This document shows positions 1-64,000 of a stretch of 64,000 nt of DNA, in pieces. Numbering within the stretch: the first letter of the stretch is position 1; each line of letters opens with the position of its first letter. The notes under the pieces are model-generated. The model did not search any database. It saw only the letters and a program-made list of their open reading frames with translations, and had not been told where the DNA came from. This stretch comes from Nannochloropsis oceanica. Lineage: Eukaryota; Sar; Eustigmatophyceae; Eustigmatales; Monodopsidaceae. The DNA is taken from the NCBI GenBank assembly GCA_004519485.1, contig CP038118.1, positions 660,872 through 724,871 of the forward strand. Reading direction: 5' to 3'. A program made the translations under genes and the position numbers.

Positions 1-229
1 TGTAATTGTTGTTGCTGTTGTTGCGGACGCTGTTGGCGCTCATGAGGGATCGCAGAGGTCGAAGACGAAGAGGAAGAAGAGAAGGAGGAGGAGGAGGAGG
101 AGGAGGAGGAGGAGGAGGAGGAGGAGGAGGAGGAGGAGGAGGGAGGAGGGGGAAGGGGAAGATGAGAGGGAGGATGGGCAAAGTGCGTTTTGACTTGCTG
201 CTGCTGCTGCTGCTGCTGTAGTATTAGTA

Positions 230-260
<31 letters not shown>

Positions 261-336
261 TTGTTGTTGTTGTTGTTGCCGCTGCTGCTGCTGTAGTAGT
301 AGTAGCTGCTGCTGCTGCTGCTGCTGTTGCTGCTGC

Positions 337-398
<62 letters not shown>

Positions 399-455
399 AT
401 GCTGCTGATGAGAGAGATGTTTGTCGTACTGCTGCTGCTGCTGCTGAAAGTGGGA
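1..455. repeat. Triplet-repeat tracts (GAG then CTG/TTG/TAG)
   Basis: A run of GAG/GGA triplets at about 83-150 is followed by mixed CTG, TTG and TAG triplets at about 196-450. The apparent open frames here are only poly-Gly, poly-Cys or poly-Leu and have no gene-like composition. I read it as microsatellite sequence. It could be the repeat-rich end of a gene lying to the left of the window, which cannot be judged. Confidence 0.85.
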
Positions 456-2928
456 CCCGGGGTAGGGAGAAGGGAAGGAGGGGCTAGCGCGACCGATGCT
501 CCGGTTGGGGGAGCTGCAGGTTGGCTTGATGGAGACGGCCAGAGGCGCTAGTTAGGGAGGGAGGGAGGGAGAGAGGGAGAGAGGGAGAGAGGGAGCGAGT
601 ATTAGCCATTGCTGGGAGAGACATAGAATGAGAGGAAGTCAACGCACAAGAAGATGCAAGCCCTCCCTCCGTCCCTTCCTCCGTCCCTCCCTCCATTCCT
701 CCATCTTATTTCGACCTACGTTCTGAGGCGGCGAGGTGATGCTGCTGCGGCTGTTGCTGATCGTGCTGTTGCTGATGCTGGTGATTAAGAGGGAGGGAGG
801 ACGGGAGAAAGAATAGCGGGGGGCAAGACGCGGACACCGGTAGTGGGCTGCTGCTTCGCGACGGGTTATGCTGTGGGTAGGAAGAGAGGGAAAGAGGGAG
901 AGCAAGGATGAAGGGAGGTGAGGAGAAGTCAAGTCACCAAGGCGCGTCTTCTCAGCCGACACCGCTTTCCACCCTTCTTCCATCCAGCTGTCTCTCCCTC
1001 CCTCCCACCCTTCCTACCTGACTCCTCGATCTGCCCATGCCCTGGTCTTGATGCGACTCTTCATTCACTCTCTCCCCTCCTCCACCACCACCTCTTCCCC
1101 CTTTGTTTCCTCCTCTCCTCCCTCCTCTTCCTCCTCCCCCTCCTTTTGACACCGATGCTGAGGCTGCGGCGACTGCTGCCATATGCGCCTGCTTGGTCCA
1201 GAAAACTGCTGACTCCGTCGAAGACAAGGGAGGAATGGAAAGAAATGTGTCCACGCCATTTTCCCCCTTTCCTCCTCCTCCTCCTTCTCCTCCTCCTCCT
1301 CCTCCTCCTCCTGCCTCCTCCCACCCTTCACTGTCGTGGGAGAAAGAAGCAGGCAACGGCCGCTTGAACGACATGAAGGAGGAGGCACGCCCCCAGGAGG
1401 CGGAACAAGAGGGAGGGAAGGAGGTGGTTGGGGGAGGGAAGTACTGCTCGTCCGGAGGGTTGCTCATGCTAAGACAGGAGGGAGAGAGGTGGCCGAGGGA
1501 GGGAGGGAGGGAAGGAGTGAAGGGGAAAGGAAGGAATGAATCAGGGAGTGGAGAGTTGAATAGATTTCCGCTCACCGCCATGGGATTCTACAGCTACTGC
1601 TACTGTCTGCATTCCTTCTTCTCTTGCCTCCTCCCTCCCTCCATGCCCTTCGTGATGCCCCTACCTGCTGTTTTTCTTGCGCTTTTCCAAGTACTGTCAG
1701 GGAGACACATACAAAGGTGTCGCTGACGCTCCTGCTCCAGTTCCTGCTCCTGCTCCTGCTGCTACTTCTGGGCCGGTCTTGTCGCTACTGCTTGTTGTTA
1801 GAGGGGCCCTAGCTGTAGCCCTATTCCATGTAATTCTGATGCCTGAGGAGATAAGGCAGTTAGGATGAAGGGAAGGAAATGTGAGAGAGTGTGTTCCTAC
1901 TGCTTTCGGTACAAGTGGTTGTATATATTATTGCATAAAATGGCATGGTTTGATTGCATCTCCACGACTCCTATCAACGAAGGAGCTTGTTTTCATCCCG
2001 TTGGTCTTTTTTTCCCTGGTGATTTACACTTCAGATCTCTTCGAGCATAAGTTGATGGCGGGGGCGATATCGACGCGGCAATCCGTGCAAGGACCACAGG
2101 GGGGCCGGCATGTTGTATGATAGGGCAGTAAGAAGGGAGGAAAGACGGATGAATGATCGTGTTTCTCTTTGAAGACCATTTATATAATACGTCCGTCTTT
2201 CCCCTGCTTCTTCTGCCTGCGGCCAAAACAAGGAAGGCACATGGGTAGTAAAGTAGGTCTATTTCAGATCCCCATCTCATCGTTACAGCAGCCTGTTCGT
2301 TCACCCTACCAGCCTGCATTTTTGTATAGGCTATGGGGGGTGAGCTTGGTGGTGGCCGTGTACGAGGAAGATAAGTTATAGTTATCAACATTTCGCGTGT
2401 ATAGATGGTCCCACATATATACGCCCTCACTCACACATTAAGGGAGATTAGAGAGATCAGGTCTCTTATATGGTATGACGTAATGCTTCTTGCTTCTCCA
2501 GTCTTCGGCGTTAAAATCACAATTTTGTGACCACCCACTTCCATGAGCCCAAAATTCACGCAGAATGCACAGGACAGGCCGTGTCCTGCTCTTTCCAGAC
2601 TCCTTGGAGAAGCAGCGGCCGTGTCTTTTTCGTGAGTGAAGGCTGCATTTTAAATTACCTTCGCATGGGCCTTTTTTTTGGCGCAAATGCATCACCATGT
2701 GAAGGGAGAAGCAGCGCCAGAAGAAAAAGAAGCCAAACCAAAAAGGAAGAAATAGTATGCGAGAGGGGGGGGGGGAGTATTCAATGCAATGGTACCATAA
2801 GTTGACGATTTCTCCCATGTTTAGTGAATTTCTCCTCGACTATGTGTTACTTCCTCGTTTCATATCTTCTTTTACCGCCAATTTAATCTTTCTTTCATCC
2901 CTTGTCCTCTCCTTCTCCCTCCGCTCGG
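456..2928. other. Spacer without a recognisable gene
   Basis: Up to about 1,860 the sequence is dominated by CCT/CCCT and GGA/GGGA tracts on alternating strands, and every open frame over them is a low-complexity shadow. From about 1,860 to 2,928 the composition is more balanced, but no frame shows a recognisable domain. It contains the 3' flank of the minus-strand FKBP gene that ends at 2,929. Confidence 0.5.
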
Positions 2929-5237
2929 TTACTTGACGAGCTCTACTTCCACAATCAATGACTCGTCGAACCGTCTCCCCATCCGACGCCGCGCGGCGTA
3001 GGAGGTGGGGCTGGAGGGAAGGAGGGGGGATGAGAGAAGACGAGGAAGGAAATGTGAGGCATACCATATTGGGGGACAAAGGGGATGAAAGAGGCTCTCG
3101 TTCATGATTTAAAAAGTGAGGGGACAGGAAACGGTAAAGGAAAGAATAAGAGGAAACAATTAGGGAGGCAAGGGGGATGGGGAGGGAGGGAGGGCGGAAG
3201 GAGGGATAGTGTTGGGCAGTGAAAACTCACCTGGGAATGCGGGTCAAGTCGAGGCAATCTTCTGTGTCGGTGATTTTCGTTCCAGGCACAATAAAGGCAG
3301 CTGCCAAATTGCTGACGTCTGCGTCGTCCAGGACCCCGCAGCCCTAGGGAGGGAGGAACGGAGGGAGGAAGGGGGGGAGGGGGGGAGGGAGGGAGTGAAG
3401 GAGCAGCACTAAAGGTGTCCATGCACTCTTGGAAAGGCCGTTGAACTGAAGGACGGGAGGAAAGACGGACACTGGCCGAGTCAGGCCCAGCACCTTCCCC
3501 TCCTTCCTTTCTTCCCTCCCTCCTTCCTCCCACTTCTCACCTGCATGCCCACTAACCCCTCCTTCCCTCCCTCCCTCCCTCCCTCCCTCTCTCTCTCCCT
3601 CCTTTCCTCATTCTTTTCTCACCTTGCCCTTGAACCACCCCCGTTCCGGTCGGACCAACACACGGCGTTTCCCTCCCACTTGCATGCCCACCAGCCCGGC
3701 CTCTGACGTAGAAGGATTAAGGGGGAAGAGGTAGGAAGAGAGGAGGGAGGGAGGGAAGGAGGGAGGGAGGGAGGGAGGGAGGGAGGGAGGGAGGGAGGGA
3801 GGGAGGGAGGGAGGGAGGGAGAGAAAGATCAGCAACTCGACGAACAGTTGTGCACCGAATGAGGATTCCTTCTTCTCGAGCAAAACTTACTCCCTCCCTT
3901 ACTCCCTCCTTCCCTTCCTTTCCTGCTCAGTGCTGCTTACCGAGAGCTGGGATGAGGTTGGACTTTCCCAACGTGACCTCCATGGCATCTCCTTCTCTGT
4001 AGGAGGGGACAAAAGGAAGGAGGGGGAGAGGGCGTGGGGGGAGGGGATGAGAGAAAAGGAGTGTGAAGCCATGCGACGGGGGGGAGGTACTGCTGAGGAC
4101 ACGGGTCAGGAAGGAGCATAGTGAGGAGGGGGAGGGTGGTGAGCGGTCGCGTGAAAACATGACACACGTACCCGCCGCACACATGCAGGCGGCGATAGGG
4201 CGGCCAATATCTGACTTACTCGTCCATGCTATCCTACCATCCATACCTATCTTCCTCGTCCGATGCTCCCATCCACCCTACTCGATAGCCCTACCGTCCA
4301 TGCCGGAGCTGCACCAGGGCGAGGCCGATCCATCACGCAAGAAGGACATGCAAGAAGACGGAGACAGAGTAGAAGGGAGAGAGAAGGGGGAAGGGAGGGA
4401 GGAAGAGGGGGGAGGGGAAAGCCTACGTACTTGTCGTCGTCTTGGCCGTACCCGTAGGAAAAGACTGTGCTTGCCTCCCCTGACAGCCCATCCCTACTCC
4501 GCTTCCCCAGTCTCAAGGCACGGTACCGGATGGAGCAGGTGTCGCCCTTTTTCAAGGGTGTGGAAGGGGAGGGAGGGAGGACGGTGTCCCTGTACCGGTC
4601 GCCTGGGGAGGGAAGGGGAAAAGAAAGGCGCGTTAACGAGCTACTAGAGGTCGAGAAGGGGGGGAAAGGTGGGGAAGGGGGGAGGTAGGGACACCAGGAG
4701 GATGGAAGAGCCACAAGAAAAGACCACCCACTGACCCTCTGCTGTTCTTTGGATGTCGCTGCCGCTCTCTTCTTCTTGCTTGTCGAACATCTCTTGTTCC
4801 TGCAACAAGGAGGAGGAGGTTAGCGGGCATACCTATTACGTGTTGCCGCTGTCTCTTTTCCTCCCTCTCCCATCCTCCCTCACCTTCTTTCTCCCCATCT
4901 CCATGGCTTCGTCCATGTTCGCTGTGGCTGGCTTGCCGCCACTCTTTTTGCGCATGTCTTTGGGAGGGGCATTCCCCTTGACCAAAGCACGGGACGGAGA
5001 GGGAAGAAAGGAGAGGAGGAGAAAAGGGAATAGGGCTGCAGACGAAGAAGATAGGATTGCGTGCCGACTGTAGGCGTCGTTGATGTCTTGGTGGGCGGTC
5101 ATTTTTGCGAGGAGGGTGGATGCAGTAGGTGAAGGGAGGATGAAGGCGGAGAGGAGGGAGGGCGACAACAGCAGGAGGAGGGCAAGCAGGAGAAGGAGGG
5201 AGGTTGAGCGGTGCTGGTTGGATCTTGATGATGACAT
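2929..5237 (-). CDS. FKBP-type peptidyl-prolyl isomerase-like protein, probably thylakoid lumen
   Basis: I assembled seven exons on the minus strand: 5237-4884, 4799-4736, 4602-4431, 3996-3941, 3702-3623, 3343-3231 and 3010-2929. All junctions are GT-AG, the phases agree and the protein is 306 aa. The N-terminus has a signal peptide ending LLSAF (residues 28-32), the secondary-plastid motif. A second hydrophobic stretch at about 66-80 ends SRA, which suggests a tripartite lumen-targeting signal. The FKBP fold appears as VFSYGYG, LGKSNLIPALEAGLVGM, QVGGKRRVLVRPERGW and the final strand FDESLIVEVELVK before the stop. FKBPs isomerise Xaa-Pro bonds and assist folding; lumenal ones are linked to photosystem assembly. 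The domain is divergent, so catalytic activity is uncertain. The introns are full of GGGA/CCCT tracts. Skipped exon-like pieces (near 3,840 and 4,220) break the frame or add unrelated residues. Confidence 0.82.
3743..3822. repeat. (GGGA)n tract inside an FKBP intron
   Basis: Almost pure GGGA repeats lie in the intron between exons 4 and 5 of the FKBP gene. On the coding strand they are pyrimidine-rich and lie next to the acceptor, so they probably serve as the polypyrimidine tract. Confidence 0.85.
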
Positions 5238-6380
5238 GGTTTCTGCCTTGCCCCTGTGTATGGTACCTAACAGAAAAAAGCATTAAGTTTGTAATGTGCG
5301 AGGCACGTCGTATGACCTCGCAAGGGCAGCGGGCTGTATCAAACAAGCGGCCACGATGGAGGACGCTGCGTTCCTGAGTGACTGCCGTGACGAAACATGG
5401 AGCAACGTTTTCCCATTTTCCACCTCTCGGCCCACCACCAGACCTCTGTTTAACACACGCCTGTCCACCTGCTGGACTTTGGAGCACGCAAGCACCCCGC
5501 ATATCATTCTAAATTCCATTGCAGTCTCACTCGTTACTAGCTCCCATAGCGGACTTTTTGGCCCCTGTCCGAGCCAAGAACGAATCTTGGCCTTCGATTC
5601 GAAGGCCAACGCACCACCTCAGGTCTCAGTGAGCGGACCGTCACGATTGTTCCGTGTCGCTCTTCTGACTGGGTCGGAAAGTCTTTAAAGGCTGTTTTTG
5701 CATGCATTGCGTGATGACCGACTGCCAAAATGTCCATCCATGATCCATCGCATTGTACTCGTATGTGCATGCCTATTTGCTGGATATCTGTGACGGTATT
5801 TTGGCCCTACCTCTCGATCGGGCGCGTGGCCGGCGTGTGCATGCAAAAGCAAGTGCGTGTTCCTATTGACCTCCTCTCTCGCTTGTTGCCGTGTTCATGG
5901 TCGAACGAGTCAGACTTTTGTATTGTCCCCTCCGTCTGTTTTGGGATTGGGCACATTTTCGATCTCTGCCACACTGCGACCACCACTGCACATCCACCCT
6001 CTTCACCTTGCAGGTGCCCCTTCCGTCTGCTCCCCCTCGCACCCGACCGCGGACGCCCCCCTCTTTGCCGTGTTGTTACCTGGTGTTTACCCAGCGTGCG
6101 TGCTTCCACCACCGCATCCGCTAAACCACACACCAGCACCCTTTCCTGGCGCCCATGCCAACGCCTGGACCCCAACCTAAATGTGCACCTATCGTCCTCA
6201 CTCCACAGCTCTCATCCCACCAACTGCTCTGTGGCCGCACGTGCCTTTGAGAAGCTTGGCTTCGACACTCCCCAAGCCACGCACTTCCATCCACTTACAC
6301 AGACGTCTGTGACTCACTCCACCCTAACCCACTCAAAATCATCCATGCCACACGACAACACAGTCACACATATTCTAACC
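5238..6380. promoter_or_regulatory. Shared spacer between divergent FKBP and FAS1-LHC genes
   Basis: About 1.1 kb separates the start codons of two divergently transcribed plastid-protein genes, so the promoters of both must lie here. Unlike its surroundings, the stretch has few CCCT tracts. The final 500 bases before 6,381 are C-rich and contain many CAC/CCA words, consistent with a leader. I did not find a convincing TATA box or any further gene. Confidence 0.45.
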
Positions 6381-8645
6381 ATGCGTGCTTTTGCTACCAT
6401 CCTGGCCTGCACGGCCACGGCCTCAGCCTTCATGCTCCCCACCCCCACCTCCCGCCCGTCCACTGCCCGTTTCGCAGCCTCCAGTGTGGGCACCAAGGAC
6501 ATCGTGGACACGGCCGTGGACGCCGGCTCGTTCAAGACCCTAGCCACTGCCCTGACCGCCGCCGGGTGAGTGTTCTGGAAGGGATGGAACGAGGACGGCC
6601 AAGAATTGTCTAAAACACGTGTACCACAAGATCTCTCACATTTTTCCTTCTCTTTTTCTCTGCTTCTTCCCACCACCCATAGCCTCATCGACACTCTCAA
6701 GGGCCCTGGCCCCTTCACGGTCTTCGCGCCCACCGACGAGGCCTTCGGGAAGATCGATCCCGCGGCCCTGAACGCCCTCCTCGAAGATAAGGCGAAGCTC
6801 ACCTCTATCCTCACCTACCACGTCGTCTCCGGTGCGTCACATGCCCTCCCTTACTATTTGTTTCCCCCTCTTTTGGTTTTATCCCTTCCGTCCTCGAGAA
6901 ACCTTTCCCTGTTGTAGTCCCATTCCGTCCTGAGCACTTTCCCTCCCTCTCCTCTCGTCCAGGCCGTGTTCCCGCCTCCGATGTCGTGAAGCTGTCCAGC
7001 GCCATGACCGTGCAAGGCTCTACTGTCGAGATTGCAGTCTCCAGCAGCGGTGTCAAGGTACGCCTTACCTGCCTTCCCTCCCTCCCTCCCTCCCTTGCTC
7101 CTGTCCTGTGGAGGCCCTCGTTCCTCCTGAGACTATCATGTTAAATTTCTAACCCTTCCTGCCCCCCTCCCTCCACCCCTCGCTCCCTCTGTATCCAATC
7201 AGTTGAACAACGCGAACGTGGTGGCCACGGACGTGCAGGCCTCCAACGGCATCATCCACGTCATCGACACCGTCCTCCTCCCTGGCTCCGTCGGGGCCCC
7301 TGCCTCCGGCGCTAAGCCGGTAAGAATGTTGGAGAGAGGCAGGGAAAGAGGGCTGGAGGGTAGTGTGAGGAATTCAAGAAAGGAAAATGCAAATAGAAAC
7401 ATAAGGATGTTTATAGATGCCATGTACTTACCCCTCTCTCCCTTCCTCCCTCCATCTGTACCTCCGTTCTACGCAGGTGGACAAGAAGAGCCTGGCCTAC
7501 CGCGAGGTGATGGAGGCCGGCGCCACCGCACCCTTCGGTTTCTTCGATCCTTTGGGCCTTAGGTACTCATTCCCTCCATCCCTTATCTTCCTTCCTCTCC
7601 TCTTGCCTCGTTCGTCACCACTCATTCCCCCGCCCTCCCTCCCTCTTTCCCTCCCACAGCACGGGCAAGACCTTCAAGGAGCTCAAGAAATGGCGCGAAT
7701 CCGAGGTAAAGCACGGCCGTGTGGCCATGCTTGCCGTGGTGGGCGTGCTTCTCCAAGAAGTGTTCGCTCCCTTCTATAACCCCGAGACTGGCTCCACCGA
7801 CCCCGGGCCAGCCATCTTTCACTTCCAGGTACCCTCCTCCCCTCCCCTCTTTCCCTCCCACTCTTTTCTCCCCCCCCTCCCTCCCTCCCCCTACTTGCAT
7901 TAGTTATTCATAGTCATACTCTCACCCGCTCCCCGTTTCCCTCCTCCCTTCCTCCCTCCCTGCCTCACAGGAGCTGGAGGCCCTCAATCCCGTCCTCTTC
8001 GTCTTCCTCATCCTCGGCATCGCCGTCGTCGAGTCTTTTACCATTTCGAAGGGGTGGGAGTCGCCCGATGAGATGCGCGCCGGTACGTCTCGCTTGCCTT
8101 ATTTTTCCTGTCCTCCCGTCCTGGTATTCCCTTCCACCACACCACCGTCCATAGTGCTTTCTTCTCGACACCAAGCCTCATGGACATACCCTCCCCTCCC
8201 TCTCTCCCTCCCCCCTTCAGGTGGGAACACCATCGCCGGTCTCCGTGACACGTACATCTCCGGTGACCTCGAGTTCGACCCTCTCGGTACGTACGCGGGT
8301 TGTGGACTGAGAAACAGCAAGGCGAAGAATTATCACGTGGAGCTTAGGGAAGATGAAGTTGCACATCCACACGAAGGATGGTCCAACCCTAGCCTGTGTG
8401 CCTCGTGTCTATCCCCAGCAGCCACTTCGTCCTCTTTCTCTCCTCGATTCGTCTTGTTCGTCTCACGTCCTCCCCTTCCCTCTCTCCCTCCCCCGCGTCA
8501 TAACGCAGGCCTGGCCCCCACCTCGGACGCGAACGCCTTCATCAACAGGCGCTCCAAGGAATTGAACAATGGTCGCTTGGCCATGCTTGCCTGGGCGGGG
8601 ATGGTGGTTCAGGAGCTCGTGACCAACTCCAAGATCTTCTCCTAA
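6381..8645 (+). CDS. Fasciclin (FAS1) domain fused to a three-helix light-harvesting (LHC) protein
   Basis: Nine exons (6381-6565, 6683-6831, 6963-7057, 7203-7319, 7477-7562, 7660-7828, 7971-8082, 8221-8286, 8509-8645) join in phase to 371 aa. The start is the ATG that opens a signal peptide ending ATASAF (residues 12-17), followed by a transit-like stretch. Residues about 38-170 form a FAS1 domain: [13 protein letters not shown] (70-83, motif H1), the LTYH motif (105-108) and [13 protein letters not shown] (158-170, motif H2). Residues 183-371 are an LHC domain: helix 1 has EVKHGR (226-231), helix 3 has ELNNGR (344-349), and a hydrophobic helix starts in exon 7 ([18 protein letters not shown]). 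E-x-x-H/N-G-R is the chlorophyll-binding and helix-pairing signature of the LHC superfamily. FAS1 domains are normally extracellular or lumenal adhesion modules. I infer a thylakoid protein with FAS1 exposed on one face. Every exon is needed to keep the frame, so the fusion is not from joining two genes. Confidence 0.93.
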
Positions 8646-9882
8646 GCAGTGCGAATAGCGCTTGGGAGGGATGGAGGGAGCGGGTTGGACCGCATGTGGG
8701 TGCTAAAACATGAATCTGGAGTGGGGAATTGGTAGGTTTTTGGCACGGTTGTATGGCAAGCAGGCACGGACAGACAGAGAGAGATGGAGAGAGAGAATGG
8801 AAGTCGCTCCACGTGCTACCGTAGGGCATGGATGTGTGTGCGGGGAGTCGACTTGTTGGTGTGTGACATTTGTCGTATATGTGCGTCATTTGTTGTTCTT
8901 TCTGCCAGGAAAAAATCACAAGGAGTTTCAAAAAAGTGAGCAAAAACACATCGATCAAATTTTGATTATGAGAGCCCGTATCTCCCCTGATGAGAAGGTT
9001 TTAGATTTTGTCTGTATTTTCCCTATTTTAAGGAATTGATACGGAGAAGGCTGTCGTCTCGTTCTGTCGACAGCCAAGAGAAGGAAGAAGTGACTGAAGG
9101 AAGTGTCTGTCTTGGTTCAGAGATTGGGACATCAAAAATGAAATTTCACACCTTAATGCGGACTAGTCCATGTGTGTCGCCAGCTTTTCCTTTTTGCCGT
9201 ATGTTCCACACGATTCATGATGCAGCTCATGGAGCAAGAATGAGACAAAGCGGACTGAGATGCGCAGCTCTGAAGCGGCGTGTAAATTTGCTGCAGATGT
9301 CGGATTGGCGCACCCTGTATACACTTGTTTGTTTTGCTTTTATTAAGCCTCGGGTTGATCTTCTGTGAGATCCGCGCGGGCCATGGTTAACGCGTGTGTA
9401 TCGAAGTACGATAGTTTTTTACCAAAATCAGGTGATCGCATGCATGCCTATCGACATGCTTAATGGGTAGGACTTGATAGTGCACACCTGGTGGGGGAAG
9501 ACACCATGATGCCGGTCAAAGAGGAGCTTTTCTTGCATGAGGAGGCAGAGAAAACCTCCTGACAGTGTCTTCTTATTTTGTACATACATGTTCGTCGTTC
9601 GTCGCCGCTCGTTGTTTCCTTTCTTTGACACAATGAGTGTGTCAATCTCTTGTGGGCTGTCCTTTAAGGAACCTCATACACAAATTTTTCTCCTCTCCCT
9701 CCGGGCACACTCATAGGACAGACGGAGGGACGAATAGAGGCCAGTCACCGTCGGGAGATTGTCATTTTCAGCCTCGTGGTGCCAAAATGCTGCCACCACT
9801 ATATCACTATAGCAGCACAATAGCGCAAAATGACAGCTGTTAGGCTGTCCGTCCACTGCTTTCCTAGACCACGGCAGTACCA
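8646..9882. other. Spacer between FAS1-LHC and HEATR6-like genes
   Basis: This holds the 3' untranslated part of the FAS1-LHC gene and the upstream region of the next gene. Open frames are short and unrelated to known families. Composition is balanced and the CCCT tracts are nearly absent. I see no RNA gene. Confidence 0.5.
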
Positions 9883-12800
9883 ATGATTGAGCCATGTCGG
9901 GAGCGTCGGGATGGTGGTAAAAGTGCTGGAAAACCGAGAGGGTCCTGGCAACGAGGACGCTCTCCGCCTCGGACCTCCCTATCGTCCTCTTATTCGTCCT
10001 TCGGAAAAGAAGATGGGAAACGAAGCAATGGAGACGAAGAAGAGAGAAGGGGGAGGAGAGGAAGGAATGGAGAAAAGCAAGGAAATGTATTTAAGCAGCA
10101 GCACCACCAGCATCCGCCAGCATTCAAGACAGGGATGGAAAGAACCAGCTGGGGGGGAGGAAGGAGGAGAGGAAGGGTAAGGGGGAGCCCATGGGACCTG
10201 CCGACGCAACGCCGAGAGCGACAATTATGGAGCGAAGCAATGCAGGAGCTTCAAAGACTTGTTGACAAGAGGAAGGAAAGGGAGGAAGAGGTCGAGGAAG
10301 AAGGAGGGAGGAAAGACGAGGGCGGGTGGGAGGAGGAGGAGGATCGGGCGCGGCTGGCGATAGACCAAGTATTGAGCCAGCTCTCGACGGTACGTTCACA
10401 TGATAACACCCCTCCTTCCCTCCCCCCCTCTCCATCCTTCCCTCCCTCCTTCCTTCCCATCCATTCTGATCCCGTGCCTACTCCATTCGACCACTCAAGG
10501 ATCAAATGGCTCATTCCTCCCTCGATATTTTTCCCCCTCTCTCCTTTGGTATATCTCCCCATCTCCTTTCCTTCTATCCCTCCAGTTTTCCTTACCCCTC
10601 TCTTCCGTGGCGGGGGACGAAATGGCTTCCCTATTCACCCTCCTCTGCCGTGCCTGGATCGGGCCAGCGGGCGGCGGGAAGGAAGGAGGGAGGGAAGACA
10701 GGCAGGGCGAGAGGAGGAGGAGGAGGCGTCGGGTTGTGTTGAGACTAGGTCTGAGGGTATCTCGTTTCTTTCTTGCCGTGGCCGTGGCGAGCGCGAGCGC
10801 GACGATTAAGAAGGTTAGATTCCCTCCCTCCCTCCCTCCCTTCCTTCCTCTCTTTCTCCTCCTCTTGTTCCTTCAGGATCTCACCACCTTGTTCCTCTCC
10901 TCCCTCCCGACACTCCCTCCCTTCCTCTCTCCCTTTTTCCCCTTTTATTCCAACAGGACATGTCTACCCCCTCCCTTGCATCTCTGCAGCTGGTGCCCAT
11001 CGTGGAGTTTTGGGCGTGGCTTCTCCGGCATTACACCCAGGGCGACCAGGACGAGGACGAGGACGAGGAGGCAGGGGCCGAGGAAGGGATGGAAGAGGCG
11101 TTGCAGGCGCTGGCGCAAGTGAGTGTTGGATTGAAGCAGGGAGGCAGACAGGGAGGGAGGGAGGGAGGGAGGAAGGGTAGGCGGGAGAGGAAAAGACGAG
11201 AAATTGCAAGAAACTCATTCAATTGAAGGACGCTCCCTCCCTCCCTTCCTCCCTCCCTCTCTCTCTCCCCCCCTTCCCTCCCTCTTCACCCCCACCAACC
11301 AGCTTCTCCACGACCACGGGAACAAGATGGATGCCCTCTATGCCTCCCTCCTTCCCTCCCTCCTCTCCCTGGCCGATCCCTCCTCCTCCCTGTCTCGCCG
11401 TCGTCGGGTCCGAGCTACGGCCGCGGAGACCGCCCAGGGAGGGAGGGAAGGCGAGCTCGCTCGTTTCCTTCTTCATCAGCGGCAGGAGAGGGAGCGGGTG
11501 GCGGCGCTTGAATGCGTCGGTCTCCTCTGCAAGCATCAGTTGCCCTCCCTCCGTCCTCAAGCCTCCTCAATCCTCCTCCCTCTCTTCCTCGCCTCCCTCT
11601 CCCTCTCCCTCTCCGCCCCCAGCACCTCCACCGCTGCCTCCCTCCCTTCCTCCCTCCCGACCTCCCTGAGGGCCCTCCTGCATCTCCTCTTAGACGGGCC
11701 CGACGGGATGGGCCGAGGGCTGGATGGGGGCAACGTCGGGGTGCTCGTGCGGGTCATCAATCGGGTGCTTCAACCTTCGGTAAGGAACGCCCCTCCTTCC
11801 CGCCCTCCCTCCCTCCCTTCCTTCCTCCTTGCCCTTCTCCCTCCTCTCCCTCCCTCTAAAGCGTCCGTTGTTTGGTTCCTTCCATTAAAATGGAGAGGGG
11901 CTGCTAGCACTCTCACCCTTGCCCCCCTCCCTCCCTCCCTCCCTCCCTCCCTCTCCCCCTCCCTGCCTCTCCATCTTCCCAGGGCGTGCGACCACAGGAA
12001 GGAGCCACAAGAGGCCCGCCCACCCCTGTCTGGAGAGGCCTTGATGACAGCGCAGACGACTTTACGGGAGGGACCGAGGGAGGGCACACGTCCCACCCTC
12101 CCTCCTCCTTCGCCTCCCCCCCTCCCCGTGCCACGGCCGCAGCCTCTCCCTCCCTCCATCCGTCCCCCTCCTCCGCCTCCACCCGCTCCCTCTCCCGGCG
12201 CCGAATCAGCCATGACCCGAATGCCTCCCTCCCTTTCTCCCTCCCTCCCTCCCTCCGCCTCCTCTCCCTCCAGCTCCTGAGCCTCCTCGCCTCCTCCTAC
12301 CCCAAAGCCCTCCTCCCTCACTGGCCTCTTCTCCTTCCCGACACCCCCTCCCTCCCTCCCTTCCGCCCCTCCTTCCCTCCTGCATTCCCTCCCCCCCTCC
12401 TTCCCTCCCTCGGCCCTCCCCCCCTTCTCCTCTTCCTGGAGTGGTGCGATCGGAGGAGAGAGGGAAAGGCAGCTGCAGCTGGGACGGCCGCACTAGGTCA
12501 GGGAGTGGAGGGGGAGAGGGAGGAAGGGAGCGAGGGGAAGAATGTAAGGGTACCAGTGAAGGAAAGGGCTGCAATTGATCATCCTCACCTTTCCTCCCTC
12601 CCTTCCTCCCTCTCTCCCTCCCTCAGCCCACATGCTCAAGTCGGCTCCTCTCAAACAATGGAGTGAGGCCCTGGCCCGCCAAAAACCCACAAGAAGCAGC
12701 AGCAGCAGCCGCAGCAACAGCAGCACCAGCACCACCACCACCACCACCAGCAACAGCAACAGCAACAGCAGCATCCATCCTCCCTCCCGCCCTCCCTCCC

Positions 12801-15800
12801 TCCCTCCCTCTCGCCCCCCTGCCCGCCTCTCCCTCACGGACAAATGGCAAGCCACGCTTGCTCACATCCATGCCGCCCTTCCCATCCTGGTGCTGGGAAG
12901 GAGGGAGGGAGGGAGGGTGGGAGGGGTGGTTGCATCGTCAGGGTTTTATCAGGTGGGCCGAAAGGAGGGAGGGATGGATAAGAGGGAGGCTAATGTGATA
13001 CCAGCTGAAACAGCCCAATCCTCTGGCTGACTCCTTCCCTCCCTCCTTCCCTCCCTCCTTCCTTCCCTTCCTCCTTCCCTTCCTCCTTCCCTTCCTCCTT
13101 CCCTCCCTCCTTCCCTCCCTCCTTCCTTCCCTTCCCTCCTTCCCTTCCTCTTCCTCTCACGCACAGGAGTTGTTGAAAGTCATCTCCACCCTCCTTTCTT
13201 CCTTCCCTCCTTCCCTCCCGTCCTCCCCTTCGTCCCTCCCTTTCTCCCTCCCTTGCTGGGAAGTAGCCAAACGGGACATGAGGAAAGGAGTCAGAGAGGC
13301 CCTCTTCCTCCTTCACCGCCTCTTGAGCGAGGACGAGGACGAGAGAGGAAAGGAGGAAGGGAGGGAGGGAGGGAGGGAAGGAGGAAGAGGGGGGGAGGAG
13401 GGAGGAAGAGAGGGAAGAAAGAGGATGGATGCCAGGACGCGGCACGAGATAATGCATGCCATTGCGGCGATGTTTCAGGCGGCTGCCTCCTCCCTCCCTC
13501 CCTCCCTCCACCCTTCCCTCCTTTCCGCACACGACGACCCGATCCGTGCTTTGCTCCTGCATCGCGCTGACGGCAAGAGGGGAGGGAGGGAGGGAGGGGC
13601 CGCCTTCATTGATCAGCTCCTGGAGGCAGCAGCCGCACCAGCACCAGCACCAGCAGCAACAACAACAGTAATAACAACCACAACAGCAGCAGCAGCAGCA
13701 ACAACAACAACAGGTGCGATGGCTGCGTCTCCTCCGCGTTTTGAAAGACAAGACGCTCTTCTCCTCCTCGGAAGGGCCGCCAGGTCCGTCTTCCCTCCCT
13801 CCCTCCCTCCCTCCCTCTCTCCCCTCCTCCCTTTCCCCCTTCTCAGGGGCCACGGTTCCCCCCTCCTCGCTTTTCCTATTTCCCACCATCCCTTCTTCCT
13901 CTCTTCCCTCGCACCTGGCCCTCTCCCGCACGGGAATGATCCTCATAAAACCAAATATTGCATCGTTCCCTTCCCTCTCTCATCTCCTCACCCATCCCTT
14001 CCCTTTCTCCCCTCCCTGCCTCCCTCTTTCCCTCCTCCAGAGGCTATGGTTCCCTCCTCCTCTTCCCCTCCTCCCGCCTTGCTCTTCTCATGAAGGGCGT
14101 TCTACAGGCCAACTTCGCCGCCCCTGATCAGAACCTGCGCCTGCATGCCTTGAAGGTCAGGAGGGACGGAGGGACGGAGGGACGGAAGGGGGAGGGAAGG
14201 GATGGGCTGCCCCCAGGCTCTGTGAGATCCACACGGCTTGACCAGAATCTAGATGATATTAGGAATCAAAGTGTCAGGGGAGGAGAGAGGGGTGAAGGGA
14301 AGGAGGGAGGAAGGAGAGCAGGCAGGGAAGTGTTGGGCTGCTCGGCCTGTCCTTCTTGTTAATCCATTAACGCCGCGGTTTCTCCTTCCCTCCCCTTCCC
14401 TCCCTCGTTGCTGACACAGGTGGTAGAAGAACTGCTGCAGTGGCGGAAAGAGGTCAAAGCCCGGCACGAGGGACAGGCGGCGAGCGAGGGAAGGGAGGAG
14501 GGCGGGTTGTCGATGGTGTGGGTGGCCTTCCTCATGCGGTACGTCTGCCAAATGTTCTCTCCCTCCCTCTTTCATCCTCTCTCCCTCCTTCCTCCCTCTT
14601 TCATCCTCTCTCCTTCCCTCCCTCCCTCTCCCTTATTCTCCTCCTCTCATTTCCATTCTCCCTGTCAGCACGTCTTTCTCACCACTACCATCCCCTCCTC
14701 CCTCCCTCCCTCCCGCCCTCCCTCCCTCCCTCCCTCCCTCCCTCCCTCCCCTAGGCACGTCCGACGTGCTTTCCTTGACCCCTATCACGGGGTTCGGGCC
14801 GTGGCTTGCGCGTGTTTAAGCCACTTCGAGGCTCAGGACTGGAGGGAGGGAGGGAAGGAGGAAGGGGAGGTAGGGCGGGAGGGAGAACAAGAGGGAGTGG
14901 GGGCAGAAGCATAGCGGTAGCGTCGTTCGGTCTCGACTTTTTTTCATTTCTTCGTTTATTTATTCATTTATTTGTTGTTTAATTTATCTATCTATCCATT
15001 TTACTTATTCATTCATTTCATCCTCCATGCATGTCGCCTTGATCCACAGCAGGACGTAGGTGGAAAGGAACAAGAGGGAGAAGAGGTGGTAGGGGGGGAG
15101 GAGGAGGGGGAGGAGAAGAGGGAGGAGGAGGAGGAGGAGGGGGAGGAGGAGGAGGCAATCAGCACGGAAGGCTGCTTGGCCCGTATGATCGTCGCAGCGC
15201 GGGAGGACACCATCTCCGGGATTAAGGTATCTCCTCCCTCCCTCCCTCCCTCCTCCCTCCCCTCCCTCCCTTCTTCCCTTCCTCTCTCCCTCCTTGCCCC
15301 CCTCTCTTCTCTCTCCTCCGACCACAAACCTCTTTCTTACCCCTTCCCTCGCTCCCTCCCCCGCTCCCTCCCTCCCCCTCCCCTCCCTCCCTTCTCAGGC
15401 CAACGCCTGCCGCGTTCTCGGGGTTCTTCTCCCCCACTGGACCGCTACGCTTGCCCTCCCTCCCTCCCTCCCTCCTTCCCTCGCCTCCTCAGCCCTCCTG
15501 GTGGCAAGTCGGGATGCTCGCCTGGGGGTCAGAGCTCAAGCCATATGGGCCATCTCCAACTTCTCGCATTCCCTTAGCATGGAGGGAGGGAGGGAGGGAG
15601 GGAGGGTGGACGTGGCTGCGATATGTGCAGCGGCATTGGAGGTGTTGCGGGCACAGCCGGAGCAGGAGAAGACGACTAGTAGTGCCCTGAGGGCTATAGG
15701 GTAGGGTGGAAGGGAGAAGGGAGGGGGACGGGAGGGAGGGAGGGGAGAGGAGGGGAGGGACGGGAGGGAGTGTAAGTGGCGCCTTGAGGGCTGGGAGCTA

Positions 15801-16990
15801 GGCAGGGAGGAAGGGCAGGGAGGAACTTCTCACATAGTATCATTCGCTCATTTCCTTCCTTCCTCTCCCTCCCTCCCTGCCTTTGTAGTCACCTTCTCGG
15901 CCAGCTTAACGAGGAGGAGCAGCAGCAGCGAGGAGGAGTAGCATTAGCAGCAGCAGTAGCAGCAGCAGAAGGGGGAAGCGAAATAGCATCCTTGCGTCGC
16001 GCGTGTCTCTCCGCTATCTTGGACATAGTGCAGGGTCAAGGGAGAGAGGGCGAGGAAGAGGGAGCGGGAGAGAAAGGAAAGGATACACCGGTGCGCGTGA
16101 AGGCGAGATGGAATGCTTGTTGTGCATTGACTTCATTTTTGCATGCCACGGCATGGAGGAGGACGACGAAGACGGAAAGGAAGGAGGGGCTGGGGGTGGG
16201 AGAAGTGGATGACGAGGATGAAGGGAGGGAGGAAGGGGAGGAGGGAGGGGGGGAGTTGGGGCCAATCATTGCGGTCTTGCTTCACGCCTCACTGACGGAC
16301 AGAAATGTCAAGGTACAGAAGGGAGAGAGGGTGGGAGAGAGGGAGGGAAGAGGACGGAAATGAGGAAAGAGAGACAGTGTTGAACCACATGGACTCGCCT
16401 GTGCCTTTGTCATCTAAACGTACCCACCCTTCTTCCCTTCTTCCCTTCCTTTTCCTCTTGCTCAGGTGCGCGCCCACGCCGCCGCTGGCCTCCGTGCTGT
16501 GGGTCCTTTTCCCTCCTCCTACGATTCCTATTCTGGCGGCGGCTTCCCAGCCGTCTTGGACGCCGCCCTCGAGGCTTACATGCAGTCCTCCGTTGTTTCC
16601 TCCCATCCCCCTTCCCTCTCTGCCTCGCGTACCCTTGACCGCCTTCTACAGCATTTGGTGGGGGTGGCATTGGTGAGGGAGAGGGAAAGAGAAGAAGGGA
16701 TAGATGGAGAAACGGCTCGAAGGGTCATGACGTGGCTCCGACAGGCTTTCAGTAAGAGTGGAGGGAGAGAAGTAGGGAGGGAGGGAGGGAGGAAAGGAGG
16801 GTATCAGGAATTGGCGCAAAGGTTGTGGGAAGAGGGGATGGTAAGAGTGTGGGATGTAGACGTACTGGAAGGCTTGCGTGCCTTGGCACGCAGCACCCGC
16901 GTGCCGATAGACAGGGGGAGGGCGATGGAGAAGGAGAGCACGGGGGAAGAGCTGGAGGTCCAGGGGGGGGAAGAAGAGGAAGAGCTTTAA
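9883..16990 (+). CDS. HEATR6-like HEAT-repeat protein
   Basis: Fourteen exons join in phase to 1,535 aa: 9883-10389, 10586-10813, 10957-11118, 11303-11779, 11983-12496, 12627-12952, 13167-13783, 14041-14155, 14420-14538, 14755-14869, 15050-15226, 15399-15700, 15889-16312 and 16466-16990. The match to the HEAT repeat-containing protein 6 family rests on several segments: LLSLLASSYPKALLPHW (the DUF4042-like region), VRAQAIWAISNFSHSL, VKARWNACCALTSFL and VRAHAAAGLRAVG, in the family order. HEATR6 is an alpha-solenoid scaffold whose molecular role is poorly known. Several exons carry GGREGGRE and PPSL runs, the translation of the same GGGA/CCCT tracts that fill the introns. Exon 6 also has Ser/Thr/Asn runs and exon 7 Ala/Thr runs. 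The start at 9,883 is the first ATG of the frame; the true start could be slightly downstream. A few low-complexity exon edges could differ in real transcripts. Confidence 0.85.
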
Positions 16991-17377
16991 TACCAGGATA
17001 TGGGCTTGTACTAAAGAGGAAATTTCAATGAAGAATTGCGTATTGTACATACATGCACTGTTTTGTCAAATAGGGAGCCATAGCAAGAATTTGTAGAGGT
17101 GTTCTGCTTCCAAGCAGGATACCTTCTTCTGTGTCCAATTTTATAGTTGCTATCATGCAAAAATGATCACCTGGCAATTAATCATTGCCAGGTGTACCTT
17201 TTGGTACATCTCCAACACGTAGGAACACGCCCTCCACTACTCACTTGCAAGAAGCTACGTTTGGCGCCTTGATGGTGCAATAGCCCTGGTATAATTGTAA
17301 ATAGACGCGTTCCCTAACAGTTCTACAGTGAAGGCTTAAACATACTAACCTCCCTCCTCTTCCTCCTTCACAGCAGA
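16991..17377. other. Short spacer
   Basis: Contains the 3' flank of the HEATR6-like gene and the promoter of the next gene. An imperfect inverted repeat, GGCAATTA followed by ATTGCC, lies near 17,174-17,192 (ACCTGGCAATTAATCATTGC) and could be an RNA hairpin. Nothing else stands out. Confidence 0.35.
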
Positions 17378-18449
17378 ATGAAGACCTCTGGGCTCCTTCG
17401 CCTCATCGTCGTGTCAAGCCTGGCCACTGGAGCTTCCGCCGCGGCCATGATGCCGCTCTCCGCCTTCTCTGGGCGCTGTAGCAGGAGCAGCAGGAGCAGC
17501 ATCAGCTGTTTGCTTCTCTCTCGCGGCGGAGCTTCATCGTCCTCTGGCGTCGTTCCCACCACTGCCACTATTAACAAGAGCATCGTTACGCGTGCTCGTG
17601 GAGGTGGGCCTCGCATATTCAGACGACAAGACTATTTCGAAGAGGTGAGATCTCTTCTGCTGCTTTTGAATGAGAGCGTCGTCAATATTCATCAACTCGC
17701 AATGCCTTCCTCCACATCTTCCTCCCTTTTCTTTCTCTCCTCAGACAGAGATCGACCGCGGGCGCTGCCTGGCTCGTATGCACGCTCTTGTCGCAGTTCA
17801 GTTTTTCCTCCTCGCCAGTTTTCTTTGCATCTCCTTCCCTGAAAGTCTTCCTCGCGCCCTCGCACCCTACCTGCTCGAAGGCGGGGACATTGTATTGGCC
17901 CAGTCAGTAGGCGCTGGTAGCCTCTTATCGTTTTTACTCGTGCTCCTGCTCGGGAAAAGTCATACGGCCCGCGCAACTTTTCCGTTGAATGCTGTCCTTC
18001 TACTTGGTTTGACGAGCATCAAGTCCCTCCTTGTCGCTGCCCTGACCTACCGCTATTTTCCCCCTTCCTCGTCCACCTACGCCGCTTTCCCTTTTCTCTT
18101 TGCGTGCCAGGCCGCCATCACTCAGATTGGCCTCGCCTTCCTGGCCGCCTACGCTCCTTCGCAGGCCGAAAACTTTCTGCCTTACCTCCTTGCCACAGTC
18201 CTAACCCTTCTGCCGGCCCGGCCTATCTCCCTCCTCCTGTGTCTCCCCATGCCCAGTGTGATGATGGCGGCGGCCTTGTCGTTCGTAGTCAGCGTCTTGG
18301 TGCTGTTTGTGAATCAAAGCAATGTGCGCGGTAAGGCACATAGGGGGGGGTGGGAAGCCCTTGCGGACATGTATGCGAAAGTTTACGGAGGAGTAGGGGA
18401 GGGAGGAGGGCGTGAAAAAAAAGGGGTAAAAATTAATGTCAATACATGA
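17378..18449 (+). CDS. Plastid-targeted-looking multi-pass membrane protein, family unknown
   Basis: Two exons, 17378-17644 and 17745-18449, join in phase (GT-AG, acceptor CCTCAG) to a 323-aa protein. The N-terminus starts with a hydrophobic signal (LLRLIVVSSLATGASA) and then a Ser/Arg-rich stretch, like a bipartite plastid-targeting presequence. The second exon encodes five to six hydrophobic segments, among them VAVQFFLLASFLCISF, LLSFLLVLLLG, LNAVLLLGLTSIKSLLVAA, ITQIGLAFLAAY and AAALSFVVSVLVLFV. The C-terminal tail (RGKAHRGGWEALADMYAKVY and on) is soluble and Gly-rich. I do not recognise the family. Gene structure, codon use and a clean open second exon make it a real gene. Confidence 0.8.
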
Positions 18450-19214
18450 TGATCGTCGCTGAAGTATGATTATGGAGCTCTGAGGAGGAGAGGAATTGGG
18501 TTGAAATGGAGCTTTTGTCTAAGAGAGAGTAGCTTGTGCGTGTGAGGGCACGCAGGAGTGTGATACATACATAGCGAATGGGCACATACGTATGTGTGTT
18601 TGGGTCAAAATGGGTGTGAAAAGAAGAATGAAAAGGTGATAAAGTAGGGGGGAAAGTTGTAGACAGAAGCAGATGACAGAAAGAATGATAGGTCAGAAAG
18701 GAAAAAGGTATGTTACCTTATCGTTATGCAAATGACCGAAACGCCCTTCTCAATATAACAAGACAATAAGCTGAAAAAGACAAGGCAAATGGCTGGGAAA
18801 GGTAAAGCAATAATAGCGCTCGCTAATTCACTACCCCTCATATCTATCCCCGCAAACAAGAAAGGCCGCATTAAGCTCCTCAAAAGGACAGGGTCCTTCA
18901 ACACTCTGCGGTAATGAAAGACAATGGGTTCATAGTGCTCTTGGCGTCTACGAAGAAGTGCAATTTATGCCGCGTTCCGTGGAATGTGCATGTCACAAAC
19001 AAACGACACAGTGTTGTTGGCCTTTTTGGAGTTGTAAATCACAGAAATAGTGTCGGAGAACATTGGCAATTTTCGAATGACCGAAAGATCATAGTGGTTG
19101 GCGTAGGGATGTTTTCAAGGTAATATTTCAAAATTTGTTTCTTATAGGGGTTGCCCGAGGTATTGGTCAGCATTTTCTTAACATTTTTGCCAATGATTCG
19201 AACGATTTCAAAAA

Positions 19215-19396
19215 GAGAAGGGGTCTTGTAGATCGTAGTCGCCACGCTTCGGTGAAAGAAAGGCATCGCGGCAATTACCATCCTGTCGGGGGTATGAAAG
19301 GTATGGTCAACCTGTTTTAAATAATAAAGGGCAATGCTATAGAAGAAGCTATCTCCATTTGCAGGAATCGTCTGTATGCTGTACAAGTCTTCATCT
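19215..19396. repeat. Direct repeat of about 180 bp, copy 1
   Basis: Shares almost all bases with 20,067-20,239 apart from a roughly 9-base difference near 19,350. On the minus strand both copies keep an open frame around VDHTFHTPDRMV and FFHRSVATTIYKTPSL, so this may be a duplicated fragment of a gene. The parent was not identified. Confidence 0.75.
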
Positions 19397-20066
19397 ACGC
19401 CGTGGTCAACCATTCACTGTCTTTCCCCAGATCTTCCGTGGATCTTGTCAACATGATTGACGCGCAAGGGTACCGCGTCAAGAAGTTGTCGGCGACAGTG
19501 ACTGCATGTAATAAGGCAATTTCATGGTGTGGCCTGGTGTGATTGAGGACCGCGGCTAGGCTGAGTGCTTGCGTTTGATCGACGAGCATTTGACGCGGGA
19601 CGTGCCCCGGAATCTGCAAGTAGGAGAGAATTCATGAAAAGACGGTATTGACCTTTCCGTGGATTGATCAGGACTGAGACCAGTCGGATGACTTAAGATC
19701 ACGCCGTAAGAAGTGTGTCGCTCTATTGCACAGAAAATGGTCCCGGCTGGAAACAGCTACAATCACAGCGCTCAATCGTTGAAGCGTCAAATGCGCCATC
19801 CACCGAACCGCTTCCGATCGCGGGGCGGGGGAAATGTGAGTATTCATTGGATATGATTTCAAGGGGAGACGGCGTCGCACTCGCACGGACCAATTTCAAG
19901 CTCCGCCTGGAGTCTCATGTTTTGAGAGATGACGTTTCTCTTAGAAGAATTTGACAATTATTGGGACCATTCTCACTGAACTCACGCCGAAGTTTCTGCC
20001 TCTCGTTAACTTTCGATTGTGAGCCAACGGATTTCAATGTCCATGTCTAGCAGGATCCCGAGAGGG

Positions 20067-20239
20067 AGAGAAGGGGTCTTGTAGATCGTAGTCGCCACGC
20101 TTCGGTGAAAGAAAGGCATCGCGGCAAGTACCATCCTGTCGGGGGTATGAAAGGTATGGTCAACCTGTTTTAAATAATAAAGGGCAATGCTATAGAAGAC
20201 CATTTGCAGGAATCGTCTGTATGCTGTACAAGTCTTCAT
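20067..20239. repeat. Direct repeat of about 175 bp, copy 2
   Basis: Second copy of the 19,215-19,396 repeat, in the same orientation and about 850 bp downstream. The flanking sequence differs on both sides, so only this fragment was copied. Confidence 0.75.
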
Positions 20240-21503
20240 GTATAAAAGACGCACATCAATTGTGGTTTAAACCCTCTTAAAATAAAAAGAGCCAAAAACT
20301 TAAATAATTTTCTCATTTTGCAAATACTTCGATGTTCTTGTTGCTCAAATTGGCTGATAGATGCTGGACCTGATCCCTTCTTCACCCATCTTTTGAGAAT
20401 GAAGGCTTGCATCATTACCATCAACAACCATCACTCGGACTACACGGCCGCCATGCTGGCGATATTATCCCTCTTCCCAAAAGGAAGGATCGGGATCCAC
20501 GTCACTCGCACACGCATATCCTGAGCAATGTTTGAATGGAGTCCATGACGCATATTTTTCACAAGGGCCTTCGATCCAGTTTTGCCAAGGGACGTGACGC
20601 CTGCGCCGCTTCAGGGTCCGTCGAGAATATAGCTGGTAAATCGACCGATGTGGGCGTTCAATTCCTGACTTACGTTCTGATTACCTTGGACACTCACGTC
20701 GGCACTTTTGGTTGTCGTGTCCGTGCGGACAGAGATGATGGAATATACAGTGAGGGAGACAGCATTGGCCGTGGCGACCAATTTATGTTGGGCCGAGGGA
20801 AGCAATAAGTCCAACTGGCCTTGATTTAAATTGTCGGCGCTTATAATCTTAGCACCGAAACAAAGGTGCTATTCCCTTTTACGTGACTATATACATGGTT
20901 GATGATGTTGCCGTGGAAGTCGATTGATACTGGTGTCGGTGGGTAATACCTTTGACGATAATGTCGTCAAATATGTCTAGTTGGCTCGCCATTTTTGTCG
21001 TGAGTCATTTTTTTCTTATCTCTCTCTGATAAATGGGCATGTTTTCATGTTTCGCAAACGTTTTGTCCATGAATGTCGGGGCTCGGGAGATGAAAGCGGA
21101 ACAAGTCTCGTTTCTGCAAATAACAGAAGAATGCCATGACCAAGGTCGTCGACAATCACATCACGACATGCCCGGCCTGATGTATTTATAATTCTACCCA
21201 TGGTTTGGTATTACAACAGTGCCGACTTGCTTCCGTAGAAGAACTATCTGCGGACTTCGTCTGGTGCCTTTTGCAACGCGTGCAGCAAGCCTTGTTCTCA
21301 CCACTTCTCCCACACGGTCACTTTTGCTCTGATCCCCCCTTTTTGTGTCATCATTTCACCTCCTTCCCTTTTTCTCCCACTTCCACCTGCGCATGCACAA
21401 TGACTCCACATGCGTACGTACTGTGTCTAACCTGCACATGCACACCCGTCATGCGGGGCGGGCTTAATTCGGTGCTCACATTATGATAGAAGTGGATGCC
21501 ATC

Positions 21504-21661
21504 ACTATACAGAAAGTTACGTGCATTGTTTGCACTTGTTACTTTTTTGGGGTTTCAATCACCATTCGGTGGCAAGGCTCGTAATGGTGATTGAAACCCT
21601 AAAAAAGGAAAAAGACCATAAGTACATAAGTATAAGTACTAAGTACATAACTTTCTGTGTA
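21504..21661. mobile_element. Short foldback element at unit 1 left end
   Basis: The sequence GGTTTCAATCACCATT and its reverse complement AATGGTGATTGAAACC flank a small loop, and the outer ends read ACTATACAGAAAGTTA and TAACTTTCTGTGTAG. It is a miniature relative of the foldback family seen complete at 41,519 and 41,911. The same module recurs at 24,557, 27,589 and 30,621 as the start of every unit. Confidence 0.75.
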
Positions 21662-21875
21662 GGCCCTGCACACACCCTAAAGACCTTTGCTAAAAACATA
21701 CTTTTTTGTTGTCAAATAATCCCCACACCAATACCCCCCAATGCTCACACTGAAACCAATCCAAATTACATCTCGCACAAATTCCGGGCTTATAAGGCTC
21801 TGTAAATAAATTTCCATCGACAGCAACGCGCAAAGATGCGGACCAAATTGTTATTCCACTGGACGAAGTGCAAAG

Positions 21876-23090
21876 ATGCACGATCATCGTTGGACAAAGT
21901 ATTTTATTTGCCCAATGGGCAAAATTGACTATCTTCAATTTCTCGGCCTAAACCGATTTTATTTCATTAAGAGGAATGCTTCCTCGGACGTGGTATGCCC
22001 CCGGTGTACCGGTACACTTTACCGATTCCTTGGCACGACACGGACATGCCTTCCATTAGAGATAGATGATTAATACTATTTCACCCCTTCGGAATGCCAT
22101 CTCGAATGGAGGCATGATTATTTAACTCGTAGAGGAGGGGACGAATTAAGAAGAAATCGACAGTGGACAGCTGCGTTGCTGAACCGCCCTCTCATACCAG
22201 TCCTTCCCCACATCGGCCGGTGGTAACACTTCAGATGCAACGGAGCATCTAAGAATGATCTTGCTTATCACTTCTTACGTTGTCAGGACTGGAGGGAAGT
22301 GAAAGAAGGATAAACATTGACCGAGGTGGCGGAACTAATTGAACAGAAAAAACAAAAGAACGAACAAAATTCTCTGACACGAGGTCGAGTATTATTTCGA
22401 GATCAAAGTGCAAGCCAAGTCGAGGTCAACAAATATTGTGCGAGCTCGAGCATTGGGAAGGCAAAGATATTCGCCGACCAGGGGACGGAGAAGTGGGGTG
22501 GATTAATATCTTCTACTGTTTTCTTTGCTGGGCGGGGGGCCTTGCTTCCTATCCAGGAAGAGTTTGAGGCCTCGGCTTATGGAGCTGAAAGTGTGGTAGT
22601 GTGGTAATTGTGCGCATGCCGTGCGCACTGTACAGTATGCAGTGGGAAGCATGAAAAATGGCTGGGCCTGCAATACATGGAGGGTTCTCCTCAGGATTAA
22701 AATCAGCACTCCTCAAAAACAATTTCCGAGCGCGAAAACCAAGCGGCGATCAGAGGCGCATTCCTTGAAGTTTGTCGAGCGAAGGGGATGACTCGGCTCT
22801 CTGCTCGAACACACAACACAGTCTGTCCTCACGACGAGGACGACAATGCACATGACCAGAGCGGATGTAATCCATTGTGCGCTATCCATCCCCTGCTCAC
22901 ATTATTTTTGCCTTCTTGTGTGGCCATGAGGGCCTTACATGGAGCACACGCAGGCATCTCTTATGCCGAGGGGGAGATTACTGTAGGGCCATCCTTCCTG
23001 GCCCAGTTTTGCCTCTTCCCTAACCGGCCGCCTCGTATGCATGCACTGAAGTCCTGTGCCGGGCCTTTGAACACATTATCCGCATGTTGA
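21876..23090 (+). pseudogene. Decayed reading frame, unit 1
   Basis: In units 2-4 one reading frame shows several long open pieces in a row separated by stops, with a Cys-rich start (CPRCTGTLYRF, then TRTC) and a following Lys/Gln-rich piece. This pattern suggests an old gene that has decayed and is now carried along in the repeat unit. In unit 1 the first piece is also shifted by one base near 21,925. I cannot name the family. Confidence 0.4.
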
Positions 23091-23254
23091 TAAATGTCGC
23101 ATAGCTTCCCACTCACACACTCATACACCATCTGACACCCATACCCACACCCATACACCCTCATCTCCAGCACAAAAAGGATAAACGAGGATTTAATCGG
23201 TTTCTCCTCTGCCTTGAATGCGGTCTCCATTTTAGAAGAATCTTTTTCCAACGA

Positions 23255-23497
23255 GTGAAGATGCATCCTGAAATCTCAACTCACAAAGGAAAATTGGAGG
23301 TGATTAAGATAGACAGGCTCTTCGAAAGCTGCACTTTTTTGTACACTAGAGTTAAAAAACAATGGGCCACACTTTGCCTTATGTCTTTCTGCATTATCGC
23401 TGCGGAGTGGATTTCAAGTTCTGGCGGCAGTAAGCCATTCATGAGAAAGCCTAGTTTTGCTATGAGCGATGTGGCTCTCGATCCGGCCGATAAGTGA
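23255..23497 (+). CDS. Small membrane-anchor ORF just upstream of the methyltransferase, unit 1
   Basis: An 80-aa frame with one hydrophobic segment (WATLCLMSFCIIAAEWIS) preceded by Lys/Arg residues, the pattern of a type II signal anchor. Its stop codon is separated from the methyltransferase ATG (23,501) by a single codon in the same frame. It may be a separate micro-protein, an upstream ORF, or the N-terminal anchor of the methyltransferase (see findings). Confidence 0.45.
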   Translation: MKMHPEISTHKGKLEVIKIDRLFESCTFLYTRVKKQWATLCLMSFCIIAAEWISSSGGSKPFMRKPSFAMSDVALDPADK

Positions 23498-23500
23498 ATT

Positions 23501-24328
23501 ATGAATCTCCACAGATCATCCAATGCGAATTCGACCTACAACAAGAGTCAAGGGTCCCAAGATTATTACCTGGAAACTATTTTTGCACACATTGGGGAGA
23601 CGAATAGGTATTTTGTCGAATTCGGTTTCAATGAGAAGTCATACACAAGCGGCGGCTCGGGTGCTAATACCTGGGACCTCCACGATAAAGGGTGGCGAGG
23701 ACTGCTGTTGGATGCCGATCATGAAAATCCGGCAATTAACCTTCGGAAGCACTTCCTATACAGCAACAACATCGCCAGTATATTTGAAACCTACCTCGTA
23801 CCAAAAGAGCCGGACTACTTATCGTGTGACATGGACAGCCATGATCTCTTTGTTTGGAAAGCAATCCTAGAAGCGGGTTATCGACCCCGGCTTATGTCCA
23901 CGGAATTCAATTCAAATTACCCACTCAACCTGACGATTACAGAAATTGATCCCTCTTTGAAGGAACACGATGCCGTATCTGAATTTCGCTTCAAACAATG
24001 CGCCTGGGGTGCCTCTGCAGGCGCGTTAAAACTCATTGCTGATCAGTACGGATATGTTCTTGTGGGACACGTTCGCAATCTGGACCTTTTCTGGTTACGA
24101 AAGGATCTACTTCCCAACTCCTGGATAATTCCAGAATTTTCGTGGTTTTTTGACAACGAATTGGGAATACTCCATCACAATGCGCAGCAGTCCGCGGATA
24201 TTTTCAACTACCTCATCGACTACGCTGAGTATGCCCGAAGCGGAAATTTGCAGGCCGCTATGGCCTCAGCTACGAGTGCTATTAAGAACGCCCGCTTGGA
24301 CTGCTTTAGTGGCATCGTCGGATCGTAA
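23501..24328 (+). CDS. FkbM-like SAM-dependent methyltransferase, array copy 1
   Basis: An intact 275-aa frame. Residues about 38-45 (RYFVEFGF) match the first strand and glycine motif of FkbM-type methyltransferases (usually FVEIGA or FVDVGA). The chain continues with NTWDLHDKGWRGLLLDAD (acidic end of strand 2), then PDYLSCDMDSHDLFVWKAIL, which fits the DxD strand-4 region, and GYRPRLMSTEFN. FkbM-family enzymes O-methylate hydroxyls, often on sugars or lipids. No methylation partner is visible here, but the window also holds other glycan genes. Without the upstream anchor frame the protein would be soluble. An N-terminal Ser/Asn-rich stretch precedes the domain. The three copies are essentially identical, and no intron is needed within the domain. 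Confidence 0.75.
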   Translation: MNLHRSSNANSTYNKSQGSQDYYLETIFAHIGETNRYFVEFGFNEKSYTSGGSGANTWDLHDKGWRGLLLDADHENPAINLRKHFLYSNNIASIFETYLVPKEPDYLSCDMDSHDLFVWKAILEAGYRPRLMSTEFNSNYPLNLTITEIDPSLKEHDAVSEFRFKQCAWGASAGALKLIADQYGYVLVGHVRNLDLFWLRKDLLPNSWIIPEFSWFFDNELGILHHNAQQSADIFNYLIDYAEYARSGNLQAAMASATSAIKNARLDCFSGIVGS

Positions 24329-24868
24329 GTCGGCCGTCTCCATGTATAAATGAGCCCCTACTACTACTGTCTGGCACTACTCTGTCAAGTTCCTCCGTCT
24401 TTATCTTTCTGAGTATTTGACATGAACAAATGTTGGCTTTCTATGCCCCCTTTCTGGGATGTATTCGATCCGATGGCGATTTTTAACTTCTGAATCATCA
24501 AAGCGCGAAGCGCGTTAATCAATACAAAAACACCAAAAATAACATAAACCGTACGGACTACAGAAAATTATGCACGTTTTTTGCTCTTGTTGCTTTTTTG
24601 GGGTTTCAATCACCATTCGGTGGCAAGGCTCGTAATGGTGATTGAAACCCTAAAAAAGGAAAAAGACCATAAAACGTACATAACTTTCTGTGTAGTCCCT
24701 GCACACACCCTAAAGACCTTTGCTAAAAACATACTTTTTTGTTGTCAAATAATCCCCACACCAATACCCCTCAATGATCACACTGAAACCAATCCAAATT
24801 ACATCTCGCACAAATTCCGGGCTTATAAGGCTCTGTAAATAAATTTCCATCGACAGCAACGCGCAAAG

Positions 24869-26122
24869 ATGCGGACCAAATTGTTATTCCACTGGACGAA
24901 GTGCAAAGATGCACGATCATCGTTGGACAAAGTATTTTATTTGCCCAATGGGCAAATTGACTATCTTCAATTTCTCGGCCTAAACCGATTTTATTTCATT
25001 AAGAGGAATGCTTCCTCGGACGTGGTATGCCCCCGGTGTACCGGTACACTTTACCGATTCCTTGGCACGACACGGACATGCCTTCCATTAGAGATAGATG
25101 ATTAATACTATTTCACCCCTTCGGAATGCCATCTCGAATGGAGGCATGATTATTTAACTCGTAGAGGAGGGGACGAGTCAAGAAGAAATCGACAGTGGAC
25201 AGCTGCGTTGCTGAACCGCCCTCTCATACCAGTCCTTCCCCACATCGGCCGGTGGTAACACTTCAGATGCAACGGAGCATCTAAGAATGATCTTGCTTAT
25301 CACTTCTTACGTTGTCAGGACTGGAGGGAAGTGAAAGAAGGATAAACATTGACCGAGGTGGCGGAACTAATTGAACAGAAAAAACAAAAGAACGAACAAA
25401 ATTCTCTGACACGAGGTCGAGTATTATTTCGAGATCAAAGTGCAAGCCAAGTCGAGGTCAACAAATATTGTGCGAGCTCGAGCATTGGGAAGGCAAAGAT
25501 ATTCGCCGACCAGGGGACGGAGAAGTGGGGTGGATTAATATCTTCTACTGTTTTCTTTGCTGGGCGGGGGGCCTTGCTTCCTATCCAGGAAGAGTTTGAG
25601 GCCTCGGCTTATGGAGCTGAAAGTGTGGTAGTGTGGTAATTGTGCGCATGCTGTGCGCACTGTACAGTATGCAGTGGGAAGCATGAAAAATGGCTGGGCC
25701 TGCAATACATGGAGGGTTCTCCTCAGGATTAAAATCAGCACTCCTCAAAAACAATTTCCGAGCGCGAAAACCAAGCGGCGATCAGAGGCGCATTCCTTGA
25801 AGTTTGTCGAGCGAAGGGGATGACTCGGCTCTCTGCTCGAACACACAACACAGTCTGTCCTCACGACGAGGACGACAATGCACATGACCAGAGCGGATGT
25901 AATCCATTGTGCGCTATCCATCCCCTGCTCACATTATTTTTGCCTTCTTGTGTGGCCATGAGGGCCTTACATGGAGCACACGCAGGCATCTCTTATGCCG
26001 AGGGGGAGATTACTGTAGGGCCATCCTTCCTGGCCCAGTTTTGCCTCTTCCCTAACCGGCCGCCTCGTATGCATGCACTGAAGTCCTGTGCCGGGCCTTT
26101 GAACACATTATCCGCATGTTGA
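24869..26122 (+). pseudogene. Decayed reading frame, unit 2
   Basis: Same decayed frame as in unit 1 without the early one-base difference. Pieces of 78, 96 and 100 codons lie in one frame at 24869, 25349 and 25820. Confidence 0.4.
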
Positions 26123-26286
26123 TAAATGTCGCATAGCTTCCCACTCACACACTCATACACCATCTGACACCCATACCCACACCCATACACCCTCATCTCC
26201 AGCACAAAAAGGATAAACGAGGATTTAATCGGTTTCTCCTCTGCCTTGAATGCGGTCTCCATTTTAGAAGAATCTTTTTCCAACGA

Positions 26287-26529
26287 GTGAAGATGCATCC
26301 TGAAATCTCAACTCACAAAGGAAAATTGGAGGTGATTAAGATAGACAGGCTCTTCGAAAGCTGCACTTTTTTGTACACTAGAGTTAAAAAACAATGGGCC
26401 ACACTTTGCCTTATGTCTTTCTGCATTATCGCTGCGGAGTGGATTTCAAGTTCTGGCGGCAGTAAGCCATTCATGAGAAAGCCTAGTTTTGCTATGAGCG
26501 ATGTGGCTCTCGATCCGGCCGATAAGTGA
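26287..26529 (+). CDS. Small membrane-anchor ORF, unit 2
   Basis: Identical to the 80-aa frame at 23,255 and in the same position just before the methyltransferase gene at 26,533. Confidence 0.45.
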   Translation: MKMHPEISTHKGKLEVIKIDRLFESCTFLYTRVKKQWATLCLMSFCIIAAEWISSSGGSKPFMRKPSFAMSDVALDPADK

Positions 26530-26532
26530 ATT

Positions 26533-27360
26533 ATGAATCTCCACAGATCATCCAATGCGAATTCGACCTACAACAAGAGTCAAGGGTCCCAAGATTATTA
26601 CCTGGAAACTATTTTTGCACACATTGGGGAGACGAATAGGTATTTTGTCGAATTCGGTTTCAATGAGAAGTCATACACAAGCGGCGGCTCGGGTGCTAAT
26701 ACCTGGGACCTCCACGATAAAGGGTGGCGAGGACTGCTGTTGGATGCCGATCATGAAAATCCGGCAATTAACCTTCGGAAGCACTTCCTATACAGCAACA
26801 ACATCGCCAGTATATTTGAAACCTACCTCGTACCAAAAGAGCCGGACTACTTATCGTGTGACATGGACAGCCATGATCTCTTTGTTTGGAAAGCAATCCT
26901 AGAAGCGGGTTATCGACCCCGGCTTATGTCCACGGAATTCAATTCAAATTACCCACTCAACCTGACGATTACAGAAATTGATCCCTCTTTGAAGGAACAC
27001 GATGCCGTATCTGAATTTCGCTTCAAACAATGCGCCTGGGGTGCCTCTGCAGGCGCGTTAAAACTCATTGCTGATCAGTACGGATATGTTCTTGTGGGAC
27101 ACGTTCGCAATCTGGACCTTTTCTGGTTACGAAAGGATCTACTTCCCAACTCCTGGATAATTCCAGAATTTTCGTGGTTTTTTGACAACGAATTGGGAAT
27201 ACTCCATCACAATGCGCAGCAGTCCGCGGATATTTTCAACTACCTCATCGACTACGCTGAGTATGCCCGAAGCGGAAATTTGCAGGCCGCTATGGCCTCA
27301 GCTACGAGTGCTATTAAGAACGCCCGCTTGGACTGCTTTAGTGGCATCGTCGGATCGTAA
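26533..27360 (+). CDS. FkbM-like methyltransferase, array copy 2
   Basis: The same 275-aa product as at 23,501, carried by unit 2. I see no amino-acid difference, so selection, conversion or a very recent duplication keeps the copies alike. Confidence 0.75.
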   Translation: MNLHRSSNANSTYNKSQGSQDYYLETIFAHIGETNRYFVEFGFNEKSYTSGGSGANTWDLHDKGWRGLLLDADHENPAINLRKHFLYSNNIASIFETYLVPKEPDYLSCDMDSHDLFVWKAILEAGYRPRLMSTEFNSNYPLNLTITEIDPSLKEHDAVSEFRFKQCAWGASAGALKLIADQYGYVLVGHVRNLDLFWLRKDLLPNSWIIPEFSWFFDNELGILHHNAQQSADIFNYLIDYAEYARSGNLQAAMASATSAIKNARLDCFSGIVGS

Positions 27361-27900
27361 GTCGGCCGTCTCCATGTATAAATGAGCCCCTACTACTACT
27401 GTCTGGCACTACTCTGTCAAGTTCCTCCGTCTTTATCTTTCTGAGTATTTGACATGAACAAATGTTGGCTTTCTATGCCCCCTTTCTGGGATGTATTCGA
27501 TCCGATGGCGATTTTTAACTTCTGAATCATCAAAGCGCGAAGCGCGTTAATCAATACAAAAACACCAAAAATAACATAAACCGTACGGACTACAGAAAAT
27601 TATGCACGTTTTTTGCTCTTGTTGCTTTTTTGGGGTTTCAATCACCATTCGGTGGCAAGGCTCGTAATGGTGATTGAAACCCTAAAAAAGGAAAAAGACC
27701 ATAAAACGTACATAACTTTCTGTGTAGTCCCTGCACACACCCTAAAGACCTTTGCTAAAAACATACTTTTTTGTTGTCAAATAATCCCCACACCAATACC
27801 CCTCAATGATCACACTGAAACCAATCCAAATTACATCTCGCACAAATTCCGGGCTTATAAGGCTCTGTAAATAAATTTCCATCGACAGCAACGCGCAAAG

Positions 27901-29154
27901 ATGCGGACCAAATTGTTATTCCACTGGACGAAGTGCAAAGATGCACGATCATCGTTGGACAAAGTATTTTATTTGCCCAATGGGCAAATTGACTATCTTC
28001 AATTTCTCGGCCTAAACCGATTTTATTTCATTAAGAGGAATGCTTCCTCGGACGTGGTATGCCCCCGGTGTACCGGTACACTTTACCGATTCCTTGGCAC
28101 GACACGGACATGCCTTCCATTAGAGATAGATGATTAATACTATTTCACCCCTTCGGAATGCCATCTCGAATGGAGGCATGATTATTTAACTCGTAGAGGA
28201 GGGGACGAGTCAAGAAGAAATCGACAGTGGACAGCTGCGTTGCTGAACCGCCCTCTCATACCAGTCCTTCCCCACATCGGCCGGTGGTAACACTTCAGAT
28301 GCAACGGAGCATCTAAGAATGATCTTGCTTATCACTTCTTACGTTGTCAGGACTGGAGGGAAGTGAAAGAAGGATAAACATTGACCGAGGTGGCGGAACT
28401 AATTGAACAGAAAAAACAAAAGAACGAACAAAATTCTCTGACACGAGGTCGAGTATTATTTCGAGATCAAAGTGCAAGCCAAGTCGAGGTCAACAAATAT
28501 TGTGCGAGCTCGAGCATTGGGAAGGCAAAGATATTCGCCGACCAGGGGACGGAGAAGTGGGGTGGATTAATATCTTCTACTGTTTTCTTTGCTGGGCGGG
28601 GGGCCTTGCTTCCTATCCAGGAAGAGTTTGAGGCCTCGGCTTATGGAGCTGAAAGTGTGGTAGTGTGGTAATTGTGCGCATGCCGTGCGCACTGTACAGT
28701 ATGCAGTGGGAAGCATGAAAAATGGCTGGGCCTGCAATACATGGAGGGTTCTCCTCAGGATTAAAATCAGCACTCCTCAAAAACAATTTCCGAGCGCGAA
28801 AACCAAGCGGCGATCAGAGGCGCATTCCTTGAAGTTTGTCGAGCGAAGGGGATGACTCGGCTCTCTGCTCGAACACACAACACAGTCTGTCCTCACGACG
28901 AGGACGACAATGCACATGACCAGAGCGGATGTAATCCATTGTGCGCTATCCATCCCCTGCTCACATTATTTTTGCCTTCTTGTGTGGCCATGAGGGCCTT
29001 ACATGGAGCACACGCAGGCATCTCTTATGCCGAGGGGGAGATTACTGTAGGGCCATCCTTCCTGGCCCAGTTTTGCCTCTTCCCTAACCGACCGCCTCGT
29101 ATGCATGCACTGAAGTCCTGTGCCGGGCCTTTGAACACATTATCCGCATGTTGA
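27901..29154 (+). pseudogene. Decayed reading frame, unit 3
   Basis: Copy of the unit 2 frame. One G-to-A difference near 29,091 distinguishes it from units 1 and 2. Confidence 0.4.
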
Positions 29155-29318
29155 TAAATGTCGCATAGCTTCCCACTCACACACTCATACACCATCTGAC
29201 ACCCATACCCACACCCATACACCCTCATCTCCAGCACAAAAAGGATAAACGAGGATTTAATCGGTTTCTCCTCTGCCTTGAATGCGGTCTCCATTTTAGA
29301 AGAATCTTTTTCCAACGA

Positions 29319-29561
29319 GTGAAGATGCATCCTGAAATCTCAACTCACAAAGGAAAATTGGAGGTGATTAAGATAGACAGGCTCTTCGAAAGCTGCACTT
29401 TTTTGTACACTAGAGTTAAAAAACAATGGGCCACACTTTGCCTTATGTCTTTCTGCATTATCGCTGCGGAGTGGATTTCAAGTTCTGGCGGCAGTAAGCC
29501 ATTCATGAGAAAGCCTAGTTTTGCTATGAGCGATGTGGCTCTCGATCCGGCCGATAAGTGA
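29319..29561 (+). CDS. Small membrane-anchor ORF, unit 3
   Basis: Identical to the 80-aa frame at 23,255 and in the same position before the methyltransferase gene at 29,565. Confidence 0.45.
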   Translation: MKMHPEISTHKGKLEVIKIDRLFESCTFLYTRVKKQWATLCLMSFCIIAAEWISSSGGSKPFMRKPSFAMSDVALDPADK

Positions 29562-29564
29562 ATT

Positions 29565-30392
29565 ATGAATCTCCACAGATCATCCAATGCGAATTCGACC
29601 TACAACAAGAGTCAAGGGTCCCAAGATTATTACCTGGAAACTATTTTTGCACACATTGGGGAGACGAATAGGTATTTTGTCGAATTCGGTTTCAATGAGA
29701 AGTCATACACAAGCGGCGGCTCGGGTGCTAATACCTGGGACCTCCACGATAAAGGGTGGCGAGGACTGCTGTTGGATGCCGATCATGAAAATCCGGCAAT
29801 TAACCTTCGGAAGCACTTCCTATACAGCAACAACATCGCCAGTATATTTGAAACCTACCTCGTACCAAAAGAGCCGGACTACTTATCGTGTGACATGGAC
29901 AGCCATGATCTCTTTGTTTGGAAAGCAATCCTAGAAGCGGGTTATCGACCCCGGCTTATGTCCACGGAATTCAATTCAAATTACCCACTCAACCTGACGA
30001 TTACAGAAATTGATCCCTCTTTGAAGGAACACGATGCCGTATCTGAATTTCGCTTCAAACAATGCGCCTGGGGTGCCTCTGCAGGCGCGTTAAAACTCAT
30101 TGCTGATCAGTACGGATATGTTCTTGTGGGACACGTTCGCAATCTGGACCTTTTCTGGTTACGAAAGGATCTACTTCCCAACTCCTGGATAATTCCAGAA
30201 TTTTCGTGGTTTTTTGACAACGAATTGGGAATACTCCATCACAATGCGCAGCAGTCCGCGGATATTTTCAACTACCTCATCGACTACGCTGAGTATGCCC
30301 GAAGCGGAAATTTGCAGGCCGCTATGGCCTCAGCTACGAGTGCTATTAAGAACGCCCGCTTGGACTGCTTTAGTGGCATCGTCGGATCGTAA
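29565..30392 (+). CDS. FkbM-like methyltransferase, array copy 3
   Basis: The same 275-aa product as at 23,501, carried by unit 3. Unit 4 ends before reaching this gene, so the array has three gene copies. Confidence 0.75.
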   Translation: MNLHRSSNANSTYNKSQGSQDYYLETIFAHIGETNRYFVEFGFNEKSYTSGGSGANTWDLHDKGWRGLLLDADHENPAINLRKHFLYSNNIASIFETYLVPKEPDYLSCDMDSHDLFVWKAILEAGYRPRLMSTEFNSNYPLNLTITEIDPSLKEHDAVSEFRFKQCAWGASAGALKLIADQYGYVLVGHVRNLDLFWLRKDLLPNSWIIPEFSWFFDNELGILHHNAQQSADIFNYLIDYAEYARSGNLQAAMASATSAIKNARLDCFSGIVGS

Positions 30393-30932
30393 GTCGGCCG
30401 TCTCCATGTATAAATGAGCCCCTACTACTACTGTCTGGCACTACTCTGTCAAGTTCCTCCGTCTTTATCTTTCTGAGTATTTGACATGAACAAATGTTGG
30501 CTTTCTATGCCCCCTTTCTGGGATGTATTCGATCCGATGGCGATTTTTAACTTCTGAATCATCAAAGCGCGAAGCGCGTTAATCAATACAAAAACACCAA
30601 AAATAACATAAACCGTACGGACTACAGAAAATTATGCACGTTTTTTGCTCTTGTTGCTTTTTTGGGGTTTCAATCACCATTCGGTGGCAAGGCTCGTAAT
30701 GGTGATTGAAACCCTAAAAAAGGAAAAAGACCATAAAACGTACATAACTTTCTGTGTAGTCCCTGCACACACCCTAAAGACCTTTGCTAAAAACATACTT
30801 TTTTGTTGTCAAATAATCCCCACACCAATACCCCTCAATGATCACACTGAAACCAATCCAAATTACATCTCGCACAAATTCCGGGCTTATAAGGCTCTGT
30901 AAATAAATTTCCATCGACAGCAACGCGCAAAG

Positions 30933-31703
30933 ATGCGGACCAAATTGTTATTCCACTGGACGAAGTGCAAAGATGCACGATCATCGTTGGACAAAGTATT
31001 TTATTTGCCCAATGGGCAAATTGACTATCTTCAATTTCTCGGCCTAAACCGATTTTATTTCATTAAGAGGAATGCTTCCTCGGACGTGGTATGCCCCCGG
31101 TGTACCGGTACACTTTACCGATTCCTTGGCACGACACGGACATGCCTTCCATTAGAGATAGATGATTAATACTATTTCACCCCTTCGGAATGCCATCTCG
31201 AATGGAGGCATGATTATTTAACTCGTAGAGGAGGGGACGAGTCAAGAAGAAATCGACAGTGGACAGCTGCGTTGCTGAACCGCCCTCTCATACCAGTCCT
31301 TCCCCACATCGGCCGGTGGTAACACTTCAGATGCAACGGAGCATCTAAGAATGATCTTGCTTATCACTTCTTACGTTGTCAGGACTGGAGGGAAGTGAAA
31401 GAAGGATAAACATTGACCGAGGTGGCGGAACTAATTGAACAGAAAAAACAAAAGAACGAACAAAATTCTCTGACACGAGGTCGAGTATTATTTCGAGATC
31501 AAAGTGCAAGCCAAGTCGAGGTCAACAAATATTGTGCGAGCTCGAGCATTGGGAAGGCAAAGATATTCGCCGACCAGGGGACGGAGAAGTGGGGTGGATT
31601 AATATCTTCTACTGTTTTCTTTGCTGGGCGGGGGGCCTTGCTTCCTATCCAGGAAGAGTTTGAGGCCTCGGCTTATGGAGCTGAAAGTGTGGTAGTGTGG
31701 TAA
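30933..31703 (+). pseudogene. Decayed reading frame, partial, unit 4
   Basis: Copy of the same frame, cut off when unit 4 loses homology near 31,890 next to an inserted GTCGT element. Confidence 0.4.
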
Positions 31704-32616
31704 TTGTGCGCATGCTGTGCGCACTGTACAGTATGCAGTGGGAAGCATGAAAAATGGCTGGGCCTGCAATACATGGAGGATTCTCCTCAGGATTAAAATC
31801 AGCACTCCCCAAAAACAATTTCCGAGCGCGAAAACCAAGCGGCGATCCTTGAAGTTTGTCGAGCGAAAGGGATGACAGAGTCAGAGAGCAGAGTCAACCA
31901 CACGATGGACGACTTTTCTGCCAAATGGCCTGTACAACTCATTGTTAAGATAGTCGTCAATAGTCGTCCATACTTATTTGATTAGTCGTAGTCATGCATG
32001 ATTCCCATCGACAACGACTAAAAGTCATCGTAGTCGTGCATGATTTTTATCAAGCGACGACTAGTAGTCGTCGTAGTAGTGCATAAGTATCATCAATCGA
32101 CGACTATTCAGTCATCACATTCGTCCATATTTTCATCGACCTACGACAACATACAACGTGTAGAGTATCGTCGTCATAACGACCATCACCACTATGGGTT
32201 GTCGTTGTCTAGCGGCTGAGAAGCGGATCAAAAGTTGGAGGACTACTCTGATAAGATGGCCTGTACGACTGACTATTAAAATAGTCGTCAAAAGACGTCG
32301 ATAGTCATGTGATTAATCGAAGTCGTGCATTATTTCCATTTGGGACGACTACAACGACTTGTGGTCGTGCATGGTTTCCATTAAGGACGACTAGTCATGC
32401 TTAATCGAAGGACAGGACGATTAATGATTGACTGACATGATGGCATCTACTTTTATCACATATTGAGCACAAAATTGAGCCCGCCCCGCATGACAGGGTA
32501 GCTGCCGGCATCAGTAATACTCGTTGGGGCGGGATGACCGACGGCCAAATGAGCGGCTTGTTCAGAGCGGGATGTTATTACAAAGACACACACACCATAA
32601 AATACATAAACCGTAC

Positions 32617-32942
32617 GGACTATACAGAAAGTTATATAAGTTTTTTCCTCTTTTTCTTTTTCGGGGTTTTAATCACGATTACGAGCCTTTTGTCACCGGC
32701 ATAGTGACATCTCCTTCTATCATATTTTGAGCACCAAAATAAGCCCGCCCGCATGACGGGGTAGCTGCCGGCATCAGTCCCACTCGTTGACGCGGGATGA
32801 CCGGCAGCCAAAGGAGCGGCTTGTTCAGAACGGGATGGCGTCATCGTCCCGCGAATACGCCAGTGGCCTGATGCCGGCAGCTACCCCGTCATGCGGGGCG
32901 GGCTTATTTTGGTGCTCAAAATATGATAGAAGGGAGATGTCT
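32617..32942. mobile_element. Foldback element, right end missing
   Basis: Left end CGGACTATACAGAAAGTTAT, then the family core with AAGCCCGCC, GCTGCCGGCATCAG and its inverted counterpart CTGATGCCGGCAGC. The outer right arm is lost near 32,942. It is nested in the GTCGT element. Confidence 0.7.
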
Positions 32943-33149
32943 CTAACCCGCAAATGTCCTGACGTGAAGTTGTCCTCCCGCGAAAACGTCATGGCGTGAT
33001 GCCGGCAGCTACCCCGTCATGCAGGCCGGGACTATTGTGGTGCAAACAATTTGTCAATAAATTTATAATCACGGCGGTAACATTTTCTAGCCTTCAGCAT
33101 GACGAATGAAGCCACCAATAAAATTGGTGCCTTAAATAAGAAAGTGGCC

Positions 33150-33300
33150 ACGTCATGCGGGGCGGGCTTATTTTGTTGCTCACATTATGGTAGAAGTAGA
33201 TGCCATCATGTCGATGGCAGGGTTCGTGATGGTAATTAAAACCCAAAAAAAGTGAAAAGAGCAAAAACCGTACATAACTTATTGTATAGTCCGTACGTAC
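33150..33300. mobile_element. Foldback element, single right arm
   Basis: Half of a foldback element: CATGCGGGGCGGGCTTA, GATGCCATCATGTCG, AATTAAAACCC, then TATAGTCCGTACG. It ends exactly where the interrupted GTCGT element resumes. Confidence 0.65.
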
Positions 33301-33344
33301 TGATTATACCGGTTGTCGTCCGACGTGTGGCTCGAATATAAGAC

Positions 33345-33812
33345 AATGAGGGCCTTACATGGAGCACACGCAGGCATCTCTTTTCCAGGGGTGAGATGTA
33401 ACTAGGGATATTTTTCCCTGAGCAACATCAGAACCATGTCTTACATCGGTAGGAACATTTTTCTCGTCGACCGGCCATGATGGTCGCGCCAAAATCAGGA
33501 TTCTCTAGGGGGCTTGAGGTCGGGGATCGTTATCTGCTATCGAGAAGAAGCTTCGTAGATTAGGTACATCAGCATACGTTAAATCGATGCTGTTTCCACC
33601 TAGTAATCTCTTCACTCCCTTATGTACACACCCACTCGCAAGTCGCGATCACCGAGTACGTTGCATTTTTAACGCCGAGGAAGACTCATAATCAGCTCTC
33701 CATGATGTGATCTCCCCTCCTCCCTTCCTCTCTCGCCTTATTTTGCCCCTTACCTTATCGACCGCCTCGTATGCATTCACGGAAGCCCTTTATTGGTCCT
33801 TGGAACACGTTT
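33345..33812. repeat. Diverged continuation of array unit 4
   Basis: Pieces such as GAGGGCCTTACATGGAGCAC (33,350) and CCGCCTCGTATGCATTCAC (about 33,762) match 22,927 and 23,027 of unit 1, with changed or unrelated sequence between. They show that the old fourth unit extended beyond the inserted elements and has diverged much more than units 1-3. Confidence 0.6.
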
Positions 33813-33834
33813 TATATCACCTCTTGCTTTGGAG

Positions 33835-34025
33835 CGGCTTGTTTAGAGCGGGATGGCGTCATCGTCCCGCGAATACGCCAGTCGCCTGATGCCGGCAGCT
33901 TCCCCGTCATGCGGGGCGGACTTATTTTGGTGCTCAAAATATAGTAGAAGGAGATGTCTTTATGCCGGTGACAAGGCTCGTTGTGGTGAGTAAAACAACA
34001 AAAAAAGAGCAAAAAACTTTTATAC
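33835..34025. mobile_element. Foldback element, single right arm
   Basis: Starts in the family core (GAGCGGCTTG, GGATGGCGTCATCGTCCCGC) and runs through GCGGGGCGGACTTATTTTGG to the AAAACA/AAAAAAGAGCAAAAAACTT end. The left arm is missing. Confidence 0.65.
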
Positions 34026-35438
34026 GGGTCCAGGATGTTAAGGTGATCATGTGGCCACTAGTGTGAGTGTGTGGTCTCTGAGGTTAGGAAAGCATCGAGC
34101 AAGAGACTGTCTTTAGAAGGACGCGTTCGAGAGAACACCTGCAAACGCAAGGCCAAAAGAGATGGTGAAAGGTAGGGAAAAGGATTATGGAGCCATGAAG
34201 AGACAGGAATGGTGTTGAGGTGGATGGTGTGTCTAAAAGACAGTAGCATGTGAGTGTGTAAGAGCACGCATGTTTGGGAGACGTACATGAGGGACTATAT
34301 AGAAAGTTAAGTTTGTGTTTTGCTCTTTTCTATTTTTTGGGGTAGCATCATGTGCTGTGCCACCGGTATGATGGCATCTACTTCTGTCATAATGGGAGCA
34401 CAAAATTTAGCCCGCCCCGTACGGTTTCCGTAGATTGATTCTTATTACACGCTTCGTGCTTAGTGTTAGTTTAAAGATCTAAGAGTGCTGTATGATGATG
34501 TCCTGGAAGGAAATGTGCTTATAACTTTAAAGTCCTTCACATCAGGGTTCGACTAAATTCTGGGCGCGGCAAGGGAATCAAGGGCCTTGGCAAAGGCGGT
34601 GGCACAGACGAGATCTTCGGGCCAACATTCATATACGTACAGTATTTTAAAGGCATCCACCCGCCGGTTGGCCCGGGCAGATACATATGTGTGTGTTACT
34701 TAAATTGAGTGTGAAAAGAATGATGAAAAGGTGGCCCGATAAAAAATGGGAGTGACAGAAACAGGTGACGGAATACGATAAGGCAACAAAGAAAAAAGAC
34801 ATACTGCGTAATCGAAAACCGAGCAATCAAATGGCGTCTCAGTTAAATGACATTTTCAAAGAAACCGAGGGGACTCGAGGACCTAGTAGGTGCGGTTTGC
34901 TTGTGTTCTTGTGCTACATACAGACTAAGCACTTCGTGTTTGCATGACTTTGAACGGCTGGGCGCCCAGGAAGCTGCGAACATGCTGTTCACGGCTTGTG
35001 ACGATATTTTACCGCATTGCAGCCAGAATATAGTGGATACATTTTTGGAATATCCCCTCCAGACCGACGAATTAGCGCGCTTGTCCAGCTCCGCCACCAA
35101 CGAAATTTATCTTGCGTCACTTGGAAGAGAATCCCGGTCAGTATGCACAAGGTGGGAAGACAGGAAAGGAAACCTTGGACATAGCTGGGCGGAGGATCGA
35201 ATACAGCTTGCAAGAAATCAGAGCGTATTATTCAAATTGGTTTTGCCTCTCAAGTAGCTTGTTGTTACATGTAAATAAGATGGACCCACTGACGCCCATC
35301 ATTACAATTTGTTCATGTATGTACACTCACTAAATAGCTAGTCACCTACAATGCGGGGCTTGGCCGATGTTTTGGCTTGTCTAAACGTCTCCCATCATCT
35401 CTCTCAAAAACTCCGATTGTCGCAGGATTTTTCCTACC
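34025..35438. other. Spacer with copies of upstream sequence
   Basis: Contains diverged copies (about 34,190-34,320 and 34,680-34,790) of the sequence just downstream of the membrane-protein gene at 18,449, separated by a foldback-like end near 34,290-34,430. A short word shared with 43,260 (GCGGCAAGGGAATCAAGGGC) lies at about 34,567. No intact gene. Confidence 0.45.
34847..35260 (+). pseudogene. Possible gene remnant with a frame change
   Basis: The frame from 34,847 reads like protein (DFERLGAQEAANMLF, NIVDTFLEYPLQTDELAR) up to about 35,105. From about 35,112 the gene-like composition moves to another frame (RHLEENPGQYAQGGKTGKET, RIEYSLQEIRAYYSNW). This suggests a broken host gene or exon. 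Family unknown; this could also be chance. Confidence 0.25.
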
Positions 35439-38400
35439 TCACGGCACGGCCATTTCCAGCGATGGACATTCGCACAAAGGCAAGACATTTCCAAACCCAT
35501 CCCTCGGCTGCAGCACCAACCTGATCTTCCCTCCATCCCTCCCGCCTTCCCAAGAAGGCAGGACCAGACACAATGGAAAGACTGATGTCCAAACCCTCCC
35601 CAACCACAAAGGAGGAGGACAGAGGGCGCTAGCAAGGGTGGGGTGGAGAAACAAAAGGAACACCTCTGTGCTGTGCACGTCCTGGGGTCTCCGCCAATGC
35701 CAGACCAACTGACCACTTAAGGTCCGATTTCCCTCCTCCCATCCTGCCCCTCTCAAGCCCACGCTCCCAGCCTCCACCCAGGCCTCCTCCTTCCCTCCCT
35801 CACTCATATCTCGTTTAAAAGCAAGACGGTTGAGGCGGAGAAGGTTGGTCGGTCGCTGGAGGGGAGGGAGGGCAAGGGACCTGCGGAGAGAGGGCAGTCG
35901 CTCTTCCTTCCTCGCCGGCGCCCGTACGTGACCTATGCTGATCTCGCCTACGTAAAGCCTGTAAGGCCGAGGAGGACTGGGGAGAGGAGGAGGGGAGGAA
36001 AGGGGACGTTTGAGGCATACAAGGCGGACTTCTTGAATGGTTTCGCCTTCGAGTCGGAGGTCGCGCAAACGGAAGAGACGACGGCGCCACGGAACAGCAG
36101 CGAGGGCCTCTTCATCCTTCTCACCCTCCACCTCCTCGCCTGGCATCGAAGATAAGGGGAGGGTGGAGGAGAAAGTGCTGGCACTGGTATCCACAAGAGC
36201 GGTTTTCAACGGGGAGAAAAAAGCCGCTGCCAACCCCACCTCCATCTCTTTCTCCTCTTCCTCCACTACCAAATAATCGGCGACGGGAGCAAAAAAAATC
36301 TTACGACTATAGATGGCCTCGCTCCCTCTATCCGTTCCTTCTACTACCTTGCCCACCCGCCTTGATGCCCACCCACCCACCCTCCCTCCCTGTCCATCTC
36401 TCCCTTCCTGAACCATTTCACTAAGAATTATCCGTGTCTTCTTTCTCCTTGCTTCTGCTGCCAACATCTCATCCCGCAACGTTCCTGCTTGCGCCCTTCC
36501 ATCCTCCATCCAACCACTTTTCCCTCCCTCCCTCCCTCCCACCAGCACCAGCTCGATGGCAAATTCATCCTCGTCCTCCAGTAAGCGCTTGTAGACCACG
36601 CTCAATTCGAGCGTGAGCATCGACGTCGGCACTTCCATCTTAAACAGCGAAAACGACACCCCACCCTCCCTTCCGCCCTCCCTCCTGCTGCTATTGCTGC
36701 TACTGCTAGTTCTAGGATAAAGAGTACCCATGATACAAAGGGAGGAGCCGCCATGATACGCCGTGAGATAGGAGAAGTGTGCTTTAAGAAGGGAGGGAGG
36801 GAGGGAAGGCAGGCAGGTGGTTGCATCATCGGGGCCCTCATGCGGACTGCCCAGCTGGTGGTCGCCGCCAAGGGATGCAAGGAGAAAAGGAGGAGAAGAG
36901 GGAGGAGGGCCAGTGGCGACAGAGCAGTCCACCAGGGCCAACGGTAAGGGGTCTTGCATATTCAAGTTGAACCATGGCAGAGATTCCCCGTGACTTCCTC
37001 CCCTCCCTCCCTCCTTCATCGTGCCCAGGGCCGTGAAAGCCGGTCGCAGCGCCACCTTCCCTCCTGCTACCCACACCTTCCTACCCACTCCACTCCCAAA
37101 ATTCGTCAGGAACACACTGTGAGGTCCGCCCCTTTCATGCCCTCCCTCCCTCCCTGCCTCGAGCGAGCCTACAGGAAAAGGTCGCCGAGGAAAAACACGA
37201 CCGATTTTGGACCAAAATTCTTCCTGAGCTCTCTGGAAGACTTGTTCCACCCTTAGGAAGGTCCGGTGGTGGGAAGAAGAAGGAAGAGCTGGGGGAGGAA
37301 GATGAAGGCCAGCAGTAGCAGCTTTAACACAATCTTGCCTTTCCATGTCCTTGCTTTTCACCGACGCGCCATAAGCCTCCGTCTTCACCTCTCTCCTTTT
37401 CACCTCCTCTTCCAAAACCCAGCCCGGGGCAAAAAGCGCGGCAGACACGCCCGCCTTACGGGCCACCTTGAGGGCCACGTCACAGTCAAAGCCTCCCCCT
37501 CCATACGTGCCACGCCCGAAGCAATCCACCCCCATCCACACGTCCCTCCGCCGGCTCCTGACTCCCAGCCTCCCTGCCTCCTTTTTTCTTGTTGCTGTTG
37601 ATCCTCGGGCTGCTGTTGTTGCTGTTGCTGCTACTGCTGCTATCGCTGCTGCTGTGGTCATTGCTCCTGTTCTCCCTTCTTGTCCTTGCCCTCTACTGCT
37701 TTCCTCCTCCTCCTCCTCTTCCTCCTTCAAGCCCTCCTTCCATCCTCTTTTTACCCTTCCTTCAGGCGAAACACAGGAAGGCATCTCTGCCACAGCCTTA
37801 CCCAAGCGCGGCTTAGCGGAAGAGGAGGGAGAAGATGAGCAGGGGGATGAAGAAAAGAAGTTGGAGGAAGAAGAGGAGGAGGCTGAAGGGTTGGGGGAAG
37901 GTGGGAGAGTCTGTGCCGAAATTTTCGCCGTTGTTGACGGCGATAAGAAGGAAGAGGAAGGGGAGGGGGGGGAAGGCGGGAGGGGAAACGCATCGGCCAA
38001 GGCAGCACTCAACGCCGGCTCCTCTTCCTTCCAGCAGTAATTGGTGAATATTCCATCGCAAGCATTAAAAAACCTCTCGTTGCGTCTTGTCAATCCATTC
38101 TGCCATTCCAATTTGCCTGTATCACTCACCACTGAGTCATACCATAACACAATCCCTCCCTCCCTCCCTCCCTCCCCTTCTGCCTTCATCCCCTCCGTGA
38201 GCGCCTCCAAAAATACCAGCACATTTTCCACCCCTGCCTCTTTCCCAACCTCCAAGTCGTTCTCAATGTTCACAAGCCATCCATCGAAACCATAATGGCT
38301 GGCCATGTCCACCAGCTGCCGGGCCAGGGAGTGTGCTAGGGAGGGGGAGGCAAACAGCCGACGGCATGCCTCCTTCCCACCCGCCCACTCGGTGATGAAA

Positions 38401-39851
38401 GTGCCTAGACAGCGGACGCCTTGTCGATGGCAGAGCGAGATCCAGGAGGAGGGGGGGAAGGAGACCAGGTGGTGCGAGAAATAGACGAAAGTTTCGCAAA
38501 GGTCAAAGGCGTAGAGCCGAAAAGCGGGTGCGAAGGAGGGCGCGAGGGATGGAGGAGTGGAGGCAGCGGTGGCCAGAGCCGCCTCGTTCTCCAGGCCTTT
38601 GGCACCGCCCTCGTCCCCTCCCTCCTCTTTCCTTTCAAAGCTCTTTCCTCCTTCCTCTTCTTTCTCCATCTGCTCACAACCCACAGCCGCCACCGGGGCT
38701 TCGGCCTCCGACTCACCCCTCTCTCCCTCCTTCCTTCCGCCTTCTCCCCACGGACAACTCGGCCCAAAGCAGTGACGATCACCAAGGTATCCTCCCCCCA
38801 AGTCATGGCAAACCAACAAACCGCTCCCGTCCCTCCTGCCCTCCCTCCGACCTTCCCTTCCAACCCGCCTTCCCAGTCTTGAAACCAATGCACTCGCAGG
38901 GAGGGGTCCGGGGCTCAAGATGGCGGAGGTGGAGGAGGTGGAGGAGGAGAGGGGGGAGGAGGAGGAGGAGGAGGAGGAGGAGGATGAGGATGAGGATGAC
39001 GAGGAGAACGAGGGGTTTAAGGAGAAGGAGGACGAGGAGGAGAACGAGGGGTTTAAGGAGAAGGAGGACAACGAGGAGGACGAGGACGAGGAGGACGACG
39101 AGGAAGACGAGGAGAAGGGATGGGAGGAGGAAAAACAGGAGGATGGAAAAGAAGAGGAAAAGGAGGAGAGGGAGGAGGGGTGGGAGGAGGAGTAGGAGGA
39201 AGGAGTCTTTGAGAGAGGGAAAGTGTATAAGGAAGGGGGGAGGTACGTAAAATTGGGATTGCCTTTTTCGAACGTTCTCCATGCCCATATACCGTCGATG
39301 GTGTCAATGGGCTGCACTTCGGCAAAGCACGAAGGGGACAATGGGGGAAGATAAGGTGTGTGGAGAAGCACGGCGGTGGGTGGGGCGAGAAGATGTGCGG
39401 AGAAATGATAAGAGGAGGACGACGACGATGAGGGAAGGGCAAGAAGGTGGTGGTCGGGTAGAGGCTGGACTTTCCGGTCTTTAGTACTTGTGTTGTTTTT
39501 GTGATCACACGGTGCACCTTTTCCCTCCAATCTATCCAATTGCCAGACGGCATGCAAACGCTTTCTTTTCTCTGCCAATACGTGATGTAAAGCTGATGCG
39601 GCTGAACGGAGGCGCTTTTTCTTGCCCATGGTACGGCAGCGCGCGGATAGAAATAGGAACAATGCACCAAGAGCCATTACGAGGACAGACAAAAGGGATG
39701 TGAACGAAGAGTTGTGCTCGTCTGCCTGAAAAGTAGAGTGGGAAGAGGAAGTAGAGGCAAAAGGCAAAGGAGGAGAAGAGAAAGCTGCGCTGGAGGATAC
39801 CGAATTCAGGCCACCTTCCACTACGGGCTGCACTGCCGGCTTGACTGTCAT
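35439..39851 (-). CDS. Endo-beta-N-acetylglucosaminidase (GH85, ENGase) with N-terminal membrane anchor
   Basis: One uninterrupted frame; the first ATG is at 39,851, giving 1,470 aa. GH85 enzymes cut the chitobiose core of N-glycans, leaving one GlcNAc on the protein. Family motifs appear in order: LLVCHDLGGGYLGDR, FVYFSHHLVSFPP, GVRCLGTFITEW, FDGWLVNIEN (residues about 522-531, with the Asn-x-Glu catalytic pair at about 528 and 530), IVLWYDSVVSDTGKLEWQN, FFNACDGIFTNYCWKEE, DVWMGVDCFGRGTYGGGGFD, SAALFAPGW and TAYHGGSSL. Unlike typical cytosolic ENGases, it has a transmembrane segment at about 50-69 (LLSVLVMALGALFLFLSA). Poly-Ser and Gly/Arg/Glu low-complexity inserts roughly double the usual length. 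Neighbouring host genes have many introns, and this one has none. The frame stays open upstream of 39,851, so an extra 5' exon is possible. Confidence 0.93.
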   Translation of the reverse strand: MTVKPAVQPVVEGGLNSVSSSAAFSSPPLPFASTSSSHSTFQADEHNSSFTSLLSVLVMALGALFLFLSARCRTMGKKKRLRSAASALHHVLAEKRKRLHAVWQLDRLEGKGAPCDHKNNTSTKDRKVQPLPDHHLLALPSSSSSSSYHFSAHLLAPPTAVLLHTPYLPPLSPSCFAEVQPIDTIDGIWAWRTFEKGNPNFTYLPPSLYTFPLSKTPSSYSSSHPSSLSSFSSSFPSSCFSSSHPFSSSSSSSSSSSSSSLSSFSLNPSFSSSSSFSLNPSFSSSSSSSSSSSSSSSSSPLSSSTSSTSAILSPGPLPASALVSRLGRRVGREGRREGRRDGSGLLVCHDLGGGYLGDRHCFGPSCPWGEGGRKEGERGESEAEAPVAAVGCEQMEKEEEGGKSFERKEEGGDEGGAKGLENEAALATAASTPPSLAPSFAPAFRLYAFDLCETFVYFSHHLVSFPPSSWISLCHRQGVRCLGTFITEWAGGKEACRRLFASPSLAHSLARQLVDMASHYGFDGWLVNIENDLEVGKEAGVENVLVFLEALTEGMKAEGEGGREGGIVLWYDSVVSDTGKLEWQNGLTRRNERFFNACDGIFTNYCWKEEEPALSAALADAFPLPPSPPSPSSSFLSPSTTAKISAQTLPPSPNPSASSSSSSNFFSSSPCSSSPSSSAKPRLGKAVAEMPSCVSPEGRVKRGWKEGLKEEEEEEEESSRGQGQEGRTGAMTTAAAIAAVAATATTAARGSTATRKKEAGRLGVRSRRRDVWMGVDCFGRGTYGGGGFDCDVALKVARKAGVSAALFAPGWVLEEEVKRREVKTEAYGASVKSKDMERQDCVKAATAGLHLPPPALPSSSHHRTFLRVEQVFQRAQEEFWSKIGRVFPRRPFPVGSLEAGREGGHERGGPHSVFLTNFGSGVGRKVWVAGGKVALRPAFTALGTMKEGGRGGSHGESLPWFNLNMQDPLPLALVDCSVATGPPPSSPPFLLASLGGDHQLGSPHEGPDDATTCLPSLPPSLLKAHFSYLTAYHGGSSLCIMGTLYPRTSSSSNSSRREGGREGGVSFSLFKMEVPTSMLTLELSVVYKRLLEDEDEFAIELVLVGGREGGKSGWMEDGRAQAGTLRDEMLAAEARRKKTRIILSEMVQEGRDGQGGRVGGWASRRVGKVVEGTDRGSEAIYSRKIFFAPVADYLVVEEEEKEMEVGLAAAFFSPLKTALVDTSASTFSSTLPLSSMPGEEVEGEKDEEALAAVPWRRRLFRLRDLRLEGETIQEVRLVCLKRPLSSPPPLPSPPRPYRLYVGEISIGHVRAPARKEERLPSLRRSLALPPLQRPTNLLRLNRLAFKRDMSEGGKEEAWVEAGSVGLRGAGWEEGNRTLSGQLVWHWRRPQDVHSTEVFLLFLHPTLASALCPPPLWLGRVWTSVFPLCLVLPSWEGGRDGGKIRLVLQPRDGFGNVLPLCECPSLEMAVP

Positions 39852-40663
39852 TTCCACGGCTGCCTCAAAGTATGCCTGTTGTTACGGAGATGTGGTGAGG
39901 GAGGAAAGTAAGCAAAGTGGAAGAATTACCTGCGGCGAGACCAGCTTTTTTCGGGGGAGTAAGTGACCCCGTTTGCACCTCTACCGTATCTTCTCCTTCC
40001 CTGGCGATGACTGCAGAAGCTTTTGCTGCTATTGCTGTTGCTGGTATTGCTCCTGCTGCTGTTGGTGATATCCGCAGCATCGTCCACACTGCCTGGGGAT
40101 TCGAAATAGGGAGTTGAGGAGCGTTATCGGGTGACCCGCAAACGTCTAGCTTGCGCTTTGAGAAAATTATGATGATCCTCCCACGCAGACTAGACCAACT
40201 AGCTCTCATTAAAACCCACAAAAATGAAAAGAACAAATATCTTTCTGTCTAGTCCGTGTAATGCCCGATCCAAGTCTTGGCTCCTCTCTCACTTGGGTTG
40301 CCTGGTCGAACAACACCGCTGCTACCACTTTGAAAACGTCCTCAACCTCCCCTCAAGATCACGAAGAGCACCGTGCTGATCAGATCTGATCACGTCCGAC
40401 GACTTTGTTGGTTATTCGTCCGGTCATGTGATCGTGTACAAAGTACAGGCACTACTTCGTCACTACTTCGTCGGTGTGTGGATTTCAGGTACAAAGTACA
40501 GGCATGTACTCTGTCAGGGCATTGATTTCGTGACAAAGTAACGGCATCTACTCCGTCAGGACGAGATCGTGTACGAAGTAATGGCATTTACTCCATCAGA
40601 ACGAGGAATTCGTGTACGAAGTACAAGTACGAAGTACAGGCATATGTACCAAGTTCAGGCCTC
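39852..40663. other. ENGase upstream region and repeat-rich spacer
   Basis: The first 280 bases hold a GCT/TTG triplet stretch and the promoter side of the ENGase gene. A foldback-family end (TTAAAACCCACAAAAATG to CTGTCTAGTCCGTG) lies at about 40,205-40,258. From about 40,385 to 40,660 the words TACTTCGTC, TACAAAGTACAGGCA and CTCCGTCAG recur irregularly, a degenerate satellite-like stretch. No gene. Confidence 0.5.
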
Positions 40664-40965
40664 AGGGATTTTTTCGTTTGACTTCATGCTAGAATCTGTT
40701 GTTGTGACAAATTACTCCTGTCCGCTTCATGGTGGTGCGCAGATTAAATACAGAGTGATGAAGTAACTTCGTGAGGGTCTACAAATCATGTACAAAGTTA
40801 CCCTCGTCACTTTGTGCTGCCCACGATTTTGAGCACAAAGTGACGGCATAACTTCATCCGCTGCCACAAAATTACACCATTACATCAAATATAGACGAAT
40901 TAGACAAAGTAACGCATAAATTCCTGGACAGGGCCTTATTCGTCCAATATTCGTCTGAGTGTGGT
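40664..40965 (+). repeat. Inverted repeat of about 290 bp, left copy
   Basis: Runs from GACTTCATGCTAGAATCTG to CAGGGCCTTATTCGTCC. The reverse complement lies at 49,985-50,276 with moderate divergence. Both copies are rich in ACTTCGT/ACAAAGT words and contain CACAAAGTGAC and CTTCGTGAGGGTC. No coding capacity. Confidence 0.8.
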
Positions 40966-41518
40966 GCTGATTATTATCCTTAGAAAGTGGAACATATACA
41001 GTACTAGGATTTGCCCTCTTTTTGCCGTGTCATTCTTTGAGAACTTCACGCCAAAGGAAGGAAGTCCTAATGAGGCAGTAGCTCTACGCCCTAGATAAGC
41101 TCGCTTGCTTTTATCATGCGTCGCCCAATCTGATGGAGAAAATGCCAATGCGATGCCTCACAGGGTGAGCGCGACAAGCGCGACTATCACAAGACACACT
41201 CCCCAAGAAACAGGAATAGGCGGTGGTCTTCTACTATCATCGAGTTATTTAACGGGAGTCCGGGACGGTGCTTTTCTCACTTGTTGCGATCCATCTACAG
41301 GAAGAGGATTTACATCGACTAGATAAGTACGAGCAACGGCAGAAAGTCTAAATTAACCAGACGAATGACGAGTTCCATTACCCAGGCGAGGTATTACAAC
41401 AAGCGATCCGTCGACATGATGGTAGACGCCAGTGGCCTGATGCCGGCAGCTACCCCGCCATGCGGGGCGGGCTTAAATTGGTGCTCACATTGTGATAGAA
41501 TTAATTAGATGCCATCAT
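40966..41518. other. Spacer with one foldback arm
   Basis: No supportable gene. A foldback right arm (GCCTGATGCCGGCAGC, CATGCGGGGCGGGCTTAA, TAGATGCCATCATGTCG) lies at about 41,430-41,520, immediately followed by a complete foldback element. Confidence 0.5.
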
Positions 41519-41918
41519 GTCGGACTATACAGAAAGTTATTTAAGTTTTTTTATTATTTTTATTTTTTAGGGGTTTATTCGCCTCTAGGCGCTTTGCCAC
41601 CGGCATAAAGAAATCTCCTTCTATCATATTTTGAGCACCAAAATAAGCCCGCCCCGCATGACGGGGTAGCTGCCGGCATCAGTCCCACTCGTTGGCGCGG
41701 GATGACCGGCAGCCAAAGGAGCGGCTTGTTCAGAGCGGGATGGCGTCATCGTCCCGCGCCAACGAGTGGGACTGATGCCGGCAGCTACCCCGTCATGCGG
41801 GGCGGGCTTATTTTGGTTCTCAAAATATGATAGAAAGAGATGTCTTTATGCCGGTGGCAAAGCGCCTAGAGGCGAATAAACCCCTAAAAAATAAAACAAT
41901 AATAAAAACACAACGGAC
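41519..41918. mobile_element. Complete foldback element
   Basis: Ends CGGACTATACAGAAAGTTAT and its near neighbour GCCTCTAGGCGCTTTGCCAC are mirrored by GTGGCAAAGCGCCTAGAGGC and AACGGACTATAC at the other side. The arms of about 190 bp pair nearly fully and contain ATCATATTTTGAGCACC / TCTCAAAATATGATAG. It abuts a second complete element on the right. Non-coding and non-autonomous. Confidence 0.85.
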
Positions 41919-42330
41919 TATACAGAAAGTTATGTAAGTTTTTTGCTCTTTTTACTTTTTTGTGGTTTTAATTACCATAACGAGCCTTGTTACCGGCATA
42001 GTGACATCTCCTTCTATCATATTTTGAGCACCAAAATAAGCCCGCCCCGCATGACGGGGAAGCTGCCGGCATCAGGCCACTGGCGTTTTCGCGGGACGAT
42101 GACGCCATCCCGCTCTAAACAAGCCGCTCCTTTGGCTGCCGGTCATCCCGCGCCAACGAGTGGGACTGATGCCGGCAGCTTCCCCGTCATGCGGGGCGGG
42201 CTTATTTTGGTGCTCAAAATATGATAGAAGGAGATGTCTTTATGCCGGTAACAAGGCTCGTTATGGTAATTAAAACCACAAAAAAGTAAAAAGAGCAAAA
42301 AACTTACATAACTTTCTGTATAGTCCGTAC
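41911..42330. mobile_element. Complete foldback element (best copy)
   Basis: Starts CGGACTATACAGAAAGTTAT and ends with its mirror AACTTTCTGTATAGTCCG. The arms of about 200 bp are nearly perfect reverse complements (for example ATTACCATAACGAGCCTTGT and ACAAGGCTCGTTATGGTAAT). The centre carries GGCTGCCGGTCATCCCGC. I take it as the reference copy of the family. A transcript would fold into one long hairpin. Confidence 0.88.
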
Positions 42331-44302
42331 GGTTTATGTTATTTTTGGTGTGGTGTGTGGTGTTTTTGTATTTATCAACGCTCTTCGCGCTTTGATGACA
42401 ATAAAAAAAACTTTTTGTATAGTCCGTACGGTTTATGTTATTTTGGGTGTTTTTGCATTGATTAACGCGCTCCGCGCGCGCTTTATTTGAACAGCTATAT
42501 ACGTTGTGTCTATCAGTATTCTTTTTACCATATTTACTCACATTCTTGAGGGGGTGTCAGGCCTATGCACTTAGAGGCATTTGCCAGTTGTGGTAGGCAC
42601 GCATGACCGTCTCTTAACATGCTCCCACGTCGACCACCAAGTGTCTCACAACACAAGGGCCATGTCCAATGTGTACCCCTACGTTTGAAGGACAGCGACT
42701 GGGAAAGACGGTGATTCGTATTGTGTACAGGATCACGGCGAGTGCGAGAACAGTAAATGTAGTGACGTGGTATGTCAAGGGTTTTTTAAATATCACGTAC
42801 ACAGCATAAGGGTTGAGAAGAGTGTAGGCAACAATAAGGAGGGGAGGACCATAAACACATTCGATCTCACAATGATTTTTCATCGTTACAATGCACTTCT
42901 CTTTGTGGTATATATTTTTTTGCCAAACTGGGATTGTATCCTTGTCACAACAGGCACCTCTGAAGGATGTGTCTACCAGCATAACTTACCCCCTAAGATG
43001 AGTCGGGGGTACTCAACAAGGCTCGAAATAATGACTAAAACCCAAAAAAGTAAAAAGAGCAAAAAGTTTACATAACTTTTTGTAGTCTGTACGGACTATA
43101 CAGAATAAAATCCTTCAATTTTAGATATGCCATTTGAGAAAACTCTCAAAAGTTTGATTCCAGATATTCCTCATCAATGCTTGGAAAGAATGGAGTGAAC
43201 AAATGACGATGGAGCCGTCAAATGAAGAGAGTTTTGCGTACCTTGAAGAATTTCAGGAGAGCTGGACGCGGCAAGGGAATCAAGGGCCTTGGCTGGGGAG
43301 AAAGTGAATGGGAGGGTGATAGAGAGAAGGAAAAAGCAAGCAAAAGGGAAATCAGAGAAGGTAAGGGTAGTACGTCTTCTTCTGTCGTAATAATTTCTCT
43401 CCTTTCGTCTGATGACGAGGGTGATAGGAAGGAGAGGAGAGAAGATGCTTTATCCTGTCTTCAATCAGTGTGGCAGAGTGCTGAAAAGAATGGAAGAAGA
43501 TGAATAGGGAAAGGAAATGAGTGGGAGTCTGGCTTCCCTATCCTCGCTGTGTGGCCGGGGGGGAAGAAATCGGCGTCATTTTTCTGCATCAAGCTCTTCA
43601 TTCCCTTTTTTGACACGCCGTTTCCATATACCATTACTCCTGCTTATCTTGCAGCTCTCGATGTACCACAAGCCCTTCAGCACCAGGATAAAATGTAATT
43701 TAATCGAGATTTTGCCGACTTTATTTCGATCTCAATTCCCTTCAACCCGATTTCATAAGTGAACTCAGATCTCAATGAATCTGCCGTTCCCTTAAGCGAT
43801 GAGCCGGCAGTGCGTAGGCGGTCTTATACATGGCCTGTTTAGCCCTTGAAGACTGCCACTGGTTTGGGGCGACGCTGTCACGGTTATGGTAACCAAGATG
43901 TACAACCCAAATATAATTATAACGTCAAGGGAATATCTCCTTCGAGTCGTGTGTGTAGACTTGTAGATGAGCCGTGATTGTATTCGAAAAAAATGAATAC
44001 CAGTTATATTCCCACCTTTTGATTTCAAGAAATGACCTATTGTGAAAAACACTCGCATTTGTTTCATTTATGTACGCTACGAAGGTGGGTGACTCGAAAG
44101 AATCAAAACAAAGCGGATGAATTAGCTATGATACGGTCTTTCCTCGGAAAGTCGTTACCGCTCATTACCGCTTTCCCTTTCTTTCCATTATATGGTGATT
44201 ATGCTTATTGGTATTGGTAGTGTTTCTAAAAGCATGCAAGCTTTATCGCATAGGACTCTTTCTTCATTTCACTTGTTCCCCAGATTTTTACGCTTTTAGG
44301 AG
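42331..44302. other. Spacer with foldback ends, no clear gene
   Basis: A CGCGCTTCGCGC-like palindromic word beside the TTTATGTTATTTT motif (42,325-42,480) also occurs beside each 3,032-bp unit, so it belongs to the repeat family's outer flank. A single foldback arm lies at 43,018-43,095. A 93-codon acidic/basic frame (43,222-43,503) shares its first part with sequence near 34,567 and has no recognisable domain. I see no gene I can support. Confidence 0.45.
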
Positions 44303-44515
44303 CGGCTTCTTTGGAGCGGGATGGCGTCATCGTCCCGCGAAACCCCCGTGGCCTGATGCTGGTAGCTACCCCGTCATGCGGGGTGGGCTTATTTTGGTGC
44401 TCATATTATGATAGAAGTAGATCTCATCATGTCGGTGGCAAGGATCGTAATGGTGATTAAAACCCAAAAAAAGTGAAAAAAGCAAGCATGTACATAACTT
44501 TCAGAATAGTCCGTA
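44303..44515. mobile_element. Foldback element, single right arm, upstream of the propeller gene
   Basis: Family core GAGCGGCTTC and GGGATGGCGTCATCGTCCCG through CATGCGGGGTGGGCTTATT to AACTTTCAGAATAGTCCGTA. It ends 117 bp before the ATG at 44,632, so it may contribute to that gene's promoter or leader. Confidence 0.7.
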
Positions 44516-44631
44516 GGTGAGAGAAGAACTATCTCAGGAGATACTGTGGTCACATCTCTCGACACAAACAATGACAGCCTCCCCTTTACCCTCCACTCCA
44601 CAGCTTTCAACCCCTTCCCCCAAATCAAGAC

Positions 44632-46386
44632 ATGCATGTCGAGTCATTACATCGAATGTGTGGACTGGAGAGGTCTTCTTTGGGAGTCAAAACACAGTAT
44701 CGCGGAGTGAGAGTAACTTTCGCCATTTTGTTCATGGCTTCGAGTAGCATCTACGTCGCCTTTGTGCACCATATGTTACGCACATTGGATTTGCAGCTGA
44801 GAAAGCATCCATTATTCCCTGGAGAATTTTCTTGGTATCATCTTGAAAGCTTGCCATTTCAACCGATAAATCATGCAGATACGATGCTACAACTGGCAGA
44901 CACCTCGTACGCGAGCCGCAATTACCAGAAAGCAGTGCTTCTATACCATGAAGCTCAGAAGGCGGCCATTAAAACCAACAACGACGAAAATTTGTACTAT
45001 AGTCTCTACAAATTGTCACAATGCCACATGACACTCAACAACACAAAAGCGGCTATTCATTACGCCCAGAGGGCTTTTGAGGTCCATCCCCAAGCCGAGC
45101 CCATGTTCCGTGTGGCCCAATATCTCGACGGTCAAGAGAAGGAGAAACAACAACTCAGTCGAGACTTTTATTATGCCGCCTGTCGCACATCTTCTAGCCA
45201 CCCGTCTAGTGCTTCGGAACGAAAATTTTCCGAAGAATTGCGCGTTATAGATAAATCAAGATTGTGGGCCCGACAATTCCCTCGAGAGTATTTGACCAAG
45301 CTTGCATCGCTTGAAGCTATTATGCACGATGAGGATGCGTCTATTGAGACTCATGAGCAGGTGCATTGGGAGATGATTGCAAGTACACGAGCAATTCTAG
45401 GTTGCTCACAAGAACTTTTTCGAAGAGAAGGTATATTTCACAACAGCAGCAGTTATTATTACGCAACACCATCTCTGATCCGTCGCCGAGAAGAGCACAG
45501 CGGCAGTGACAGCGCAAAGCAGGAAACTGATGCAGAGTATCTAATTTTGGTAAGGCTCCTCAACTACCGCATCGACCGCGAAGGTAGATGGTACAAAGAC
45601 TTTCTGCCTGCGAACCAAAATTCGGGCGTGTTGCGGAGTGCATCAGCTTTGTTTTTGAACACCACAGATAATGGTAGCATCCTTCGGGTACTCGATGGCC
45701 GTTATGAAAAATCTCTAACACGTTTCATGGGAACAGAGGATCCGAAGTTGCTGGCGATGATGGATGGCACGATTCGCATAATTTGGACAAGTTGGGAATA
45801 TGCCAAGGCTGCAGGGGGAGGATCCCGACTGGTTATGGGCACTTTGGATATAGATTCCCTAACGATTTACTTAGATCACGTGTTTCCCAGCCCCTTTGAT
45901 CACTTTAATGAGAAAAATTGGGTAGCCTTCCAGCGGCCGGGCTGCAATGACCTTTACTTTATCTACGAGTGGTATCCCTTGAGAATAGGAAGTCTGGACG
46001 TACAGAGCGGCACCATTCACTTTAACATAACGATTTCTACGCCTCGAAGCTTCCATCATCTCCGAGGCTCCTCTAACGGAGTCATCCACGACAACGATAT
46101 TTGGCTGATCACACACGGTACCACGTGGCATGAAGGTCCGGGCCCTATTTATTACCACCGTGTTGTGGTATTGGATTCAGAGACGTTCGAGGTCAAGCGC
46201 TATACGTACCCTTTTAAATTGGAATCCACCGAGGCCCCCATTGAATTTTCGCTTGGACTCGATATTGACCATCTGGGAAACGTGACGATTGCTTACAGCG
46301 TATTTGATGGATCCGCGGTATTGCGTCGCATTCCCATTTGGAAATTGGAGGCACTGATGGTGGTATCGCATGGAAAACTTATATGA
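44632..46386 (+). CDS. Type II membrane protein with TPR-like region and five-bladed beta-propeller glycan-active-like domain
   Basis: An intronless 584-aa frame. A single hydrophobic segment at about residues 27-48 (VTFAILFMASSSIYVAFVHH) after a basic N-terminus predicts a type II anchor, so the body would lie in the Golgi/ER lumen. Residues about 82-152 look like two TPR units (ADTSYASRNYQKAVLLYHEA, LSQCHMTLNNTKAAIHYAQR). Residues about 300-575 carry the propeller signs of the GH43/GH130-type superfamily: LVRLLNYRI, MGTEDPKLL (366-374, cf. R-G-x-E-D-P-R in GH130), EKNWVAFQRPG, HHLRGSSNGVI, DIWLITHGTTWHEGP and EFSLGLDID. GH130 proteins act on beta-mannosides. Whether this is a hydrolase, phosphorylase, transferase or lectin cannot be told, since the signature Arg is replaced by Met/Gly here. 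The start is chosen as the first ATG before the anchor. Confidence 0.8.
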   Translation: MHVESLHRMCGLERSSLGVKTQYRGVRVTFAILFMASSSIYVAFVHHMLRTLDLQLRKHPLFPGEFSWYHLESLPFQPINHADTMLQLADTSYASRNYQKAVLLYHEAQKAAIKTNNDENLYYSLYKLSQCHMTLNNTKAAIHYAQRAFEVHPQAEPMFRVAQYLDGQEKEKQQLSRDFYYAACRTSSSHPSSASERKFSEELRVIDKSRLWARQFPREYLTKLASLEAIMHDEDASIETHEQVHWEMIASTRAILGCSQELFRREGIFHNSSSYYYATPSLIRRREEHSGSDSAKQETDAEYLILVRLLNYRIDREGRWYKDFLPANQNSGVLRSASALFLNTTDNGSILRVLDGRYEKSLTRFMGTEDPKLLAMMDGTIRIIWTSWEYAKAAGGGSRLVMGTLDIDSLTIYLDHVFPSPFDHFNEKNWVAFQRPGCNDLYFIYEWYPLRIGSLDVQSGTIHFNITISTPRSFHHLRGSSNGVIHDNDIWLITHGTTWHEGPGPIYYHRVVVLDSETFEVKRYTYPFKLESTEAPIEFSLGLDIDHLGNVTIAYSVFDGSAVLRRIPIWKLEALMVVSHGKLI

Positions 46387-46456
46387 AGTTAGCTTTATTT
46401 TCTTTTATCAAACAAAGTAGATACGTGAAAGATTGAAACACTCACCCAGAGCGCTC

Positions 46457-47215
46457 CTACAAAATTTTGAAAGATGTTCCATTCAGCGCCCCACTGACAC
46501 TAATAATATCATCTGTAACACGCTCGACAAGGTTGGAGTAGAAAACAGGCTTCCCAAAAATACTTTTCACATTTCTGTTTTTTGGCCGATAATGTAATCT
46601 CCCCACCCACCTCGAGCTGAAGGCCAAAATTACCAAGACGCCAGGAACGTACCAATTATTGCTTTTTCCTCCCTGGACAAGTTTGTTCAGATATATTCTG
46701 TAAATGATGTCAATGCTGTCTTCTCTTCCTCCATAAATATGCACATTATCTGGCCCTGACCATCCAAATCACTATTTTTGATCTTCTTCACATAGTTCTC
46801 TACCCTCTCGAGATCATCAGCATGCTTACTGTAAAGTGGAGTGTCATTGCACTCACTGCACTACCTTCACGTCTTGGGCATGTCTTTTTATCCCGACAGC
46901 AAGTAAGTGCTGATTCAAAGAGCCACTCTCTCTCTTTTTCGACCTCTTGTGCACAGTACACAAGAAACTTCCCCGCGCTCTTCCTCGCCCTTGACTGCAT
47001 CCTCCCTCCCGCCGCGCGCTGCTTCGACAGCTCCGCCAGCTCCGCGATTTGTGCAAGCCGGAAACGACCACGATATGTTCGATCCTTTGGAATATCGTCC
47101 GAATATACTTTACTTGTGTCTTTATCTGAGGTGTTGTGTTTGGTCTTTTACCAAAGCTCGAGAGAGCTGGGTGTTCTACTTGGGTGAAATAGTGTGGCTT
47201 ACTTACTGATAGGGG
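46457..47215 (-). pseudogene. Possible minus-strand gene remnant or small spliced gene
   Basis: Gene-like pieces occur in different minus-strand frames: SAGKFLVYCAQEVEKEREW (about 46,900-46,970), DDLERVENYVKKIKNSDLDG (about 46,750-46,830) and GREDSIDIIYRIYLNKLVQG (about 46,670-46,740). KFLVYC followed by REW-F faintly recalls the motif of GT10 fucosyltransferases, but I cannot support the assignment. It may be a broken gene or one whose introns I cannot place. Confidence 0.25.
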
Positions 47216-47741
47216 CTATTGTCGATTGAATCCTCACAGTCATCGAAAATCTTAAATTTTTTATGCCTGACGCTACGTGCGCTATAACCCCTACACAATT
47301 AGCATTTGGATGTGCCTTTGGGGTCTACTTACCTTCAGCAGTGGCTCTGCTATTGGTATATTAGACATGGACTTTCAACGCATTCTCACTCCGAGCATAA
47401 AAGCTTATTAGGACATTATCTTATTTTATGTATATGCTCTGCCACCGTGTATATTTAGAATTATTTTTTTGATTGAAGCCTATGGCTCGGTCTATACGCG
47501 GATTGCTTAAAATTGTTTCCTTAAATGATTTCAATGGTAGATTTTGGTCTGATGGATGGTGTGATATTGAGCAATCTATCTGTTTCATCAATTTGTCTCT
47601 GCAGATCTGGCCAGTAGCTTATCGACAGCCATTCGTAATCCTCTTTCTTGGGGGGTGCGACAAATGGCTCGATTTGTGGACGCATCCACATCATGAATAG
47701 CACGGCCGTTCACGCAAACAGGTTTCGAAATTGTTGGGAAA
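47216..47741. other. Spacer downstream of the kinase-methyltransferase gene
   Basis: AT-rich, with no recognisable gene; contains the 3' end of the minus-strand gene stopping at 47,742. Confidence 0.4.
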
Positions 47742-49378
47742 TCAAACCTTGGCCTGATAAATATACCGGTGGTCTCGTGATTTCACTACAAATCGAAATG
47801 AGGAGAAGTATTGCTTCAACAACATTTCGAAATTGATTCGCGTATAAGAGAAGGAGGGATCGACGTGCCCAAAGGTTTGGATGGCGTCATCTAAAGGGTC
47901 GATCCATTCGACCAGCAACGTGGAGCGTGTAAGCTTTCTTAAGAAATACACCACATCAGCTAAATTTCCGAACGATTGTGAGCAGGACATAAGCCAGTGT
48001 ACGATGGCAAAGGCCATGACGATGTCAGCCTCTTGGATATTTAGGAAAGAGCTATACTTCAGGTCCAGCGAGAGAAAGTCAGCGACCATCTGTCCAGCTG
48101 AGATAGCGTAGATATCTTGTTCAATAATTACACTCGACAAAGAGCCGTGTTGGAGAGCCCAAAGACTGTAAAATCCGGAGTTTCCACCCATGTCCGTCAA
48201 TCGCGTACCGTTTAAATCGATACCATCAAACGCTCGAAGTCTTAGATCCAAATAATCGTTTGTCGATGTCACGTAGCTATTTTTGCATGCTTTGAATACC
48301 TGATAGCCGGTTACCTGTAGGCACTCTTCCTCTTGACCAACTGTGGTGTTCATAACATGTGCATTGGCATTATAGCACGGTGCGACGGTATCCGATACTT
48401 TGCCATACTGATAGAGTATAGCCCTTAATCTTGCGAAATCACGAATCCTATCAATGCATTTGTCTCTCGTAATGTGGTACACAATATTATGTATCCCTTT
48501 GGGAACATTACCGCGCCGCTTGACAAGTGCTTGTCTTAACATGACGCCAGCAGAAAAGAGATCATCAAATCCGCAAAGATCAACGTCAGGCGGCTTATGA
48601 CGCCCCAAATTCATTACTGTCTGCCCTTCTGCTGGGACGACCGGCGACGTCGCTAATGCAAAGTCTAAGACTTTCACTGATTCCAGATTGTCAACGAGGA
48701 CATTTCTTGTATCGATATCCCTATGAGTAATACCCATCTCATTCATCCTCTCTAACGCTGATAGCAATGAATCAACAATACTGTAAATCTGTGTTGCATT
48801 GGATTTTATTATTGCATCCTCAAAAGGCTCGCCTTTTAAGAAGGGGATTGCGGTTGCATATCTTTTGGCTCCATCAATCCAAACTGTGGACGACATTAAG
48901 CACCGGGGAAAGTGATGAGTTTCAGGCATCTTGGCCTCAATATAATTGAGCACGATGCATTCAGTCCGCCCTATCTCATATTGAGTATGCGGAAACAGAG
49001 CATCTGAAATCTTTAAGATGATATTCTGTCGACGGAATACCTTGCTCTTGTTTTGATCAGTCAACAGTTGCCATCCGGAGAAATCCTTTGCTGTCAAATT
49101 ATATTTATTACCCATTTGGAGTAACAACATATGATCCCAAGTATATGATGGGGGGGACGCCAAGGTGGGTACCTGTGAAACCCAAAGGCTTATCAATAGA
49201 CTGCAAAAGCGATTATTTTTGTGAATCTAGAAAATAAAACTATGACGGGTCGTTTGTTTGAACATGTATTTCTCACCTTGTAATAAGGATCAGCAGCATG
49301 AAGGCAGGCTTGCTCATATTCGCGTGCCTTTTCGTCATTCCACCACCCTGTCTTAGGAGTTGAAGACAGACGAAACAT
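47742..49378 (-). CDS. Protein-kinase-like domain fused to SAM-dependent methyltransferase
   Basis: Two exons, 49378-49277 and 49172-47742, join in phase (donor AAG/GTGAGA, acceptor TTTCACAG) to 510 aa. Residues about 60-300 are kinase-like: NIILKIS (Lys 88 in the VAIK position), HRDIDTRNVLVD (Asp 186, Asn 191) and VLDFA (Asp 204; Ala replaces the Gly of DFG). LCGFDDLFSAGVMLRQAL fits the F-helix DxxSxG region. After a Cys-containing linker, residues about 345-505 are a Rossmann methyltransferase: LTDMGGNSGFYSLWAL (motif I), SVIIEQD (strand 2 acid), ADIVMAFAIVHWL (motif IV region) and TLLVEWID. All kinase catalytic residues needed for phosphotransfer seem present. Bacterial WbdD, which phosphorylates and methylates the end of O-antigen mannans, combines the same activities in the opposite domain order; the comparison is by analogy only. 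The start is the first ATG of exon 1; an extra upstream exon is possible. Confidence 0.82.
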
Positions 49379-49984
49379 AAATATATGGACCTATGAAATG
49401 ATGATATATTGAAAAGCATGAAGTCGTCCTTTATAATCGTTTCAATCGAAGCATCTCAATCGAAGCATTTCAATCGAAGCAAGTATTAGAATCTTCCTCT
49501 AATCATACTTTATTTCAAAATAAATTTCATAGCTATTGCAGCCACACTACATTTCATATGCAAAAATGTTGATCCAGTCAAGATATAGGCTTATCGATGT
49601 AAAGCAGATGATTCATATCGTTCAGTGTGTCCCGTGTGTAGATTCTCTTCTAAAATTTCAATCACCAAACGTTCACGCTTGGTGTACGTCGAGAATGACG
49701 CCTTGTCATATTGCTTTTTTATGATCGAGTCGTCCGTGATGTCGATAAAATTTGCATAGGCGATACACAAAAAATATGCTTGGGCGAAACTCTCGATTGC
49801 GTTTTTCGGAGTTAAAATTCTTGCTTGGAAAGCTTCTTTACCAAGATTTCGATCCCTCGTATGGCTAGTTCTATCGTTTATTGTTAAGTAGGCCAGCACA
49901 TAGTATCAAAACCCTATTTTGCGACACAATCATAAGTTGTCAAATATATTAACTAGGATTTTTGACTTTGATGCAAACGTCCGA
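49379..49984. other. Spacer upstream of the kinase-methyltransferase gene
   Basis: AT-rich. A minus-strand 102-codon frame (49,591-49,899) has plausible composition (ESFAQAYFLCIAYANFIDI) but no known domain; it might be an upstream exon or chance. Near 49,440-49,480 the word TTTCAATCGAAGCA recurs in three slightly varied copies. Confidence 0.4.
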
Positions 49985-50276
49985 CGAAATTGAATGAATA
50001 AGGCCCTGTCCAGGAATTTATGCGTTACTCTGTCTAATTCGTCTATATTTGATGTAATCCATCACTTCGTACACATTTTGTGGCGGCGGACGAAGTTATG
50101 CCGTCACTTCGTACACAAAATCGTGGGCAGCACAAAGTGACTTCGTACATGATTTGTGGACCCTCACGAAGTTACTTCACCACTCTCTATTTAATCTGCG
50201 CACCGTCATGAAGCGGACAGGAGTAATTCGTCACAACAACAGATTCTAGCATGAAGTCACACGAATAAATCCGTGG
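49985..50276 (-). repeat. Inverted repeat of about 290 bp, right copy
   Basis: Reverse complement of 40,664-40,965. Begins AATAAGGCCCTGTCCAGG and ends AGATTCTAGCATGAAGTCA. With the left copy it brackets the propeller and kinase-methyltransferase genes. It also lies just upstream of the hAT transposase frame, so it could instead be part of that transposon family. Confidence 0.8.
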
Positions 50277-50394
50277 CTACGAAGTGTGTTAATGGTCTGT
50301 GCAAGTCTGCAGGCGCGCAAGTACGCCGCCTCGTGAACAATGAATTCTATTTGTTCTGCAAAGTCGCTGACTGATCCTCCTCCCTCTCATTCTC

Positions 50395-50397
50395 TCT

Positions 50398-50465
<68 letters not shown>

Positions 50466-50477
50466 CACACGCACACA
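50395..50477. repeat. (CT)n(CA)n microsatellite
   Basis: A CT run passes directly into a CA run 20-odd bases before the hAT frame. The length probably varies between strains. Confidence 0.95.
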
Positions 50478-50496
50478 TATAGCTATAGCACGCGTC

Positions 50497-51501
50497 ATGT
50501 CAGTGACCGACGAGAATGCTCTTCTTCCTGGTCTCCCTTCTCATGAGGAGGAGGTAGAGGAGATGGAGCTCTATCTCCTCCATCACGACGAAGAACAACA
50601 GGAGGAGGACGAAAACGACTTCCAAGGTTTCGACCTCGACGTCGAGGACGACAAGATTAATAATAACAATAGCTCCATCACCAGCGACACTGATGCCATT
50701 GCCATGGCCACAGCGGAAACAACTTCTGACACCGGCACCATCAGTACAAGGAACAAGGCCAGTAGGAAGCCTTCGGGGATCGCACTGGCCTTCGCGAAGC
50801 CAGACGTCTCGCCGGAAGAGGCTGAGGAGTACGTCAAGAAACATCTCATGCTTGACGCTATGCTGAGGGAGGGTAATTGGAGAATCAAAGAGGCACCGAG
50901 ATACCATGCTAATCGCAGCCCAATCTGGACATATGGGGTTATGTACGACAGGCCGGCCGTGGGGAGCGTGACTGCACAGCGGCGGTGGTTGTGCTTGGCG
51001 ACGGAGACTTGTCGTATAGGCAACGTGTCCATACTTTCCGGCCTAGGAGCGGCTGGAAACTGCAATATCCATCTGAGAAGTGTCCATAACATCGTCAGCG
51101 TTCGCAGTAAGTCCATGTCTGCGAAAAAGGGGCAGGATCAGGGGCAGTTACAAAGGTGCGGGATGGAGGAAATGAAAATGATTGACGACAAAGGAGTAGA
51201 TGGCGGCCAGCGATACGACAAGCTAATTTTCGTCAAGTATGTCGTAACTGGATGTTTCCAGCCCTTCAACTATTTGGAGAGCTCCTGGATGCGGCACCAC
51301 TACAAGCAGCTGGTCCCCACCAATCCCGTCCAGGACTTGCACCCGAAAACCATCAAGCACCTAATGACCGAGACCTACTGCGCGATGAAGAAGTCTATTG
51401 TCGACGAGCTAGAGGAGATCAAGGGCCGATTTTTACCCAGCTTGGCCATTCTCATCGACATATGGGAAGATAAATTTTCGCGGAGAGGAAGAGATGGATA
51501 A
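50497..51501 (+). CDS. hAT-family transposase, N-terminal part (internally deleted)
   Basis: A 334-aa frame. It has an acidic N-terminus, then a BED-finger-like pattern (CLATETC about residues 167-173, HLRSVH about 193-198), then the hAT hallmark stretch: GCFQPFNYLESSWMRHHY, LVPTNPVQDLHPKTIKHLM and LAILIDIWEDKFSRRG, the last matching the first catalytic Asp region (D-x-W). The frame stops just there. The RNase H-like core and the hATC dimerisation domain, several hundred residues in full-length hAT transposases, are absent. It is therefore a deletion derivative that could not transpose alone, though the DNA-binding part could still bind element ends. Confidence 0.8.
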   Translation: MSVTDENALLPGLPSHEEEVEEMELYLLHHDEEQQEEDENDFQGFDLDVEDDKINNNNSSITSDTDAIAMATAETTSDTGTISTRNKASRKPSGIALAFAKPDVSPEEAEEYVKKHLMLDAMLREGNWRIKEAPRYHANRSPIWTYGVMYDRPAVGSVTAQRRWLCLATETCRIGNVSILSGLGAAGNCNIHLRSVHNIVSVRSKSMSAKKGQDQGQLQRCGMEEMKMIDDKGVDGGQRYDKLIFVKYVVTGCFQPFNYLESSWMRHHYKQLVPTNPVQDLHPKTIKHLMTETYCAMKKSIVDELEEIKGRFLPSLAILIDIWEDKFSRRGRDG

Positions 51502-51616
51502 TAGTAGGGAGAAGGGGGAGGAAGAATATAGGAATGACAGTGAGAGTGATGGTGAGGATGAGAATACGCCTTTGGTCAGCAGCGACAGCGATAGGGACAA
51601 TACGAGAGACGATTAA
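51494..51616 (+). pseudogene. Acidic tail, likely the C-terminal remnant of the hAT transposase
   Basis: In the next frame a Glu/Asp/Ser-rich 40-residue piece (GEEEYRNDSESDGEDE, NTPLVSSDSDRD) ends at a stop. Its composition resembles the acidic start of the hAT frame. The simplest reading is that an internal deletion joined the N-terminal part to the tail out of frame. Confidence 0.45.
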
Positions 51617-52342
51617 CAGGCGACAGAGGCGACGTTTTTCTTTCCCGAAGAGGATTTGGGACCTACAATTGATAATGGGAATGATATGGAAGTCATAGAA
51701 GTTTAAAGGGATGGAGAGAAGGTCAAAATGAAACAGCTATGATGGAAAATAAGAAACAGGTATAGTGTGGAAGAAGATTCTCATCCAGGAAGGACTTGCG
51801 TTCGATTTATTTCTGTGCGATTGACTGCGCACTACGTATGCGACATTGTTTTGACCAGACAGTGTACAGGTGACTTGAGCTTTAGCGAGTCCGGAGAATT
51901 TATATTATTGGTCCTCAAGCTACAAAATTCGTGTAATAAACCTTGCAGAAAGCCTTCAAGACATTTCGTATTTGCAAACGAAAACAGGCATTCATTCCAC
52001 GCCCTAAAGAACGAGACTTTCTGGGTACTACATTTTCTCAGACCTAGGATACAGCCTGACCGCCGAGGTCCAGCATGGCTTATCGCGTTCGGTATCCACT
52101 GCAGAGGAATAATGTTGTATAGTTATTTCTGAATTTAGCAGCGCATTGAGGTGGGGTGGTATTTCAATCAGCCGGTGACTCTCTTCCCCACACTTATTTG
52201 CGAGAGAATGAAGAAGTCTCTCCTCTCTGCTATCGGTACTCGATACATGGTGGGAGAAATCTATGCCGACTGCCATACTCGTTTGATGGGAAGCAACAAG
52301 ATTTCCCAACAGTTTTAGCCGTGCACTCCTATTTTGTATGCA

Positions 52343-52881
52343 CCACACGTTGGACGACATTACTGCCAAAATGGCCCGTACGACTAATTGTTACGGTAAT
52401 CGTCAACAGTCGTCGATAATCATGTGATAAGTCATAGTCGTGCATGATTCCCATCGAGGACGACTAAAAGTCATCGTAGTCGTGCATGATTTTTATCAAG
52501 CGACGACTAGTAGTCGTCGCAGTCATGCATGCATAAAAATCATCAATCGACGACTATTCAGTCATCGCATTCGTCCATATTTTCATCGACCTACGACAAC
52601 ATACAACGTGTTGGTAGGCGTCACAACGCCCATGACGACTGTGAATTGCCGTTGTCCAGTGGCTAAGTGGATCAAAAGTTGGACGAATACTCTGTGAAGA
52701 TGATCTGTAGAACTAGCTTAAGTAATGGTCGTCAAAAGTCGTCGATCGATGGTCATGTGATAAGTCGTAGTCGTGCATAATTGACATTGACAGCGACTGT
52801 GACGACCTTAAGTCGTGCATAATCGAAGGACAGGACGACTTATGATTGGCTAGATAATACTGGTAGTCGTCCGCCGTGTGG
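52343..52881. mobile_element. GTCGT-rich terminal-inverted-repeat element
   Basis: Left end CCACACGTTGGACGAC, right end GTCGTCCGCCGTGTGG. The body is packed with CGACTA/TAGTCG words, often as AGTCGTGCATGATT. It is a complete copy of the family at 31,898 and has no coding capacity. Confidence 0.8.
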
Positions 52882-53097
52882 TATGCACCCAATCTGGCAC
52901 CCAACGGTCTGAACTTCGACTGTTGGTAGGAATCCCCCATGTAAAAAGCTTGCATTACATATCTCTCGAGAGCTGGATCTGGCCACAGACAGGGAATAGA
53001 TCAAGCTGATGGTGCACACAACAGATGAAAGACACGTCTGTCTTTTCTCTTTTAAGCCTTGTTTCCCTCCCTTTCACTCTTTTTCCTTGATTAAAAA

Positions 53098-53643
53098 TCA
53101 ATTAAGGAAGTGTCCCTTGTACTCTCGGATGTTCTTCCTTGCCCGCATGAAACCAAGAAAGTTCTTGATTTGATTGCTCAGCCCGTCAACCTTCGCACTC
53201 GAGTCGTGGACGACTACCAATATTACGTCGTCAGTCATTAACCGTCTCGTCCTGCGATTGTTCACGACTAGTAGTCGTCGTAGTAGTCCACTCCTGCGAT
53301 GTGCGGATCGAGTATATGTTGTGACATGTAGGGGAGAAGAAGGCGGGGCGGCAGCAGGATAAGAGTGGCGTTGATGGCAGATGGGGAGGACGAGGAGGGG
53401 GGGAAGGAGGTTGAGATGAAGATGATAAGAGTTGATAGCGAAGAAAGAAAGCAGTAAGAGGAAAAAAGAGAGAAGAACGAGTATGGGGAAAAGAGAGGGA
53501 GAAAACGGCATGTGCCTGAAAGAATGGGAAAAAGATTTTATGCTAACACCGCAAGTAAGAATATAGTTCAAATCCGCTATATCGTTGTATACTTCGTTTC
53601 TTGGGCCATTTATCCGCCGCATACTTCCATTCTCCCGGCACAA
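53098..53643 (-). CDS. Hypothetical 181-aa frame, unit 1 (doubtful)
   Basis: An open frame with one strongly hydrophobic segment (FPILVLLSFFLLLLSFFAI) and a C-terminal part translated from GTCGT-type sequence (VVVHDSSAKVDGL). It persists in unit 2 with few changes, but the units are nearly identical, so that is not evidence of selection. It may be the downstream part of the secreted-protein transcript or chance. Confidence 0.2.
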   Translation of the reverse strand: MCRENGSMRRINGPRNEVYNDIADLNYILTCGVSIKSFSHSFRHMPFSPSLFPILVLLSFFLLLLSFFAINSYHLHLNLLPPLLVLPICHQRHSYPAAAPPSSPLHVTTYTRSAHRRSGLLRRLLVVNNRRTRRLMTDDVILVVVHDSSAKVDGLSNQIKNFLGFMRARKNIREYKGHFLN

Positions 53644-54030
53644 CGCTCACGCCCCCACAGAGACGTTGATCTACCATAGCGATCTTCTTCCAAACACACA
53701 CCCCAGACCTAGTTCCACACAACACAAAATACATACCGCAGGTACCTGTGGTACCTCGAGTTCACGACGACGGACAGTGGCCCTTCACATAAAGTAGTGC
53801 TCTCCATCTACCAGGCAAGCCAATAACAGGACGCAGCCTGTTATGATTTACTGGACTGACAAGACACAGAAAACAGACACAAACCACAGAAACACGGGCA
53901 TAGACATACCCTCAAAACACCGTGATATCCTTACACGAAAAAGCATGCTAGTCTTCCGGGGAATGGAGTGCAGGAAGAAACGAAGTCTTCTCCCACAAAC
54001 CCCGACATAGAACTGTCATGCCTATGGCCC

Positions 54031-55638
54031 TTAAAGCATGCTGGAATCGAGGTACTTCTTCGCGTAATTAACTTCCAGCTGGGTGTTCCATACCTGGCTT
54101 TCAGTCTCGAACGTGTTCTCAGGATTAGCTGCGTCATCGGGAGAAAAAATCAGAATCGTATCCAGCTCCACCGACGCCACCTTGGAGGCGGGGTACTTCT
54201 CAAAGCGGCCGCTTCCACCATAGATCTTACTGAACGTCGTGTCAATCGTGTTAGGCCGGGCAACGCACGTGACAGTGTCGATCACCTGGTAAGCGAAGAG
54301 CTCTACAACGTCAACAAATGCGAACGATACTGAAAATCCTCCACCTGTGCCTGCAGTTTTAGTCGTCCAAACACCGCCCATTCCATATTGAGTGATGGAT
54401 GTGTAGGTGCCGCCAGCTTCAGGGAAAGAATGTTGGAAAATAAGGGAGGAAGGGAGGAGAGGTTAATGAGAATCCCGATTATGGTGCAAGACGTAGGGTT
54501 AATGGATTAAAATTAAGGTAACACACTTTCCACATGCATCAAATGCATCGAATCTGTACCCTTCCCCCAACACGCAGCATGCACGCATTCATATGAATCG
54601 CCACAACAACGTACCGGGGACTAAAGTCGTGTTGGTCGTGAAGTCGAAAGATAAGATGCTCCCTGGATGCTTATTCTTGCGGTTATCGCCGCTAAGGCGG
54701 AGCTCGGCGGAGCACTTGGAACTGAAAGGCGCAAACTTGGTTCCTTGTTGATCCACGCAGAATTGATCCACAGATGCCTGCACCTGTGCAGTAGTGGTAG
54801 TTTCACCAATTTCAAGGGGAGTCCAGTCTTGGACGAAATTTCCTTGATTAGGCGGAGTTGGGTTGTAGTTGGTGCCAGGCGATCTAATGTCATCCAGAAG
54901 TGCAGCACGTCCCACTGCTTGGCGAGTGAGGGTGAAGGTCACGCCCTCGTACGGGTTGTTTGAGCATGTGGCGCTCAAGGAGCCGATTTCCTCGGTCATG
55001 TCGTCTACCTGATAATTGCGTATTGTCCAGTGATGATTGTGAGTTGTGAGTGTTAGTTGTACGGTATGTACTGAGGTGAGCATTGAGGGCCAGGCACCTT
55101 TCTATCCGGCCGAATAACAATAATTCACAGGAAAAAATGCTTCGATTACCCTTGCCTACCTCAGCACAATCCCCAGGGTAGACGGGGTACGAAAATGCGC
55201 CCGTACCAGCGACACCTGTCCCGCCAATGTAGGCATCGTACTCCTGGGTGCAGAGATTGAAGCCAGTCACCTTGCGCAGATTCGTCTTATCGTTGTGAGC
55301 GCCTTTCGGGTGTTTGTTGCCCGTCTTGTTCTTGTTCGCGGTCAGGGCCTCGAACTGGGCATCTGTTGGGATGAATGCATGCATGGTTGGTGAGGTTGTG
55401 ATGGATTGTCCTAGTTCATAGGGTGGGGGATGATTCCGGCCAAGTTTAGTGTCTGTCGACCTGCTTCTGCCTGTCCCATAAATATAAAGCGAAAGAAACA
55501 GGAAATAATCAGCAGCTCTGGACGACACAATGTGGCCTCCCGTGTCTTTCCAAACAACTCCCTTAAAGTGTCATCCATCTCTTACTTACCTGCCATACAG
55601 AGGAGGGCCACAAAGAGGAGGGCAGATTGGCGAAACAT
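54031..55638 (-). CDS. Secreted protein of unknown function, unit 1
   Basis: Four exons, 55638-55590, 55362-55160, 55008-54615 and 54416-54031, join in phase with GT-AG junctions to 343 aa. Exon 1 is a signal peptide (MFRQSALLFVALLCMAG), with probable cleavage around residue 18. The mature part has scattered cysteines (FNLCTQEYD, PGDCAE, ATCSNN, DQFCVDQQ, SSKCSAEL, TVTCVARP), several Asn-x-Thr/Ser sites and Gly-rich beta-type stretches (YIGGTGVAGTGAFSYP, YGMGGVWTTKTAGTGGGF). No transmembrane segment follows the signal, so it is likely secreted or cell-wall associated. I do not recognise the fold. The placement of the introns between well-composed exons makes the gene convincing. The full copy at 59,301 encodes the same protein. 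Confidence 0.85.
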
Positions 55639-56000
55639 GGTAGCTTGGCAGTGAAGTCAAAAAAAGGCTGTGCACATTATGAGAAAGGGGTGTAAAAGAA
55701 TAGAGAAATAATATCTCTGGTGAGCTTTTGTCTGTTACTTTCGGCTGCAGGACAGTGTGTTATCGCTGGTGATGCCCCATCTGTCGGCGTCTCGAGGCAT
55801 ACCCAGGAGGATGGGGCGATCTGTGCGCTGCGGTTTAGAGGAAAAAGATACGACCCATGGGCACCAACGCACCACAGGGGCTGACTTAGGCATTGTTGGG
55901 TTTGAAAGAGTGGTGTTTGTGTACGTGTGTATGGCCCCTGCCTGGGGCGGTAGAGAGTTGAGGGCAGTTTGATTCAAGGGCGTTCTTTTCTTGTCTCTCG

Positions 56001-56010
56001 CCCTATATAA
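56001..56010 (-). promoter_or_regulatory. Possible TATA box of the secreted-protein gene, unit 1
   Basis: On the minus strand the sequence reads TTATATAGGG, about 365 bp upstream of the start codon at 55,638. It would imply a leader of over 300 bases or a leader intron, so the assignment is tentative. Confidence 0.3.
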
Positions 56011-56130
56011 CCATTGAGAGGAGTGGGGACAGGTGCTGTTCCATGGGCCTCGGCTCTATGCAGCACTATTGCCACACACCTAGAAAACTCTGGCCTAACG
56101 CAACACCTTGCCATAGGACGGACAATACAG

Positions 56131-56618
56131 CACTCAATGGACGACTATTCTGCAATAATGGCCTACACGACTAATTGTTGAGATAGTCGTCAATAGTCGT
56201 CTATAGTCATGTGATTGGTCGTAGTCGTGCATGATTCCCATCGAGAACGACTAAAAGTCGTCGTAGTCGTGCATGATTTTCATCGAGTGACGACTATTCA
56301 GTCATCACATAAGTCCATATTTTCATCGACCTACGACAACATACAACGTGTAGGTAGGCGTCACAATGACCACGACCACTGTAAATTGTCGTTGTCCAGC
56401 GATTTTAAAGAGGATCAAAAGTTGGACGACTACTCTGTAAAGATAGCCTGTACGACTGACTATTATATTAGTCGTCAAAATTCGTCGTAGTCATGTAATT
56501 AGTCGTAGTCGTGCGCGATTTCCATTGAGGACGACTACGACGACTATAAGTCGTGCATAATCGAAGGACAGGACGACTAATGATCGACTAGATTATACCG
56601 GTAGTCGTCCAACGTGTG
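56131..56618. mobile_element. GTCGT-rich terminal-inverted-repeat element
   Basis: Shorter variant of the family: left end CAATGGACGAC, right end GTCGTCCAACGTGTG. It is followed immediately by a foldback-type end (ATACAGAAAGTTATGTACGT), so two families are joined here. Confidence 0.75.
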
Positions 56619-56947
56619 CCATACAGAAAGTTATGTACGTTGTTTGAACCAGGTGAAACATATGGAAGAAGGAGATGAGGAAGGATGCCCCCTTACCTGA
56701 CACACACAGAAAAGGGATTAGAGGAGTCCCTAATGCGGCACTGCAGACCAGAGAAAAGAGCGTCGCATGAGTGGCCTAACGCATTTTAGAGGGCTGAATG
56801 CCATACAGGCAGTGCATGCAGACAAAGGACTATGTGGTGTACAAACACAGAAATCAAAGAGAAATAGTTGCGCACAAGAAGAAAATAGGGAAACAAAAAA
56901 CCTCACAAACTGAAAGATAAATTCTTGGAAGAAACAGGAAAAAAACG

Positions 56948-57165
56948 ATCTGTTTTATTGTTGTTTTTGGTTTTTTGGTTTTTGGGTGTTTTTGCTTTCT
57001 GGTTCAAAAACTAAAAACCAGACTGTCGTTGTTCCTCATTTTTTTTCTGGTTTTTGATTTTTGGTTTTTGGTTTTTCATCTAAGGCTTCTGGCTTCTGGC
57101 CTTTGGCCTTTGCTTTTTGGTTTTTTGTTTTTAGTTTTTGGTTTGTGTGTTTTTTTTTTTCCGGG
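56948..57165 (+). repeat. T/G-rich GGTTTTT tract, unit 1
   Basis: About 220 bases of GGTTTTT/TTTTTGG words with a CTTCTGGC/CTTTGGCC middle. The frames through it are Phe/Leu/Trp-rich and not genes. Confidence 0.85.
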
Positions 57166-57616
57166 GAGGGGGGGACTCGGTTGATATCACACATTCGACA
57201 ACTACCAATACTACGTAGTAGTCAGTCATTAATCGTCCCGTCCTGCGATTGTGCATGATAGAAAGTCCTCATGTTTGAGCGAGACTTTCTGGTACTACTA
57301 TTTTCTCAGACCTAGGATACAGCCTGACCGCCGAGGTCCAGCATGGCTTATCGCGTTCGGTATCCACTGAAGAGGAATAATGTTGTATAATTATTTCTGA
57401 ATTTAGCAGCGCATTGAGGTGGGGTGGTATTTCAATCAGCCGGTGACTCTCTTCCCCACACTTGCCTGCGAGAGAATGAAAAGAAGTCTCTCCTCTCTGC
57501 TATCGGTACTCGATACATGCATGGTGTGGGAAATCTATGCCAATCGCCATACTCGTTTGATGGGAAGCAACAAGATTTCCCAACAGTTTTAGCCGTGCAC
57601 TCCTATTTTGTATGCA

Positions 57617-58151
57617 CCACACGTTGGACGACATTTCTGCCAAAATGGCCCGTACGACTTATTGTTACGGTAATCGTCAACAGTCGTCGATAATCATGTG
57701 ATAAGTCATAGTCGTGCATGATTCCCATCGAGGACGACTAAAAGTCATCGTAGTCGTGCATGATTTTTATCAAGCGACGACTAGTAGTCGTCGCAGTCAT
57801 GCATAAAAATCATCAAGCGACGACTATTCAGTCATCGCATTCGTCCATATTTTCATCGACCTACGACAACATACAACGTGTTGGTAGGCGTCACAACGAC
57901 CACGACCACTGTAAATTGCCGTTGTCCAGTGGCTAAGTGGATCAAAAGTTGGACGAATACTCTGTGAAGATGATCTGTAGAACTAGCTTAAGTAATGGTC
58001 GTCAAAAGTCGTCGATCGATGGTCATGTGATAAGTCGTAGTCATGCATAATTGACATTGACAGCGACTGTGACGACTATAAGTCGTGCATAATCGAAGGA
58101 CAGGACGACTTATGATTGGCTAGATAATACTGGTAGTCGTCCGCCGTGTGG
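57617..58151. mobile_element. GTCGT-rich terminal-inverted-repeat element, unit 2
   Basis: Copy of 52,343-52,881 in unit 2, four bases shorter, with the same terminal inverted repeats. Confidence 0.8.
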
Positions 58152-58367
58152 TATGCACCCAATCTGGCACCCAACGGTCTGAACTTCGACTGTTGGTAGG
58201 AATCCCCCATGTAAAAAGCTTGCATTACATATCTCTCGAGAGCTGGATCTGGCCACAGACAGGGAATAGATCAAGCTGATGGTGCACACAACAGATGAAA
58301 GACACGTCTGTCTTTTCTCTTTTAAGCCTTGTTTCCCTCCCTTTCACTCTTTTTCCTTGATTAAAAA

Positions 58368-58913
58368 TCAATTAAGGAAGTGTCCCTTGTACTCTCGGAT
58401 GTTCTTCCTTGCCCGCATGAAACCAAGAAAGTTCTTGATTTGATTGCTTAGCCCGTCAACCTTCGCACTCGAGTCGTGGACGACTACCAATATTACGTCG
58501 TCAGTCATTAACCGTCTCGTCCTGCGATTGTGCACGACTAGTAGTCGTCGTAGTAGTCCACTCCTGCGATGTGCGGATCGAGTATATGTTGTGACATGTA
58601 GGGGAGAAGAAGGCGGGGCGGCAGCAGGATAAGAGTGGCGTTGATGGCAGATGGGGAGGACGAGGAGGGGGGGAAGGAGGTTGAGATGAAGATGATAAGA
58701 GTTGATAGCGAAGAAAGAAAGCAGTAAGAGGAAAAAAGAGAGAAGAACGAGTATGGGGAAAAGAGAGGGAGAAAACGGCATGTGCCTGAAAGAATGGGAA
58801 AAAGATTTTATGCTAACACCGCAAGTAAGAATATAGTTCAAATCCGCTATATCGTTGTATACTTCGTTTCTTGGGCCATTTATCCGCCGCATACTTCCAT
58901 TCTCCCGGCACAA
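58368..58913 (-). CDS. Hypothetical 181-aa frame, unit 2 (doubtful)
   Basis: Copy of the frame at 53,098 with one amino-acid difference. The same doubts apply. Confidence 0.2.
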   Translation of the reverse strand: MCRENGSMRRINGPRNEVYNDIADLNYILTCGVSIKSFSHSFRHMPFSPSLFPILVLLSFFLLLLSFFAINSYHLHLNLLPPLLVLPICHQRHSYPAAAPPSSPLHVTTYTRSAHRRSGLLRRLLVVHNRRTRRLMTDDVILVVVHDSSAKVDGLSNQIKNFLGFMRARKNIREYKGHFLN

Positions 58914-59300
58914 CGCTCACGCCCCCACAGAGACGTTGATCTACCATAGCGATCTTCTTCCAAACACACACCCCAGACCTAGTTCCACACAACACAAAAT
59001 ACATACCGCAGGTACCTGTGGTACCTCGAGTTCACGACGACGGACAGTGGCCCTTCACATAAAGTAGTGCTCTCCATCTACCAGGCAAGCCAATAACAGG
59101 ACGCAGCCTGTTATGATTTACTGGACTGACAAGACACAGAAAACAGACACAAACCACAGAAACACGGGCATAGACATACCCTCAAAACACCGTGATATCC
59201 TTACACGAAAAAGCATGCTAGTCTTCCGGGGAATGGAGTGCAGGAAGAAACGAAGTCTTCTCCCACAAACCCCGACATAGAACTGTCATGCCTATGGCCC

Positions 59301-60908
59301 TTAAAGCATGCTGGAATCGAGGTACTTCTTCGCGTAATTAACTTCCAGCTGGGTGTTCCATACCTGGCTTTCAGTCTCGAACGTGTTCTCAGGATTAGCT
59401 GCGTCATCGGGAGAAAAAATCAGAATCGTATCCAGCTCCACCGACGCCACCTTGGAGGCGGGGTACTTCTCAAAGCGGCCGCTTCCACCATAGATCTTAC
59501 TGAACGTCGTGTCAATCGTGTTAGGCCGGGCAACGCACGTGACAGTGTCGATCACCTGGTAAGCGAAGAGCTCTACAACGTCAACAAATGCGAACGATAC
59601 TGAAAATCCTCCACCTGTGCCTGCAGTTTTAGTCGTCCAAACACCGCCCATTCCATATTGAGTGATGGATGTGTAGGTGCCGCCAGCTTCAGGGAAAGAA
59701 TGTTGGAAAATAAGGGAGGAAGGGAGGAGAGGTTAATGAGAATCCCGATTATGGTGCAAGACGTAGGGTTAATGGATTAAAATTAAGGTAACACACTTTC
59801 CACATGCATCAAATGCATCGAATCTGTACCCTTCCCCCAACACGCAGCATGCACGCATTCATATGAATCGCCACAACAACGTACCGGGGACTAAAGTCGT
59901 GTTGGTCGTGAAGTCGAAAGATAAGATGCTCCCTGGATGCTTATTCTTGCGGTTATCGCCGCTAAGGCGGAGCTCGGCGGAGCACTTGGAACTGAAAGGC
60001 GCAAACTTGGTTCCTTGTTGATCCACGCAGAATTGATCCACAGATGCCTGCACCTGTGCAGTAGTGGTAGTTTCACCAATTTCAAGGGGAGTCCAGTCTT
60101 GGACGAAATTTCCTTGATTAGGCGGAGTTGGGTTGTAGTTGGTGCCAGGCGATCTAATGTCATCCAGAAGTGCAGCACGTCCCACTGCTTGGCGAGTGAG
60201 GGTGAAGGTCACGCCCTCGTACGGGTTGTTTGAGCATGTGGCGCTCAAGGAGCCGATTTCCTCGGTCATGTCGTCTACCTGATAATTGCGTATTGTCCAG
60301 TGATGATTGTGAGTTGTGAGTGTTAGTTGTACGGTATGTACTGAGGTGAGCATTGAGGGCCAGGCACCTTTCTATCCGGCCGAATAACAATAATTCACAG
60401 GAAAAAATGCTTCGATTACCCTTGCCTACCTCAGCACAATCCCCAGGGTAGACGGGGTACGAAAATGCGCCCGTACCAGCGACACCTGTCCCGCCAATGT
60501 AGGCATCGTACTCCTGGGTGCAGAGATTGAAGCCAGTCACCTTGCGCAGATTCGTCTTATCGTTGTGAGCGCCTTTCGGGTGTTTGTTGCCCGTCTTGTT
60601 CTTGTTCGCGGTCAGGGCCTCGAACTGGGCATCTGTTGGGATGAATGCATGCATGGTTGGTGAGGTTGTGATGGATTGTCCTAGTTCATAGGGTGGGGGA
60701 TGATTCCGGCCAAGTTTAGTGTCTGTCGACCTGCTTCTGCCTGTCCCATAAATATAAAGCGAAAGAAACAGGAAATAATCAGCAGCTCTGGACGACACAA
60801 TGTGGCCTCCCGTGTCTTTCCAAACAACTCCCTTAAAGTGTCATCCATCTCTTACTTACCTGCCATACAGAGGAGGGCCACAAAGAGGAGGGCAGATTGG
60901 CGAAACAT
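59301..60908 (-). CDS. Secreted protein of unknown function, unit 2
   Basis: Exons 60908-60860, 60632-60430, 60278-59885 and 59686-59301 give the same 343-aa protein as at 54,031, with no difference seen. A third copy would lie beyond the right edge of the window. Confidence 0.85.
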
Positions 60909-61270
60909 GGTAGCTTGGCAGTGAAGTCAAAAAAAGGCTGTGCACATTATGAGAAAGGGGTGTAAAAGAATAGAGAAATAATATCTCTGGTGAGCTTTTG
61001 TCTGTTACTTTCGGCTGCAGGACAGTGTGTTATCGCTGGTGATGCCCCATCTGTCGGCGTCTCGAGGCATACCCAGGAGGATGGGGCGATCTGTGCGCTG
61101 CGGTTTAGAGGAAAAAGATACGACCCATGGGCACCAACGCACCACAGGGGCTGACTTAGGCATTGTTGGGTTTGAAAGAGTGGTGTTTGTGTACGTGTGT
61201 ATGGCCCCTGCCTGGGGCGGTAGAGAGTTGAGGGCAGTTTGATTCAAGGGCGTTCTTTTCTTGTCTCTCG

Positions 61271-61280
61271 CCCTATATAA
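61271..61280 (-). promoter_or_regulatory. Possible TATA box of the secreted-protein gene, unit 2
   Basis: Same TTATATAGGG motif as at 56,001, duplicated with the unit. Confidence 0.3.
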
Positions 61281-61400
61281 CCATTGAGAGGAGTGGGGAC
61301 AGGTGCTGTTCCATGGGCCTCGGCTCTATGCAGCACTATTGCCACACACCTAGAAAACTCTGGCCTAACGCAACACCTTGCCATAGGACGGACAATACAG

Positions 61401-61888
61401 CACTCAATGGACGACTATTCTGCAATAATGGCCTACACGACTAATTGTTGAGATAGTCGTCAATAGTCGTCTATAGTCATGTGATTGGTCGTAGTCGTGC
61501 ATGATTCCCATCGAGAACGACTAAAAGTCGTCGTAGTCGTGCATGATTTTCATCGAGTGACGACTATTCAGTCATCACATAAGTCCATATTTTCATCGAC
61601 CTACGACAACATACAACGTGTAGGTAGGCGTCACAATGACCACGACCACTGTAAATTGTCGTTGTCCAGCGATTTTAAAGAGGATCAAAAGTTGGACGAC
61701 TACTCTGTAAAGATAGCCTGTACGACTGACTATTATATTAGTCGTCAAAATTCGTCGTAGTCATGTAATTAGTCGTAGTCGTGCGCGATTTCCATTGAGG
61801 ACGACTACGACGACTATAAGTCGTGCATAATCGAAGGACAGGACGACTAATGATCGACTAGATTATACCGGTAGTCGTCCAACGTGTG
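61401..61888. mobile_element. GTCGT-rich terminal-inverted-repeat element, unit 2
   Basis: Copy of 56,131-56,618 shifted by one unit, including the adjoining foldback-type end. Confidence 0.75.
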
Positions 61889-62217
61889 CCATACAGAAAG
61901 TTATGTACGTTGTTTGAACCAGGTGAAACATATGGAAGAAGGAGATGAGGAAGGATGCCCCCTTACCTGACACACACAGAAAAGGGATTAGAGGAGTCCC
62001 TAATGCGGCACTGCAGACCAGAGAAAAGAGCGTCGCATGAGTGGCCTAACGCATTTTAGAGGGCTGAATGCCATACAGGCAGTGCATGCAGACAAAGGAC
62101 TATGTGGTGTACAAACACAGAAATCAAAGAGAAATAGTTGCGCACAAGAAGAAAATAGGGAAACAAAAAACCTCACAAACTGAAAGATAAATTCTTGGAA
62201 GAAACAGGAAAAAAACG

Positions 62218-62435
62218 ATCTGTTTTATTGTTGTTTTTGGTTTTTTGGTTTTTGGGTGTTTTTGCTTTCTGGTTCAAAAACTAAAAACCAGACTGTCGTT
62301 GTTCCTCATTTTTTTTCTGGTTTTTGATTTTTGGTTTTTGGTTTTTCATCTAAGGCTTCTGGCTTCTGGCCTTTGGCCTTTGCTTTTTGGTTTTTTGTTT
62401 TTAGTTTTTGGTTTGTGTGTTTTTTTTTTTCCGGG
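62218..62435 (+). repeat. T/G-rich GGTTTTT tract, unit 2
   Basis: Copy of the tract at 56,948. Confidence 0.85.
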
Positions 62436-62886
62436 GAGGGGGGGACTCGGTTGATATCACACATTCGACAACTACCAATACTACGTAGTAGTCAGTCATT
62501 AATCGTCCCGTCCTGCGATTGTGCATGATAGAAAGTCCTCATGTTTGAGCGAGACTTTCTGGTACTACTATTTTCTCAGACCTAGGATACAGCCTGACCG
62601 CCGAGGTCCAGCATGGCTTATCGCGTTCGGTATCCACTGAAGAGGAATAATGTTGTATAATTATTTCTGAATTTAGCAGCGCATTGAGGTGGGGTGGTAT
62701 TTCAATCAGCCGGTGACTCTCTTCCCCACACTTGCCTGCGAGAGAATGAAAAGAAGTCTCTCCTCTCTGCTATCGGTACTCGATACATGCATGGTGTGGG
62801 AAATCTATGCCAATCGCCATACTCGTTTGATGGGAAGCAACAAGATTTCCCAACAGTTTTAGCCGTGCACTCCTATTTTGTATGCA

Positions 62887-63421
62887 CCACACGTTGGACG
62901 ACATTTCTGCCAAAATGGCCCGTACGACTTATTGTTACGGTAATCGTCAACAGTCGTCGATAATCATGTGATAAGTCATAGTCGTGCATGATTCCCATCG
63001 AGGACGACTAAAAGTCATCGTAGTCGTGCATGATTTTTATCAAGCGACGACTAGTAGTCGTCGCAGTCATGCATAAAAATCATCAAGCGACGACTATTCA
63101 GTCATCGCATTCGTCCATATTTTCATCGACCTACGACAACATACAACGTGTTGGTAGGCGTCACAACGACCACGACCACTGTAAATTGCCGTTGTCCAGT
63201 GGCTAAGTGGATCAAAAGTTGGACGAATACTCTGTGAAGATGATCTGTAGAACTAGCTTAAGTAATGGTCGTCAAAAGTCGTCGATCGATGGTCATGTGA
63301 TAAGTCGTAGTCATGCATAATTGACATTGACAGCGACTGTGACGACTATAAGTCGTGCATAATCGAAGGACAGGACGACTTATGATTGGCTAGATAATAC
63401 TGGTAGTCGTCCGCCGTGTGG
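62887..63421. mobile_element. GTCGT-rich terminal-inverted-repeat element, unit 3
   Basis: Copy of 57,617-58,151 in the partial third unit. Confidence 0.8.
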
Positions 63422-64000
63422 TATGCACCCAATCTGGCACCCAACGGTCTGAACTTCGACTGTTGGTAGGAATCCCCCATGTAAAAAGCTTGCATTACAT
63501 ATCTCTCGAGAGCTGGATCTGGCCACAGACAGGGAATAGATCAAGCTGATGGTGCACACAACAGATGAAAGACACGTCTGTCTTTTCTCTTTTAAGCCTT
63601 GTTTCCCTCCCTTTCACTCTTTTTCCTTGATTAAAAATCAATTAAGGAAGTGTCCCTTGTACTCTCGGATGTTCTTCCTTGCCCGCATGAAACCAAGAAA
63701 GTTCTTGATTTGATTGCTTAGCCCGTCAACCTTCGCACTCGAGTCGTGGACGACTACCAATATTACGTCGTCAGTCATTAACCGTCTCGTCCTGCGATTG
63801 TGCACGACTAGTAGTCGTCGTAGTAGTCCACTCCTGCGATGTGCGGATCGAGTATATGTTGTGACATGTAGGGGAGAAGAAGGCGGGGCGGCAGCAGGAT
63901 AAGAGTGGCGTTGATGGCAGATGGGGAGGACGAGGAGGGGGGGAAGGAGGTTGAGATGAAGATGATAAGAGTTGATAGCGAAGAAAGAAAGCAGTAAGAG

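Follow-up and report, generated by a model that had tools for sequence, protein, structure and literature searches.

The question raised by this locus is whether a single algal gene joins a kinase to a methyltransferase and, if so, whether the two act together on a glycan. The window, a stretch of 64,000 nucleotides of contig CP038118.1 of Nannochloropsis oceanica, carries the gene on its minus strand at 47742..49378. An earlier note on this DNA described a 510-aa protein with a kinase followed by a methyltransferase and proposed, by analogy with bacterial WbdD, that it caps glycans with a methylated phosphate. The splice model of that note (ATG at 49378, a first exon ending at 49277 and a second beginning at 49172) was reproduced exactly, and the two domains and their order proved correct; the 510-aa product, however, is one of several splice models, and its choice of splice site conceals a probable membrane anchor. 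The gene has the following features, in window coordinates:

49277..49338, minus strand: exon 1 of the preferred model, starting with the Met codon at 49338 (a further in-frame ATG lies at 49419), encoding a basic N-terminus and the first half of a hydrophobic anchor (19-residue hydropathy maximum 2.21) and ending at donor AAG/GTGAGA
49201..49276, minus strand: intron of the preferred model (GTGAGA...TTTTGCAG), extending to 49173 in the earlier model
49277..49378, minus strand: exon 1 of the earlier, alternative model, giving a soluble 510-aa protein with exon 2 from 49172; one of 22 single-intron models
47742..49200, minus strand: exon 2, encoding the end of the anchor, the kinase domain, the methyltransferase domain and the stop; open for 485 codons
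48363..49085, minus strand: kinase domain, with approximate bounds at residues 60 and 300 in 506-aa numbering, placed by a Pfam Pkinase match above cut-off and by motif positions
48702-48725, minus strand: catalytic loop HRDIDTRN, placed by motif position
47745..48311, minus strand: class I SAM methyltransferase domain, roughly from residue 318 to residue 506, with motif I DMGGNSG from residue 357 and Tyr320, Arg341, His422 and Arg499, placed by NCBIfam, a viral profile, AlphaFold/Foldseek and alignment

The kinase-methyltransferase fusion is real and resides in one algal gene: both domains are demonstrably encoded within a single uninterrupted exon of 485 open codons. At the base composition of exon 2 a stop is expected at 5.7% of codons, which gives a chance of about 4e-13 of meeting no stop, and 2000 shuffles of the exon yielded at most 180 open codons against the 485 observed. 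We found no point in favour of reading the locus as two genes run together or as a frame open by chance, and the length of the exon across both domains makes such an artefact extremely improbable. The gene is present in a single copy in its own genome (29.26 Mb, 32 contigs searched), which holds one further weak match, to the kinase part; the methyltransferase half matched only itself at E<=10.

How the protein begins depends on splicing. No intron-less model stays open into the core of the protein, and 22 single-intron models that do so were listed. For the strong donor AAG/GTGAGA, two acceptors matter most. Use of the first acceptor (TTTTGCAG, 49200) with the other frame of exon 1 yields a 506-aa protein beginning MTKRHANMSKPAFMLLILITSLLISLWVSQ..., with a basic tail followed by one strong hydrophobic segment; both are absent from the earlier model, in which the second acceptor (TTTCACAG, 49172) suits the exon 1 frame of that model and produces a soluble start. 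From the AT-rich region around the gene, with its coding stretches, 3335 stop-free windows of 38 codons were sampled; 95 of them reached a 19-residue hydropathy of at least 2.2, and 13 did so with a basic start of net +2. The probability that an anchor-like start arose by chance is small but not negligible, as several models were considered. Position −3 is G at the start codon of the anchored model and T at that of the earlier one. We consider the anchored, first-acceptor model probably the better of the two, and the 506-aa product is, subject to that splice site, a probable type II membrane protein. An anchor of this type would place both domains in the lumen of the ER or Golgi. The competing splice choice would instead deliver a soluble protein kinase-methyltransferase of the cytosol or nucleus, with a protein or a small molecule as its substrate. 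Its 510-aa model is open and bounded by GT-AG splice sites, and the lumenal sequons of the anchored protein (five against 2.7 expected, a count reached by 12% of shuffles) are not significantly enriched; the strong anchor and basic start obtained from the first acceptor argue against it.

The kinase domain bears on the same choice. It scores 33.5 bits against Pfam Pkinase in the whole protein (cut-off 31.7) and 35 bits when the kinase half is used alone. The general Pkinase model is its best family match, and the APH and Kdo kinase profiles fall below their own cut-offs, which favours the soluble enzyme. The HRD and DF(A) motifs with Lys, Asp, Asn and Asp in place, as first described, are all present, and the set of five usual catalytic residues is demonstrably complete with a glutamate: Lys84, Glu101, Asp182, Asn187 and Asp200 in the numbering of the 506-aa model, where HRD is His180-Arg-Asp182 and the DFG position reads Asp200-Phe-Ala. 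No glycine-rich loop was found, the nucleotide loop LLTDQNKSKVF containing no glycine. Ser/Thr kinases usually have a lysine at the position occupied by aspartate in the HRDIDTRN loop. Both of these features speak against a soluble protein kinase, an interpretation that we regard as rather doubtful. The structural check proposed for this half did not confirm a kinase fold: in the 476-aa model the AlphaFold blocks across residues 31-270 have pLDDT values of 22-56, a low confidence. Prediction from the single sequence, with no alignment, gave a mean pLDDT of 34 and no fold.

The second half is demonstrably a class I methyltransferase with a SAM-binding motif. The Rossmann methyltransferase and motif I of the original description were both recovered: DMGGNSG is present, an acid is kept at the ribose-binding position, and a Rossmann-like fold that matches methyltransferase folds was modelled. 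Pfam returned no match to this half at E<=10, and two NCBIfam methyltransferase models matched at E 3e-4 (20.3 bits against a cut-off of 300) and E 1.1e-3 (18.5 against 171), both well short of their curated cut-offs. A profile of viral methyltransferases, based on 24 non-redundant sequences drawn from the 29 of 30 open reading frames (ORFs) that were long enough, scored the algal domain at 31.6 bits, compared with 10.7 for the best of 20,000 shuffles. This match indicates class I membership and not a close family, since 35 ORFs of the fetched loci outscore the algal domain (a profile member, L136, described below; five WbdD copies; and 29 others).

For AlphaFold, an alignment of 14 rows (A2) was supplied, and the mean pLDDT was 52.7 overall. 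The methyltransferase part was modelled at a confidence ranging from fair to high: between residue 311 and the end of the 476-aa model, 16 ten-residue blocks lay at 62-93, ten of them at 81-93, with a dip to 36 at residues 431-440. Nearly all of the best 50 of 1959 Foldseek matches bear methyltransferase names; MePCE, the methylphosphate capping enzyme, ranks 12th, no WbdD structure appears among these 50, and the best match among viral models is the methyltransferase of Virus NIOZ-UU159 (22% identity). The fold result is support and not independent proof, because the remaining rows of A2 contain methyltransferases themselves and prediction from the sequence alone yielded no fold. Membership of the FkbM family, considered on account of the GGNxGF motif, was rejected. 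The viral proteins retrieved with that pattern are FkbM-like, and by eye the algal domain is without their later motifs; tblastn matched it to just two of these proteins, over a short stretch at motif I (25 residues, E 0.011), and a phmmer search with the algal domain returned none of their ORFs at E<=10.

Searches for relatives, proposed as a check of the fusion, gave a divided answer: no close relative emerged from the viral, phage, plasmid or species sets, but viral fusions with the kinase first were found. Three metagenomic viral proteins from IMG/VR are single chains that combine a glycosyltransferase with a kinase and a methyltransferase, the kinase preceding the methyltransferase:

L136, 584-3055, minus strand: triple fusion of 824 aa; all three domains pass their Pfam cut-offs
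L176, 1238-3496, plus strand: triple fusion; glycosyltransferase, methyltransferase and APH pass, Pkinase is missed (28.4 against 31.7)
L177, 2177-4420, minus strand: triple fusion; glycosyltransferase, methyltransferase and Pkinase pass their cut-offs

A scan of the viral contigs with the kinase catalytic pattern gave 53 loci, and a methyltransferase-motif scan gave 28 loci (L136 included) with 30 ORFs. Only these three among the 30 have the kinase pattern, in each case upstream of the methyltransferase; the other 27 are without it. Three further viral ORFs, L164:5555-6814 (minus strand), L167:8021-9205 (plus strand) and L179:2672-3991 (minus strand), share this methyltransferase motif, which follows a region that resembles a kinase by eye but is without the catalytic pattern. 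L176 adjoins virion structural and tail genes, which marks it as a phage gene; three neighbours of L177 have no PHROGs match. The three triple fusions resemble the algal protein in the order of kinase and methyltransferase, in an upstream Tyr-Gln and Arg, and in an Arg near the C-terminus. They differ in having an N-terminal glycosyltransferase, which Pfam did not find in the algal protein, where the alga has its probable membrane anchor, and their identity to it in A2 is 16-19%. When the algal protein was compared by phmmer with 2307 ORFs of the viral loci, L136 alone among the best 60 matches had positive scores in both halves, but weak ones (13.9 and 6.9 bits), and many plain kinases score higher overall.

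The viral ORFs also touch on whether the algal protein is degenerate or regulatory, with one domain inactive. Degeneracy would fit the 27 of 30 related viral ORFs without a kinase pattern, some of which look by eye like degenerate kinases, as well as the glycine-free nucleotide loop, DFA in place of DFG, and a Trp at the second His position of the methyltransferase (see below). Retention of the Lys, the Glu, the catalytic Asp, the Asn and the metal-binding Asp in the kinase, and of motif I and the ribose-position acid in the methyltransferase, makes loss of a domain's activity improbable.

Close relatives of the algal protein were found neither in viral contigs nor in species genomes or phages. 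Phages gave one weak match to the kinase part (E 4e-3) and, in another search, two matches (E 2 and 9). Plasmids gave 42 records at E<=1, but 80% coverage was not reached in any of them; the best 20 of the 42 lie in the kinase part, some starting before it or entering the linker. The same 398 Pseudomonadota genomes were used throughout, with at most a few candidates scored per genome, so absence from them is weak evidence. The algal protein was matched in 78 of them (E<=1e-4), and among the matches listed none covers both domains and one lies in the methyltransferase. The methyltransferase alone was matched in 43 (E<=0.01), and in 23 of these 43 the matched ORFs have 294-304 residues and are presumably ribosomal L11 methyltransferases. 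The kinase-methyltransferase part of L136 was matched in 26 (E<=1e-7), with none of the matches listed spanning both domains. In the viral contigs this part of L136 found only itself. Among the 59 phage and 490 plasmid records that it matched, none of the best 30 of each is a fused relative or reaches 80% coverage. Viral contigs returned nothing for the exact catalytic-loop pattern or for a WbdD alignment search. Literature searches found nothing on this gene among the matches listed for Nannochloropsis glycans, and nothing on phage glycosyltransferase, kinase and methyltransferase fusions.

The parallel with WbdD stands insofar as that enzyme, too, has both activities in one chain, with its domains in the opposite order; it is not the sole parallel, and by sequence comparison the algal protein has no special kinship with it. 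A search of the algal genome with WbdD from an Escherichia coli plasmid ranked this gene 14th of 15 matches, all of them in the kinase part of WbdD. Compared with two WbdD proteins alone, the algal kinase part gives an ungapped alignment of 61 residues with 30% identity, and hhalign of the single sequences against WbdD gave nothing.

An alignment of 27 methyltransferase sequences (the algal protein, two WbdD and the 24 viral proteins) places WbdD Tyr16, Arg36, His132 and Arg203 against identical residues Tyr320, Arg341, His422 and Arg499 of the alga. His133 is replaced by Trp, Arg31 by Asp and Asp82 by Glu. According to the WbdD mutagenesis report, H132A, H133A, R203A and Y16F each singly abolish methylation and leave phosphorylation intact (PMC3482155). 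Three of these four residues essential for phosphate methylation are thus identical in the alga, the exception being the Trp at His133. Among the 24 viral rows, Tyr16 is kept in 20, Arg36 in 19, Arg203 in 18, His133 in 19 and His132 in 6, and Arg31 and Asp82 in 18 and 23; the alga is without His133, the His that these proteins usually keep. As Tyr16, Arg36 and Arg203 are common in these rows, the shared Tyr and Arg set may be the signature of a broader subfamily and not of specificity for phosphate.

These residues bear on whether the methyl group goes to a phosphate or to a hydroxyl. The enzyme could be a glycan enzyme with two separate reactions, its kinase phosphorylating one sugar and its methyltransferase O-methylating a sugar hydroxyl. 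O-methylated N-glycans are reported in several microalgae, green and red, and a 2020 review states that to its authors' knowledge no microalgal glycan-methylation enzyme has been characterised (PMC7773692); the change of His133 to Trp likewise weakens the argument for a phosphate site. On the other side, the Arg, one His and the Tyr of the WbdD phosphate site align in the alga, and the WbdD report states that the O8 hydroxyl methyltransferase does not have counterparts of Arg203 or of either His (PMC3482155). We judge hydroxyl methylation unlikely. Phosphate-methyl capping, the idea put forward at the outset, is still the best mechanism, with three of the four phosphate-methylation residues aligned, but it has against it the Trp at His133 and the absence of WbdD kinship.

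The genomic setting provides part of the glycan context that had been claimed for the gene. A GH85 glycosidase ORF (window 35439-39881, minus strand, 1480 codons, Pfam E 2.3e-76) lies about 8 kb away, but the nearer 584-aa protein at 44632-46386 (plus strand) has only sub-threshold TPR matches and the protein at 50497 has no Pfam match. The 584-aa protein has an N-terminal hydrophobic segment, a C-terminal part without Pfam match, six sequons against 2.8 expected (5% of shuffles) and a GTEDPKL motif of the kind seen in GH130-like enzymes. The gene sits in an AT-rich island (about 45-48% GC) that runs from about 18 kb in the window to at least 20 kb beyond it, beside DNA of 52-63% GC, and that is broken by the GH85 ORF (57% GC); the window ends 89 kb short of the end of the 814-kb contig. 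Exon 2 has 43.8% GC, compared with 50.7-58.5% at the ten loci of the same genome matched by the WbdD kinase part. Such a setting fits acquired or fast-changing DNA and proves neither. The window also contains a 3032-bp unit (21903-31298), in register at four places and 96% identical to its first copy in a 300-base sample, with the same 276-codon ORF, without Pfam match, in three copies (23498, 26530 and 29562). A 5270-bp unit (52528-63367) is in register at three places (97%, 300-base sample) and carries near-identical ORF pairs at 53098/58368, 54589/59859 and 54890/60160. A chlorophyll-binding protein encoded in the window fits a photosynthetic alga.

The data presented above have led us to propose, tentatively, that the protein works in the secretory pathway, where it would put a phosphate on a terminal sugar and then methylate that phosphate. 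The algal protein would cross the ER or Golgi membrane once, in type II orientation. Its lumenal kinase domain would move phosphate from ATP onto the terminal sugar of a glycan, and the methyltransferase domain would then methylate the sugar phosphate from SAM, leaving a methylphosphate cap. We infer the substrate and activity: a glycan as acceptor, phosphate rather than hydroxyl as the site of methylation, mannose as the sugar and the coupling of the two steps. The link to glycans is drawn from the three viral proteins with kinase before methyltransferase, each of which has a glycosyltransferase domain as well. A secretory enzyme that acts as glycan kinase and phosphate methyltransferase is favoured by these fusions, by the pairing of the two activities in WbdD and in Klebsiella pneumoniae O7 ORF6, and by the occurrence of methylphosphomannose in a eukaryote, Dictyostelium. 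More doubtful is the fuller proposal of a eukaryotic, Golgi-anchored glycan methylphosphate transferase that would combine sugar phosphorylation and phosphate methylation in one chain by a route distinct from the Dictyostelium GlcNAc-phosphotransferase, lie in an AT-rich island and be built like a phage glycosyltransferase-fused module.

Bacterial O antigens and slime-mould N-glycans are already known to carry methylphosphate on their sugars, and an algal gene with two candidate activities in one chain would make eukaryotic glycan methylphosphorylation testable in an alga. Membrane-anchored kinases that act on sugars in the ER and Golgi lumen are represented in animals by POMK and FAM20B, which differ from the algal protein in having no methyltransferase domain. 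The 2025 Dictyostelium N-glycome paper describes methylphosphate on terminal mannose, made via the GlcNAc-1-phosphate intermediate of gpt1 (PMC11795075). The word methyltransferase is absent from its main text. WbdD, the chain terminator of the E. coli O9a and K. pneumoniae O3 O antigens, is a single-chain methyltransferase-kinase that caps its glycan with methylphosphate (PMC3482155). It resembles the algal protein in joining a eukaryotic-like kinase to a class I methyltransferase, but it is a bacterial enzyme working at the cytoplasmic membrane, with methyltransferase, kinase and coiled coil in that order; the algal order is reversed, and the algal chain ends at the methyltransferase. O7 ORF6, a single-chain methyltransferase-kinase-glycosyltransferase that makes a methylphosphate glycan end, likewise has both domains in one chain and differs in being bacterial, with the methyltransferase first, an amicoumacin-kinase-like kinase, a coiled coil and glycosyltransferase modules (PMC11231755). 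The kinases of WbdD and O7 ORF6, the two characterised single-chain methyltransferase-kinases in the literature consulted, are unlike each other (PMC3482155, PMC11231755), and that both enzymes nevertheless cap with methylphosphate argues for the pairing of kinase and methyltransferase itself as a pointer to this chemistry. If the proposal is true, that pairing, seen with unlike kinases in the two bacterial enzymes, extends to eukaryotes.
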